The position numbers and the translations under genes were made by a program. DNA of 64,000 bases from Cephalotus follicularis. Lineage: Eukaryota; Streptophyta; Magnoliopsida; Oxalidales; Cephalotaceae. Positions within the stretch are counted from its first letter, which is position 1. Each line of letters begins with the position of its first letter. The stretch is from the NCBI GenBank assembly GCA_001972305.1, contig BDDD01001576.1:124001-188000 (forward strand), given 5' to 3'. Under the pieces are notes generated by a model. It had not been told where the DNA came from. It searched no databases and saw only the letters and a program-made list of their open reading frames with translations. Positions 1 through 64,000 of this stretch are shown here, in pieces.

Positions 1-1496
1 TGTCTTTGGCCAAGGACATTGACGCCTTTCGGGCTGAATGGAACTTTTAACTGTTTTAAAGCTTTGTTTCAACTCTTTTTTACATTGCCGCTTGATCGGA
101 CCCTCACTTGAGGTATTCAAGCGTTGAAACACATTTTTCCATTGTTTTCAAAGATTGAATTGATAAATTGATAGAGTGATAGCTCGATCCATAGGCGACG
201 ATCCAGTGACTTTCACCAACTGGATAGATACTTCTCCTTATCTCATTGCTTCGATTGTCACCGTCTATTGGCTACTAAACGGTTGATTGATTTATTTATT
301 AAGCCATAAGTGTTGTGAGTCTCAGTTCGGAACGTTGCACGCTCATTCCCTTTTCTCCATTAGACATCACCACCTATCGACATTTGTACTGACAGATTAA
401 TTTATTGTATTGTATGAATCCTATAGAGTGACCTTATGATTCGTATTGGCATATTAGGTTGTTGGCTCTGTCCACCTATTTCGTCGATCGTCTCATTTAT
501 TGTCTTGACTGCTGCCTTACAGTCGAATTTACCGATTGATGCTCCCGGAGGGTTGTAGCTCCCTAACGGTTTAGTACCTCCCCCATGGCTGTAGCACATT
601 AGTATTGTTACTGACTGACGATTGATGCTCCCGGAGGGTTGTAGCTCCCTAATGGTTTACTAGCTCCCCCATGGTTGTAGCTCATCGATACCGTAATGAC
701 CCAACCGTAGGCTGGAAGACCTATGAGTCCCAAATCTGATCAGTTTGAGACAAATGGGTAGATCTCCCACCCTATTCGAAGGACTACCTTCCGTGGGATT
801 GATCATTACTATTGATTGACATTATACTGACCCGAGGTCGCATGCTCTATAGGATATGATCGCTTGAATGGGTGTTTGATACACCACCATTGAGTGTCTT
901 CCATGGATTGATTGTTATAGATCCTATGCATATGCTTTGCTATGGGCCAGTGTCATGCGGATAGTCTGATCGCCAACTGTACATATGCATTTGCCATGTC
1001 ATGCATTGATATTGTACACCGCATTAATATTGTACACCGCACATTGATATTGCAAGGATTGTCACCGATATTGCACATTGTACATACATAAATGATGCAT
1101 GAGGTTTCTGCTTAGCCAGTGTGGCTAACGCCATCCTTCGGGGTTGGGCTGTGTTGTACTTTTGTGTGTGGCATAGGTAGGGCAGCAGGTAGCAGCGGAT
1201 AGAAGGATTGAAGATTTTGTGCGACCGCATGACCCTTCGAAGTGACAGAGCTTGGATTGTAGATTGTACCGATGAGACTGATGATGAGTAATGTTTTGTA
1301 ATGAAATGACTGGCATAATATTGTAATAGAATTTTTATTGTATGCTATTGCATGGATGGATTATTGCATTGTGTCTTCCGCATATTATAAAGTTTTAAGT
1401 TTTTTGGCATTTTTATATTGCTAGTCCCGACCATTGTATTGTATATTGGATTGAGAGTAATGTCACTTGTCCATTCTCTGGGCGTGGGGTGTTACA
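1..1496 (+). repeat. Gy1 5' LTR (3' portion)
   Basis: Non-coding sequence ending in GTGTTACA directly before the PBS, as expected of a gypsy LTR ending in CA. The beginning is outside the window. It contains a tandem duplication near 533-700 and, at the very start, one GACGCC word of the kind enriched in the LTRs of Gy3-Gy5. A segment around 1110-1140 (CTTAGCCAGTGTGGCTAACG) resembles the conserved module near the end of the other gypsy LTRs. Short open frames here, for example 1024-1316 on the - strand, have no recognisable domain. Confidence 0.8.
533..706 (+). repeat. two-copy tandem repeat, 86-bp offset
   Basis: The segment beginning CGATTGATGCTCCCGGAGGG near 533 recurs near 619. Each copy continues with a GTAGCTCCCTAA word and a CTCCCCCATGG word, with a few substitutions. 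The offset is 86 bp. It is a local duplication inside the LTR and its function is unknown. Confidence 0.8.
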
Positions 1497-1499
1497 GAA

Positions 1500-1513
1500 T
1501 GGTATCAGAGACA
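1500..1513 (+). promoter_or_regulatory. Gy1 primer-binding site
   Basis: TGGTATCAGAGACA lies three bases after the LTR end. It matches the plant initiator tRNA-Met 3' end form (TGGTATCAGAGC) except at the twelfth base. It marks the start of minus-strand DNA synthesis and fixes the LTR boundary. Confidence 0.85.
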
Positions 1514-1644
1514 TTGGTTGGCCTGCTAGCTAAGTATATTAATGAATTGATTGAGATTGCCTGAATGGATTTGCATCATGTATGTTCTTGCTTATTCATG
1601 CCATTGTTTATTGGAAATGAGATTGATATTGGAATTGAAAGAGA

Positions 1645-2607
1645 TTGTATCTGATCATCCCGTTCTTGAGTCGCTTCTTAAAGTTGCAGCCTCTAGCATT
1701 TGTAGGACTCCTCGATCCTACTCTTGCTGAGTCTTGGATAACCTATTTGGAGAAGATGTTTGAGGTCTTAGGATGTGATGATGAACAGAAATTGGTATTG
1801 GCAGTGTATATGCTCCAAGGGGAAGTCGAGCACTGGTGGGCTATGGTTAACACGGATTGGACGAGAAATGGTACAGTCCGCTCTTGGGATGCCTTTAAAA
1901 GAGAATTCAATGCAAGGTACTACCTTCAGGTAGAGATAGGCAGAAGAGAGATTGAATTTGCTAACTTGGTACAAGGAAGCATGACAGTTGCTGAGTATGA
2001 GGCTAGATTCATGCAATTAGCCCGATCTGCCCCATACTTGGTGAAGGGCCAAGAGCGTAGAGCAAAGAAGTTCCTTCGGGGAGGGAGATTGGATTTGAGG
2101 AGACAATTGACTCACTTGGGATTGACCTCCATATAAGATATTTCATCCCGAGCTATGCCGCTTGAGGATATTGCAACTGAGGCTAAATTGATGAGAGTTA
2201 TAGCCAGCACCAGGCCTACTCCTTCTTCTTGGCAGAGTGGTAGTGACAGTGGCAGTGCTAAATCGCATAAGACTGATAGTAGCCCCTCACCTGGTTCTCA
2301 TGGTAGCAATCAGGATAGTGGGAACCCGTCCTGTTCTCAAAGGAGAGGCAAATCGAGGAACGCACGTCGAGGAGACCGATCTTTAGCACCTAGTCAGGGT
2401 ACCCCCTCCAGATTTTCTGGGAGCGGTAATCAGAGTGCTATGGTTCCTTGTGTGCATTGTCAGAAGACCAACCATACTTCTGATTATTGTAGTTGGTTTT
2501 TGGGCCTTTGCTTGGTTTGTGGTGGTTCCGACCATATTGCCCGAGATTGTTCACGGAATTCCCATCCTAGAGGATTAGATCAGACACAGTGGTCACCGCC
2601 CCCATAG
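1645..2607 (+). pseudogene. gag: Gy1 gag with two zinc knuckles
   Basis: A gypsy capsid/nucleocapsid protein, about 320 codons in one frame. The retrotransposon gag core is near residues 20-160 (LEKMFEVLGCDDEQK, then GEVEHWWAM). A basic, Ser-rich linker follows. Two CX2CX4HX4C knuckles lie at 2449-2490 (CVHCQKTNHTSDYC) and 2509-2550 (CLVCGGSDHIARDC); such knuckles bind the element RNA in the particle. One in-frame TAA at 2134-2136 splits the frame, which is otherwise open. The first open codon is TTG and no convincing ATG start is seen, so the N-terminus is probably lost. The frame ends in TAG just before the junction with Co1. Confidence 0.82.
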
Positions 2608-2639
2608 GGATCGACTACCAGTGTACTGTCTTCTTCCCG

Positions 2640-2860
2640 TGGGATCTAACCCTTTGATGTGACAGGGCTATATATGGCATACAGTTAGTTAAGATTAATT
2701 ATTCCGTTCCTTTTGGTTGGTTGGGATGAGCCATATAATCTTGCCAATATAAATAAAATTTGCATATAGAACATAAATGGAATACATAACTGTATAAATC
2801 AGGAGTGTATATATATAAACACCACTCCATGTGGCATGTAGGGACACCAATAATCTAACA
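2640..2860 (-). repeat. Co1 3' LTR, truncated
   Basis: About 220 bp that match 41090-41310 closely (for example TGTGACAGGGCTAT, then the ACACCACTCCAT segment, ending CTAACA). On the - strand it starts TGTTAGATTA directly after the polypurine tract. The remaining roughly 2 kb of this LTR and the flanking target duplication are missing. Homology with the other LTR stops at about 2640. Confidence 0.88.
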
Positions 2861-2875
2861 ATCTCCCACTTGGCC
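2861..2875 (-). promoter_or_regulatory. Co1 polypurine tract
   Basis: The complement reads AAGTGGGAGAT immediately before the LTR TGTTAG. The same tract sits before the 3' LTR of Co2 at 32536-32546. It primes plus-strand DNA synthesis in copia elements. Confidence 0.85.
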
Positions 2876-2924
2876 CTTCAAGCCACAATGACCTATAGCC
2901 CAAGCCCATTGCACTTCTATGTCT

Positions 2925-3391
2925 CTAAAGTACAGTGCTGCTCAAAGCCGTGGTAAGTGGGTCTTCTAAGTTTGCCTCCGTGCCAACTCTCTCTAAGGTG
3001 ATGTCTCCTCTGTCAATAATCTCCCAGATCATGTGATTCGATCGCAATATGTGTTTGGAGCGATGATGAGACGGTGGCTCTTTGGCTTGTGCAACAGCCC
3101 CATCGTTGACACAATATACCACAACCAAACGGGCAATGGTAGGAACCACATCAAGTTCAGCAATGAACTTTCGCATCCAAACAGCTTCCTTAGCGGCATG
3201 GGAGGCTGCACATACTCTGCTTTCGTTATGGAGTCCGCAGTAGTTTCCTGCTTCGAACTCCTCCAACTCACTGCACCGCCGTTCAGGACGAAAATGAATC
3301 CTGAAACGAACTTGTGATCATCAGGATCACTGTTGAAACTAGAGTCGGTATAACCCTCTAATTTCAATTCACTATCTCCTTCATAAGTCAA
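2925..3391 (-). pseudogene. pol: Co1 RNase H domain
   Basis: The C-terminal copia RNase H, which degrades template RNA in the RNA:DNA hybrid. It is readable in two overlapping frames. One (3029-3391) gives LEGYTDSSFNSDPDDHK, GAVSWRSSKQETTADS and TKAEY. The other (2925-3266) gives AAKEAVWMRKFIAELDV, NDGAVAQAKEP and the terminal DPLTTAL. A frameshift around 3200 separates them. The homologous Co2 region at 31932-32549 gives the same order. The polypurine tract follows 50 bases further on. Confidence 0.85.
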
Positions 3392-4440
3392 AAGGTATCC
3401 CGAGTCCTTCTCATGTATTTTAGAACCCCTTTGACATTTTCCTAGTGTTTCTCATCGGGGTTGGACTGAAATCTACTAGCCCTGCCCAAGGCATAAGCGA
3501 CATCAAGCCTAGTTCACAGCATGGCGTACATGATGGAGCCAACAGTAGAAGCATATGGCTGCCTACTCATGCGTGCCCTCTCCTCATTTTTCTGTGGAGA
3601 CATCCTCTTGGAAAGGTGAATTCCCTGACCAACTGGTAGTAGGACACACTTGGAATTCGCAAGGTCATACCGTTTCAGCACCTTGCTGATATACTGGCTT
3701 TGGGAGAGCCCTAGCAACCTATTAGATCTGTCTCTACAAATATTTATACCCAATATATAGGAAACCTCTCCAAAATCCTTCATGGAGAAGTTCTTGGATA
3801 ACCATACTTTAATGGACTGTAACATACCCACATCATTCCCTATGATTAGTATGTCATCCACTTATAGTACCAAGAAAGTGATGTTTAGGCCATCCTGTTT
3901 CCGGTAGACACAAGGCTCATCTACATTTTTTATGAAACTGAAAGTCTTAACGGTCTTCAAAATGGATATTCTAGCTACGGGATGCTTGCTTAAGGCCATA
4001 AATAAACCTTTAGAGCTTGCACACTCTCTATGGATGCTCCTCAGATGTAAACCCCTCAGGTTGGGACATATAAATGTCCTCTTCAAGATAACATTCAAGA
4101 AGGCTGCCTTGACATCCATCTTCCATATCTCATAATCATAATGAGCGGTAATAGCAATCATTATCCGGATGGAATTAAGCATATCGAATGGTGAGAAATT
4201 TTTGGTATAGTCAACTCCGTGTCTTATCCTATAACCTTTTGTGACCAATCGCGCTTTATAAGTCTCTATCATACTATCAACGCCAATCTTCCTCTTGAAG
4301 ATCTATTTGCAACCAATAGGTTAACACCCTCAGGTGCATCTACCAAGTTCCATACCTGGTTGGCATACATGGAGTCCATCTCATATTTCATGGCTTCAAG
4401 TCGTGCCCTACATTCAGTGTTCTTCACTTCTTCCTCGTAG
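3392..4440 (-). pseudogene. pol: Co1 reverse transcriptase
   Basis: The copia RT that copies element RNA into DNA. Visible blocks: YKARLVTKGYRIRHGVDY, MDVKAAFLN, the catalytic region VDDILIIGNDVGML, then LGLSQSQYISKVLKRYD and VGSIMYAML. The Tyr of the YVDD active site is a TAA stop (3862-3864), splitting the frame exactly at the catalytic motif. Frameshifts occur upstream, near 4270. The N-terminal part, around 4280-4440, keeps the pattern seen in Co2 (NQVWNLV). Confidence 0.88.
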
Positions 4441-5575
4441 CTGACAGGCTCATTATCATCGATGTCATTGAGTTCATCAGTGCCCTCAATGAGAAAACCA
4501 TATCTCTCAGGTTCTGTTGAAACTCAGCCTGATCTCCTCACCTGAGGAGTGCCTTCCTAAGATCCCTTCTTAGGTTGGGGTCCTTCCCCAAAAATGTCTC
4601 TAGATGGTTCAACCTCTAATTCCTCTTCATCATGTGGGCTTTCACCAAGTGATAACTCTCTCATTTCAAGCTTACTCCCACTGCTCCCTACAAGTAGGTA
4701 TTCCTTTTCTGGAAATGTGGTAGTTCACAAAACAAAAACCTTTTGGTCGCTATGATGGTAAAAGTAGTATCCTTTTGTCTCTTTAGGATACCCCACAAAT
4801 CGGCAATGATCCGTTCGCACCTCCAGCTTAGAAGCCTCTTGCTTTTTCACATAAGCTGGATAGCCCCAAACCTTCAAATGTTTTAGGCTGGGTTTCCTCC
4901 CTAAAAATATCTCGTAAGGAGTAGAGGGGACGGATTTAGAAGGAATCCAGTTTAGGATGTACGCTGCTGCCTGCAGCGCATAACCCCAACATGATATAGG
5001 AAGATCTGAAAATTACATCATGGACCAGACCATATTCATAGAGGTCCTATTCCTTCGCTCGGACATACCATTATGCTGTGCTATTCCGGGAGGTGTCCAT
5101 TGAGAGCGAATTATGTTATCCCTAAGATAACCCAAGAATTCAGCAGATAGGTATTCACCACCTCGATCCGATTGGAGGATCTTAGTGGGTTTACCCGCTT
5201 GCTTTTCTACTTCTAGTCTGAATTCTTTGAACCTCTCAAAGGCCTCAGACTTGTGTTTCATTAGAAACACATACCCATACCGTGACAAGTCATCGGTGAA
5301 GGTAATGAAGTAAGCAAAACCTCCGATAGCATTGACCAACATAGGTCCGTAGATGTCAGCGTGGAAAAGTCCCAATATGTCCACTGCCCTTTCCCCTACC
5401 CCGGAGAAGGGAGATTTGGTCATCTTGCCAATAAGACATGGCTCACACGTAGGAAGGACTGCACGTCCTGGATGTCGAGAAGACCATCCTTAACCAAATA
5501 TGTTAATCTAGCATTGCTAGGATGGCCTAATCTATAATGCCATATGTAAGAAGGATTTACATCGCTTATCTCTCT
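4441..5575 (-). pseudogene. pol: Co1 integrase and GAG-pre-integrase
   Basis: The copia integrase inserts the cDNA into the genome. The open part, 5013-5423, has HADIYGPM (first Asp), TFTDDLSRYGYVFLMKHKSE, SDRGGEYLSAEF (second Asp) and GMSERRNRT (Glu), so the DDE triad is recognisable. Upstream, 5424-5575 gives YRLGHPSNARL, the zinc-binding pre-integrase block. Downstream, 4500-5012 gives a degenerate C-terminal region (YILNWIPSKSVPSTPYEI, FVGYPKETKGY) with stops and frameshifts. Confidence 0.85.
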
Positions 5576-5919
5576 CTATCTTTTAGTGCTAGTTCTGGTT
5601 TGAATTGTTAAAGCCAATTGTTGATTTGTATTTAAAACATAATTCCCATTTTCTGTGTGTCCGTCACATATAAGAACTTTGTTATGCTTAAGACTACAAG
5701 TAAATGCAGTAAAAGTGAGCTCCATGCCCATCTTATGCAAATACGAAATAGATATAGTGTTCTTTACAAGGTTCCCAAAATAAAAACAAGGATCAAGTTT
5801 TAATACATACCTGTTCAGCAAAAACAATTCAAAAACGCCTACATAAGTGGTGTTAATCCTTGACCCATCACCAAGGCATAAGTCCAGTGCTTCCCTAGCA
5901 CTAAGTTTTCTAGCTCCTC
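5576..5919 (-). pseudogene. pol: Co1 protease to pre-integrase linker
   Basis: A degenerate stretch between the gag knuckle and the integrase. An open part (5576-5827) aligns by eye with Co2 (NTISISYLHKMGMEL against NIISVSYVCNMGLEL; NGNYVLNTNQQLALTI against NGLYVLNTNKSLALSI). The aspartic protease itself is expected at about 5830-5990. Its region gives SSTWAFDSGCGTNIC-like residues only across a frame break, so the active site is poorly preserved. Confidence 0.7.
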
Positions 5920-6716
5920 TTAGTCCCTTGAAAGACTTACAAATATTAGTTCCACAACCTGAATCAAAAGCCCAAGTTGAACTAACATTTCAGCTATAAA
6001 AAGCTCAATCATAAAAGTACCTGACCCTGAGGCACCTTCTGATTTGGACTGTTGAAATTCTCGGCACTGAGATCTCCAATGACCTTGCTTCCCACAATAC
6101 AAGCAACAGTCTTCATCCTGAAGCTGTCGGATCGTGTTTAGGATGGCTCCCCCAACCACTGGCCCCGCCGGCCTAGTTGGTTGTTTTCCTTTCTTCTTCT
6201 TCTTCCCTTTAGAAATCATGGGTGCCTTTCCCTTGGACTTAGATCCTCTCGATATGCCCTTTTTAGGAGTTGTCCAGTAAGAAGTAGAAGGTAGAAGCAT
6301 CACATTAGACTTGGATTTCCAATGGTCCATGTCTACTTCGGCCGTACGAAGCATCTCCACAAGCCCATGTAGATCCGTGTTTACCTTGTTCTTATGGAAA
6401 TTTGTGATGAATTGGGAGTATGACCGTGGAAGAGAGCAAAGCACCAGGTCAATGTAAAAATCATTCTGCATGGTGAGATCTAACTGATGTAGCTGCTCAA
6501 TGAGATCTATCATCTTTAGTCCATGTGCGTGGAATGAAGCTCCCTCGGTCATCTTCACAGAAAAGAGCTGATGAGACAAGTTAAACCTCTCGGTTCTAGA
6601 CCAGGATCCATAAAACTCCTGAAGATAGAGAAGTATGGCTGCAAGGGTTTCAAGATTCTCGTGTTGTCTTTGAAATTTCGGGACCATACCCGAAATCGCT
6701 AGGCAACGACCTTGCT
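5920..6716 (-). pseudogene. gag: Co1 gag, C-terminal part
   Basis: Copia gag core and nucleocapsid. Visible blocks: LLYLQEFYGSWSRTERFNL, QLHQLDLTMQNDFYIDLVL, LPRSYSQFITNFHKNK, LVEMLRTAEVDMDH. A lysine-rich stretch (KGKKKKKGKQP) precedes the CX2CX4HX4C knuckle CLYCGKQGHWRSQC at 6064-6105. The frame is open from 6687 to 5920. The N-terminal third lies at 37427-37640, on the far side of Gy2. The Gy2 insertion point at 6716/6717 is within this gene. Confidence 0.9.
6712..6716 (+). repeat. Gy2 target-site duplication, left copy
   Basis: TTGCT directly before the LTR start TGTAATACCC. The identical pentamer follows the Gy2 3' LTR at 37427-37431. Confidence 0.95.
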
Positions 6717-7617
6717 TGTAATACCCTGGTTATCTGTGTGTAAATTTTTGGGCTTTTAATTTGTTTGTTTTGGAGTCTGCCTATTTTGTTTTGGTCTATG
6801 TGTTTTTGGGCTGACTGATACCAGCCTTGACCTTTTTGAGTATCTGTTAGAATGTGTTTATGAATAAACAAAGTTTATTTTATTATATCCTATTTTTATT
6901 ACAAATAAGTTTTTATTATACTTTATTTTTTTTAAAACAAAATCTCATAATTTAGGTCTCTTGTCTCTCTCATATCCCATTTTTATCTCTTCTTCCTCTC
7001 CATATTCTGAATGTCTCTCCCTTTCATAACTCCCTCACCCGATTCTCTCCCTCTTTCCGTAATATTCTCCCAAATCTTCTCTTCTTTTCCTTATCCTAGC
7101 CGATATCATCTCTCTTTTCCGTTTAAGTAAGCCACCAACACTGTTAGGTCTCTATCTTCTTCTCCTTTTCTCTTGAAAAATGCTTGTCTTGAAAGCTGTT
7201 GGATTCTTTGAGTTTGGTTTGTAGTGTTGTCTCTACAATCAGGTTTGTTCTTCATAGTTTGGTTTAAGGATTGTTTTGCTTGATATGCATAACAATGGCA
7301 GGCTTTCAATCCGTGCATTTTTCCCTTCTCTTTTTCTTTTCCTGTTGAGCAACCGTGTAAGCTTTGGAATTCGTTGTATTCCATCTACAGTTTTTGTATC
7401 GCCATTGCAAGTTAGTTATCTTATTTAGTTGTGATGGTTTGTCATGTTTTGGTTATGAATTTGTTGTATGTTTATACAGGCTGTTAGAATGTCATTTTTG
7501 TTTCCTGCCACTCTATGCTTTGTCTTCGTTTTTGAGTCTGCTAAACAGCCTTTAGGCATCTTGTATACGTTGTAATCTAGTTTTAACATTACTGTTGGTG
7601 TTTCAACAGTAATATGG

Positions 7618-7630
7618 CTATATATATAGG
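7618..7630 (+). promoter_or_regulatory. candidate TATA box, Gy2 5' LTR
   Basis: CTATATATATAGG, conserved at 35509-35521 in the 3' LTR. The position and form suit an LTR core promoter. The transcription start is not determinable from sequence. Confidence 0.5.
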
Positions 7631-7819
7631 TATGCAATTGATTAGAATTGATCACTCTCTTTAAGTTTATCCACTGTTTACATACTCATTTTTAATTCTG
7701 TGTTCTCTTTTTGTTTTAATACCACATAGAGTCTTATTTAAATGGTTGAGATCCTCTGGTAATTTGATATCCAGGTTTTGACAGAAAAATTGCATAGGAT
7801 TGTTAGACTTGTGTGTTCT

Positions 7820-8036
7820 GTCGTCCAAAACAGTCAACTTTTTTCATGAACAATTGGTTGTTAGGCATTGTGTGGTCAGCTATCTTCCTTATCAATCAGC
7901 TGCTATGCCTTGCACAATCGACTGGACCATTGTCCCAGTCAGCTGGCTGCAATTCTGTTTGTGTAGTCAACTAGCCATGTTGGGTAGTTGACTGCCAGGC
8001 TTCGAACTATCAACTGGAGTGCTGTTAAAGTCGGCT
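7820..8036 (+). repeat. decayed GTCGAC-core word array, Gy2 5' LTR
   Basis: About ten degenerate occurrences of a CAGTCGGCTG/CAGTCGACTG-like word (for example ACAATCGACTGG, CAGTCAGCTGG, AGTTGACTGCC), spaced about 15-25 bases apart. The matching region of the 3' LTR (35724-35936) keeps more CG-containing forms. See also 43897-44410 and 59576-60128. Confidence 0.7.
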
Positions 8037-9549
8037 GGTGAGTCCAGGAAATTTCTGTTTTCAAATTTCTTTATCCGTTTGTTCTTCTGTTGGATCGGGG
8101 TTTGTTTTAAACACAGTTATACTTCTGATTTGATGTACGTAATTGTTTCAAGTCCTTATATGCACACTTTTATATTTTATAGATTTTTGTGCTACATAAG
8201 GTGCAGTTTAGAAATTATCGATATTTTCATAAGGTTATTCTGTGATTGCGTAAGGTACGGATACTATCGTTCTTTGGCTATCTTAATATGATTTTATTGA
8301 AACAATTTAGCTTCACTTTTATGATTAATGTACGAATATTTCTTGTTATCTTCTAATGGTGTTGAAAAGGAATTTTTCGTTTTTGGATATTTGGTTCTAT
8401 TTGAATAAAATATGTTTTATTTCTTTATGAATAAAGTTAAATAATTACTGATTTTATATTTTTGCATGACTTTCACTATCGGAAGTATGTTAATTAAACA
8501 GGTATGACTTCCACCATCGGAAGTATACCGATTTTGATTAAATAAACATGACTTTCACTTTCGGAAGTTTGTTAACTTTTGGATATAGATACGATTATGA
8601 TTTTGGATATGTTCAGAAATTGGTTGGAAAATCTGCTTATGTTTTGAATTGTTTTTTTGAATAAAATAATGTTTTAGCATAATCACATACAGAGAAAAAC
8701 TTACCTATGCGGTCTCATAGGCATGTTCTTCGGCACGGAGGACATGACACCTACCGTGGCGGTGTGATCGATCTACGTCATCTCTTTTTATATATATCAT
8801 GACGGTAGGGTATGGATCCTTTTGAGGCATATGAGTCGACTCTAGTTATTATCAGATTTGGATTTTGGGATTGATTGTGTAGTGTCGTACACGTCTTTCC
8901 ATTTGGCACGTGGGCCTCGCGAATCCCTTGCACTTATATATTTGTTCATTGGATCTCTGAATGGAATTATGAAAATCGGATAAAGTTATGATTTGTGAAA
9001 TTATGTTATTCGGAAAATTATGATATTATGTTTTTCAGAAAGATATGAAAATAAAATAATTGTTTTATTTAAATATTCTGCTTTGTCTTTTCAAGAATAT
9101 TTAACTTTGTTATTTTCCTATTCTAAAGTTTGGATATTTTGCTTGCCATTTACTGTTTTATTTTCGTTATCCATACTGAGGTTTGCTCAGACGTGTTTTT
9201 GTTTCCATGCGGCAGGTTATCACGAGTATCGGGGTAACGTGTGATGAGTGATGTCCACCTATGTCTGAGGATCACCTAGAAGTTTGGTCCGTTTATGTTT
9301 TTGTTGTCTTTTTGTCATGTTAGGGTCTGTCTTTTGAAAAAATGTTATGCTTTTCAGATTATGAATTTGGATTATGAATTTGGTTTATATTTAATTTTTC
9401 AGACTATGTCTTTGGATTATGAAATGTTGTTGGATTATGTTTAGACCACCACGTATTTTAAATAAAGATAAGTTTATGCTTAAGTTCATGTTTAGATGTG
9501 TTCTATATTGTGACCTGTAAGGGCTCCCGCCGTTTGGGGGTGTTACAGG

Positions 9550-9560
9550 TGGTATCAGAA
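9550..9560 (+). promoter_or_regulatory. Gy2 primer-binding site
   Basis: TGGTATCAGAA two bases after the LTR end, complementary to initiator tRNA-Met except at its 3' edge. Confidence 0.85.
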
Positions 9561-9717
9561 AATAGGTTTTGTTCCTTAGAAGACCTAACTAGGTTTGACC
9601 TATGAGATTGGGTAGACTGTGGGTTAGGACTTTTTCGTTATGGTCTTTTTTATATGTCATTTGTTTCGGCTTTCTGATTCTTTTTGTCTTTATCTTGTCC
9701 TGGTTTCTGCTGCTTAG

Positions 9718-10892
9718 ATGGTACAAACAAGGAATACCCCTTAGAGAACTGCACCAGCTGGGGCATGCGAAGAGGTCAAAAATGAGCCTGCTATAGACGA
9801 GTTGGTGAGACAGGCAGTGGCTCAAGAGGTTAATCGAGTTATGCACCAACAAAATCTGGGACAGGCTTGCCGAGAGCAAGTTGCTGAGGAGAATGCAACA
9901 ACTGATGCTCTTGTGGATAGGGGAGGTGGGGACCAGCCTGACACACCAGTTTATGTTTGGCTCAAGAGGTTCCAAAAGTAGAGACCGCAGTCTTTTACCT
10001 CATCACCGACACCTGTTGAGGCTGAGCACTGGGTCGCACACGTGGAGAAATTTTTTAATGTGCTGGGTTGTGATGATGAACAGAAGGTTAAATTGGCTAC
10101 TCACAAGCTGAAGGTGACGCTCAAAGGTGGTGGAAAACCTTGAAGTTGGCTAAGGGTGGAAGATTTATTGATGGTTTATCCTGGTCGGGGTTCTATGACG
10201 TCTTCTATCAGCAGTATTTTCCCACTGCTGACAAGGAGGCTCATGCAAGGGAGTATGTGAATACAACGCAAAAGGATGGAGAGTCAATTACTGAGTTTTT
10301 AGCCCGGTTCACCAGATTGGCAGGCTTTACAGGATCCACGGTGGGGACGGCAGAGGAACCGGCTGAAAAGTTTATATGGAAGTTGCACTATCAACTTAGA
10401 GGTAAGCTGATAAATTCAAGGTTTGCTAATGTTTCGGAAGTTGCCAATGTTGTAAAGAACATAGAGTTGGAGAGGTTAGACTTTCAGGCAGCTCGACAAG
10501 AAGGAGAAAGAAAGCGGGGTAGAGCTGATGCTTAGGGTCAGAATTCTGGGCAGAAAAATTAAGGGCAAGGGGTTCAGTGGAATAAAGGCCATGACAGTAA
10601 GCAGCATAAGAAGAACAATGATCAGAATAAGGGTGGAGGACAGCAGCGTCAGCAAGGTAATGATCAGAGGCAAGCTCAGGGAGCTGGTGGTGGGGGTAAC
10701 CCCAATGTTCAGATTGCATAGTGTGACACTTGTGGGAAGAGGCATCCGGTTGGGACTAGTTACAAGGCTTCTGGTGCATGCTTTAATTGTGGACAGTTGG
10801 GTCACCGTTTTATGGATTGTCCAAACCCTCGTGCGAATGAGAGGAGAGGTAATGGTGGAGATGCGAAACAACGCAATGTTGGAGGCAGAGTC
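9718..10892 (+). pseudogene. gag: Gy2 gag
   Basis: A gypsy chromovirus gag. It begins at the ATG at 9718 (MVQTRNTP), and a stop follows within ten codons. Recognisable blocks: AEHWVAHVEKFFNVLGCDDE (about 10018-10085), then after a one-base frameshift near 10105 the open segment 10140-10535 with SWSGFYDVFYQQYFP, GESITEFLARFTRLAGF and FIWKLHYQLRGKL. A TAG at 10533 and further stops break the Gln/Asn/Gly-rich linker. The knuckle CFNCGQLGHRFMDC is at 10779-10820. The capsid and RNA-binding regions are identifiable but not translatable as one protein. Confidence 0.88.
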
Positions 10893-11224
10893 TTTGCATT
10901 CACGGCTCATCAGGAAGCGAATGCTCCATGTACTGTTTTGGGTTATCTCTCTGTTTGTAATCGTGTGTCTTATGTTTTATATGATAATGGATCGACTCAC
11001 TCTATAGTAGCGAGGTGTTTTGTTCAGCATCTGGGGTGCCATCCCAGTCTTTGGATCAAGTTTTGGTTCTTTCTTCCCTTATGGGTACTTCTGTTATTGT
11101 ATTGGAGTATTTCAGTGATTGCCCTGTTACGTTCGATGACAAGATTCGTGAGGCGGATCTTCTCCCTATTGATATGCATGATTTCCACATGATTCTTGGC
11201 ATGGATTGGTTAGATCGCCATCGT
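10893..11224 (+). pseudogene. pol: Gy2 aspartic protease, N-terminal block
   Basis: The gypsy retropepsin that would cleave the polyprotein. The active-site region reads LYDNGSTHSIVA where the family has D-T/S-G, so the catalytic triad is altered (Asn between Asp and Gly). A frameshift near 11070 is followed by the conserved DLLPIDMHDFHMILGMDWL and LDRHR. The coding sequence is cut after CATCGT at 11224 by Gy3 and resumes at 22302. Confidence 0.87.
11220..11224 (+). repeat. Gy3 target-site duplication, left copy
   Basis: ATCGT, repeated exactly at 22302-22306. It flanks a TG...CA unit. Confidence 0.92.
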
Positions 11225-13184
11225 TGTAAGGACAGCAATTTCAATTCGATGTATATTGTATAATTCATGAATAAAAATTATACATTTATCTGAGATTTAT
11301 TTGTTAAATGTCCTATAATTGGCTATTGTTATTGTTGTTGTGGAAAGATGAGATAAGTGTTGAATGTAAACAAATCATGGCACTTGCGCGTCAACGCCAT
11401 GAAATGACGCCGACGCCAAGTAACACTGAAACGCGCTTATGGCTTCTTACCTTAAGGCGTTGACTCCATACGAGGACGTTGACGTCCATCGATGGTGAAC
11501 TAAATGGGATAGGCATTAACGTGGTTCAGGGAGCTTGTTAACGCCAAGGCATGAAGTCAACGAGTCAACGCCCAGCGTTGACGTTGACGCCAAAACTGTC
11601 GACAGTGTAAGTTAAAGCACTGACAAAAGATGCGTGAAGGACAAAAAGGAAGTGACACTTCTCACCACCCCATGCTCTACACTGATGAAAAGTGGGAGAG
11701 ATGTGATTTATGGAGGTCATGTCGACCTGCCATGCCTACCATGCCGAGAGGAGGGGGAGAGAGAGGTGAAGACTCCATTAAAAACACATTCTCATCTTCT
11801 CCGAAACCTACCCGTGAAAGAAAGTGAGGGATAGATGTTTCCTTGCCATTGTTGAGCCGGGACAAAAAGCTTGAGGACCAGAGCTTAGAACCTGGACTTG
11901 GAGCACCGGGACCAGATCTTGAAGCTTGGAGAAGCTGAGGACTAGATTAAAGCTTCAAGGGGTGGACCTTCGATTCTTAACTTGGAATCAAAGGTAGGAA
12001 TTTTGACATGTTTCTAACTATATAACGTGCATATTGTGTAAGATAGTTCATGCATGCTTGCTTGGGTAGAATGCATGATCTGTGTGATTGTTGCTGAGAA
12101 TAATGCATGAACCCAGTATTCACGTTAACGCCTATATGATTTACGTTAACGCCATGTTGAAATGAATGATGTTTTGGCCTGTTGGCGTTTTGATTCTCGT
12201 CGACCCCATGAGTGATAACATTGATGCTTAGAGTCACTGTCTGAGCAGACGTTGATGCCATGCGTACACATTGACACTTAAGGTTCCTACCTAACGTATC
12301 GATGCTATAGTGAAGTGTAAACGCGTAAGGCTTCCACGCTACACGTCGACGCCGTTATACACATTGATGCATAAAGGACTGTTGCGAGCGATAAGCATGG
12401 TATGCGCGTTGATGCTTAAGAATATTGTCATGCACGTTGACGCCTAGGTTACATGTCAACGCCATGAGGACTGATATACACGTTAAAGGGATGGACACAC
12501 ATTGACGCGATGGACGCACATTGACGCCATAGTTACACGTCGACGCCTTAGTGTACTGTTTATGCGATTTTGACTGTTATATGTACTGTTAGTCATTGTT
12601 GATCCTTGACTGCATACTGTTACTGTTATAGATGTTTATATCTATCAAGTATTCCTAAATACTACTGTTTAAAGTTATTTCAAGGATTTTAACTGAGTTC
12701 TATATGCACAACTGTTCACTGTTTCACCAAGAGGGCAAACCACTGTTTTCCACTGTTATTGTTTTCCCTACCCTGAGAAGTACTGTTAACTGTTTTGTCA
12801 AAAGAGATTTTACTGAACTGTTTTACCGTATATTACATATCAAAACGTAATTTTGCTATACTGCACTGTACTGTTTTTCTCTACTATTTCTGTTAGTCGA
12901 GTGATAGGAGCCATCACTGACTACAGAGGTGAGCCTAGGTGCCAGGAGTTGGCTAGAGCATATTCACCAAACTTGTCTGCAACACAGACCGTGCACTGTT
13001 AACTGCCCGCCAAGTGCCAGCAGTACTATTTACCTCCTATCATCAGCGGAGTTGGGGTGATCGCTAGGTGGCTCGACATAGACTAGGGGTTAGCGACGTC
13101 TTGATGCCCACTACTGGTCTTCGAACAAATACTGGTCTTCGGACACCAACTGGACTGATTGTTTGTACCCTTGTGCGGTATAAC
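11225..13184 (+). repeat. Gy3 solo LTR, left arm
   Basis: Non-coding. From 11388 to 12545 it holds roughly thirty occurrences of the words GTTGACGCC, GTCGACGCC, GTTAACGCC or ACATTGACGC at irregular spacing. From 12546 to 12900 it is rich in TACTGTT/ACTGTT words. The right arm is 21831-22301. Confidence 0.85.
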
Positions 13185-15981
13185 TGTCACACCCCATTTC
13201 TGATATACAACATTTAAGTGGTAACAATATGGAAATCAACATAATAATATTATCCAGCATATGCAAATTTACGAATAAAATAAAAACTTGCGGAGGCATC
13301 ATATAATAAGCTGAATTAAACGCGCATCACGCATCCCATACTACGTGATACAAAATTGTTCCATAACAATACTCAACATCATCATCAATTGCCCTCAAAC
13401 AAAGCGTGAGTAATAATACAAAACCAAATATCCATCAACTATGATAAACATATTATCACGAGTACAGTAATTCCCAATATAATAAAACATTATCCGGTTA
13501 CAAAAAGTAAGAGAGGACATCCCAGCCTTCTCTTCAAGCCCAAGTGCATGCAGCCATAAAACCAGCTGTATCCATCTGAAATAGTATAAGGTTAGCCTTT
13601 CTCCTCACTCGGCTAGGTAGTAAAGTCACAAGTGCAATTCAGGATCAACGATAATGCATATCATGTAACGTATGCAATCGTGGATGTAATACATAGTGTC
13701 CCAAAATAATTCATATATATATGTGGTGTATACATGCATAATTGTCAATAGAGCAATCATGCCAATTGGCTACAATCCAAAAATCCAGTATCAAGCTACG
13801 AAGGCGCCGCCAACTCCTAGCCCAAACACTGTAATCCTCACTCCAGCCACCACTCTCCGGATGACTCGAAGCAGGTCTCAATCCAAAGTCACTGGCACGA
13901 CGGCTGAGTGACAACAACATGGGTTCCTCCCGCCAACTTCTGGCCCCAAGAGTCTAACCCGCCTATTAGCATCAGTGGCGACTCCACCACCGCGACTAAT
14001 ACGTCACAATCGAATCACAATACAATTCAAGTCATTTATAAAAATAAATACTTGAAAACGTATATATTTATCAACATATATAACAATTTATTTTCCATGT
14101 AAAATATGCATCATGAAATACTTGTAACAACATATTTACTTAAATATGTAACAATCCCTTATTAAATTGTATGTTTATTCAGAACATGCTTCGATCCCAT
14201 TTTAAAACTACATTTCAGTTTGAATATAGCAGTTCATACAAAATAATGATTTGCAATAAATCATGTATGCAACTCCCTAAAAATGATAATTCATTTTTAA
14301 AGCAATAACAATCCAATTCAATCCACATTCCACAATTCAGACCCATACAAGGCAAGTGCAATGCAATCATTTGCTCAAACGTGCCTAGAGTCGTATCTAG
14401 AGTCGTTTTGGAATTAACGGGTCCAAATTGGGTCAAACCAACCAAACCAGGGGGATAAGCTTCGACACTTATCCTCTGGGAGTCGACGCTTATGTCCTCT
14501 AAGCGTCAACGTTTCGTGCATTCAATCCCAGGAGTAGCAAAACCACAGGCATCGATGCTTTCCCAAAGGTGTCGACGCTTTTATGATATCAGGAGATACC
14601 AGTTCATCAGTCTCGATTCAAGGTGGAAATCCAACCCCCAAACTTACATGCAATCCCAGAAACGTTCCTTATAGGTGTAGTACGCACAATAAGTTATCAA
14701 TATCTGCAACCAATTCATCAAGCCATGAAAAAGTCATGCAATCCACAAGTCAGACATTGCATCTCTGCAATGCTCCTATAAGGCGTCGACGTTTTCTTTA
14801 AGCTTTGACGTCTATTGCCTTAACGCATGAGGGCATCTACGCTTATAACGTGAGCGTCGACGCTTATAACGTGTGCGTCGACGGTTAGAAAGTTCAATAG
14901 CATCATTATCATCGTTCCAACCAAAACCAGGGGAAACAACCCCATTAAACATGCAATTCATTTCATTTAATCTCTTAGATTACACATGCATGATCGGTTT
15001 GCATATCACAGTGATCATTCCAACAATCCAACAATCCAAACAATCTGAAAACAGCAAGCAATTCATGCATAATATCAATGGCATGTACATTAACTTTAAT
15101 TCCAATTTTGCATGTATAAAAACACTACAGTTTCCCCTACCTTTGGTAAGTCCGAAAATCCCGTCACAGCAGCTCCAAGATCAATCCCACAGCTGCAATT
15201 CCCAAGCTCCAAGTCCAAGCTTCAAGTGGTTCAACAATGGAGGAAATTCTCTCCTCCTTTTCCTTTATTGATTTTCACAGTGTTTCCTCACCAACACTCC
15301 CTATTTCTTTTAGGTGTTTCGGGTGAGAGAGATGGAGTGGAAGGTGTTTTTATGCTGGTCACCCTTCTCTCCCCCTTTTCCCAGGTCATGTGCATGCATC
15401 CTCCTACCCTCTCTCCCTCTAATAGTTTGTTTCTTTCCTTTTCATTTTCCAAGTGAAAATGGTGAAGGACACCTATCCTCTCTGCCTGAAATGCTAAGGC
15501 CACGTGCCTGGTGCTTGCATGGCACCTTGCAAGCATGGCCAACACATTTCATATGCATGTGAAGGTGCCTGGAAATGATCTCCACTTGTCCCTTGCAAGC
15601 ACGGCCAACACATTTCATATGCATGAGATTCGATACTAAGCGTCGACGTTTACATGCAGGCGTCGATGCTTAGAGCATTTTACCTCAAAGGCATCGACGC
15701 TATCAACAGGCGTTGACGTGCATGCGCATGAGTTTACATGCGCTTTTGGTCCCACGGGCATTGACTCTTTCATTAACGCGTCGACGCTTTTAACCCAAAA
15801 CTGTGCCGTTTTGACTTAAAATGTTGTTTTTATCATTCTAACATCTTTCTCGTCCAAAATTCAACATTTATAATTTGGAAAACATCATCAAAGTTGGGAA
15901 TTTCATTATTCTTATTAATTCCATAATAATATTACATTTGAAATTCACATATTACAATATGCAAAAATCCCGAGCGTTACA
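13185..15981 (-). repeat. Gy4 3' LTR
   Basis: Left edge TGTCACACCCC, right edge GCGTTACA. It aligns with 19086-21830 throughout. It contains clusters of TCGACGCT/GTCGACG words at 14464-14884 and 15639-15790, and the module GTTAGCC...CTCACTCGGCTA near 13590-13616. Open frames in 15112-15624 are LTR sequence with no domain. Confidence 0.93.
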
Positions 15982-15998
15982 TCCACCCCTCCTTCAAG
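15982..15998 (-). promoter_or_regulatory. Gy4 polypurine tract
   Basis: The complement reads TTGAAGGAGGGGTGGA directly before the 3' LTR. Confidence 0.85.
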
Positions 15999-16026
15999 AA
16001 ATTTCGTCCTCAAAATTAAAACAACA

Positions 16027-16755
16027 CTAAAACAAATGCGGGTAACGCTCTCGGATATCATCCTCACGTTCCCAAGTGGCCACATCCGGATGGTGGAACT
16101 GCCATTGAACCTTTACCATCGAAATGGTTCGGTTCCTCAAAGCTTGCGTATTCCAATCCAGAATCCGCACTGGCAACTCCTCACAAGATTGGTCATCTCG
16201 CACAGGAACTGAATCATAGTCCAAGACATGTCATGGGACTCAGATATATCTCCTCAGCATAGACACATGGAAGACTTCGTGCATGTTCAATAGTGCATGA
16301 GATAAAGCAAGCTGGTACGCTACCTCCCCATCTCTCTCCAGAATCTCAAAAGGACCAATATAGCACAGAGATAACTTGGCCTTTTTCCAAAACCTTTGCA
16401 CGCCCTTCCATGGTGAAACTTTTAAAAACACCGGATCACCGACATCGAAAGTCAAACATCTCCTCTTGACACTGTCAACATAGCACTTTTGCCGGCTCTG
16501 TGCTGCAAGTAGCTTCTCCTTGATAACCATGACCTTCTCAGAGGTCTCCTCTACAAGATCCGACCCAAGCAATGGTCGCTCACCAACCTCGTCCCAACAG
16601 ATGGGTGATCTATGCTTCCTCCTATACAGAGCCTCGTATGGTGCCATACCGATACTGGAGTGATAGATGTTGTTATATGAGAACTCTATCAAAGGAATGT
16701 GGTCCTCCCAAGTACTAGTAAAGTAGATAACAAGGGCTCGAAGCATATCCTCCAA
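16027..16755 (-). pseudogene. pol: Gy4 integrase C-terminus and chromodomain
   Basis: The first block (16240-16755) has the end of the integrase core (HIPLIEFSYNNIYHSSIGMA, PYEALYRRKHRSPICWDEVG) and the C-terminal domain (FDVGDPVFLKVSPWKGV, IGPFEILERDGEVAYQLAL, HEVFHVSMLRRY). The second (16027-16224) gives a chromodomain-like end: LDWNTQALRNRTISMVKVQW, then ATWEREDDIRERYPHLF. In chromoviruses this domain is thought to steer integration to marked heterochromatin. A stop and frame change at about 16225-16240 separate the two. The polypurine tract begins about 30 bases further on. Confidence 0.9.
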
Positions 16756-17478
16756 GGTCTGGATGGTACGCTCTGACTACCCATCGGTCTGTGGGTGAAG
16801 GCAGTGCTTAGGTTCAACTTCGTCCCAAAAGCTGTCCTAAATCTCTTCTAGGAATTTGAAGTGAAGATTGAATCTCTGTGACAAACAATACTCACGGGAA
16901 CACTGTGTATTCTTACAACCTCCTTAACATACAATTGAGCCAACTTGTTCACTGAATCCGTGACGTGAGTGGGTAGAAAGTGAGCTGACTTCGTGAGTCT
17001 ATCCACGATAACCCACACTGCATTGTGACAATGTATAGTCAATGGAAATCCTGAAACAAAATCCATAGTTATGTGTTCCATTTCCACTCTTCCACTGGCA
17101 ATGACTACAATAATTTTGCTTCTCTCTGGTGCTCGACTTTGACTCTCTGGCAAGTCAAACACTTCGTAACATACTCGGCAATCTCACGTTTCATACCCAA
17201 CACCAGTAATTCCTCTTCATATCCTGGTAAATTTTTGTGCTACCAGGGTGAATATTGTACTGAGATTTGTGAGCCCCGTAAAGCAACTCACTCTTCAAAC
17301 TGTCATCATCCGAAAGACACACCCGTCCCTGAAATCTCAAGAAACCGTCAAAATGCATCTGAAAATCAGACTCCGGCCCTAGCCCTAGATTCTCACAAAT
17401 CTCCAGCAATTCAGGATCACGCAAACGTGCATCCTTTATATGATCCAGCAGCGCTGGTTGCGCTCGTGTGCTATCCAC
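16756..17478 (-). pseudogene. pol: Gy4 integrase zinc finger and core
   Basis: Integrase N-terminal part: LLYGAHKSQYNIHPGSTKIY (the His pair of the HHCC finger), then after frame breaks WVIVDRLTKSAHFLPTHV and IVCHRDSIFTSN (the second core Asp; the usual SDRD reads CHRD). Two frames, 17191-17478 and 16848-17162, are needed. Between 16756 and 16848 the region with the catalytic Glu is degenerate (its complement gives QTDGQSERTIQTLED across a stop). Confidence 0.85.
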
Positions 17479-18417
17479 AAAGAACTCCGGTAACTGATTA
17501 AATGGAGACCACCTCTGGAAGTCTCATAAGATCTTCGATTGAGATACCATCATGCTAGCAATCATAGCCTTACGGCTTAAGGCATCCGCATCAACATTCG
17601 CTTTCCCAGAATGGTACTGAATACTGCAATCATGATCGTTGAAGAACTCAACCCATCTCCGCTGCCTCATATTCAATGCATCTTCGCAAAACACGTACCT
17701 CAAGATCTTATGATCCGTAAAGATCTCAAACTACGGTCCATACAGATAATGCCTCAATTTCAGAAGAGCAAATACAATCACGACCAGTTTAAGGTCTTGA
17801 GTCGGGTAGTTCTCCTTGTATGGCTGTAGCTTCCACAAAGCATAAGCAATCACTCTACCTCGTTGCATCAATACGCAACCCAAACCCTTACCTGAAGCAT
17901 CACTATCAACTGCAAGGCCCTCATTATCTTCAGGTAATGTCAAAATAGAAGTGAAAATCAATCGATCCTTCAGCTCACCTAAACTAGCCTCACAATCTTC
18001 ATCCAAGATAAATAAGGTCTTCTTCTGGGTTAGCCTGGTCAAAGATACAGCAATCCTTGAGAAGTTCTTAATGAACCTCCGGTAATAACCCGCCAAGCCA
18101 AGAAAACTGTGCACCTCCGTCACATTCCTTGGTTGCGGTCGATCTCGCACCACCTCAGTCTTTGACGGATCCACCGCCAAACCTTCTCCAGATACGATGT
18201 GACAAAGAAAGGTCACATGGTCGAGCCAAAACTCAAATTTGCAAACTTAGCATACAACTGCTGCTCTATGAGAATCTGAAAACCAACCTCAGATGGTATG
18301 CATGCTCCTCCTCACTCCTCGAGTACACCAGTATGTCATCGATGAATACCACAACAAACTAATCCAGGTAGGGACAAAACACATCGTTCATCAGTGACAT
18401 GAACGTGGCTGGTGTGT
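17479..18417 (-). pseudogene. pol: Gy4 RT C-terminal part and RNase H
   Basis: From 18417 the sequence reads TPATFMSLMNDVF, then a TAG at about 18359-18361, then [20 protein letters not shown] with the active site FIDD at 18335-18346. After a frame break the open frame 17731-18216 reads [39 protein letters not shown] (RT connection) and RNase [21 protein letters not shown], then [18 protein letters not shown]. The RT fingers and most of the palm are absent (deleted). The remaining part to 17479 is the RNase H end and linker with several stops. Confidence 0.88.
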
Positions 18418-18909
18418 TGGTGACAAGAAACTCTCCACAATGGTGGCGTCAAGCTCCCATTTTGCTTAAACCATCTCCTACCAGTGAGTGGCCTCTCCCT
18501 GTAACTGGTACACTGCAAACTTTAACTTCTGCTCATCTGCGCAATCCATCACTTCGAATATTTTCTCTAAATCCTATAGCAATCTCTCCATAATGGTGGC
18601 ATCAAGCTCCCCTCGGAAACTGGGTGGATTCTGCCGCATGAACCTCTCAAGGTTCCTTCCAAACTGGTTACCATCCTTCTGTGGGCAATGGTCGGGAGCT
18701 CTATGTCGTGGTCGAGCTTGCGCATAATATCGGCGCATGTCCTCCGCATTACCAGCATCAAAGGCTAGCTGCTGCTGAAAGTAATAAGCAATACAGGTCA
18801 TCGGATCCCTGTCATCTCGGGGAACATTCACCCCTTGTGGAACATGCGCCTCCTCGGGGGCATTTACTCCAGCAGCTCTATTTCTAGCGCATGTTCTCCT
18901 TCTATCCAT
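18418..18909 (-). pseudogene. gag: Gy4 gag N-terminus, fused to RT remnant
   Basis: Gag starts at the ATG 18907-18909 (MDRRRTCARNRAAG, preceded by AAGAACAAA-like leader). It reads through a PRHRAPDHCPQ block and NLERFMRQNPPSFRGELDAT. After a stop it continues LEKIFEVMDCADEQKLKFAV and GEATHWWEMV. Here the normal gag ends and a segment homologous to RT begins at about 18417. The zinc knuckle and protease are missing. A 28-base imperfect direct repeat (18431-18458 and 18584-18611) lies at this junction. Related N-termini are seen in Gy5 (41311-41543) and, as a vestige, in Gy7 (55721-55930). Confidence 0.87.
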
Positions 18910-19069
18910 TTTGTTCCTATATGGAAAGATGTCATTAGTAATAATCTCAAGGGAACAATTTGTTAATTGTCTAAGCATACATGGAATATGCTCAAATACC
19001 ACTATTATAGTATCAAACCATTTGGTTGCCTACGATAGTAACCCAATGATAGCCTATCATTGAATATAA

Positions 19070-19081
19070 GCTCTGATACCA
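19070..19081 (-). promoter_or_regulatory. Gy4 primer-binding site
   Basis: The complement is TGGTATCAGAGC, an exact initiator tRNA-Met type PBS, four bases from the LTR edge TGTCACACCCC. Confidence 0.95.
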
Positions 19082-19085
19082 CTGT

Positions 19086-21830
19086 TGTCACACCCCGTTT
19101 TTGATATACAACATTTAAGTGGTAACAATATGGCAATCGACATAATAATATTATCCAGCTTATGCAAATTTATGAATAAAATAAAAACTTGTGGAACCAT
19201 CATATAATAAGCAGAATTAAATGCATATCACGCATCCCATACTACGTGATACTAAATTGTTCCATAACAATACTCAACATCATTGTCAATTGCCCTCAAA
19301 CGGAGCGTGAGTAATAATACAAAACCAAATATCCATCAACCATGATAAACATATTATCATGAGTACAGTAATTCCCAATATAATAAAACATTATCCAGTT
19401 ATAGCAAGTAAGAGAGGACATCCCACCCTTCTCTTCAAGCCCAAGTGCATGCAACCATAAAACCAGTTGCATCAATATGAAATAGTAGGGGGTTAGCCTT
19501 TGTCTTCACTAAGCTAAGTAGTAAAGTCATAAGTGAAATTCGGGATCAAAAATAATGAATGTCATGTAATGTATGCAATCGTGGATGCAATACATAGTGT
19601 CCCAAAATAATACATATATATGTGTGTGTATATACATGTATAACTGCTAATAGAGCAATCATGCCAATTGGCTACAATCCAACAATCCAATATCAAGCTA
19701 CGAAGGTGCTGCCAATTCCTAGCCCAGACACTCTATTCCTCACTCTAGCCACCACTCTCCAGATGACTTGAAGAAGGTCACAATCCAAAGTCATTGGCAC
19801 GATGGCTGAGTGACAACAACATGGGTTCCTCCAGCCAACTCCTGGCCCTAAGAGTCTAACCCGCCTATTAGAGTCAGTGGCGACTCCACCACCGCGACTA
19901 ATACGGCACAATCCAATCGCAATCCAATTCAAGTCATTTACAAAAATAAATACTTGAAAACATATATATTTATCAAAATATATAACAATCCATTTTCCAA
20001 AAAAAATATGCATCATAAAATACTTGCAACAACATATTTACTTAAATATGTCACAATCCCATTTTAAGCTGCATGTTTATTCAAAACATTCTTCAATCCC
20101 ATTTTAAAATTGCATTTCAGTTTGAACATAACAGTTTGTACAAAATAATGATTTGGAATAAATCATGTATGCGACTCCCTAAAAATTATAATTCGATTTC
20201 AAAGCAATAATAATCAAATTCAATCCACAATCCACATTTAAGACCCATACAATGCAAGTGCAATGCAATCATATGCTCAAACATGCCTAGAGTCGTCTCT
20301 AGAGTCATTTCGGAATTAACGGGTCCAATTCGGGTCAAACCAACAAAACCAAGGGGATAAGCGTTGACGCTTATCATCTGGGCATCGACACGTATGTCCT
20401 ATAAGCATCAACGTTTCGTGCATTCAATCCCAGCCGCAGCAAAACCACAGGCGTCGATGCTTTTGTGATATTGGGAGATACCACTTCACCAGTCTCGATT
20501 CTTGGGGGAAATCCAACCCCCAAACTTACATGCAATCCCAGAAACTTTCCTTATAGGTGTAGTATGCATAGTAGGTTATAAATATTTGCAACCAATTCAT
20601 CAAGCCATGAAAGGGTGATGCAATCCATAAGTCGAACATTACGGCTCTGCAATGTTCATATAAGGTATCGACATTTTCTTTAAGCGTCGACGTCTATTGC
20701 CTTAACGCATGAGGGCGTCGACGCTTAGACTGTCCAGTAGCGTCATTATCATCATTCCAACCAAAACCAGGGGAAACAACCCAATTAAACATGCAATTCA
20801 ATTCATTTAATCTCTTAGATTACATATGCATGATCGGTTTGCATATCATAGTGACCATTCCAATAATCCAAACAATCCGAAAACAACAGGCAATTCATGC
20901 ATAATATCAATGGCATGCACATTAACTTTAATTCCAATTTTGCATGTATAAAAACACTACAGTTTCCCCTACCTCTTGTCTCAAGTTAGAAACCTTGAAT
21001 GTCCACCTCTTTAAGTCCAAAAATCCCATCACAGCAGCTCCAAGATCTATCCCACAGCTGCAGTTCCCAAGCTCCAAGTCCGAGCTTCAAGTGGCTCAAC
21101 AATGGAGGAAATTCTCTCCTCCTTTTCCTTTATCAATTTTCACAGTGTTTCCTCACCAGCACTCCCTGTTTCTTTTCGGTGTTTTTGGTGAGAGAGATGG
21201 AGTGGAAGGTATTTTTATGCAGGTCACCCTTCTCTCCCCCTTTTCCTAGGTCATATGCATGCATCCCCCTACCCTTTCTCCCTCTAACAGTTTGTTTCTT
21301 TCCTTTTCATTTTACAGGTGCAGATGGTGAAGGACACCTATCCTCTTTGCATTAAATACTAAGGCCACGTGCATGGTGCTTACCTGGCGCCTTGCAAGCA
21401 TGGCCAACACGTTTCATATGCATGTGAAGGCTCCTGGAAGTGATCTTCGCTTGTCCCTTGCACCACGTTTTCCCGTCGGTGTTTTAACGTGTCTGAGATT
21501 CGACACTGAGCATCGACGTTTACATACAGGTGTCGACGCTTATAGCATTTTACCTCAAGGGTATCAACGCAATCAACAGACATCGACGTGTATGTGCATA
21601 AGTTGACGTGCGCTTTTGGTCCTACAGGCATCGACGCTTTTCACCCAAAATGCACCATTTTGACTTAAAATGCTCTTTTTATCATTCTAACATCTTTCTC
21701 TTCCAAAATTCAACATTTATAATTTGGAAAACATCATCAAAGTCGGGAATTTCATTATTCTTATTAAATCCATAATAAGATTACATTTGCAATTCAAATA
21801 TTACAATATGCAAAAATCCCAAACGTTACA
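19086..21830 (-). repeat. Gy4 5' LTR
   Basis: Starts TGTCACACCCC at the left edge and ends AACGTTACA on the right. It is the partner of 13185-15981. GTCGACG words lie at 20360-20730 and 21505-21650. Compared with the 3' LTR it lacks a roughly 20-base segment near 20460 and has about 35 extra bases near 20980. Open frames at 20944-21631 are non-coding LTR. Confidence 0.93.
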
Positions 21831-22301
21831 ATCACTGATGACTATATTGACTGTAGCCATCTGCCATGTTTTCTTATATATATTGACACATATATATTAC
21901 TATTTTAAATGATATAAACTGTCATGCATGATTGCATACATATATTCGTTACCATGCGATTTTCCTACTTAGCCATGTGAGGATAACGGCTAATACATAC
22001 TATTTCATATTGACGACGGCTTTTGTGACAAGCTGCTCAAGCGGTACTTGGAGACTTTCTCTTAAGGTTGTAATGATGTATTGTAATAAAGTCATACTCT
22101 GTTAAGTTATATTCACATTCCTGATATGTATTATGTAACTTGTATTATACTTGGCATGCATGTAGTATGGGCTGCATGTGAACACCTTATATGATCCAGC
22201 ATATTTAATGCTTCCATAAAGTTTAAATTTTTTGTATATTTTGGATTAATACTAGATTAGACCGTTATCCATATGCATTAATATGAGAATGGGGTGTGAC
22301 A
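21831..22301 (+). repeat. Gy3 solo LTR, right arm
   Basis: Continues the solo LTR after Gy4. It has TATA-rich stretches (TTATATATATTG near 21874), the module TTAGCCATGTGAGGATAACG at about 21969, and the end GGGGTGTGACA followed by the duplicated ATCGT. Confidence 0.85.
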
Positions 22302-23495
22302 ATCGTGCCATGATTGATTGTCATGCTAGGAGGATTTTGTTTAGAGATGTGGATAGAACTGATTTTATTTATCAGGGTCCACGACCGAAGAAGGATGTCA
22401 AGACAATTTCATTTGTGAAGGCTTAGAAATTGGTAGCTAAGGGCGTTAAAGGATTCTTAATTGTTGTAAAAGATGTCTCTAAGGATGAACCTCACCTTGA
22501 GGATTATCCTATGGTTAGAGAGTTTTCATATGTGTTTTCGGAGAAGTTACCAGGATTGCCACCGCAATGAGAAGTGGAGTTTACCATCGAGCTCATTCTT
22601 GGGGTGGGACCTATATCAAAAGCACCTTATAGGATGCTACCGCTTGACTTACAAGAGCTGAAGGAGCAGTTACAAGAGTTGTCAGATCGAGGTTTTATCC
22701 AGCTGAGTGTTTTGCCATAGGGAGCTCCAGTTTTGTTTGTGAACAAGGACGGTTCAATGAGGCTGTGCATAGACTACAAAGAGTTGAATGAAATTGCTAT
22801 TAGGAACAAATACCCTTTACCTAAGATTGATGACCTATTTGATCAACTCCAAGGTGCACGGTATTTTTCTAAGATCGATTTGAGGTCTACATATCATCAG
22901 CTGCGGGTAAAAGATGAAGATGTACCCAAGACTGCTTTTCGCACACGGTATGGGCATTATGAGTTTCTAGTGATGCCGTTTGGACTTACGAATGAGCTGA
23001 CAGTCTTCATGGATTTGATGAATCGGGTATTTAAAGAGTTCTTGGATCAGTTTGTGATTGTGTTTATAGATGATATCCTTGTGTACTCAAAGCCGAAGGA
23101 GGAACATGAGGAGCAGCTTCGTACTGTGCTGGGACTTCTGAGGAAAAATCAGTTGTACGCACAGTTTTTGAAATGTGAGTTCTGGTTGGAACAGGTGGCA
23201 TTCTTAGGCCATGTGGTTACAACGGAAGGTATTAGTTTGGATCCTGTTAAGGTTAAGGCTATTACAAAATGGCCGAGACCTACCACAGTGACTGAAGTGA
23301 CAAGTTTTCTGGGGTTGGCTGGCTGCTATAAGTGGTTTGTGGAAGGCTTTTCCTCCATAGCCTTGCCACTGACTCAACTTATGAGGAAAGGAGCTAAGTT
23401 TGTATGCAATAAAGAATGGGAGGAAATCTTTGAGAAGTTGAAGAATGGTCTTGTGTCTGCACTGATTCTTCGTTTGCCATCTGGGTCAGGAGGAT
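22302..23495 (+). pseudogene. pol: Gy2 protease C-terminus and reverse transcriptase
   Basis: Resumes the protease frame with AMIDCHARRILFRD and reaches RT. RT blocks: [39 protein letters not shown], then the long open frame from 22733 with [64 protein letters not shown], active site [10 protein letters not shown] (FIDD at 23063-23074) and [15 protein letters not shown]. Stops interrupt at three points before 22733 (TAG near 22425, TGA near 22567, TAG near 22718). From 22733 to 23533 the RT is uninterrupted, the longest intact coding piece of this element. Confidence 0.92.
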
Positions 23496-23880
23496 ACCAG
23501 ATTTACAGTGATGCTTCCAAGAAGGGTTTGTGATGTGTTTTGATGTAACACGGTCATGTCATAGCTTATGCTTCCAGGAAGCTTAAGCCCTATGAAGTGA
23601 AATACCCTACACATGATCTTGAGTTAGCTACAGTTATTTTTGCATTGAAGATCTGGAGGCACTATTTTTACGGAAAACTTGTGACGTTTTCACCAATCAA
23701 AAGAGTCTCAAGTACATTTTCACTTAGAATGAGTTGAACATGCGTCAGATAAGGTGGTTGGAGCTTCTAAAGGATTATGATCTGAATATTCAGTACTACC
23801 CTAGTAAAGCAAATGTGGTAGCTGATGCTCTTAGTAGGAATAGTACTTGGAGTGCAACAGCTTTGCTTACTCAGCTGTAG
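23496..23880 (+). pseudogene. pol: Gy2 RNase H
   Basis: A gypsy RNase [10 protein letters not shown], a TGA at 23531, then [32 protein letters not shown] and WRHYFYG. After a frame slip it continues [20 protein letters not shown] and [16 protein letters not shown], the usual end of this domain. It closes with a TAG near 23878. Confidence 0.88.
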
Positions 23881-24910
23881 TTGATATCAGACATGGAACG
23901 TTTGGACTTCAATTTGTTTGTTCGAGGTTCTGGAGGTTATATGGCTGGTATGAATATAGAACCTACTCTCATATCTCGGATGAAGGCGGTACAAAGTGAT
24001 GATGGTGAGTTACGGTAGAATGGATGTAAGAGGGATGTAGTAGAATATGTTGGGAGGTGTTAGTCTGTCAGCAGGTCAAGATTGAGCACCAGCGAGCTAA
24101 AGGGTTGTTACAGCCTTTGGAGATTCTAGTATGGAAATGGGAGAGCATAGAGATGGATTTTTTTACAGGCTTTCCAAGGACTTTCAGGAGGAATGATGCT
24201 ATCTGGGTAGTAGTGGGTCGATTGACAAAATCGGCTTACTTCTTGGCTATCCTAGAGGATTTCTCTGTGCACCGTTTGGCGGAGGTTTTCCAGTGGGAGA
24301 TAATGTGAATTCACGTGACACCTGTATCCATTGTATCGGATAGGGAGCTCTGTTTCACTTCGCGGTTTTGGAAGGGATTTTGGAAGGTGTGGGGTACGAG
24401 GCTCAATTACAGTACAACTTTCCATCCACAGACAGATGGGCAGTCTGAGATGACCATCCAGACTTTAGAGCACATGCTAAGGTCTTGTGCTTTAGAGTGG
24501 ATTGGAAACTGGGATGAGTATTTGAGATTGGTGGAGTTTGCATATAATAACAGTTGGCATGCTAGCATTCGGATGGCTCCGTTTGAGGCTTTGTATGGGA
24601 GGAGGTGTCAAGCTCCGGCGTGTTGGGATGAAGTAGGAGAAAGGGTTATTGAGGGACCTGAGCTAGTTTAGATCACTACTGATAAAGTGACTATAGCTAG
24701 GGAAAAATTGAAGGCAACTCAATCCCGACAGAAGAGTTATGCAAACAGACATTGGAGAGACTTGGAGTTTAAAGCAGGAGAATATGTGTTCTTAAAGGTT
24801 TCACCTTGGAAAGGAGTCCGTAAGTTTGTATTGAAAGGGAAGTTGAGTCCTCAGTTTATAGGACCATTTGAGGTTCTGGAAAAGGTTGGTGCAGTTGCAT
24901 ATCGGTTAGC
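23881..24910 (+). pseudogene. pol: Gy2 integrase
   Basis: Integrase in three frames broken by stops at 24306 and 24669. Blocks: CQQVKIEHQRAKGLLQPL (end of the zinc-finger region), WESIEMDFFTGFPR (first Asp), VSIVSDRELCFTSRFWKG (second Asp), FHPQTDGQSEMTIQTLEHML (Glu), YNNSWHASIRMAPFEALYGR, VFLKVSPWKGVRKFVLKGKL and SPQFIGPFEVLEKVGAVAYR. The HHCC finger before 24057 is largely missing (stops at 23880-24050). The gene is interrupted at 24910 by Co2 and ends at 34259-34528. Confidence 0.9.
24906..24910 (+). repeat. Co2 target-site duplication, left copy
   Basis: TTAGC, repeated exactly at 34259-34263 after the Co2 3' LTR. It interrupts the Gy2 integrase at YRLA. Confidence 0.93.
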
Positions 24911-26830
24911 CGTTAGAGGGTGAGCGACCAGTCAAGCCACTAGGTGACTGATTGTTCATGTAAACTCTACTTTTGATGTAAACAATCATATTCTTTTATG
25001 TTACTATGTGAAAACTTTATTTATAAAGGCAGTCCATATATGTTTTATTGTATTTATGAACTTGTTTTATTAAACTGCTTACATATATGGAGCCTTGTCG
25101 TAAAGGGTTGGATGTCAAGCCGAGGGCTATGAGATTGACTCCCTTATCCCCTATAACTAAATTGTTCCAAGTCATAGGTTCACTACTTAGGCATTAATTA
25201 ACCGGATAGACTTGTTGTATTATGCTCGCTCGAGTGGGGGTGGATGATATCATTACCACCTGGGTGAAATCCCTAAAGCTAATATGGGGTGCATGCTTGG
25301 AGCATGTACACTTAACATGACCCATTATAGGAACACTACTTGGATAGTCACATATCTAGTGTCAGTAGTAAATCCTATATGTTATAGTAGAGTGCAGCCT
25401 TGAATGACTTGTAGAACCTGAGAGGATCTGCGTATTTCCTTAGACCTAAGTGGCTGCTCTGCATTGTGTAGAGACTTCCTGGATTTGATCTCCACCTTGC
25501 CCAGTTTTTTTGCGGAGATGGCAAAACGGTGGTCTTTGGGTCTTGAGGATCTATATGGATGTAGGAGGGTACGCAAAATGGAATCATCACACCCAATGCG
25601 AGGGTGATAGGATCTAAAGTATCTATATCCATTACGAGCATGTAAATACCAGGCCAGGTGTAGGTGGACTGGAAACAAGGTTTTCGGAAAGGTCCAGCAA
25701 TAGTCGTATTGGGATTACGGATTAATTAGAATTATACATTACTAGGGTTGAAACATATCCTTACCCTAAGTCAGAGTCGAAGCCAAGATAATGATGAGGG
25801 AAATAGTGACATCTACTGTAGTAAGAACATTCTTCTGGATTGTTGGTAAATGGACGTAATACATGGAAGTCAATTCCACACCTACAATAATGTGAGATGT
25901 TGATCTAGGTTCATTTTGATGGTCAGGTGACTAATTGAAATGAGTATACGAAATCCTGAGAAAATTTCGGACACTTATCGTCTTTACCATATTTCAATCC
26001 GGGCAATCGGGTCCTGCCTGATTTTCAGACAAGTAACATATGCAGAGCATGTTTCACTTGATGGAGGAAAGCTTCTTGGAGAAGCTACTTTGTTTCATGC
26101 TTCCTTGTATGACATTTGGCAAGTTCTTATGGTAACACTTGTAATGCATATGAAGGAAGTGATTAAACAAAGATTAAAATGAGATATTTTGTGTGAATAA
26201 TGATGACTTAGCACATGGAATTTTTGAATATACCTTTGGGAGGTGAAAAATCCAAAATTCCTTCTTTATCACACATGCCCTCACTCATTGTTACATTATT
26301 CTTCAAATCATCTAAAAGGTTTTTGCAAGAGTAAAGAAGAAAAACCAAGAGTGAAAAAGTTTAGAACTTTTGTAGGAGATCTTCTCTAATCTCCTCCTTT
26401 CTCTTAATCAATATAGGTGGTGATAGTCTTTATCTTGAAGGTTACACTTCCTATTTTGATCTTAGTTTAGACTAGAGTGTTTTGAGTGGGAGTGAAAATA
26501 GCATTTGAAGAAAGGAGCTCACGGATCCAATGAGGTTTTTCTTGTTGATTCAACTTTGACAAAGTGTAGAGGGATCTTGAAGGAAGGAGTCTTCATTCCA
26601 AGGTGATGATTCTCTACTCTTTCTATCTATGGCTGAACCCTTACCTGCTTCTTATGCTTTTGTTTAGTTGGTGCCTTAAATAGAGATCCTTGGAGGTTGA
26701 TACATGTTTATGAGTTTAGGTCATGTGACTTATTCCCAAGGGTTGGAATGCTTTGACATACAAATCAAAGTTAGTCATTTTAGTAACCTAAACCCTAAAA
26801 TGTGCCTTCAACCTATTCTTGTTTCCAACA
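24911..26830 (+). repeat. Co2 5' LTR
   Basis: Begins CGTTAGAGGG (the 3' LTR begins TGCTAGAGAG, so the TG terminus has changed to CG here) and ends TTTCCAACA. It is 1920 bp against 1712 bp for the 3' LTR. The difference is mainly a segment at about 25443-25652 that the 3' LTR lacks. Open frames at 25375-25678 fall largely in this extra segment and have no domain. Confidence 0.92.
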
Positions 26831-26845
26831 AGTGATATAAGAGCG
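26831..26845 (+). promoter_or_regulatory. Co2 primer-binding site, degenerate
   Basis: AGTGATATAAGAGC occupies the place of the usual AGTGGTATCAGAGC: two changes from the initiator tRNA-Met form. The location next to the LTR end supports the call. Confidence 0.7.
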
Positions 26846-28956
26846 TACTAATTAAACCCAATTGAACTTGAATGTTAAAGTTTGATTCCTTGTTAATGTG
26901 ATTATTGATGGTGGTCGAAGTTGTGTAGAACTCCAGTCTTAAAATTATTGAATTAAATTTGTTACAATTAGATTGTGAAGCTTTTATTAGATGAGACTTT
27001 GAATTGGACTTGTGTAATTGACTGAATGGAGGAATGTTTGTAATCCAAAGACATTGTACTGGGATTGATTGAGTTTCTTCTTGCATTAAAATAATGTCTG
27101 GTACAGTTTAGGATTATAGAAAGTCCCTCAAGAAATCAATAAACCAGGTTTTAGATATTATATTTTTCTGCTAAAAAAATAAGTGTGTGCAATTATTTCT
27201 GTGTAGATTCTTTGTACAATTTAGTTTGTACAGACTATCTTCATAGTTATATACGTAGTGAATTTAGACAGTTAGCTATAAATTTGGTGCTCAGATTACT
27301 GATTGGTTAATGGCAGTTTACTGTATAGTTTTCAGTTAGTTATCCTGCACAGTATTATTAGTTTTCCGTAAAAAATCTTGCAAGTTTCCTGTGAGCTTCC
27401 TGTTGAGTTCTCTGGCAAATTTTTGCCCAATTTTCTGGCAGTTACTACGTATGGATGGGAGGAGTATACACTGTTCGTTCTAGGCAGAAATTTGTAGTAT
27501 TTATGCATGTAGTTCATTTCTAAAGCACACGTTATATAAAAGTAATACTATTATTTTATATTGAATATTTTTCCAACATGTACAAATAAACTTTGAATTT
27601 GATTTTTGGTGAGACCAATTATTAAAAGTTGCGAACTAAAAGTTTATGGACACTAGATTTTAATTAATTTAGTGGGAATGTTACATGGTTATTGGCTACT
27701 AATTAATTTAATTACATAAGAGACCGAATATTAGTATTCTTTGTGTTATTTAGTTTAATATATTAGATGTATTATTTTAAATATCTTATGCATGATGGTA
27801 GGCATTGGGACTTGACCTAGCTTTCGGTTTCTGTCGTGGATGTTTAATTTATTTTATTATCGTGCACTTCATTTGATCTGTAATATGGTTGCCTGCGAGC
27901 ACAAAAATTCTTTCTCTTTATAAATTCTAGAATAGAATTCTCTTCTCCATCTCTTTGTATTCTTTTCTTTTAATTATTGTATGTAATGGAAAGAGGCATG
28001 ACAAAGTATGTTCAAGAGGGAGATACAAGAAGTTACAAGACAAGTGAAGACTCTGTATGCTGGAAGCATTTTGTAATAAAGTAGAATTAAATAACTAACC
28101 TAAGAGACTGGGTGATAACATTCGCTCATGTGATTCACCCACAGTTTAAGTCCCTAGCCTCGCCATTTTTCTTTAATATTGGACATTAGGAGCATGAGAT
28201 AGATGGTCCAAATACGCCAAGCATGCTAAGCCGTAATTAATTATAATTGGCTAATTGTAACCAATTGATTAATTAATGGCATGGTAATATAAAACCTGAG
28301 ACCACAAATACCTCAAATATGAAAATAATAAGTCTTAACGCCAAGGACACAAGATAGTGACCTAACGTGGGCCTTCCATAGTTCTCGTTGAATGGCGTGG
28401 GTATACAGTAGGCTGCATGCTAAAGCTGAGATACTACATTATGCCCATAGCTATGTCAACCTTAGTGCGAGGCGCTGAAAGGAAATAGCTCTTGTTTTTG
28501 CATTTGGGACACCTAAAGGTGCGGGTGTTTCAAAAAGAGCTAATTTCTTTAAGGATAATGGGTAGGGCCTTATACTGGCTCTAATAGTTTGTCGAGCAAA
28601 ATTCGAGGCTATACTGAGCTGGTAGGCTGAATCTAATCATTAGATCTTACATAGAAGGCGTGAGATCCTATGCAGTGTAAATTGGCAAGAGTGCCTACCT
28701 ATTTTGGATATTATTGACTGCATGCTAAAGATGAGGTCGTAGTATGCTAAAATAGATTCTAATCCCCACTAGGAGTGAGATCTCCCGAATTCCACATGGA
28801 GGTGTGGGATACGATTAAAATAGTGGGAGTACAAACCATAAATACTAAAGACCTAGTATTTTGGAAGTAACATAAATATAAGAATATCTGCTTATTTACT
28901 TTCTTATCTTCTCTTTAGGTTGTAATCTATATGTCACCTTGGTCGTAAGAGCTGCA
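26846..28956 (+). other. Co2 untranslated leader
   Basis: About 2.1 kb between PBS and gag with no domain-bearing frame. A stretch near 27785-27840 (GCATGATGGTAGGCATTGGG, then GACCTAGCTTTCGG) matches the complement of Co1 at about 38770-38830, so the leader is shared by the group. Around 28130-28830 it has several repeats of phrases about GCTGCATGCTAAAG and AGATCCTA, also present in the Co1 leader. Confidence 0.75.
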
Positions 28957-30275
28957 ATTGGCCGTAGTTTAGAAGCAAATAAGCTAATGGGGCCAAACTT
29001 TCTTGATTGGCAGCGCAGTTCATTTCGAACTTCCACATGAATAAAATGGATTGTTCGTTACATGAGCTCTTAGAGATGATCCGTACTGCCGAGGCTGATT
29101 TTGACCATGGGAAGGCAAAATCGGCTGTGATGCTACTTCCTTCTTCTTCAGGGACAGCCCCTAAGACGGGTGCATCCCATCCTGTTTGCAAGGCCAAAAA
29201 GAAGAAGAAGAAAGTGAAAAGGCTGAAGTCACTAGGAGTGACTAAGGATGCCAATAAATTCAAGAAAGAGGAGCTCCAGAAGCTTGCCGAAGAAAAAGCC
29301 TGTTTCCACTATGGGAAACCAAGTCATTGGAAGAGGGACTGTCGCACTTACCTTGCTTCCATTGCTTCAACCTCTGGGTCAGGTATGTTCATGATAGAAC
29401 TTAATCTAGCGTGTGAAGTTAGTTCTACTTGGGTGTTAGACACCGATTGTGGTACTAATATTTGTAATTATTTACAGAGTCTAAGAAACGCTAGGCAGCT
29501 AAGAGCTGAAGAAGCTGTGGATCTACGGTTGGGAGATGGATTGAGGATCATCACCGCAGCTGTGGGTGTTTTTGATTTATTATTGCCTAGTGGTTTTTCA
29601 TTAAACTTGAATCCTTGTTATTTTGTGCAAAACTTGATTCGGAATATTATCAGTGTATCATATGTATGTAATATGGGCTTAGAGCTCGTTTCTAATACTA
29701 ATGGTTGTTCACTATTGTCATCTGAAAAAGTTTTGCTTTCTGCTAGATATATAGACAATGGTCTATATGTTTTAAATACTAATAAATCCCTAGCATTATC
29801 AATACATCAAGGTACTGGTACTAAAAGACAAAGAGAGGAAAATGATGTTAATAAATCCTTTGCTTGGCACTGTAGATTAGGTCATCCTAGTAAAGCCAGG
29901 TTGTCACAATTGGTTAAGGATGCTCTATTAGACATCCAGGATTTGGAGTCCTTTCTAACATGTGAAGCTTGCCTACATGGAAAAATGACCAAGTCTCCTT
30001 TCTATGGTAAAGGAGAAAGGGCAGTGGACATACTGGGTCTTGTCCACACTGACGTCTGTGGACCGATGTCGGTCAGTATGCAAGGAGGATACCTTTACTT
30101 CATAACCTTTACCGACAATTTATCTCGGTATGGGTACGTGTTTCTCATGAAACACAAGTCTAATTCTTTTGAGAGATTCATGGAATTCAGACTAGAGATA
30201 GAGAAACAAACAGGGAAGCCCATCAAAACACTTAGGTCGGACCGAGGTGGGGAATACCTGTCAAACGAATTTTGA
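28957..30275 (+). pseudogene. gag-pol: Co2 gag-protease-integrase with internal gag deletion
   Basis: The gag N-terminus EANKLMGPNFLDWQR (28967-29012) is followed directly, in another frame, by QFISNFHMNKM, which in Co1 lies some 130 residues further on: an internal deletion of roughly 0.4 kb. From 29007 a single frame of 422 codons runs through LLEMIRTAEADFDHGKAKS, a Lys-rich stretch, a knuckle CFHYGKPSHWKRDC at 29301-29342 (second Cys replaced by Tyr), a protease LDTDCGTNIC (Gly of DTG replaced by Asp), the pre-integrase HCRLGHPSKARLSQL, and integrase HTDVCGPM, TFTDNLSRYGYVFLMKHKS and RSDRGGEYLSNEF. It ends at a TGA. Confidence 0.92.
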
Positions 30276-30980
30276 AATTATCCAAGTGATAATGGAATTC
30301 TTTCTCAGTGGACACCTCCTAGAACACCACAACACAATGGTGTGTCCGAACGGAGGAATAGGACTTTGATGCACATTGTTCGGTCCATGATGTCTTTTAC
30401 GGATCTTCCTAACTCTTTTTGGGGTTACGCACTTGAGACAGCGGCGTACATCCTAAACCGAATTCCGTCAAAATCTGTGCCTTCCACACCTTACAAAGTG
30501 TATACATGAAGGAAACCCATCCTAAACCACTTAAAGGTTTGGGGTTGTCTAGCTTACGTGAGAAGGATGGAACCTTCTAAGCTGGAGGCACGATCGGATC
30601 ATTTGCCAGTTTGTGGGGTATCCGAAGGAAACAATGGGATACATTTTCTACCACCACAGTGAGCACAAATTCTTTGTAGCTCGCAAAGCTGTGTTCTTAG
30701 AGAAGGAATACATTCTCAGTAGAAGCAGTGGGAGTAAATTGGAACTCAAGGAGTTTCCATCTAGAGAAACACCATAAGATGATGAGGACTTGTGGTTGGG
30801 ACCTCTATAAACACAACTGGGGTAAGATCCCAGCATGAGATTTGATCTCATTTAGGTACTCCTCAATTAAGGAGATCAGGCAGGGTTTCTACAGTACCTA
30901 AGAGATATGGTTTTTTCGTTGATGGCACTGATGAACCTAACGTCATCGAGGATGATGAGCCTGTCAGCTATTAGGAAGCA
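30276..30980 (+). pseudogene. pol: Co2 integrase C-terminal region
   Basis: Continues after the TGA at 30273-30275 with SQWTPPRTPQHNGVSERRNR (catalytic Glu), SFWGYALETAAYILNRIPSK and HLKVWGCLAYVRRMEPSKLE, then a frameshift near 30600 and multiple stops. The stretch 30620-30960 links integrase to RT and is degenerate. It ends with a TAG at 30972-30974, just before the open RT frame. Confidence 0.87.
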
Positions 30981-31931
30981 GTGCAAGGCACTAATTCTGA
31001 GCCATGGCTTGAGGCCATGAAATCCAAAATGAATTCCATGCAAGCCAACCAAGTTTGGAACTTGGTCGAAGCTCCAGATGCCATAGTGCCTATTGGTTGC
31101 AAATGGATGTTCAAGAAGAAGATTGGTGCTGATGGAAAGATAGAGACATACAAAGCAAGGTTGGTTGCGAAAGAGTATAGACAAAGACATGGAGTCGACT
31201 ATACCGAAACTTTCTCACTAGTTGATATGCTCAAATCCATTCGGATTTTGCTTGCTATTGCTGCTCATTATGATTATGAGATATGGCAAATGGATGTCAA
31301 GACAACATTTCCAACTGGCAGTCTTGAAGATGACATTTACATGTCCCAACCTGAGGGGTTTACATCCAAAGGAACTTCACACTTAGTGTATAAGCTCCAA
31401 AGATCGATCTATGGTCTTAAGCAAGTGTCTCGTAGCTGGAACATCCGTTTTGATGAAGCTATAAAAACATTTGGCTTCATTAAGAACTTAGATGAGGCAT
31501 GTGTTTATCAGAAACAGGATGAACCATGTATCACTTTCTTGGTGCTATATGTGGATGACATCCTACTCATTGGGAATGATGTAGGGATGTTGCAATCCGT
31601 GAAAGTATGGCTTGCCAAGAATTTCTCCACGAAAGATTTGGGAGAAGCGTCTTATATACTGGGTATTAAGATCTTCAGGGACAGATCTAAAAGGATGCTT
31701 GGTCTATCCCAAAGTCAGTATATCAGCAAAATACTGAAGCGATATAGTATGAAGAATTCCAAATGTGGCCTACTTCCAATTGGTCATGGAATTCATCTCT
31801 CCAAAAAGATGTCATCGCAGACATCTGAGGAGAGGCATGTCATGAGTCGGATTCCCTATGCTTTAGCTGTGGGATCGATTATGTATGCCATGCTAAGTAC
31901 CCGGCCTGATATCGCATTTGCCTTAGGATAG
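30981..31931 (+). pseudogene. pol: Co2 reverse transcriptase
   Basis: An open RT frame of 316 codons: PWLEAMKSKMNSMQANQVWN, GCKWMFKKKIGADGKIETYK, ARLVAKEYRQRHGVDYTETF, YEIWQMDVKTTFPTGSLEDD, YKLQRSIYGLKQVSRSWN, the active site YVDDILLIGND (YVDD at 31548-31559), LGEASYILGIKIFRDRSK and STRPDIAFALG. The catalytic motif is intact. Substitutions such as FPTGSL for the usual FLNGxL suggest decay. A TAG at 31929-31931 ends it just before the RNase H. Confidence 0.92.
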
Positions 31932-32549
31932 GTAAGTGGATTTCAGTATGATCCTGGTGAGAAACACTGGGAAGTAGTCAAGACAATCTTAAAGTACCTT
32001 AGAATGACTCAGGATTTATTCTTGATCCACAGAGGAGACAGTGAGTTGATATTGGAGGGCTTAACAGACTCCAGTTTCAACAGTGATCCAGATGATCACA
32101 AATCCATTTTGGGGTATGACTATATCCTAAATGGCGGTGCAGTTAGCTGGAGGAGTCACAAGCAGGAGACTACTGCAGACTCCATGATAGAAGCTAAGTA
32201 CATTGCAGCCTCAAATGCTACAAAGGAGGGTGTTTGGATGAGTAAGTTCATCTCTGAACTAGGTATTGTTCCTACCATCAATCGTCCAATGGTGCTACAC
32301 TACGACAATGATGGGGCTATTGCACAAGCCAAGGAACCCAGGTCTCATCAACACACAAAGAATATACAGTGGCATTATCCTCTGATCAGAGAGATCATTG
32401 ATAGAGGAGATATTATATTAGAGAGAGTTGAGGCAAATATAGCAGACCCACTGACCAAGGCCCTTTCAAACATTGTACATGAGCGTCATCGTAGTACGAT
32501 GGGCTTAATCTATAGGTCTTTGTGGCTTGAAGGCCAAGTGGGAGATTGC
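31932..32549 (+). pseudogene. pol: Co2 RNase H
   Basis: In frame after the TAG: FQYDPGEKHWEVVKTILKYL, LTDSSFNSDPDDHKSILGY, GGAVSWRSHKQETTADSMIE, then AKYIAASNATKEGVWMSKFI, YDNDGAIAQAKEPRSHQHTK and ANIADPLTKALSN. The usual catalytic Glu context (S-EAEY) reads MIEAKY. The last codons overlap the polypurine tract and the first bases of the LTR, as is usual in this group. Confidence 0.9.
32536..32546 (+). promoter_or_regulatory. Co2 polypurine tract
   Basis: AAGTGGGAGAT directly before the LTR TGCTAGAG. Identical to the Co1 tract. Confidence 0.88.
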
Positions 32550-34258
32550 TAGAGAGTGAGTGACCAGTCAAGCCACTAGGTGACTGATTGTTCATGTAAA
32601 CTCTGCTTTTGATGTAAACAATCATATTCTTTTATGTTAATATGTGCAAAATTTATTTAAAAAGGCAGTCTATATATGTTTTATTGTATTTATGAAGTTA
32701 TTTTATTAAACTGCTTACATATATGGATCCTTGCCATAAAGGGTTGGATGTCAACCCGAGGGATTTAAGATTGACTCCCTTGTCCCCTATGACTAAATTG
32801 TTCCAAGTCATAAGTTCACTTCTTAGGCATTAATGAACCGGATAGACTTGCTGTATTATGCTCACTCGAGTGGGGGTGGATGATCCCATTACCCCCTAGG
32901 TGAAATCCCTAGAGCTAATATGGGGTGCATGCTTGGAGCATGTACACTGAACATGATCCATTATAGGAACACTACTTGGATAGTCGTATATCTAGTGTCA
33001 GTATTAAATCATATCTATTATAGCAGAGTACAGCCTTGAATGACTTGCAGAACCTGAGAGGATCTGCGTATTTCCCTAGCCAGGTGTAGGTGGACTAGAA
33101 ACAAGGTTTTCGGAAAGGTCCACCAATAGTCTTATTGGGATTACAGATTACTTAGAATTATGACATTACTAGGGTTGACACATATCCTTTCCCTAAGTCA
33201 TAGGCAGAACCATGATAATGATGAGGGAAATAGTGACATCTACTGTAGTCAGGACATTGTTCTGCATTGTTGGTAAATGGACGTAATACGTGGAAGTCAA
33301 TTCCACACCTAGAATAATCTGAGATGTTGATATAGGTTCATTTTGATGGTCAGGTGACTAATTGAAATGAGTATATGGAATCCTGAGAAAATTCTGGACA
33401 CTTATCGTCTTTACCATATTTCAATCTGGGCAATCGGGTGCCGCCTGATTTTTGGACAAGTAACATATGCAGGGCATGTGTCACTTGATGGAGGAAAGCT
33501 TCTTGGAGAAGCTACTTTGTTTCATGCTTCCTTGTATGACATTTGGCAAGTTCTTATGGAAACACTTGTAATGCATATGAAGGAAGTGATTAAACAAAGA
33601 TTAAAATGAGATATTTTGTGTGAATAATGATGACTTAGCACATGGAATTTTTTAATATACCTTTGGGAGGTGAAAAATCCAAAATTCCTTCTTTATCACA
33701 CATGCTCTCACTCATTGTTACATTATTCTTCAAATCATCTAAAAGGTTTTTGCAAGCGTAAAGAAGAAAAACCAAGAGTGAAAAAGTTTAGAACTTTTGT
33801 AAGAGATCTTCTCTAATCTCCTCCTTTCTCTTAATCAATATAGGTGGTGATAGTCTTTATCTTGAAGGTTACCACTTCCTATTTTGATCTTAGTTTAGAC
33901 TAGAGTGTTTTGAGTGGGAGTGAAAAGAGCATTTGAAGAAAGGAGCTCACGGATCCAATGAGGTTTTTCTTGTTGATTCAACTTTGACAAAGTGTAAAGG
34001 GATCTTGAAGGAAGGAGTCGTCATTCCAAGGTGATGGTTCTCTACTCTTTCTATCTATGGCTGAACCCTTACATGCTTCTTATACGTTTGTTTAGTTGGT
34101 GCCTTAATTAGAGATCCATGGAGGCTGATACACGTTTATGAGTTTAGGTCATGTGACGTATTCTTAAGGGTTGGCATGCTTTGGCATAAAAATCAAAGTT
34201 AGTCATTTTTTTAACCTAAACCCTAAAATGTGCCTTCAACCTATTCTTGCTTCCAACA
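32547..34258 (+). repeat. Co2 3' LTR
   Basis: TGCTAGAGAG to TTCCAACA, followed by the duplicated TTAGC. It lacks the roughly 210-bp segment present at 25443-25652 of the 5' LTR. The joint reads CCCTAGCCAGGTG. The open frame 33367-33609 also occurs in the 5' LTR (25940-26182) with few changes, but has no known domain. Confidence 0.93.
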
Positions 34259-34528
34259 TTAGCTTTGCCTCCACAGTTAGCACATGTCCATAACGTGTTC
34301 CATGTGTCTATGTTGGGGGGTTATCAGTATCATCCCTTGCACGTGGTCCATTATTTTTTGGACAGGATTCGAGAAGATTTGTCTTGTGAGAAGGAGGCGG
34401 AAGCTATTCTGGATCAACAGGAGTGGGTAATGGGAAGCCAGACCATTCCTTTTGTCAAGGTCTTGTGGAAGAACCATCCTGTGAGTGAGGCTACATGGGA
34501 GTTGAAGGAGCATAATCGAGAAGAATAA
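34259..34528 (+). pseudogene. pol: Gy2 integrase end and chromodomain
   Basis: After Co2 the Gy2 frame resumes with LALPPQLAHVHNVFHVSML, the conserved end of the gypsy integrase C-terminal domain, and continues to a chromodomain: AILDQQEWVMGSQTIPFVKV, LWKNHPVSEATWELKEHN. The conserved WKNH..EATWE core is clear. The first aromatic position is not obvious. The frame ends in TAA at about 34527, 60 bases before the polypurine tract. The domain assigns Gy2 to chromoviruses. Confidence 0.9.
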
Positions 34529-34586
34529 CCCCGCTAGTTTGTTTAAGGTATGTGGTTATTCATGATTTCGGGACAAAATATTTTTT

Positions 34587-34599
34587 AAGAGGCTGGAGA
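34587..34599 (+). promoter_or_regulatory. Gy2 polypurine tract
   Basis: AAGAGGCTGGAGA immediately before the 3' LTR TGTAATGCCC. It is interrupted by a CT. Confidence 0.75.
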
Positions 34600-37426
34600 T
34601 GTAATGCCCTAGTTCTCCGTGTGTAAATTTTCGGGCTTTTAATTTGTTTGTTTAGTAGTCTGCCTATTTTGTTTTGGTCTATGTGTTTTTGGGCTGACTG
34701 ATACCAGCCATCGCCTTTTAGAGTAACTGTTAGAATGTGTTAATGAATAAGTAAAGTTTATTTTATTATATCCTATTTTTATTACAAATCATTTTTTATT
34801 ATAATTTTATTGTATTTAAAACAAAATCTCATAATTTAATTCTCTTCTCTCTCTCATATCACCCAATTCCGTTTTTATCTCTTCTTCCTCTCCATATTCC
34901 GTATGTCTCTCCCTTTCATAACCCTCACCTGATTCTCTCCCTTTTCCCCTCAAATTCTCCCAAATCTTCTCTTCTTTTCCTTATCCCAAACGATATCATC
35001 TCTCTTTTCTGTTTAAGTTAGCCACCAACCCTGTTAGGTCTATATCATCATCTCTTTTGGTTTTGGAAAACACAGTGTCTTGCAAGCTGTTGGATTCTTT
35101 GAGTTTGGTTTGCCGTGTTGTCTCTACAATGAGGTTTGTTCTTCATAGTTTGGTTTAAGGATTGTTTTGCTTGATATGCATAACAATGGCAGGCTTTGAA
35201 TCTGTGCGTTTTTCCCTTCTCTTTTTCTTTTCCTGTTGAGCTGTTGTGTAAGCTTTGGAATTTGTTGTGTTCCTTCTACAGTTTTTGTATTGGCATTGCA
35301 GGTTAGTTATCTTTTTTAGTTGTGATGGTTCGTCATGTTTTGGTTATGAATCCGTTGTATGTTTATACAGGCTGTTAGATTGTCATTTTTTATTCTTGCC
35401 ACTCTATGCTTTGTCATTGTTTTTGAGTCTGCTAAACAGCCTTTAGGTGTCTTGTATAGGTTGTAATCTGGTTTTAACATTAGTGTTGGTATTTCGACAG
35501 TAATCTGGCTATATATATAGGTATGCAATTCATTAGAACTGATCACTCTCTTTAAGTTTAGCCACTGTTCACATACACATTTTTAATTCTGTGTTCTTTT
35601 TCTATTTTAATACCACATAGAGTCTTATTTAAATGGTTGAGATCCTCTGGTAATGTGATATCCAGGTTTTGACAATAAAAAATGGCATAGGATTGTTAGA
35701 CTTGTGTGTTCTGGCGTCCAGAACAGTCGGCTGTTTTCATGAACAATCGGCTATTAGGCATTGGGTAGTCGGCTATCTTCCTGATCAGTCAGCTGCTATG
35801 CCTTGGACAGTCGACTGAACCCCTGTCCCAGTCTGCTGGTTGCAGTTCTGTTTGTGTAGTCAACTGGCCATGTTGGGTAGTCGGCTACCAGGCTTCGAAA
35901 AGTTGACTGGAGTCCTGTTACAGTCGCCTGGTGAGTGCAGGAAATTTCTGTTTTCAAATTTCTTTATCCGTTTGTTCTTCTGTATGATCGGGGTCCGTTT
36001 TAAACACCGTTATACTTCTGATTTGATGTACGTAATTGTTACAAGTCCTTATATGCACAATTTTATATTTTATTGATTTTTGTGCTACCGAATGTGCAGT
36101 TTAGAAATTGTCTATCTTTTCATGAGATTATTCTGTGATCGCGTAAGGTACGAATACTATCGTTTTTTTGGCTATCTTAATATGATTTTATTGAAACAAT
36201 TCAGCTTTACTTTTTTTATTAATGTACGAATATTTCTTGTTATCTTCTAATGGTGTTGAAAAGGAATTTTTCGTTTTAGGATATTTGGTTCTATTTGAAT
36301 AAAATATGTTTTATTTCTTTATGAATAAAGTTAAATAATTACTGATTTTATATTTGAGCATGACTTTCATTATCGGAAGTTTGTTAATTAAACGGGTATG
36401 ACTTCCACCATCGGAAATATGCTGATTTTGATTAAATAAACATGACTTTTACTTTCGAAAGTATGTTAACTTTTGGATATATATATGATTATGATTTTGG
36501 ATATGTTCAGAAATTGGTTGGAAAATATGCTTATGTTTTGAATTGTTTTTGAATAAAACAATGTTTTAGCATAATCACATACAGAGAAAAACTTACTTAC
36601 GAGGTCTCATAGGCATGTTCTTTGGCATGGAGGACATGACACCTACCGTGGCGGTGTGATCGGTCTATTGTGTCTCTCTTTATATATATCCTGAGGGTAG
36701 GGTATGGATACTTTTAAGGCGTATGAGTCGACTCTAGTTATTATCGGATTTAGATTTTGGGATTGATTGTGTAGTGTTGTACACGTCTTTCCGTTTGGCA
36801 TGTGTGCCTCGCGAACCCCTTGCACTTATATATTTGTACATTAGATCTCTATATGGAATTACGAAAATCGGATAAAGTTATGATTTGTGAAATTATGTTA
36901 TTCGGAAAATTGTGATATTATGTTTTTCATAAAGCTATGAAGATAACATAACTGTTTTATTTAAATATTCTGCTTTGTCCTTTAAAGAATATTTAACTTT
37001 GTTATTTTCTGATTCTAAAGTTCATATATTTTGTTTACCGTCTACTGTTTTATTTTCCTTATCCGTACTGAGGTTTGCTTAGCCGCATTTTTGTTTCGAT
37101 GCGGCAGGTTATTAGGAGCATCGGGGCAATGTGTGATGAGTGATGTCCACCTATGTCTGAGGATCATCTAGGAGTTTGGTCTGTTTATGTTTTTGTTGTC
37201 TTTTGGTCATGTTAGACCCTGTCTTTTGGAAAAATGTTATGCTTTTCAGATTATGATTTTTGTTTATGTTAAAAGTTTCATACTATGTTTTCAGATTATG
37301 AAATGTTGTTGGATTATGTTTAGACCACCACAAATTTTGTATAAGGATAAGTTTATGCTTGAGTTCATGTTTAGATGTATTCTGTATTATGACCTCTAAG
37401 GGCTCCCACCCTTCGGGGGTGTTACA
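34600..37426 (+). repeat. Gy2 3' LTR
   Basis: TGTAATGCCC to GGGTGTTACA, followed by the duplicated TTGCT. It is the partner of 6717-9547. The TATA candidate is at 35509-35521, the GTCGAC-core array at 35724-35936, the GAGTCGACTC palindrome at 36725-36734, and the ATCGGAAG repeats at about 36358-36470. Confidence 0.95.
35724..35936 (+). repeat. GTCGAC-core word array, Gy2 3' LTR
   Basis: About ten words such as CAGTCGGCTG, CAATCGGCTA, AGTCGGCTAC, CAGTCGACTG and CAGTCGCCTGG, at 15-25 base spacing. More CG forms survive here than in the 5' LTR array at 7820-8036. Confidence 0.75.
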
Positions 37427-37640
37427 TTGCTCGTCCTCATCTATCCATTTGGCCCTCTTGGCCTTTTGCTCTTCTGTCGAAGTAGCTCCCAATATAGGGG
37501 CTCTCAGTCATGACATGAGCAAGCTTCATGCTCCTGAGTGCTAAGTGTAGATTGCACTGCCAATCCATAAAGTTTGGACCCGTAAGCTTATTAGTTTCCA
37601 ATATGCGTGAAAGTGCTGTGCCAACTGACATTTTAAGCAA
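37427..37640 (-). pseudogene. gag: Co1 gag, N-terminal part
   Basis: The start of copia gag on the - strand: MSVGTALSRILETNKLTGPN, FMDWQCNLHLAL and MKLAHVMTESP, the conserved gag N-terminus of this group. A frame slip near 37490 shifts to ATSTEEQKAKRAKWIDEDEQ. The reading then crosses the Gy2 insertion site and continues at 6716. One copy of TTGCT (37427-37431) is the target duplication and not original sequence. Confidence 0.9.
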
Positions 37641-39030
37641 AGTATGTATATATCTAGTAACCTATAAAAGAGGAAACATAAAAGAGATAAATTTTAGCAG
37701 AAAATTTCATTTTAATGTTATTACCATAATCCTTGGTCTTTTGTAATTACGACTCCTCCCACTATTCCAATCGTATCCCACACCCCCATGTGGAATTCGG
37801 GAAGCCTCTCGCTTCCTAGTGGGGATTGAAATCTACCAAGATATTATAGCCTTAACTTTGGCTAACAAACCATAATACCTGAATAGGTAGGTACGAGTAC
37901 CAATTTACATTCTCGGGCTCTTCCCCCGAAATGTAAGATCCGATACAAAACATTCGGCCTACCGGCCCTTATGGTCTCAGCTTTGGCATGACAAACCATA
38001 AGATCCCAGTATAAGTCAAACCCATAATCCCCAAAGAAATGAACCAATTTTGACATCCACACGCTTTGGCCTGTCAGAATGTCAAAACATGGTTATTTCC
38101 TTCCAGTGTGCCTCACGTTGAAATTGAATAAAAATGGTCATACGGGGGACCTCAGCTTTGGCTAGTGCAATCCCCAATATGTCCACACCATTCAACGATG
38201 ATAATGGGAGGCCAACGACAGTGCAGCCATTTGCCCCACCGCTTATGGACTTATTATTTATATGATTTGGAGGAATTTGGTCTCATCAATTTTATTAAAT
38301 TACCAATGCCATTATTAGATAATTTAATTATATTCCAATCCCTCTGGAACGGCTGAACGTGCTTGGACTTGTTTGGATTGTTTGCAAAAAGAAAAACATC
38401 CATCTCATGCATCCTAAAAGTGGCATGACTTGGGACATAAAACTGGTTGTGATCCATAAAACTGGTTGTGATCACATGAGCCATCTTGACCACTTGGTCT
38501 CCTAGGTGTACTAATTTAATTAACTCTATTATATTTAGCTACCACGCATACATGGTCATCAATTGGTCTTGCATTTTTCTTTTATCCCCTCTTCAAGCTT
38601 GATTGGTCTCCTTTCTTCCATTTACATCCATTGTACAATAAAAGAAAAGAAATACAATTGAGAGAGAAGAGAATTCTATTCCCTATAAAATAAAGGACAA
38701 AAAAATAAAAGGCGCGCGCATGCAGCCGTATTACAGACCGAATGAATTCCATTAAATGTAATAAAGAATTTAAATCATCCACAAAAGAAACCATGAAACT
38801 AGGTCTAGTCCGAAGCCTACCAACATGCATAAGAAATTCAAAAATATGGCCATATATATAATTGAATTAGCACGTAAAAATGAAATATTCAATGGTTTGT
38901 CAATTTCACGAAAAGCTGAAGAAATTGCAACTCCCATTAAATCTAGGGTTACAATAAATCGGTCAATGAAGGGAAACAAACCACAAAGCCATTAGACATC
39001 AAATTAAGGTTTGATTGATGCTAATAGGTC
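37641..39030 (-). other. Co1 untranslated leader
   Basis: About 1.4 kb between PBS and gag with no coding domain. It shares with the Co2 leader the phrase (complement) CATGTTGGTAGGC, then GACCTAGTTTC. It contains several ACCATAATACC/ACCATAAGATCC phrases that correspond to repeats in the Co2 leader. Confidence 0.75.
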
Positions 39031-39042
39031 GCTTTGATACCA
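39031..39042 (-). promoter_or_regulatory. Co1 primer-binding site
   Basis: The complement is TGGTATCAAAGC, one change from the initiator tRNA-Met form. It lies between the leader and the 5' LTR. Confidence 0.85.
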
Positions 39043-39048
39043 CATTTT

Positions 39049-41310
39049 TGGAGCCTATGGCTCATAGGGTAGCGAAAGCACTCAATTTGAATTTTCAGCA
39101 TTAGGGTGATTAACTTTAATTCCAACCGAATAGTTAATTCCCAAGAAATGGAATTACCCTAAAACTTAATTTCAAAGAGTCCCAAAAAATGTCCAAGATC
39201 ACTAATTAAGCACACAACCAAAACTATCACCAAACATCATGTAACTCGAAATTACGAAGACAAAAGTAGGAGAATAAAATATTACCAAAGTGAAGAACAC
39301 CTTCCTTCAAGTCAAGCTCCCTCTACTCTTTAATCCAAAACAAAAAACTACAAGACCTTCCTTTACCATGGAAAGGAGGAGAAGATGGAGAGGTTTTGTG
39401 TTTAACCTAGACAAAATTAATCTAGGTAAAGATCCAACATAATACACAAAGAAATCTCCACCCAAAACGACTAAGGATGTGCAAAAAGGTTTGTTGATAT
39501 AAATTCTCTCTTTGTATGAAGACAAAGTGGCCCCTTTTCTTCTTCAAAAAAGAGAAGCACGACACTTGAGAGAGAGATGGGAGAGAGAGCAATATGTGAG
39601 AGGGAGAGATTGCATGAGAGAATGATATTGTCGTGCATGCTCCTGAAGACAAAAGCAAAGTCTTGTTAAGTAAGTTATGTCAAAAATATCTTACTTTAGC
39701 TTTTGTCTTTTATGCAATAATTCTCTTTTGTCTTCTAGTGATTAATGCAACAATGACTCATCAAATTTTAACCATATAAATCTCATACATGTATCTTCAT
39801 TTAAGCACATGGCCGGCCATATACATCCCCTCAAATTGGTGTGATGCCGTGAGATGCAAGATGAAGAAATGGAGTTGTCAAAGTCAACTTATGTGGGCAA
39901 CTTTTGTGCTTGATTTTGGGCCTCCCAATATTATACAATGTTGAGCCCAAAAACAAGCCAAGATGGTCCCAAGCCCAAAGATATCCCAATGCTCTCTCTT
40001 TACAATAAGTTCCCAAAGCACTTAATGTAAATTCATATCAATCCTTCGCTTGGAATATTTTATCATTGTACTGCATGGACTTGAATCCAACAAATAAAAT
40101 ATTCACTAGCAAAGTAACATCTCCGTGATACCAACCTTTTACGAAATGACATGTTTCTCTACACGTCAACCAGTTCAAAGTCAGGCAGGACCCGAAAGCC
40201 TTTTGATCTCCAGTATGATGATAAATTCCCAGATCATCCCGTTTGTCTGGTACGACTATTCTAATAGTCATCGACTATTAAAATAGCCCTGGTCTGATCT
40301 CCAGTCACCTCCCGGATCCGTGTATTACCACGTCTATCAATCAGGGACCGAATAGCCAATCGCTTTATCCAGTCATCGGCATATGTGTCATGTTTCCCTC
40401 GTCATACTTAGCTCCGATCAACGGTCTAGAGTTTGGATGAATGTCACCCCTAGATTTAGCTGTGATACTAAATATCTATGATCACACTAAGACTATGGCA
40501 GAACTCCCATGGAAACTACCCCATCTTCAGTCCGTCTATAACCTATACAGGATTTTAAGTCTGCAACGTACATAGATAAATAGAGCTGGTCACCCTCAGC
40601 CCGGGTGTGACGATTCCTTGTTGCGTACTCGCTCATACATCTCCATGCAGCTTCCACAAGACCCAAAGACAACCCTTTTGCCAGCACGTGGCTAGTGTTG
40701 GGGAAGGCAAATATCAAAGTCAAGCAGTCACCACACAATGCATGCTAGCCGCTCAGGTCAAAGGAGACAACGCATGCGTAGACCTACTAGTCACCAAAGA
40801 CTATACACTACCGAGACCATAGGAATCCCTATTGACACTGGTATTGACTATCCAAATAGGGATCCTATTGGTGGGTCAGTTCAGCATCATGCAACCACGC
40901 ACGCACCCCACTTTAGCTTTAGGATAGTACCAAATGGTCCATGAGAAGATCGATCCTCCCTCCCTGGGAGCAAGCATAACGTGGCAAGTCTTTATCAAGG
41001 TTCAACAATGGCCCAAAGAAAGTGAACCTATGACTTCAAAAACTTTAGTCGCAGGGAATAAGGATCTCATTCTCATGGCCTCCCTGGCAAGTGATCCAAC
41101 CCTTTGATGTGACAGGGCTATTTATGGCATACAGTTAATTAAGATTAATTATTCTGTTCCTTTTGGTTGGTTGGGATGAGCCATATAATCATGCCAATAT
41201 AAATAAAATTTGCACATTGAACATAAATGGAATACATAACTGTATAAATCAAGAGTGTATATATACAAACACCACTCCATATGGCATGTAGGGACACCCG
41301 TAATCTAACA
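39049..41310 (-). repeat. Co1 5' LTR
   Basis: About 2.26 kb. The right (5') edge is TGTTAGATTACGGG on the - strand, ending at 41310, and its first 220 bp match the truncated 3' LTR at 2640-2860. The left edge next to the PBS is approximate: TGGAGCC at 39049 gives a CA end with a six-base spacer. Open frames inside have no domain. A TATA-like run (GTATATATACAAAC) lies near 41257. Confidence 0.8.
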
Positions 41311-41543
41311 TTCCCATACTCGCGTGGGTAATGATCAGGAGCCCTGTGTCGAGGCTGAGATTGAGCATAATAGCTGCGCATCTCCTCCGCGTGAGCAACA
41401 TTAATAGCCATCTACTGCTGAAAGTAATCGGCAATGCGGTCTAACGGTTCCCTCCTATCATTTGGTTCTTGAGGGATGTTTGCCCATTGCAGGGCATTCC
41501 CCTCCGCAGCTCTAGCTCTCACACGTGTCCTTCTTCTATCCAT
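41311..41543 (-). pseudogene. gag: Gy5 gag N-terminus
   Basis: The start of a gypsy gag on the - strand from the ATG at 41541-41543: MDRRRTRVRARAAEGNALQ, then a TAG after DYFQQ, then AEEMRSYYAQSQPRHRAPDH. It is close to the Gy4 gag start. It is cut at 41310/41311 by Co1. The continuation should lie left of Co1 but is absent; 1-2640 is an unrelated + strand gag. Confidence 0.85.
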
Positions 41544-41641
41544 TTTTGTTCCTATAAGGAAAGATGTCATTAGTAATCATCTCAAGGAAACAATTCGTTA
41601 ATTGCAAAGGAACTTATCCAAGCTAAGCATATATGGAATAT

Positions 41642-41653
41642 GCTCTGATACCA
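41642..41653 (-). promoter_or_regulatory. Gy5 primer-binding site
   Basis: The complement is TGGTATCAGAGC, exact initiator tRNA-Met form, four bases from the LTR edge TGTCACACCCC. Confidence 0.93.
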
Positions 41654-41657
41654 CTGC

Positions 41658-42823
41658 TGTCACACCCCGTTTTCATATATGACACTTAGGTCGTGGCAAT
41701 TTAACATATATCAATATCCAGCTTATATAAAATACAAAAAAATTAAAACTTTCCCAGCACTTATAACATCGCGGAAGCATTCAAGATATAAGCTGAAACG
41801 TAACATGCATCCCATACTACATGTTACTCAAATACAACATTCCATTGTTAATTGCCCTCAACAGAGCATGATAAAAACATTATTCATTCGATACATAAAA
41901 CTTTATCCGTACAGAAATGCATCATAATACGATAAACATTGTTCCAAGGGTTACAATAACAGTTTAACAAACTCTAACAGGAAAATACAAATCCATCAGA
42001 TAACATTATTACAACTTCATTCTTCTCCAAGCTTGTCCATGTCAGTCCCACTGCATCAATATGAAATTGTAGGGGGTTAGCCTTTGTCCTCGCTCGGCTA
42101 AGTAGAGAAGATATATGTACAATTCAGGGTCAATAATAATCAATGTCATGAATGGATGCATAGTAATGCATATATACTAATAGTACAGATGCAACCCTAT
42201 CAGGGCTACATCAACACAAACCAGCAATCATGTCATTAAAGTACCAGGAAATTCAATCAGGATGTACAAGAGCGTCGCCAACTCCTGGCCCCAACGTCGC
42301 ACTCCATACTTCACGCATATATCCAAGCAGGGCGTCAATGCTTCCTCTAAGCGTCGACGTTCATCATCAAACCAGTACGTGTTCTTCACTTGACAGGTCT
42401 AAGCGTCGACGCTTCCATCGTGAGCGTCGACGGTTATGCAATTCAGAAACATCATCTTCCACGCTTAACGAGATACCATGGAAAATAAATCAAGGGCACA
42501 TGCATTCCAATTCAATATTCACTCAATATTCAACATGCATGGCAGGTTATCACTTAACCATAACCATGGCATCATATCAACAATTCACAGTCCATGAAAC
42601 CATACATTTCGTCAATGATAAAACACTATTCTTGAACTCAAATATGTAAGTATAAATCCCCTACCTTTGGTTCCAAGTTAGGAATATGAAAGTCCATCTC
42701 TTTTAGTCCGAACAGTAGCCCCTTGAGCTTCCCAGGTTCGGCCACAGTAGCTCCAAGTTAGATATTCAAGTCCCAGCTTCCAAGCTTCAAGTTTGAACCA
42801 GGTTCAACAATAGAGGAATGTCC

Positions 42824-42871
<48 letters not shown>

Positions 42872-43043
42872 TTTCATCTGGTTCTGACTGTTTCTCTCTT
42901 TGATTGCTTTCCTTTATTTTTCCAGGTCCCTTTGTGTTTTCTCTCTAAGTAGCGTACGAAGGAGGAGAAGAGGAACACGTTTTATGGTGTGAAGCATTCG
43001 CCTCTCTCTCTTTCCTTCTTCTGCCGCATGCATGGTAGTATCT
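41658..43043 (-). repeat. Gy5 5' LTR, truncated
   Basis: Starts TGTCACACCCCG. It has the module TAGGGGGTTAGCC...CTCGCTCGGCTAAG at about 42070-42103, GTCGACG words at 42323-42433 and the pyrimidine tract at 42825-42869. It is related to the Gy4 LTR but only about 1.4 kb long. It stops at about 43043 where copia integrase sequence (Co3) begins, with no LTR terminus visible. Confidence 0.82.
42825..42869 (+). repeat. (CT)n microsatellite
   Basis: About 22 CT units within the Gy5 LTR, uninterrupted except at the ends. A simple repeat prone to length variation. Confidence 0.97.
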
Positions 43044-43429
43044 GCCCATTCTTCTCTTTTTATGGTTATAGTTGATGATTATTCAAGATATACTTGGACA
43101 ATTTTTCTTGCCCATAAAAGTGAAAATTTTAAAGAATTTTCAAATTTTTGTAAAGTGGTTCAAAAAGAAAAGGACACTTCTATTTTAACTATTAGAAGTG
43201 ATCATGGTAAAGAATTTGAAAACCATCTTTTCGAAAATTTTTGTAATGAAAATGGGTTTATACATGAGTTCTCTACTCCGAGAACACCTCAACAAAATGG
43301 GGTTATTAAAGGAAAAATAGAACTCTACAAGAAATGTGTAGAACTACATTACATAAAAACCATTTACCAAAATATTTTTCGGTTCATAAATACTTCATAT
43401 TATGTTTTAAATCGAATATCGATAAGGCC
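43044..43429 (+). pseudogene. pol: Co3: SIRE-like copia integrase fragment
   Basis: An isolated piece of copia integrase: VIVDDYSRYTWTIFLAHKSE (first Asp), TIRSDHGKEFENHLFENFC (second Asp), STPRTPQQNGVIKGKIEL and INTSYYVLNRISIRP. The Glu-containing block normally reads GVVERKNR; here it is GVIKGKIE, so the catalytic Glu is displaced or lost. It is related to the Co4 integrase at 61700-62200 and so is the same lineage. It is bounded on the left by the Gy5 LTR break and on the right by a new LTR start at 43430. Confidence 0.85.
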
Positions 43430-43765
43430 TGTAATGTCCCCGACCCGAGCCCGCTAATTGGTCAAAGCGAACTACAAGGATTGGTTGCGTTACGTGGGGT
43501 GAACCGTTACATCCTTTAGCACTATTGTCTAAAGCTAATTTACATCATAAATCTCATACATTTCAACATAATACATAGCCTTGAATACTACCTTTAAACA
43601 TTCTCATCTGATCTAAAGATGTCATCAACCATAGCATTCTTATACATTTACACTGGATCATCATATAATACAGTGGAAAACATTGTCTTATTACATATCA
43701 GAGCATATTATGCAAACACTATTGCCTAGTACATGTCCTTTGTTGGCCTTTGCCACCCCATAAAT
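43430..43765 (-). repeat. Gy6: start of a gypsy-like LTR
   Basis: TGTAATGTCCCCGACCCG at the left edge looks like the inverted end of a gypsy LTR (the complement ends GGGGACATTACA). About 336 bp of AT-rich non-coding sequence follow up to the Co4 LTR. The rest may lie beyond the window on the far side of Co4. No second copy or PBS is seen here. Confidence 0.5.
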
Positions 43766-45002
43766 TGTCTTAACATGTGTTATTTCGATGATTAACAAAC
43801 ATGTAATAATTGTATGCATAATTTTCATCAATTCATATACTCACTTGATTTAATTCCCAAAGTTGTGCAAAGGTTATTTCTGCAGATATAGGCTAAAACA
43901 GTCGACTGCCCAGGTTGGACAGCCGACTGTTTGGGTTGAGTAGCCGACTGCTTGGATTAAACAGCCGACTGGTTCTTGTAGGAATCCCATCAACTGCAAG
44001 TACATTCCATACCAGCCGACTGCATCAGGGGAGCAGCCGACTGCCAAGACAAAACAGCCGACTGCCAAGGAGGTCCTGTCGACTGTCAAGTGGTGTCAAT
44101 ATGGCAGTAGGTTTTTGAACTCAATCCCACCTCTACCAGCCGACTGAAGTAGGACACCAGCTGACAGTCAAGGCTCACCAGCTGACTGTCAACATCTCCA
44201 GCCGACTATCAATGAAATGTGCAAAAATGGCAGTAGCTTTTTGGAAGTCCAATCCACCTCAACCAGCCGACTGAAACAGAGCATCAGCCGATTGTCCATG
44301 AGAAACAACCAACTGTACAGAGGAAGCAGCCGACTACCTTCACCAACGGCTACATTTAAAATACGCACCATCAACTCCAGCTGACTACCGAGGATATCCA
44401 GCCGACTGGATTATGCCAGACATTCAAAAATAGATCCGTTAGAGCACATGTTTATAAGCCAAAGTGGAGCATTTTCCAAATCACTTCAAGCACTCAAGTT
44501 GAAAAATCATTCATGGAAACTCAAGCTACATTCTAAACACTCTCCACACCCAAAGAGATTATATTGAAGCAATTTCACATATTACAAAGCCTTCACTTTT
44601 TACATTCTCTATTACTTGAAGCTTTGTTCAATTTGAGCTTATTTGAAAACAAATTCGTTGTGAAATTGTAAACCTTCAAACACTATACACATCTTGTAAA
44701 CAAGAGAGGTTGTCTCTTGTATATCTCGGAAGGAGCAACTTTGTATTTGCTTGGTTGAAGCGAAAGTCATTGAAGCTCGGTTGGAGTTTGAAGCCCGGAT
44801 TGGGGCATACTAGTGAAATACTCAAGGGGAGGCCTTGGGGAGTGGACGTAGGCGGTTTGCCAAACCACTATATATTTGTTTGCAACTCTATCAATCCTAC
44901 ACTCTTTAATTTCCACATTTGAGTGATTGTGTTTAAATTGTTTGTAGGATATTTCTAGTTTAATTTTATAAGTCTATTCACCCCCCCTCTAGACTTCCTA
45001 CA
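43766..45002 (+). repeat. Co4 5' LTR
   Basis: It ends CTTCCTACA three bases before the PBS. The pyrimidine run CACCCCCCCTCTAG near the end and GAGTGGACGTAGGCGG near 44840 are typical of SIRE-type LTRs. The left boundary (TGTCTTAACATG at 43766) is inferred from a TG start and the following ATTTCGATGATTAAC phrase; it is not proven. The array of CAGCCGACTG words at 43897-44410 lies within it. Confidence 0.8.
43897..44410 (+). repeat. CAGCCGACTG word array in Co4 LTR
   Basis: About eighteen occurrences of CAGCCGACTG or one-step variants (CAGTCGACTG, CAGCTGACTG, CAGCCGACTA, CAGCCGATTG), each preceded by variable sequence of about 10-50 bases. Spacing is irregular, commonly 19-22. CAGTCGACTG is a perfect 10-bp palindrome. 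Words between repeats differ, so this is not a simple tandem repeat. Open frames on both strands (43874-44118) are by-products of the array. Confidence 0.92.
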
Positions 45003-45004
45003 AT

Positions 45005-45016
45005 TGGTATCAGAGC
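45005..45016 (+). promoter_or_regulatory. Co4 primer-binding site
   Basis: TGGTATCAGAGC, exact initiator tRNA-Met form. Confidence 0.95.
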
Positions 45017-45074
45017 TTGTGTGCTCATATTTGAAGATTAACATCTTGAGTTAAAGATCATCGCATCCACTAGC

Positions 45075-46844
45075 ATGAATAACAAAACTAGAAACCATGA
45101 TGATGTCTCCGAATTTAAGGTACCATTTTTTCGTGGTGATGATTTTCCCTATTGGAAAAGTCGTATGGAGATTTACCTTAAGTCTAGAGACTTCAAGAAT
45201 TGGCTTAGTGTAAAAAATGGTCCTCACATCCCCATGAAAATAAATGATAAAAATGAATGCGTTGCTAAAACGGATGATGAATGGGATGATGATGACTTCA
45301 AAAAATTGACCATAGATAACAAGGCCCTAAATATTTTGCTTGTGTCTTTAGATAAGGCCGAATATAATCTTGTTAGTATATGCACCTCCGCACATGAAGT
45401 ATGGAAATTGATCATCCTCACCCATGAGAGTACCGAGAAAGTTAAAAATGCCAAACTTGCTTTTTTGAATAGAGACTATGAGTTATTTAAAATGCAACCA
45501 AACGAATCTATCAAAAATTTATATAATCATTTGCTTGATATCACTAATGCTCTTCTTGGCCTTGGAAAGGTATTTGGCAAAGATGAACTCGTTAGGAAAT
45601 TGCTCGGGTGCCTTAACGATGAGTGAGAACCAAAGGTCATGGTAATTGATGAGTCGAAGGACCTAAAGGTTATGGAGATCGAAGAACTTCTTGGCTCCCT
45701 CATGATTCATGAGGTGAAAGTGAACAAGAAATCCGCCAACCTTGTGGAGAAAAAGACTCAAGAAGAAAGGAGGAAGGATATTGCCCTCAAAAGCACTCAC
45801 AAAGAAGAAATCTCGAGTGTTGAGGAGCTAGAAGAAGAAGACTATGTTCTCTTTGCGAAACGATTCACAAAATTCGCAAAGATGAATAAAGCTAGACATT
45901 TTCAAAAGAAAAAACCCCAACAAGGGAGAAGGAAGCAAGATGGATCCTCCTACTTGCTTTGAGTGCAACAAACCGGGACACATTAAGGTGGATTGTCCTC
46001 AATTGAAAAAGAAGAAGATCTTCAAGAAGAAAGCTCTCAAAGCATGGCATTTAAGTGATGATGACTCTTCCAATGATGAAGACACCGAGCAAGTTGCCAA
46101 CCTTTACTTCATGGCATCGACTGACAACGAGGAAAGCGATAATGAGGTAGACGATTCTTACACCTTTGGTGAATTAAAATTTGCTTTTGATGAATTGCTT
46201 ATAGAATTTAAAAAGAAATGCTCTCAATACTCGTCACTTAAGAAAAATGTGGCTAGCATTGAAAATGAAAAGGACTTGCTAGTTATTGAAAATTAGCATT
46301 TGAAAAATGATATTAGCATTGTAGAACATGTAGTTGCTAAAAAGGTTGATTGTGTAGTTAAACCTACTTCGTGTAATAACATTGATCTAGAAAAGGAAGT
46401 AGAATCTCTTAAAGAAAAGAATGTGAACCTAGAGAAATCCTTTAGTAAATTCACATTAGGTAGCAAGAAATTAGAGGAAATGCTTGCTAATCAAAAACCT
46501 TGCCTTGATAAAACCGGTAAAGGATATGCTCCTTTAGAAGTTAAAACAAAATTGAAGAATGCTAAAACAAGACCCTCTCGAACATATTGTCACAAGGTAG
46601 GACATGTAGTTAGCAAATATTCTAAAAGGATTGCTCATTCTCAATTCCATGTCCATTCTCATGCTTGACCTTCCACACATCATCACACTTCTACTTTAAG
46701 CCAAGTATGGGTTCCTAAAGGAACTATAAAACAAAAATGTAACTTTAATGGACCCAATAAACAATGGGTACCAAGATCAAAATCGTTTAACATTTTTGTA
46801 GGTGGAAAGATGTTTGCAAGCAAACCACACGGAGGAAGAACCAT
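45075..46844 (+). pseudogene. gag: Co4 gag
   Basis: Starts MNNKTRNHDDVSEFKVPFFR at 45075 with the conserved FPYWKSRMEIYLKSRD. Gag blocks follow: WDDDDFKKLTIDNKALNILL, EVWKLIILTHESTEKVKNAK and ELFKMQPNESIKNLYNHLLD. A TGA at 45624-45626 interrupts, same frame continuing at 45639. A frameshift near 45940 precedes the knuckle CFECNKPGHIKVDC (45955-45996). A TAG at 46294-46296 and a TGA at 46666-46668 interrupt the downstream coiled, Lys/Glu-rich part. A second, degenerate knuckle (YCHKVGHVVSKYSK) lies near 46586-46627. The sequence then reads SQVWVPKGT until Gy7 inserts at 46844. Confidence 0.9.
46840..46844 (+). repeat. Gy7 target-site duplication, left copy
   Basis: ACCAT, repeated exactly at 61282-61286. 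It interrupts Co4 between gag and protease. Confidence 0.95.
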
Positions 46845-47425
46845 TGTAACGCCCCGAATTTCATAAATAATTATTATGAAATTGGTGCGTGCACGATCGT
46901 AATAAAATCGATAGAGCCCAGAGTACTGAAAAGGCATTATGCATTTAAGCCGTAATCGTCTTAGCTAAGACGGCTAATAAAACCTATTTTTAATGCGCGA
47001 CAATAAAGCCCGAATGCTCGCAATATTATTGCGATTATTTTGGTGGTCGTTTGGATAATTTATGTCGCGATTCGCGGAAAAATGGGGACCCAGACTTTAG
47101 TATTTTACCAGTAAATACTAAAGGGAAGATAAGAGAATAAAGGGAGGGAGAGACCACACACGGGAGCATCACGCGCCCGTGCAAGAAAAGAACAGCAGGC
47201 GCTCTGCGCGCCTACCCAGGGAGAGAAAGCGAGAGAGATTGAGAGAGAGATCGGAGCAGAGGGAGAGAGATCGCGCCGGAGCCAGCTACCGGACAGGGAG
47301 AGCGTGGTGGTCAACCCAGGCACGCCACCGACCGGTAATTTCTTCCCCCTCCTTCTCTTTTTCTTCTTTTTCCTTTCTTCCCTGTCGTTGTTCGCGCAAG
47401 CTACCGGCGTTCCAGGCGCCGTTAG
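46845..47425 (+). repeat. Gy7 5' LTR, left piece
   Basis: It matches 58250-58829 closely. It includes a GC-rich, GA-repeat-rich stretch (47140-47330). It is broken after CCGTTAG by the start of Gy8. The next 1.5 kb of the LTR, present at 58830-60338, is missing from this copy. Overlapping open frames on both strands (47105-47555) are LTR. Confidence 0.92.
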
Positions 47426-47759
47426 TGTAACACCCCCGATTCGGAACCGGGATCACTCCCGATTCGGGATCGGTGTGTCACACAAAACTGAACTAAAAAC
47501 ATATCAAGATTTTAATCTTAATCATCATCAATACATGATGGTTCTAAAAATCTAAAAACATGTATCATCTTGGAACATAAACTGAATCTGACACATAATC
47601 TGAAAACTTTGTAATAAACAAAAAATCACAATACTGTTTAGATAACTAGCCTATACAAGACCATAACACTACTAAAAACATAACCAGATCAAACTCCTAG
47701 ATGATCCTCTGACATAGGGTAACTCTCTCATCACACTTGCCCATGCTGTCCCTGAAAAC
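47426..47759 (-). repeat. Gy8 LTR copy 1, truncated
   Basis: It matches the first 334 bases of the full LTR at 49054 (TGTAACACCCCCGATTCGG) with more differences than copies 2 and 3 have between them. It breaks after CCTGAAAACCT into interior sequence. A possible flank pentamer is GTTAG, with no partner. Confidence 0.88.
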
Positions 47760-48440
47760 CTGCGGAACAATCAGTTATAAATGGGCTCAGCCCTCAGTAA
47801 ACCACAATTTAAGTCCGAATCATCATTCCAATCTCTCAAATGTGAACTCATGCATATCCAATACATCAACATACATCTCATAAGCACTGCCACATGTCGG
47901 CAGGTCGATAACTGAATAAACATATCTCTTAAGTTACCTCTTATACATAACAATTCTCATAAATCTATACAGTTTAGTTTATAAACAAAAGGCACTCTTT
48001 ACAAATCATATAAATAAATCCATATCCATATCCATTATCATAAGCAGTGAATGTGTGCAGAAGTGTAGCAGATATATATAATATCGATAATGTGAGATGC
48101 ATATATAGCATAAAAAAAATGTGAACAATGTCATATCATATCCATAAAAGCCATAACACAACCTATCATCAGTAAATCCACCATATGTCATCATCCAAAG
48201 CTTTTTATCCCATATCAATCCATGACCGTGCTATATCAATTACATTTCATATCCGTTTGCGGTCCATATCCATTTACAATCCATATCCGTTTATGATTCA
48301 TAGCTATATAGCACTCCACTAGGAATCTAGATGTAAACTCCATATGTAGTTAAGGTCGAGGGGTTGAATAAATACATATACTGTCCCACACCAGCATATA
48401 TAAGTAGTTAACTATCACATCGGTCCATTCACAAACTATT

Positions 48441-48620
48441 TTGAGCATCCATGCAATGCCCATCCATTCAATAACAGTCCATCCGATCACTAACCGTTCA
48501 ATAACGACCCATTCGATCACTATCTGATCAATAACGATCCATTCGATCACTGTCCGTTCGATAACGGGTCACACGATCACTATTTGTTCAATAACTGTCC
48601 TAAACGATACGATGCGATCG
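48441..48620 (-). repeat. 30-bp period tandem repeat, Gy8 interior copy 1
   Basis: ATAAC recurs at 48471, 48501, 48531, 48561 and 48591, exactly every 30 bases, within units of the form TTCAATAACGACCCATTCG followed by ATCAC and variable bases. The same array is at 53202-53381, and a related 30-bp array in opposite orientation lies in Gy7 (56371-56610). Confidence 0.9.
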
Positions 48621-49036
48621 ATAACGATACACTAGCATCCATACACTATCCATTCACAATGACCATTCATATTCTATCTCGATCAACCACTATTCGATAC
48701 GGAAGCTATTCAGACAAGACTTATGCCTTTCGGCCCATTCGATCCATCGCTTAGCATTACGGCTCGTTCTGTCGGTCTTTTAATCGCTATACAGTTGGCT
48801 CATATCGTGCATCCTCTTGTGAAACAACTGACTCATCTTCCGGATTAACATTCCTTAGTCGTCAGACTCTTCGTGCCATCAAAAAAACAAAACCGAAACG
48901 GAGTAAAACAAATAGAGTCAGAAAACTGGAATACAAAGGACATATCGAAACGACTCTTAAGGAATAGCCGTAACCCAAATGTCAACCCATCTCACAGGTC
49001 AAACCTAGATAGGTCTTCTAAGGAAAGAAAAACTTA

Positions 49037-49049
49037 TTCTCTGATACCA
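49037..49049 (-). promoter_or_regulatory. Gy8 primer-binding site, copy 1
   Basis: The complement is TGGTATCAGAGAA, four bases from the LTR edge TGTAACACC. The second copy is at 53798-53810. Confidence 0.85.
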
Positions 49050-49053
49050 TAAC

Positions 49054-51776
49054 TGTAACACCCCCGATTCGGAACCGGGATCACTCTCGATTCAGGATCG
49101 GTGTGTCACACAAAACTGAACTAAAAACATATCAAGATTTTAATCTTAATCATCATCAATACGTGGTGGTTCTAAAAATCTAAAAACATGTATCATCTTG
49201 GAACATAAACTGAATCTGAAACATAATCTGAAAACTGTCATAAACCAAAAATCACAATACTGTTTAGATAACTGGCCTATACACGACCATAACACTACTA
49301 AAAACATAACCAGATCAAACTCCTAGATGATCCTCTGACATACGGTAACTCTCTCATCACACTTGCCCATGCTGTCCCTGAAAACCTACCGCATGGAAAA
49401 CAAAAACGTGGCTGAGCAAACCTCAGTACAGATATAGAGTCATAAAATAGTTTATGAACAGTTTATGAAACAAATCAATAACGAAATAACATAAATACGA
49501 ATCAAAACAGATACGAATCAAAACAGAACAGTTACGAAACAAAACAGAACAGTTACGAATCATAACAGATCAGTTACGAATCAAAACAGAACAGTTACGA
49601 AACAAAACAGAACAGTTACGAATCATAACAGATCAGTTACGAATCATAACAGAACGAAACAAAACTGTATCCGAAACAAAGCAGTTTACCAAAACGAAAC
49701 AGTATCCGAAACAAAACAATATCATGCTCAATACAGTATCTGAAACAAACACGATACGATACAAAACATTTCATGAAATGAAACACTCTACGAAACAGAA
49801 TAGAACAATTTACGGAACAAAAGAAAATGGTTTATGAACAGTACGAAACAAACAGCTTACGGAACGAAACAAAACATTAAACGATAAACGATAATTTGAA
49901 AGCAGTAAGATTTCAAAGTAAACACAAAACAGAAATCTTAAGCAATAAATTAGTTGAAACGTTCTTTGAAGTCACATATGAATTTTCATAAAAATCAAAT
50001 CCATAACTTTCAACACGTATGACAAACCTTTCAAAACATAAGTTCCATACTGAGCCACATAACATATCACATAACATAAATTTGGCAAGGGAGTAGCTAA
50101 TTCCACATGCCCACTAGAATTGAAGTGTACGACATTACACAGTCAATTCTCACATAACACATATCCGATCACACATCGGATCACATATCTGATCACATCT
50201 CAGATCACATAAACTAGAATCGATTCATACGCCTCTATCATACATAGCGGATCCACAAATCCACCTCATAGGATTTGTTCATATACTTAGAGACGTCATA
50301 GTCTGATCACACTGCTACGGAAGTGTCACGTCCCCGTGCCAGGCCTACGGTGTGCCTATGGTATGCCCCATAGGTGGGTACAATACTCAGTATTCATTTC
50401 AAAAATATTGATTTATAAAAATCAATTTAAAATCACATAAATTATGTTTTCACAAAACATATCGAAAAACCGCTCACAACGGTATCATAACATACATTTC
50501 ATAACATATCGTATCATTTCATAATCAGAAATCAACTCATTTATTTCCACCATAAAAGAGATGATCATAACATAACATATCATACCGTATCGTAGCATAA
50601 AAATAAAGTCAGGAACATTTAAATTCATAAAATGTCAAAAACCGACTTTATTTTCGAAACATGTCAAAACCATAAAACATTTCCAAGTTCATAAACGAAG
50701 AAGCATAGCAAAACTGTTTTTAGTTCGAAATTTCAGATAGCCAAGGAACAGAAAATCCGTACATATCCATTAGGCAATAAAACGGGTTTTATTCAATCAA
50801 AAACCGATCGATGTTAACCAAGAAAGGGAATTCATACCAAATACAGAATCTGAAATTATCTCAAGTAGAATCAGAAGGATAGCCAAGAAAGGGAATCCAT
50901 ACCAAATACAGAATCTGAAATTATCTTAATAAAATCAGAAGGATATCAAAGAAAGAAGGACATCCGTACTTCATTTACTAAAACAAAACCGAATTTAACC
51001 CAACAATACCGAAGGAGATATCAAGGAACGAAACATGTCTGTCACGCGTCGCCAGTCAGACGCACTGAGGGTCCGATCTGGAGAGTTTGAGGTCGGTGAT
51101 CACGAATCCATGGCGCGTTTGCCATGAAACCGCCGCGTTTGGCCGGAACAGACGCCTTTGACCGTTGTTGACTATGTCGCCGATCTGCTTTTTCAGCATC
51201 GCCAAGGGTCGAGGCTGGTCGGGTTCGCTTCCTGTCGTCGCTAGGATGCCGAATATGTCCTTGGCTTGTCGTGCCGATCACCGGAGCGGGAGAATCGACG
51301 CCAAACAGGTCCGGGAGAGAGAAGACGTCGCGCATGCCGTTGGAGACGTCGGCCGATGCAGGGGTTGGGTGCGGTGGACTCAGGACGTTGCGAGGGTTCG
51401 ACCGGTGTCTTTGCCGGCGCCATATCGGTGCCGACGGTGATGGCAGAGGGTGAGAAGGGAGAGAGAACGAGAGAGAGAGAGGTTGGCCGGGAGAGAGAGA
51501 GAGAAACAATTTTTTTGACATAAAACTAGGGTTTTTGACTTCTAAAAATGCTGAAAATGGGTTTTAACACAAAAAATAAAAAGCCAAAAATTATTTTTTT
51601 ATCTATTCATAGACTTAATATCAAAACCCACTAGGCTAAGGCCAAAACCCGCTTAGCCTAGCCAAAAGCAAAACAAACCAAAAACGGGCAGTCCACAAAC
51701 CGAAAAAAAAATCGACAGCCCACATAAAATAGCTTAAAAAGCCCGAAAATTCTATACGAAAAAACAGGATATTACA
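49054..51776 (-). repeat. Gy8 LTR copy 2, full length
   Basis: TGTAACACCCCC to GGATATTACA, 2723 bp. It contains a 21-bp period array at 49510-49660, AT-rich middle sequence, and a GC-rich, (GA)n-bearing segment at 51030-51530. The segment gives open frames on both strands (for example 51042-51521 on -), but no domain is recognisable. The right edge is followed by a polypurine tract. Confidence 0.9.
49510..49660 (+). repeat. 21-bp tandem repeat in Gy8 LTR
   Basis: GTTACGAA starts at 49531, 49552, 49573, 49594, 49615 and 49636: exactly 21-base steps. Units alternate between AAACAAAACAGAACA and ATCATAACAGATCA types. The array is repeated at 54271-54421. Less regular CGAAACAAAAC words continue to about 49870. 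Confidence 0.92.
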
Positions 51777-51793
51777 TTTCCACCCCCCTTAAA
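51777..51793 (-). promoter_or_regulatory. Gy8 polypurine tract
   Basis: The complement is TTTAAGGGGGGTGGAAA directly before the LTR TGTAAT. It supports LTR copy 2 acting as the 3' LTR for the interior to its right. Confidence 0.85.
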
Positions 51794-53797
51794 AAGATTT
51801 CGTCCCGAAATCTAAACAACTACTAACCTGAAGCAAACAGATTATCTCAACGGAACACACCATATCGTATCAGCGAAAACCTCAAACAATATGTAAAAAC
51901 AGTATGGATAACCATTACAAACCATACCGTTAGGATTTCCCAAAAATTGGGCATGATGTATTCGTTTATCGGACTCCATGCCACCTGATAAACCACAGTT
52001 TATATGTTTGGAGATCAATTCTCATATCTCATCATAATCTATATATTGGGGTTCAACCCGCACCAGACTACATCACAACTAAATCAAATATACCATTTGC
52101 ACGCGAAGGACAGTCCTTTCAATACTCTCAAAGATTGGCTTAATCATATCCAATAATATCATAACCATCCAAAAGATAATCATGTCAAATAAATAATCAA
52201 TTGAGTACATTCTAACTCTTATAATCTCCCAAAAATTGGGCATGTAGTATTCGTTTATCGGACATATGCCCCCTGNNNNNNNNNNNNNNNNNNNNNNNNN
52301 NNNNNNNNNNNNNNNNNNNNNNNNNNNNNNNNNNNNNNNNNNNNNNNNNNNNNNNNNNNNNNNNNNNNNNNNNNNNNNNNNNNNNNNNNNNNNNNNNNNN
52401 NNNNNNNNNNNNNNNNNNNNNNNNNNNNNNNNNNNNNNNNNNNNNNNNNNNNNNNNNNNNNNNNNNNNNNNNNNNNNNNNNNNNNNNNNNNNNNNNNNNN
52501 NNNNNNNNNNNNNNNNNNNNNNNNNNNNNNNNNNNTTATAAATGGGCTCAGCCCTCAGTAAACCACAATTTAAGTCTGAATCATCATTCCAATCTCTCAA
52601 GTATGAACCCATGCATATCCAATACATCCACATACATCTCATAAGCACTGCCACATGTCGGCAGGTCGATAACTGAATAAACATATCTCTTAAGTTACCT
52701 CTTATACATAACAATTCTCATAAATCTATACAGTTTAGTTTATAAACAAAAGGCACTCTTTACAAATCATATAAATAAATCCATATCCATATCCATTATC
52801 ATAAGCAGTGAATGTGTGCAGAAGTGTAGCAGATATATATAATATCGATAATGTGAGATGCATATATAGCATAAAAAAAATGTGAACAATGTCATATCAT
52901 ATCCATAAAAGCCATAACACAACCTATCATCAGTAAATCCACCATATGTCATCATCCAAAGCTTTTTATCCCATATCAATCCATGACCGTGCTATATCAA
53001 TTACATTTCATATCCGTTTGCGGTCCATATCCATTTACAATCCATATCCGTTTATGATTCATAGCTATATAGCACTCCACTAGGAATCTAGATGTAAACT
53101 CCATATGTAGTTAAGGTCGAGGGGTTGAATAAATACATATACTGTCCCACACCAGCATATATAAGTAGTTAACTATCACATCGGTCCATTCACAAACTAT
53201 TTTGAGCATCCATGCAATGCCCATCCATTCAATAACAGTCCATCCGATCACTAACCGTTCAATAACGACCCATTCGATCACTATCTGATCAATAACGATC
53301 CATTCGATCACTGTCCGTTCGATAACGGGTCACACGATCACTATTTGTTCAATAACTGTCCTAAACGATACGATGCGATCGATAACGATACACTAGCATC
53401 CATACACTATCCATTCACAATGACCATTCATATTCTATCTCGATCAACCACTATTCGATACGGAAGCTATTCAGACAAGACTTATGCCTTTCGGCCCATT
53501 CGATCCATCGCTTAGCATTACGGCTCGTTCTGTCGGTCTTTTAATCGCTATACAGTTGGCTCATATCGTGCATCCTCTTGTGAAACAACTGACTCATCTT
53601 CCGGATTAACATTCCTTAGTCGTCAGACTCTTCGTGCCATCAAAAAAACAAAACCGAAACGGAGTAAAACAAATAGAGTCAGAAAACTGGAATACAAAGG
53701 ACATATCGAAACGACTCTTAAGGAATAGCCGTAACCCAAATGTCAACCCATCTCACAGGTCAAACCTAGATAGGTCTTCTAAGGAAAGAAAAACTTA
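51794..53797 (-). other. Gy8 interior, no intact gene
   Basis: About 2 kb including the gap. The region 51960-52090 is the complement of the Gy7 interior near 57320-57450 (TTTATCAGGTGGCATGGAGT on the Gy7 strand). No gag, protease, RT or integrase frame is open. The long frame apparently crossing 52079-52714 exists only because it passes through Ns. Confidence 0.82.
52276..52535. other. assembly gap (260 N)
   Basis: A run of 260 unknown bases. In the homologous Gy7 interior (about 57560-57625, opposite strand) the flanking sequences are only some 60 bases apart, so the gap length is not necessarily real. Sequence right of the gap begins where the 4761-offset duplication begins. Confidence 1.
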
Positions 53798-54626
53798 TTC
53801 TCTGATACCATAACTGTAACACCCCCGATTCGGAACCGGGATCACTCTCGATTCAGGATCGGTGTGTCACACAAAACTGAACTAAAAACATATCAAGATT
53901 TTAATCTTAATCATCATCAATACGTGGTGGTTCTAAAAATCTAAAAACATGTATCATCTTGGAACATAAACTGAATCTGAAACATAATCTGAAAACTGTC
54001 ATAAACCAAAAATCACAATACTGTTTAGATAACTGGCCTATACACGACCATAACACTACTAAAAACATAACCAGATCAAACTCCTAGATGATCCTCTGAC
54101 ATACGGTAACTCTCTCATCACACTTGCCCATGCTGTCCCTGAAAACCTACCGCATGGAAAACAAAAACGTGGCTGAGCAAACCTCAGTACAGATATAGAG
54201 TCATAAAATAGTTTATGAACAGTTTATGAAACAAATCAATAACGAAATAACATAAATACGAATCAAAACAGATACGAATCAAAACAGAACAGTTACGAAA
54301 CAAAACAGAACAGTTACGAATCATAACAGATCAGTTACGAATCAAAACAGAACAGTTACGAAACAAAACAGAACAGTTACGAATCATAACAGATCAGTTA
54401 CGAATCATAACAGAACGAAACAAAACTGTATCCGAAACAAAGCAGTTTACCAAAACGAAACAGTATCCGAAACAAAACAATATCATGCTCAATACAGTAT
54501 CTGAAACAAACACGATACGATACAAAACATTTCATGAAACGAAACACTCTACGAAACAGAATAGAACAATTTACGGAACAGAAGAAAATGGTTTATGAAC
54601 AGTATGAAACAAATAGCTTACGGAAT
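52536..54626 (+). repeat. duplicated segment, copy 2
   Basis: Near-identical to 47775-49865. It includes the 30-bp array at 53202-53381, the PBS at 53798-53810, the LTR start at 53815 and the 21-bp array at 54271-54421. It ends at about 54625 in CTTACGGAA, where Gy7 LTR sequence resumes. Confidence 0.93.
53815..54625 (-). repeat. Gy8 LTR copy 3, truncated
   Basis: The first ~811 bases of the Gy8 LTR, differing from copy 2 at only a few positions (for example ATGAAACG against ATGAAATG, GTATGAAAC against GTACGAAAC). It is truncated where it meets the Gy7 LTR. Confidence 0.9.
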
Positions 54627-55556
54627 TAATTTTGATAGGAAAGTATTATTTCCAGTACTTTATAAACTACTTGGAAACGATTTGAAAGGAATTAATTTGT
54701 TGATTGTGATTGATGCCGTACTGGCTGGGGTGACGGAGTGTCACTGATGGATGGTGGCGGGGTGTTCTCCTAGGTGCCAGGAGATGGCCAGGGACGCCCA
54801 AGTACAATGTTACCTGACACATAGTGCGGGTAGCACAGGTTACCATGTTTGCTGAACACAGCGTGCGAGCATTCATGAGTTTGATTTGTTGCCTTACTTC
54901 GTGACCCGGGAGTCGGGGGCCAGAGTAAGAGTACGACGTCGGGGCCAGGAGATGGCGGCGCTCTTCGTACCAATTCGTTTGGATTGATTTTGTCCTTTGA
55001 GACATGATTGATGATTTGTTGGTTGTAGCCATTTGGCATGTTTGCACCTCTTGGCATATATGTATATACATATGTTTGTGTACGTGTGGTGATATATATA
55101 TATATATTGCATCATGAGTGCATTCATTTCATGACATTCATTATCACTGACCTTGAATTACATTTATGATTTAGCTGAGTGAGGACAAAGGCTAACCCCC
55201 TACTATTGCAGATTGATGCAGTGACCTGGATATCGACTGTGCGCGGCGAATCTGTGGGGAGATGGAGTTTTGTTATTAAATAAATGTTGTAACATGTATT
55301 GAGACCAGTATTATTTTGTATTTATGTATCATGGTGTTGAACAACTTTTGATCACGCCCCGTTTGAGGGCTTTTTGACAATGGTTCAATGATGTTAGTTG
55401 TTGGAATCGTGTGGTATGGGACACATGATTCAGGTTGTTGTTCAGCTTATCATTAAATGCTTCCGCAGTTGTTGATGGGATTGATGTTTTTTATTTTATC
55501 GTATTTTTATAAGCTGAATATTTGTGTTAAATTGCCATGACTTATGGGGTGTGACA
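54626..55556 (+). repeat. Gy7 5' LTR, right piece
   Basis: It matches 60339-61281 from TTTTGATA onward and ends GGGGTGTGACA before the PBS. A (TA)n run at 55092-55107 is a TATA candidate, conserved at 60801-60818. The module TTAGCTGAGTGAGGACAAAG follows at about 55172. Small frames at 54667-55127 recur in the 3' LTR and have no domain. Confidence 0.92.
55092..55107 (+). promoter_or_regulatory. candidate TATA element, Gy7 LTR
   Basis: ATATATATATATATAT about 80 bases upstream of the CTGAGTGAGGAC module. The same arrangement is in the 3' LTR (60801-60818) and, less perfectly, in Gy3 and Gy4. Promoter role is inferred. Confidence 0.45.
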
Positions 55557-55560
55557 ACAG

Positions 55561-55572
55561 TGGTATCAGAGC
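55561..55572 (+). promoter_or_regulatory. Gy7 primer-binding site
   Basis: TGGTATCAGAGC, exact initiator tRNA-Met form, four bases after the LTR end. Confidence 0.95.
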
Positions 55573-55720
55573 TTATATTCCTTTTATAAGCTATCGCTGG
55601 GATACTATCCTCGGCAACTAAATAATTGGATGAAGGAACTTGTCCAGGCTAATAGGTTCCTTGGCAATTAACAATTGTTTCCTTGAGATGATTAATCATC
55701 ATCTTCCTTAAAGGAAACAA

Positions 55721-55930
55721 AATGGATGGAAGGATAAAACGCAGAAGGCCTTGAGCCGCTAATGGAAATGTTCCTAAGGAAGTAAATGACAGAACGGACC
55801 TTATGAGCCGTATAGCGGATTACTTGCAGTAGTAGATGGCTGCGGATGCTGCAAACATGGTGGATACGCATCGATTGTACGCACAAGCATAGCCAAGGCA
55901 CGTGGTTCCTGACCATGTTGTGCGGCATGA
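55721..55930 (+). pseudogene. gag: Gy7 vestigial gag N-terminus
   Basis: From the ATG at 55722 the frame reads MDGRIKRRRP, a TGA, then LMSRIADYLQ, two stops (TAG TAG), MAADAANMVDTHRLYAQA, a stop and PRHVVPDHVVRHD. This parallels the Gy4 and Gy5 gag starts (MDRRR..., DYFQQ, YYAQ..PRHRAPDH). The following gag core and zinc knuckle are absent. It is a relic showing descent from a chromovirus like Gy4. Confidence 0.8.
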
Positions 55931-56370
55931 TAGAAAACGTTTTGGAAGAGCCTGATATGAACGTAGATACCTAGAGTGATGACGTCGACGCCTAAAGGAT
56001 GGTGTTGATGCCAATAGCCCTGTTTCGGTGAAACTGCCCAGTTTCGCATGGATCTCTATTCCGATTGAGATTAGGCTAATGTTTAAGCCTCCAAAATAGT
56101 GCCTAAGGCTGCCAAGCAGTCTAGATTTGCCAGGAAGGCAGACCTCAAGGAGGCAGACCTCCCAAAATCCTTCGGGATACATCGAAAGAAGTGACAGTGA
56201 GGGCTATGGACTGTATAGCGGTTGAGTGACCGACCGAATGAGCCATAGTGGCTAAGAGATCGATCGAAGGAGCCGAAAGGCATAAGTGTTGTCAGAAAAG
56301 TTTCCGTATCGAATATTCGTTGATCGGAATAGAATATGGGTGGTCATTGCGAATGGCTAGTGTATTGTTA
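55931..56370 (+). other. Gy7 interior, non-coding
   Basis: Starts after the gag vestige. It has GACGTCGACGCC/GTTGATGCC words at 55979-56012 and a short duplicated phrase (AGGCAGACCTC, twice, about 56140-56160). The part from 56190 matches the complement of Gy8 interior near 48700-48780. No domain. Confidence 0.75.
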
Positions 56371-56610
56371 TCGATCGTGTTGCGATCGTATGAATCGTTA
56401 TTGAGCGTATAGTGATCGTTTGAACCGTTGTTGAGCGGTTAGTGATCGTATGAATCGTTATTGGAGGGATAGTGATCGTTTGAACCGTTGTTGAGCGGTT
56501 AGCGATCGTATGAATTGTTATCGAACGGTTAGTAATCGAACGTATCGTTGTTGAATGGATAGTGACCGAATGGGTCGTTATTGATCGGATAGTGGTCGAG
56601 TGGACTGTTA
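56371..56610 (+). repeat. 30-bp period tandem repeat, Gy7 interior
   Basis: About eight units of the form GATCGTATGAATCGTTATTG followed by about ten more bases. Line-by-line alignment shows an exact 30-base period, with type alternation (GTATGAATCGTTATT/GTTTGAACCGTTGTT every 60). Since 30 is a multiple of three, the - strand has an open frame of 121 codons (56357-56722) made of a degenerate Ser/Thr/Ile decapeptide repeat. This is probably a by-product. Confidence 0.93.
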
Positions 56611-58010
56611 TCTGATGGATGGGCATTGCACGTATGCTCGAAATAGATTGCGAGTGAACGGATATTGACCGTAAACGGCTATGGACCGTAAACGAACGTG
56701 AAATGCAATGGATAGAGCACAATCATGGATTGGCACAGGACGAAAGGCCCCGGATGACGGTATATGGTAGAGTTACTGATGACGTATTGTGTTATGACTT
56801 GTATAAATGTGAAATGACATTGTTCACATTGCTTATGCTATGTACGCATCTCATATGATTGACATTATATACACATCTGCTACACCTCTACACTCATTTA
56901 TTACTTATGTGTATTATACACAGCCATTGGCTGCTGATCTGTTTTGTTGAAATGAAGTGGGTCAGGTTTAAGTTCAGGTTCAGGTGGACGCGTCAGTGAT
57001 TAGACAGTCCAAGTGCAGGGTAAGAATCTATATTCTTTGATCTATGGTTGTATGAGGTATTTGATGTAGATGGACAGTGTATTTACATTATATGACTTGC
57101 CGACTTGTGGCAGTGCGTGAATATAAATGTGTGTTGATGTATTGGACCTGCCGGCATGTGGCAGAGCATCATTTGATCGATGTATGATATTATTGGATAT
57201 GATCAGACCCATCATTTGAGGTTTTGACGCGATTATACTTCGCATGCGTATGGTATTATTGGATATGATCAAACCCATCATTGAGGGTATTGAAAGGATT
57301 GTCCTCTGCATGCAAATGATATACTGGATTTAGTTGTGATGTAGTCTGGTGTGGGCAGAGCCCCCAGCATATAGATTGTGATGAGATATGAGGGTTAAAC
57401 TCCAAACACATATAAACTGTGGTTTATCAGGTGGCATGGAGTCCGATAAACGAATGCTTCATGCCGAAATTTCGAGAGATCTTAAGAGTTTGATTTTAAT
57501 GGATTCATCACTTGAGATGTTAGAATGATGATTCGGATCTAAATTGTGGTTTTTGAGGGCTGAGCCCAATTGTGAACTGTTGGTTCCTCCTTCGGGAGTG
57601 TGAATGTATAAATTGTGTTTTCCTTACAGGGGGCATAGTCCTGTAAACGAATACTTCATGCCCGATTTTCGGGAGATTATAAGAGTTGAAATGTATTCAA
57701 CTGATTATTCCACTGGCAGGATGTGATTGTTTAGAGTTCTAGCTTATAGCACTTTTGAGTATGATTGACGTATGATTGTTGCGAAACTGTGCTGGATATA
57801 CCAGTGTAGGATCCTTACTGTTGGGAGATTGAAAGTGATTAACTGAATAAGTGCTAATTGGAGTTATTTGGAGTTACGGAATAATAATGGGTAAGATGTT
57901 GGGTTCTTGGAAACCTAGTGATATGGATATAGTATGGTTACAGATTGAACGGATACAGATTGTGCGGTTATGGAACGTGCGGTCATAAGCCATATGGTTA
58001 TGGATCGTAT
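56611..58010 (+). other. Gy7 interior, non-coding
   Basis: About 1.4 kb with no domain. It matches the complement of Gy8 interior sequence in several blocks (for example CTGCCGACATGTGGC-like phrases near 57095-57170, TGAGGGCTGAGCCCA near 57555). It includes a small duplication with phrases TTGGATATGATCA(G/A)ACCCAT at about 57190-57280. Confidence 0.75.
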
Positions 58011-58181
58011 GCTTATGAATTGTTTGATGTGGATGAGCTGTGGTCGCAAGCCTATCGCTCCAGTTTCTCCGTACATCCGGTGATTAGCAAGATGTATCGA
58101 GATCTGAAGCTCGACATTGGTGGAAGTGTGATGGTAATACCATGGGTTTGGAAAGCCACATGGAATGAGAGGAAGAAGTGA
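58011..58181 (+). pseudogene. pol: Gy7 integrase vestige
   Basis: A short piece reading DELWSQAYRSSFSVHPVISK, then MYRDLK. It matches the HHCC region of gypsy integrase (in Gy4: GAHKSQYNIHPGSTKIYQDM). The second histidine and the KMYRDL block are kept. No core domain follows. It is the only pol trace in Gy7 and lies just before the polypurine tract. Confidence 0.6.
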
Positions 58182-58236
58182 AGCCATTCTACCGTCACAT
58201 GTTTAATCTAGGGAATCTCGGGACGAGATTTCTTTA

Positions 58237-58249
58237 AGGAGGGGAGGAT
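58237..58249 (+). promoter_or_regulatory. Gy7 polypurine tract
   Basis: AAGGAGGGGAGGA directly before the 3' LTR TGTAACGCC. Confidence 0.92.
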
Positions 58250-61200
58250 GTAACGCCCCGAATTTCATAAATAATTATTATGAAATTGGTGCGTGTACGA
58301 TCGTAATAAAATCGATAGAGCCCGGAGGGCTGAAAAGGCATTACGCATTTAAGCCATAATCGTGTTAGCTAAGACGGCTAATAAAACCTATTTTTAATGC
58401 GTGACAATAAAGCCCAAATGCTTGCAATATTATTGCGATTATTTTTGTGGTCGTTTGGATAATTTATGTCGCGATTCGCGGAAAAATCGGGACCCAGACT
58501 TTAGTATTTTACCAGTAAATACAAAAGGGAAGCTAAGAGAATAAAGGGAGGGAGAGACCACACACGGGCGCATCACGCGCTCATGGAAGAAAAGAACAGC
58601 AGGCGCTTTGCGCGCCTGCCCAGGGAGAGAAAGCGAGAGAGATTGAGAGAGAGATCGGAGCAGAGGGAGAGAGATCACGCCGGAGCCAGCTACCGGACCG
58701 GGAGAGCGCGGTGGTCAACCAAGGCACGCCACCGACCGGTAATCTCTTCCTCCTCCTTCTCTTTTTCTTCTTTTTCCTTTCTTCCCCGTCGTTGTTCGCG
58801 CAAGCTGCCGGCGTTCCCGGTGCCATTAGCGTCGCGGGTGGCTTGGGTTTTGGTGTAGATGGCTAATTCTTGCCATTTTGACCATCGGTGAGGCATGATT
58901 CGGCCGAAATCACTAGGCTGAGTCGACTCAGCGAGTCGACTCACGGCCGCCCGAGACCGCGCTTTTGGCACCGAGTCTCGGCAAGTCACGGGCATCGGTG
59001 TGTAGGACTGGTGAATGTGTGGCATTTTTGGGTGGTGATCGGACCTGTGGAGGTCCGGCGAGTTGACTCTGTGAGTCACGACTCACTACCGGCCGTGGCG
59101 CGGCATTCGGCGCTGGTTCCCGGTGAGTCTTGACCGGTTTTGAGTAGACCGTTCAATGTGGAACCCGTTGGTGGGTGTTTCACCGCCTGGTTGTGTCGGT
59201 CGGATTCAGGCCGGCGTTTCGGCGACGAAAATGTTTTGTGTGTCAAACATAACGGAAATGTGTCGTATGTGCAGTGTGTGAGTGGCCATTGGATTTGGCG
59301 TTGAGGAACTGACCAATCGACAAGAACCGGCTTCGGTTCAACGGTTTTCGAAAAGGTTTGACAAATGAACGTGCAGCTCGACTGTATGCTGTAACAGGTA
59401 GGGGATTTTATAATTGTGGTTTATGTTCAGTTATAATGGATATTCATAAATGAATTGCATGCAATAGACTGTGATATGAGCATGAATGTGTGTTGTTGTT
59501 GATGAATGCTATGAATTGATTTGGATTGGTTGAGAATTGCATGTGTTTAAACTGCTGTTTTGACCTACAGATGTAAATCCAGTCGACTGCCAAGGCGGGC
59601 AGCCGACTGGCGAGCTGGAATAGCCGGCTGTTCAGTGTGAACAGCTGACTACTCAATGACAAATAGCCGACTGGACGTAAGAACCAGTCGACTGTTCATA
59701 CGTTTAATGGAAAACACCTGCAGAAGGTTGAGTAGTCGACTACCGAGAGAGGGCAGCCGACTGGATGGGGAAAGCAGCCGACTGTCAAAAGGAGACAGCC
59801 AACTGTTAAGAGAGGCAGCCGATTGTGGATAGCACAGCCGACTGTTTGGGATGACAGTAGACTGTCCACGTGTCACTTCACCCGGATTCCCTGAGATGGC
59901 AATGCTGGGGTGAATGGCGATGTAGAAGATACGTACTGTTCACGAAACAGCCGACTGTCTTGAGGAGACAACCGACTGTTATGCGATCAGCCGACTGTCA
60001 AATATGAGACGGCCGACTGCTAAGGGAGGCAGCCGACTGCCAAATCGGGGACCGCTGACTGTTTAAAGAAAACAGTCGACTGTCATGAGGAAACAGCCGA
60101 CTGTCATGAAGCGGCAGCCGACTGTTGAGAGACTGACTTGCACGTTGAGCATATGTTTTGCATTGCATTTTGATGTGTAATGAATTGGTGATTGGAATGT
60201 GATTGATTCTAAAGTGTTTTTATTCATTTTAGAAACGTGTTCATGATTTTATATAAATCATTATTTGATATGAAAATATATATTTTGATAAATGTATGTT
60301 TTCAACGGATTGAAACATGGTTTCAAAGATGCAATACGTTTTGATATAAATGTATTATTTCCAGTACTTTATAAACTAGTTGGAAACGATTTGAAAGGAA
60401 TTGATTTGTTGATTGTGATTGATGCCGTACTGGCTGGGGTGACGGAGTGTCACTGATGGCTGGTGGCGAGATGTTCTCCTAGGTGCCAGGAGATGGCTAA
60501 GGACGCCCAAGTACAATGTTACCTTACACATAGTGCGGGTGGCACGGGTTACCATGTTTGCTGAACATAGCGTGCGAGCATTCATGAGTTTGATTTGTTG
60601 CCTTACTTCGTGACCCGGGAGTCGGGGGCTGGAGTAAGAGTACGACGTCGGGGCCAGGAGATGGCGGCGCTCTTCGTACCGATTCGTTTGGATTGATTTT
60701 GTCCTTTGAGACATGATTGATGATTTGTTGGTTGTAGCCACTTGGCATGGTTGCACCTTTTGGCATATATGTATACACATATGTATATGTACATGTGGCG
60801 ATATATATATATATATATTGCATCATGAGTGCATTCATTTCGTGACATTCATTATCACTGACCTTGAATTACATTTATGATTTAGCTGAGTGAGGACAAA
60901 GGCTAACCCCCTACTATTGCAGATTGATGCAGTGACCTGGATATCGACCGTGCGCGATGAATCTGTGGGGAGATGGAGTTTTTTTATTAAATAAATGTTG
61001 TAACATGTATTGAGACCAGTATTATTTTGTATTTATGTATCATGGTGTTGAACAACTTTTGATCACACCTCGTTTGAGGGCTTTTTAACAATGGTTCAAT
61101 GATGTTAGTTGTTGGAATCGTGTGGTATGGGACACATGATTCAAGTTGTTGTTCAGCTTATCATTAAATGCTTTCACAGTTGTTGATGGGATTGATGTTT

Positions 61201-61281
61201 TTTATTTTATCGTATTTTTATAAGCTGAATATTTGTGTTAAATTGCCATGACTTATGTTGTTAAAGAAGCGGCCTGTGACA
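58250..61281 (+). repeat. Gy7 3' LTR
   Basis: 3032 bp, complete. GC-rich first third with GA-repeat stretch (58590-58670) and two perfect GAGTCGACTC palindromes at 58920-58929 and 58933-58942. The CAGCCGACTG array is at 59576-60128, the TATA candidate at 60801-60818 and the CTGAGTGAGGAC module at about 60886. Its last bases (TTATGTTGTTAAAGAAGCGG, then CCTGTGACA) differ from the 5' LTR end (TTATGGGGTGTGACA). Confidence 0.94.
59576..60128 (+). repeat. CAGCCGACTG word array in Gy7 LTR
   Basis: About 22 occurrences of CAGCCGACTG or one-step variants (CAGTCGACTG, TAGCCGACTG, CAGCCAACTG, CAGCCGATTG, CGGCCGACTG) at mostly 19-24 base spacing, broken by a repeat-free stretch at about 59875-59945. It resembles the array in the unrelated copia LTR at 43897-44410. 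Confidence 0.93.
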
Positions 61282-61286
61282 ACCAT
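61282..61286 (+). repeat. Gy7 target-site duplication, right copy
   Basis: ACCAT, matching 46840-46844. Co4 resumes here. Confidence 0.95.
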
Positions 61287-62211
61287 TATACGTGGATAGC
61301 AGTTGCTCAAAGCACATGACGAGTGACAAAAGCCTCTTCTTTGATCTTAAAGAAGTTGATGGAGGAAAGGTCACCTTTGGAGACAACAACAAAGCCAAGA
61401 TTGTTGGTATTGGCTCGATAGGTAACGAATTCAATATCTTAATTGAAAATGTTTCTTATGTTGTAGGCCTTAAGCATAATTTTCTTAGTGTTAGTCAATT
61501 GTGTGATAAGGGATATAAAGTTAATTTTGAATCCTCACTTTGTCACATTATTGACACTAGCACCAATGATGCAAAGTTTGTTGGTCATAGACAAGGAAAT
61601 GTGTATGTTGTGTATTTAAAAGAAATGTTTTCCAAAAATGTTTGTTTTAATGCTAACACAAATGATAAATGGCTTTGGCATAGACGTTTGGGCCATGCTA
61701 GCATGGATGTTCTAGCTAAAATTTCTAGAAAATATTTAGTCATCGGTTTGCCTAAAATGAAATTTGAAAATGACAAACTTTGTGATGCTTCTGCACAAGG
61801 CAAACAAACTAGAACTTCTTTTAAAGCCAAAAATGTTGTTTCAACTACTAGGATTTTACAACTCTTGCACATTGACTTATTTGGACCAACTAGAACTCTA
61901 AGCATTTGTGGTAAACAATATGGCCTAGTTATAGTAGATGATTACTCTAGATTTACTTGGGTCATATTTTTAGCTTTAAAGAGTGATGCTTTAGATTCCT
62001 TCATTAAATTTGGTTGACGAATTCAAAACGAAAAGAGTCTATCTATTGTAAGCATACGTAGTGATCACGGAAAAGAATTTGAAAACCTTGGTTTTGAAAA
62101 TTTTTGTGATGAACTTGGTATTCACCATAACTTCTCAGCTCCTAGAACTCCTCAATAAAATGGTGTTGTTGAAAGGAGGAATAGAACTCTAGAAGAAATG
62201 GGGAGAACCCC
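61287..62211 (+). pseudogene. pol: Co4 protease, pre-integrase and integrase core
   Basis: From 61292: DSSCSKHMTSDKSLF (protease, with DSS in place of the usual DSG), GGKVTFGDNNKAKIVGIGSI, NVSYVVGLKHNFLSVSQLCD, the pre-integrase WLWHRRLGHASMDVLAKIS, and integrase LLHIDLFGPTRTLS (first Asp), YGLVIVDDYSRFTWVIFLAL. A TGA at 62015-62017 is followed in the same frame by SIRSDHGKEFENLGFENFCD (second Asp), a TAA at 62156-62158 where PQQNG is expected, and NGVVERRNRTLEEM (Glu). A frameshift near 62200 leads to the next block. Confidence 0.92.
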
Positions 62212-62979
62212 ATGCCCCGTGAAAATAATTTGCCTAAATATCTTTGGGCTGAAGCCGTGAACACCGCTTGCTATATAATAAATAGAGTTATGATTCGGTC
62301 CATTTTAAAGAAAACCCCATATGAGCTTTTCAATGATAGAAAACCAAATGTTAGTCATTTGAGACCTTTTGGTTGCAAGGTTTTTATTTTAAACAATGGG
62401 AAAGATAATCTTGGTAAATTCAATGCCAAGAGTGATGAAAGAATATTTTTAGGTTACTCTTTAAATTCTAAAGCCTATAGAGTATTCAATAAGAGGACTT
62501 TAATTATTGAAGAATCTATTCATGTATTATTTGAAGAGTCTAATAGTGCTCTGAGAAAGGGAGATGTTGTTGATGATGTAGGTATCTTGGACCAAATGGA
62601 AGGCTTGGACATCTCCAAAGATGATGTTGAAGTTGACAAAATTGAACAAGAAGGTGTAAATGAAGAAGAACTCCAACAAATTCAAGTCACCAAGAAGCCC
62701 GTAGCAAGAAGAGAAAGAGAGTATGTTAAAAACAACGAGGTAATCAGTAATCCTACCGAAGGGGTAAGAACTCGCTCCTCTCTTAGGGAGTATTGTGATA
62801 ATGTAGCTTTTATTTCAAATATCGAACCCAAAAATGTTTTTGATGCTTTAAAAAATGATTTTTGGATTATGGCCATGCAAGAGGAACTAAACCAATTTGA
62901 AAAGAGTAATGTTTGGTCCATAGTTCCTAGGCCTAAAAATCAATCCACTATTGGAAGAAAATGGATGAAAATGGGTTAG
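62212..62979 (+). pseudogene. pol: Co4 integrase C-terminus to RT start
   Basis: An open frame of 255 codons: LPKYLWAEAVNTACYIINRV, LKKTPYELFNDRKPNVSHLR, PFGCKVFILNNGKDNLGKFN, ERIFLGYSLNSKAYRVFNKR, an acidic linker, then FDALKNDFWIMAMQEELNQF and NVWSIVPRPKNQSTIGRKWM. At 62960 the RT N-terminus is broken by a small deletion: the usual WVFRNKxDENG is reduced so that KWM runs into DENG in another frame. Confidence 0.9.
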
Positions 62980-63720
62980 TTATTAGAAATAAAGCTAGAT
63001 TAGTTGCACAAGGTTATAGTCAAGAAGAAGGCATTGACTATGATGAGACCTTTGCTCCCATAGCTAGATTAGAAACTATTAGATTGTTAATGGCCTTTGC
63101 ATGTTTTAAAGGTTTTAAATTGCATCAAATGGATGTCAAAAGTGCAGTTTTAAATGGCGTTATAAATGAGGAAGTTCATGTTGAACAACCTCCGGGTTTT
63201 GAAAACGTGCACTTTCCCGATCATGTTTTTAAATTATCAAGAGAACTTTATGGTTTAAAGCAAGCACCAAGATCTTGGTATGAAAGGCTTTCTAAATTTC
63301 TCTTGGAAAAATGATTTTAAAAGAGGTTTAGTTGACAAAACTCTTTTTGTAAAAACCAAGCTTAATGACATATTATTATACAAATTTATGTTGATGACAT
63401 CATTTTCGGTTCTACTAATAATTCTCTTTGTGTTGAGTTTGCTAACATTATGCAAGGTGAATTCGAGATGAGTATGATGGGTGAACTCAAGTACTTCCTT
63501 GGATTTCAAATCTCTCAAGGAAATGAAGGCACCTTCATCAACCAATCCAAATACACAAAAGATCTACTCAAATGATTTGGAATGGAGAACTCAAAGCCTT
63601 TCAAGACTTTGATGAGCACTACTACCAAACTCGACAAAGATGAGAATGGTAAAGAGGTAGATCAAAAACTCCATACAAGCATGATAGGATCTCTCCTTTA
63701 TCTTACCGCTAGTAGACCTG
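62961..63720 (+). pseudogene. pol: Co4 reverse transcriptase
   Basis: RT blocks: NKARLVAQGYSQEEGIDYDE, TFAPIARLETIRLLMAFACF, LHQMDVKSAVLNGVINEEVH, VEQPPGFENVHFPDHVFKLS and ELYGLKQAPRSWYERLSKFL. A frameshift at about 63312 is followed by DKTLFVKTKLNDILLY, another slip, and the active site YVDDIIFGST (YVDD at 63387-63398), then MMGELKYFLGFQISQ, a TGA near 63572, and SMIGSLLYLTASRPDIM. The catalytic motif is intact but the frame is broken in at least three places. Confidence 0.92.
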
Positions 63721-64000
63721 ATATTATGTGTAGTGTGTGTCTTTGTGCTAGGTTTCAATCTTCACCTAAAGAAACTCACTTAATTGCGGTTAAGCGAATC
63801 TTTAGATATCTTGCATATACCCCCTTACTAGGTTTGTTTTATTCAAATGATTCTTTGTTTAACTTGCATGCTTTTTCCGATGTCGATTATGGTGGTTGTA
63901 AACTAGATAGAAAGAGCACTAGTGGCACTTGCCAATTTCTTGGTAATTCTTTAGTGTCATGGTTTTCTAAGAAACAAAATGGTGTTGCTCTTTCCACCAC
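63721..64000 (+). pseudogene. pol: Co4 RNase H, cut by window end
   Basis: In the RT frame: FQSSPKETHLIAVKRIFRYL, FSDVDYGGCKLDRKSTSGTC (first acidic residues) and FLGNSLVSWFSKKQNGVALS, the start of the copia RNase H. It continues past 64000. The usual SDADxAGD reads SDVDYGGC. Confidence 0.9.

Follow-up and report, generated by a model that had tools for sequence, protein, structure and literature searches.

Why should one palindromic 10-mer, CAGYCGRCTG, be repeated in dense arrays in the long terminal repeats (LTRs) of copia and gypsy retrotransposons, and what might recognise it? The window analysed here, a whole stretch of 64 kb of Cephalotus follicularis DNA, contains 44 such words with at most one mismatch compared with 2.4 expected, a number reached by 0 of 100 shuffles. 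A test of every segment by 500 dinucleotide shuffles (≤1 mismatch) confirmed the excess for the Co4 LTR (15 vs a mean of 0.07), the Gy7 segment (19 vs 0.18) and both Gy2 copies (4 vs 0.04 and 5 vs 0.05). The counts in the preliminary description were reproduced at ≤2 mismatches for Co4, Gy7 and one Gy2 copy (18, 22 and 10), the older Gy2 copy having 7 words rather than about 10. That description had called the arrays irregular, which they are not: most steps are 20-22 bp, with longer gaps near 28, 42, 50, 63 and 73 bp. Variable arrays of a short word are present in non-coding regions of the elements.

The assignment of Co4 to copia LTRs was upheld, as its LTR ends are present with a primer binding site and a copia gag behind them (Table 1). 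The primer binding site is presumably of the initiator-tRNA-Met type, and we take the lineage of the element to be SIRE/Maximus. Gy2 is a pair of 2.8-kb repeats, 90% identical and taken as LTRs. The Gy7 region (58249-61257) has a second copy in the window for parts only, and that copy carries no array. An Rfam scan of the 64-kb window gave no match.

Table 1. Word arrays and associated features in the window
Feature	Position	Strand	Remarks
Gy2 decayed array, 7 words (≤2 mismatches, two overlapping)	7831..8037	+	In repeat 6717-9547
9 exact RCGTYRACGY words	11388..12546		Second word class; downstream of gypsy-type protease ORF
6 exact RCGTYRACGY words (some GCGTCGACGC)	14503..15787		In 2.8-kb repeat 13185-15981, taken as gypsy LTR
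3 exact RCGTYRACGY words	20361..20724		In partner repeat 19086-21830
Gy2 array, 10 words (≤2 mismatches), CAGTCGGCTG orientation	35724..35930	+	In repeat 34600-37426
Three AGCGTCGACGCT words (≤1 mismatch)	42350..42434		
Co4 5' LTR, SIRE-like copia, TGTTGG...CTACA	43741..45002	+	LTR ends located; 75.8% identity to L011 over 1304 bp
Co4 array, 18 CAGYCGRCTG-like words (≤2 mismatches), mostly 21 bp apart	43899..44408	+	Upstream of TATA match
TATA-like box TTTATAAGCC	44451..44460	+	Begins ~43 bp past last Co4 word
Co4 primer binding site TGGTATCAGAGC	45005..45016	+	Read from sequence
Co4 copia gag (Retrotran_gag_2)	45042..45623	+	E 3.1e-18
Gy7 array, 22 CAGYCGRCTG-like words	59580..60124	+	Gypsy label from the preliminary description; putative class

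The arrays are far more widespread than first reported. Pairs of CAGYCGRCTG at exactly 21 bp number 88,790 in the 1.58-Gb genome, compared with 246 for a reversed-pattern control, while 352 pairs lie at 23-25 bp together. The clustering and spacing are therefore confirmed as dense arrays with steps fixed at two helical turns; phasing at every turn was rejected, since pairs at 31-32 bp are rare (837 together). In 200 kb of samples (20 stretches of 10 kb, spread over contigs and not strictly random), CAGTCGACTG is the commonest non-simple 10-mer, and arrays of at least four words occur in 7 of the 20 stretches. These samples hold 121 words with ≤1 mismatch and 63 exact ones, 39 of which are CAGTCGACTG, with no CCGAC on either strand, as well as 34 exact RCGTYRACGY words. 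A pair of the words was also seen in nine stretches of viral contigs.

Words with the same dyad and other arms, GACRTCGAYGTC (20,411 pairs in the genome) and RCGTYRACGY, are arrayed in further LTR elements at comparable intervals. The spacing peak at 19-22 bp is common to these other words, the peak of class B at 40-43 bp being stronger; this comparison used the first places listed (C1 only for classes A and D, C1-C3 for B and C1-C10 for C), counted copies of one family apart and includes class C places that also lie inside class D. When the palindromic 10-mers built from three or four different bases were compared in 264 kb (samples plus window), only those with a TCGA core and CAGCCGGCTG occurred as two or more pairs 19-23 bp apart.

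SIRE-like copia elements encode a candidate binder in an additional gene, here called T32, which lies behind gag or pol and belongs to the function-unknown Pfam family PF20167 (Transposase_32). Copia gag adjoins it in L076, and copia pol was recognised by eye beside it in L011 and L017, the L017 piece having no Pfam name. T32 was not found within the 64-kb window. A first look at the genome gave 13,073 PF20167 candidates, the best 150 of which were scored and listed when above a cut-off of 45 bits; the L017 protein scores 47.8 bits, and the L011 pieces fall under the cut-off (25.7 and 32 bits). In nine members scanned against Pfam, PF20167 alone was matched by all, a second family appearing in two (best E 0.14), and no recognised DNA-binding domain was found. 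Sequence comparison with the PDB gave no match, and searches of viral and prokaryote contigs found no relatives. The A-clade N-terminus is basic (MAPKRQKG), and the C-termini have, by eye, a coiled-coil look. D-clade T32 is under coding constraint: dN/dS has a median of 0.11 and a mean of 0.29 (282 aligned codons, 12 copies), lying below 0.5 in 47 of 66 pairs and above 1 in 4, at a median dS of 1.23 that is near saturation.

The protein was the sole basis on which loci were picked to relate T32 to the words: A1 (14) and A2 (12), each from 150 listed, and the D clade (12), mainly long open frames, from the best 150 of the 13,073 candidates. CAGYCGRCTG (≤1 mismatch) lies just upstream of T32 in 14/14 A1 and 12/12 A2 loci, and exact RCGTYRACGY is found upstream of none of the 26 A-clade loci. 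In contrast, exact RCGTYRACGY lies upstream in 12/12 D-clade loci (63 words in loci of ~1.65 kb each) and CAGYCGRCTG in 0/12. Since this match (A 26/26, D 12/12) concerns two clades only and is essentially one contrast, the loci are not independent. One class-B word also occurs in 5 of the 12 A2 loci, and no T32 clade matching GACRTCGAYGTC was found, despite its abundant pairs. Each of six elements inspected has a further array, in the LTR or downstream, of the same word class as that at T32: class A in L011, L017, L005 with L007, and L033, and class D, in a downstream array (putative LTR), in L047 with L074 and L048 with L075.

The position of the arrays relative to TATA matches differs between these contexts. 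Such a match follows 7 of 9 copia LTR arrays at 42-44 bp and lies near few gypsy arrays. Downstream of the T32-upstream words, it is found in 12/12 D-clade loci and 6/12 A2 loci; within 60 bp after the words it is absent from the other six A2 loci and from all 14 A1 loci, 13 of the A1 loci carrying TTTAAA or TTTTAA 18-40 bp away. The words therefore do not precede a TATA box at T32 genes in general, and an internal promoter stays putative in A1 and half of A2.

From these arrangements we propose, as a reading whose chance we put at just short of even, that T32 binds the words in front of its own gene as well as those in LTRs, acting as an activator or anti-silencer. On this view the words, packed into promoter regions at intervals of two helical turns, would be bound by a sequence-specific protein that is probably dimeric, T32 being the most likely candidate. 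By acting on its own LTR array and on the array just upstream of its gene, a presumed promoter, T32 would close a positive loop that switches the element on or shields it from silencing. The protein and its words would have diverged together, one clade with CAGYCGRCTG and another with RCGTYRACGY, and gypsy elements that carry the same words without T32 may exploit the protein in trans.

Alternatively, the words may be bound by a host transcription factor, one activator having been recruited both by several retrotransposon lineages and by the region upstream of T32. LTRs can indeed recruit host factors, as in the heat-responsive ONSEN, and the DREB/CBF (DRE/CRT) site has CCGAC at its core. This core is contained in CAGCCGACTG, carried on the Co4 sense strand, and the form with CCGAC outnumbers the other among Co4 and Gy7 words. 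T32 has no recognised DNA-binding domain, and the words upstream of it could simply serve such a host factor. However, the predominance of CAGTCGACTG, without CCGAC, among the exact words led us to discard a DREB/CBF array as the main reading. Furthermore, two T32 clades pair with two words and the word classes share a spacing peak, so that several host factors of the same geometry would be needed. We therefore regard a host activator as unlikely, albeit the most serious competitor to binding by T32.

The conservation of the words bears on the remaining alternatives. Among six copia LTRs, word identity is 0.895, compared with 0.702 for spacers and 0.694 for the rest, and words are more alike than spacers in 30 of 30 ordered comparisons (L033 and L036 of this set come from L029-L038, which were picked from a list of exact word pairs). 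Upstream of A1 T32, words reach 0.927, spacers 0.829 and the upstream 150 columns 0.872, and upstream of D-clade T32, words reach 0.745 against 0.686 for spacers, with gaps of 2% vs 21%, word columns in both clades being defined from the same alignments that scored them, which favours words. In the D clade, the coding region (0.775) exceeds the upstream words in identity. The retention of words together with their fixed two-turn spacing gives good support to the earlier suggestion of arrays of protein-binding sites, the probable dimeric nature of the binder following from the dyad symmetry of the word.

A host silencer or insulator protein that recognises retrotransposons through the words would fit the dense arrays in the promoter regions of many LTR elements, and KRAB zinc fingers in mammals and Su(Hw) at the gypsy insulator are precedents. 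Nevertheless, elements should lose such sites, yet in copia LTRs the words outlast both the spacers and the remaining sequence, and they do so despite containing CG and CHG sites, which mutate quickly when methylated, making this explanation improbable.

If a 21-bp unit had been duplicated in tandem neutrally and spread between elements by recombination, with no binding function, the fixed unit length would be accounted for. Such an origin would also fit ACAGGG, which recurs on either strand in spacers, in 6 of 11 array clusters (200 letter shuffles gave at most 5; L002, L003, L004, L006 and L008, which overlap other loci, were left out of the clustering and most later counts). This motif suggests that some units may share descent and qualifies the earlier statement that spacers are unlike each other, although they do differ widely; the choice then offered between exchange and independent selection is likewise too simple, since some exchange is suggested by ACAGGG among otherwise very different spacers. 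In agreement with the preliminary description, however, simple tandem duplication is insufficient, because words are conserved in copia LTRs and spacers are not, and the 11 clusters with different layouts are not one homologous segment recently copied. Given this slower decay of word than of spacer columns, the divergence of spacers upstream of A1 and D T32, the near absence of 23-25 bp pairs and the spacing peak shared by different words, a neutral repeat was rejected and is, in our estimation, very improbable. A role in RNA, as hairpins or dimer-forming palindromes of the transcript, is just as remote. Palindromes could pair with each other and one array lies directly behind a 5' LTR (L021 2953-3107), but CAGCCGACTG in the Co4 sense strand, on which this reading was rejected, mispairs as C-A at positions where CAGTCGGCTG would form G-U pairs, and 7 of 9 copia LTR arrays are upstream of the TATA match.

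Binding by T32 can be compared with known systems, as described in the available portions of the sources cited. The preliminary description knew of no such module, which needs qualifying, as the VANC target arrays of VANDAL transposons are close in logic (PMC5735166). This anti-silencing system of Arabidopsis (PMC5735166, PMC10398659) has target words, AGTTGTCC and AGTTGTAC for VANC6, and such words also occur in an unrelated transposable element (AT9TSD1), as the words do here in gypsy elements (PMC5735166). VANDALs are DNA transposons, whereas the elements described here are LTR retrotransposons whose candidate protein is of another family, PF20167, and whose words are palindromic and at fixed two-turn spacing, unlike VANC targets; moreover, binding and demethylation were demonstrated for VANC (PMC5735166, PMC10398659), whereas T32 is a candidate binder. 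T32 is not a VANC homologue in a Mu-like VANDAL, given that PF20167 is the sole family in all nine members and copia gag adjoins it in L076. In foamy viruses, which are animal retroviruses, both the LTR promoter and an internal one require Tas or are bound by it (PMC8670036, PMC4929722); for T32, sites upstream of the accessory gene that are common to the LTR are found here, a likeness in the arrangement of words.

In plants, PF20167 has been described as an extra ORF of sunflower Athila, with predicted nuclear localisation, in gypsy rather than SIRE-like copia elements, and the available text mentions neither upstream words nor targets (PMC11728184). The function of PF20167-type extra ORFs has been left open (PMC11728184, PMC7264820, PMC12844716), an action against silencing like that of VANCs being raised as a question (PMC11728184, PMC12844716). 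Gene23 of Grande is likewise an accessory gene of a retrotransposon; it has a promoter of its own and encodes a nuclear protein, but is antisense and has no target words in the portion available (PMC7264820). MAIN/MAIL1, plant mobile domain proteins derived from transposable elements, are tied to a promoter motif, 'DOWN', in dependent genes (PMC7156037), but are host proteins of another kind, and the T32 Pfam scan gave no plant-mobile-domain match. Literature searches on extra-ORF transactivators and extra ORFs of SIRE found none; among the matches listed for CAGTCGACTG, titles suggest primers or constructs. Those for 'putative plant transposon protein' are association studies.

Taken as a whole, the proposal of a transactivator circuit of plant LTR retrotransposons is a more tentative one than T32 binding itself, and we hold it somewhat less probable than its negation. 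T32 would regulate its own LTR and its own gene, clades and words would have co-diversified, and unrelated gypsy elements would have acquired arrays and parasitise T32. The complex 10-mer found most often in samples of this 1.6-Gb genome would in that case be the binding site of a parasite's protein. The word arrays would then give PF20167 extra ORFs a concrete target and predict the elements controlled by each clade. If so, many retrotransposons here would depend for their regulation on proteins that only some of them make, unrelated elements would cheat on one another, and plants would have a counterpart of retroviral transactivator circuits.

The word class found upstream of T32, the extra ORF (Pfam PF20167) of SIRE-like copia elements, follows the T32 clade. 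Two to six CAGYCGRCTG words (class A) precede T32 in 14/14 A1 and 12/12 A2 loci, which were picked on protein match alone, and exact RCGTYRACGY words (class D) precede it in all 12 D-clade loci; conversely, CAGYCGRCTG was found in 0/12 D-clade loci and exact RCGTYRACGY in 0/26 A-clade loci. No T32 clade was found to go with class B (GACRTCGAYGTC/GACATCGACG-type) words. A single GACATCGACG-type word stands among the A words upstream of T32 in 5/12 A2 loci, and such single words indicate that word classes can mix. A TATA match lies 20 bp past the last word in 6/12 A2 loci, 21 bp past the words at locus L011 and, in 12/12 D-clade loci, at positions 560-660, ahead of an ATG near 745; it follows the last word within 60 bp in 0/14 A1 loci, and TTTAAA or TTTTAA occurs there 18-40 bp past it in 13/14. 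By eye, four D-clade loci (L042, L043, L045, L047) have in common a CGGTCCGG-like repeat-rich stretch at about 180-380 in the region upstream of T32; the stretch resembles a piece of some other insertion, perhaps a hAT-like one.

In L048/L076 and L005 the PF20167-related ORF comes after copia gag, which was identified by Pfam in L048/L076 and by eye in L005. In L011 and L017 it comes after a copia stretch resembling RNase H, recognised by eye, Pfam leaving the L017 piece unnamed. The L017 T32 is above the Pfam cut-off; two L011 pieces fall under it, yet align to L017. A first look at the genome gave 13,073 PF20167 candidates, and the median dN/dS of D-clade T32 is 0.11, with dS near saturation.

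The excess of CAGYCGRCTG claimed for the window in the preliminary description is confirmed, the counts being far above shuffled sequence. In the genome searched for word pairs (1,577,397,061 bases, 9746 contigs), CAGYCGRCTG-N11-CAGYCGRCTG occurs 88,790 times vs 246 for the pattern read backwards, and CAGTCGACTG pairs 15-44 bp apart 64,790 times vs 209; spacings of 23-25 bp hold 352 pairs in all three together, and those of 31-32 bp 837 together. Across 20 spread 10-kb samples, CAGTCGACTG was the most frequent non-simple 10-mer, exact CAGYCGRCTG words of all forms numbered 63, and 7/20 samples had an array of at least four words. A scan of 264 kb (samples and window) for palindromic 10-mers made up of three or more different bases, with at most one mismatch and paired at 19-23 bp, gave 59 pairs for CAGTCGACTG (background 0.5), 8 and 3 for its near forms CAGCCGGCTG and TAGTCGACTA, 9 for GCGTCGACGC (class C; background 0.8) and 2 for ACGTCGACGT, and none with more than one pair besides these. 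Genome-wide, pairs within 15-44 bp number 4,799 vs 7 for GCGTCGACGC and 52,233 vs 66 for RCGTYRACGY, which includes it, and GACRTCGAYGTC pairs within 16-45 bp 20,411 vs 66. Among the places listed, 19-22 bp accounts for 57/86 (A), 39/50 (C), 20/50 (B) and 41/64 (D) spacings and 40-43 bp for 17/86, 4/50, 28/50 and 9/64, with a further 12/86 of class A at 27-28 bp. D and C words are also present in the window, in other elements. In two stretches the class B words also recur about every 102-112 bp, a higher-order period that may reflect a larger tandem unit.

Coordinates of arrays, words and matching segments
Locus	Feature	Positions	Remark
Co4 (window)	copia LTR	43741-45002	with PBS and gag
L021	gypsy LTR copies	1900-2885; 9021-10000	array in LTR
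L021	four-word layout	2101-2178; 9222-9299	
L005	single class B word	1560-1577	among A words
L077, L078, L086, L087, L088	single class B word	near 268-288	
Gy7 (window)	segment ahead of array	58249-59463	
L013	match to Gy7 segment	603-1847	
G000:C1	class B words	1769783-1770058; 1806615-1806771	

The words are better conserved than their surroundings. Across six copia LTRs, with words defined in one sequence and then compared in the other, identity was 0.895 in words, 0.702 in spacers and 0.694 in the 3' rest, words exceeding spacers in 30/30 ordered pairs; in the D clade, column identity was 0.745 in words vs 0.686 in spacers, and gapped columns 2% vs 21%. CG and CHG sites, which the words contain, tend to decay under methylation.

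By similarity of array and flanks, 32 arrays from the loci compared form 11 clusters. In the Co4 cluster, 7/9 arrays are followed on the sense side by a TATA match that begins 42-44 bp past their last word; the two L011 copies have none. Gypsy elements also carry words: L009 and L024 have the GACRTCGAYGTC type, and L021 (gag, protease, RNase H) has a further array directly behind its 5' LTR; no T32 was found in this word-bearing element. ACAGGG is common to some spacers of copia and gypsy arrays (6/11 clusters, shuffle maximum 5), which suggests at least one exchange of array units between them, followed by re-duplication. A fixed four-word layout, 21-(26 to 28)-21, recurs in L021, L032, L034, L035 and L038, its middle gap holding ATGCGTGTT-like sequence in several spacers listed. 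The part of the Gy7 segment ahead of the array is 84.6% identical to the L013 stretch, which stops before the array position; the array may have been gained or lost later.

In six elements the words upstream of T32 share their class with a second array, which is LTR-type in L011, L017, L007 (beside L005) and L033, and downstream in L074 (for D gene L047) and L075 (for D gene L048). Most simply, each word class would have one regulator that acts both on the LTR and on T32. Because word class follows T32 clade in the two clades compared, T32 itself is, from sequence comparison, the best candidate for the regulator recognising the words; we infer that it would bind them and dimerise, and any direction of its effect is likewise putative. 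Weak points of this reading are the two clades, the A1 loci lacking a TATA match, the missing class B clade, the class B word in 5/12 A2 loci, and that T32 matched no recognised DNA-binding domain (Pfam families; PDB by sequence). The nuclear signal predicted for a sunflower PF20167 ORF (PMC11728184) fits T32 as a regulator. VANC words form variable repeats and are also found in an unrelated TE (PMC5735166), a precedent for the word arrays here, and foamy-virus Tas is a precedent for a T32 that would act both on the LTR and on its own gene.
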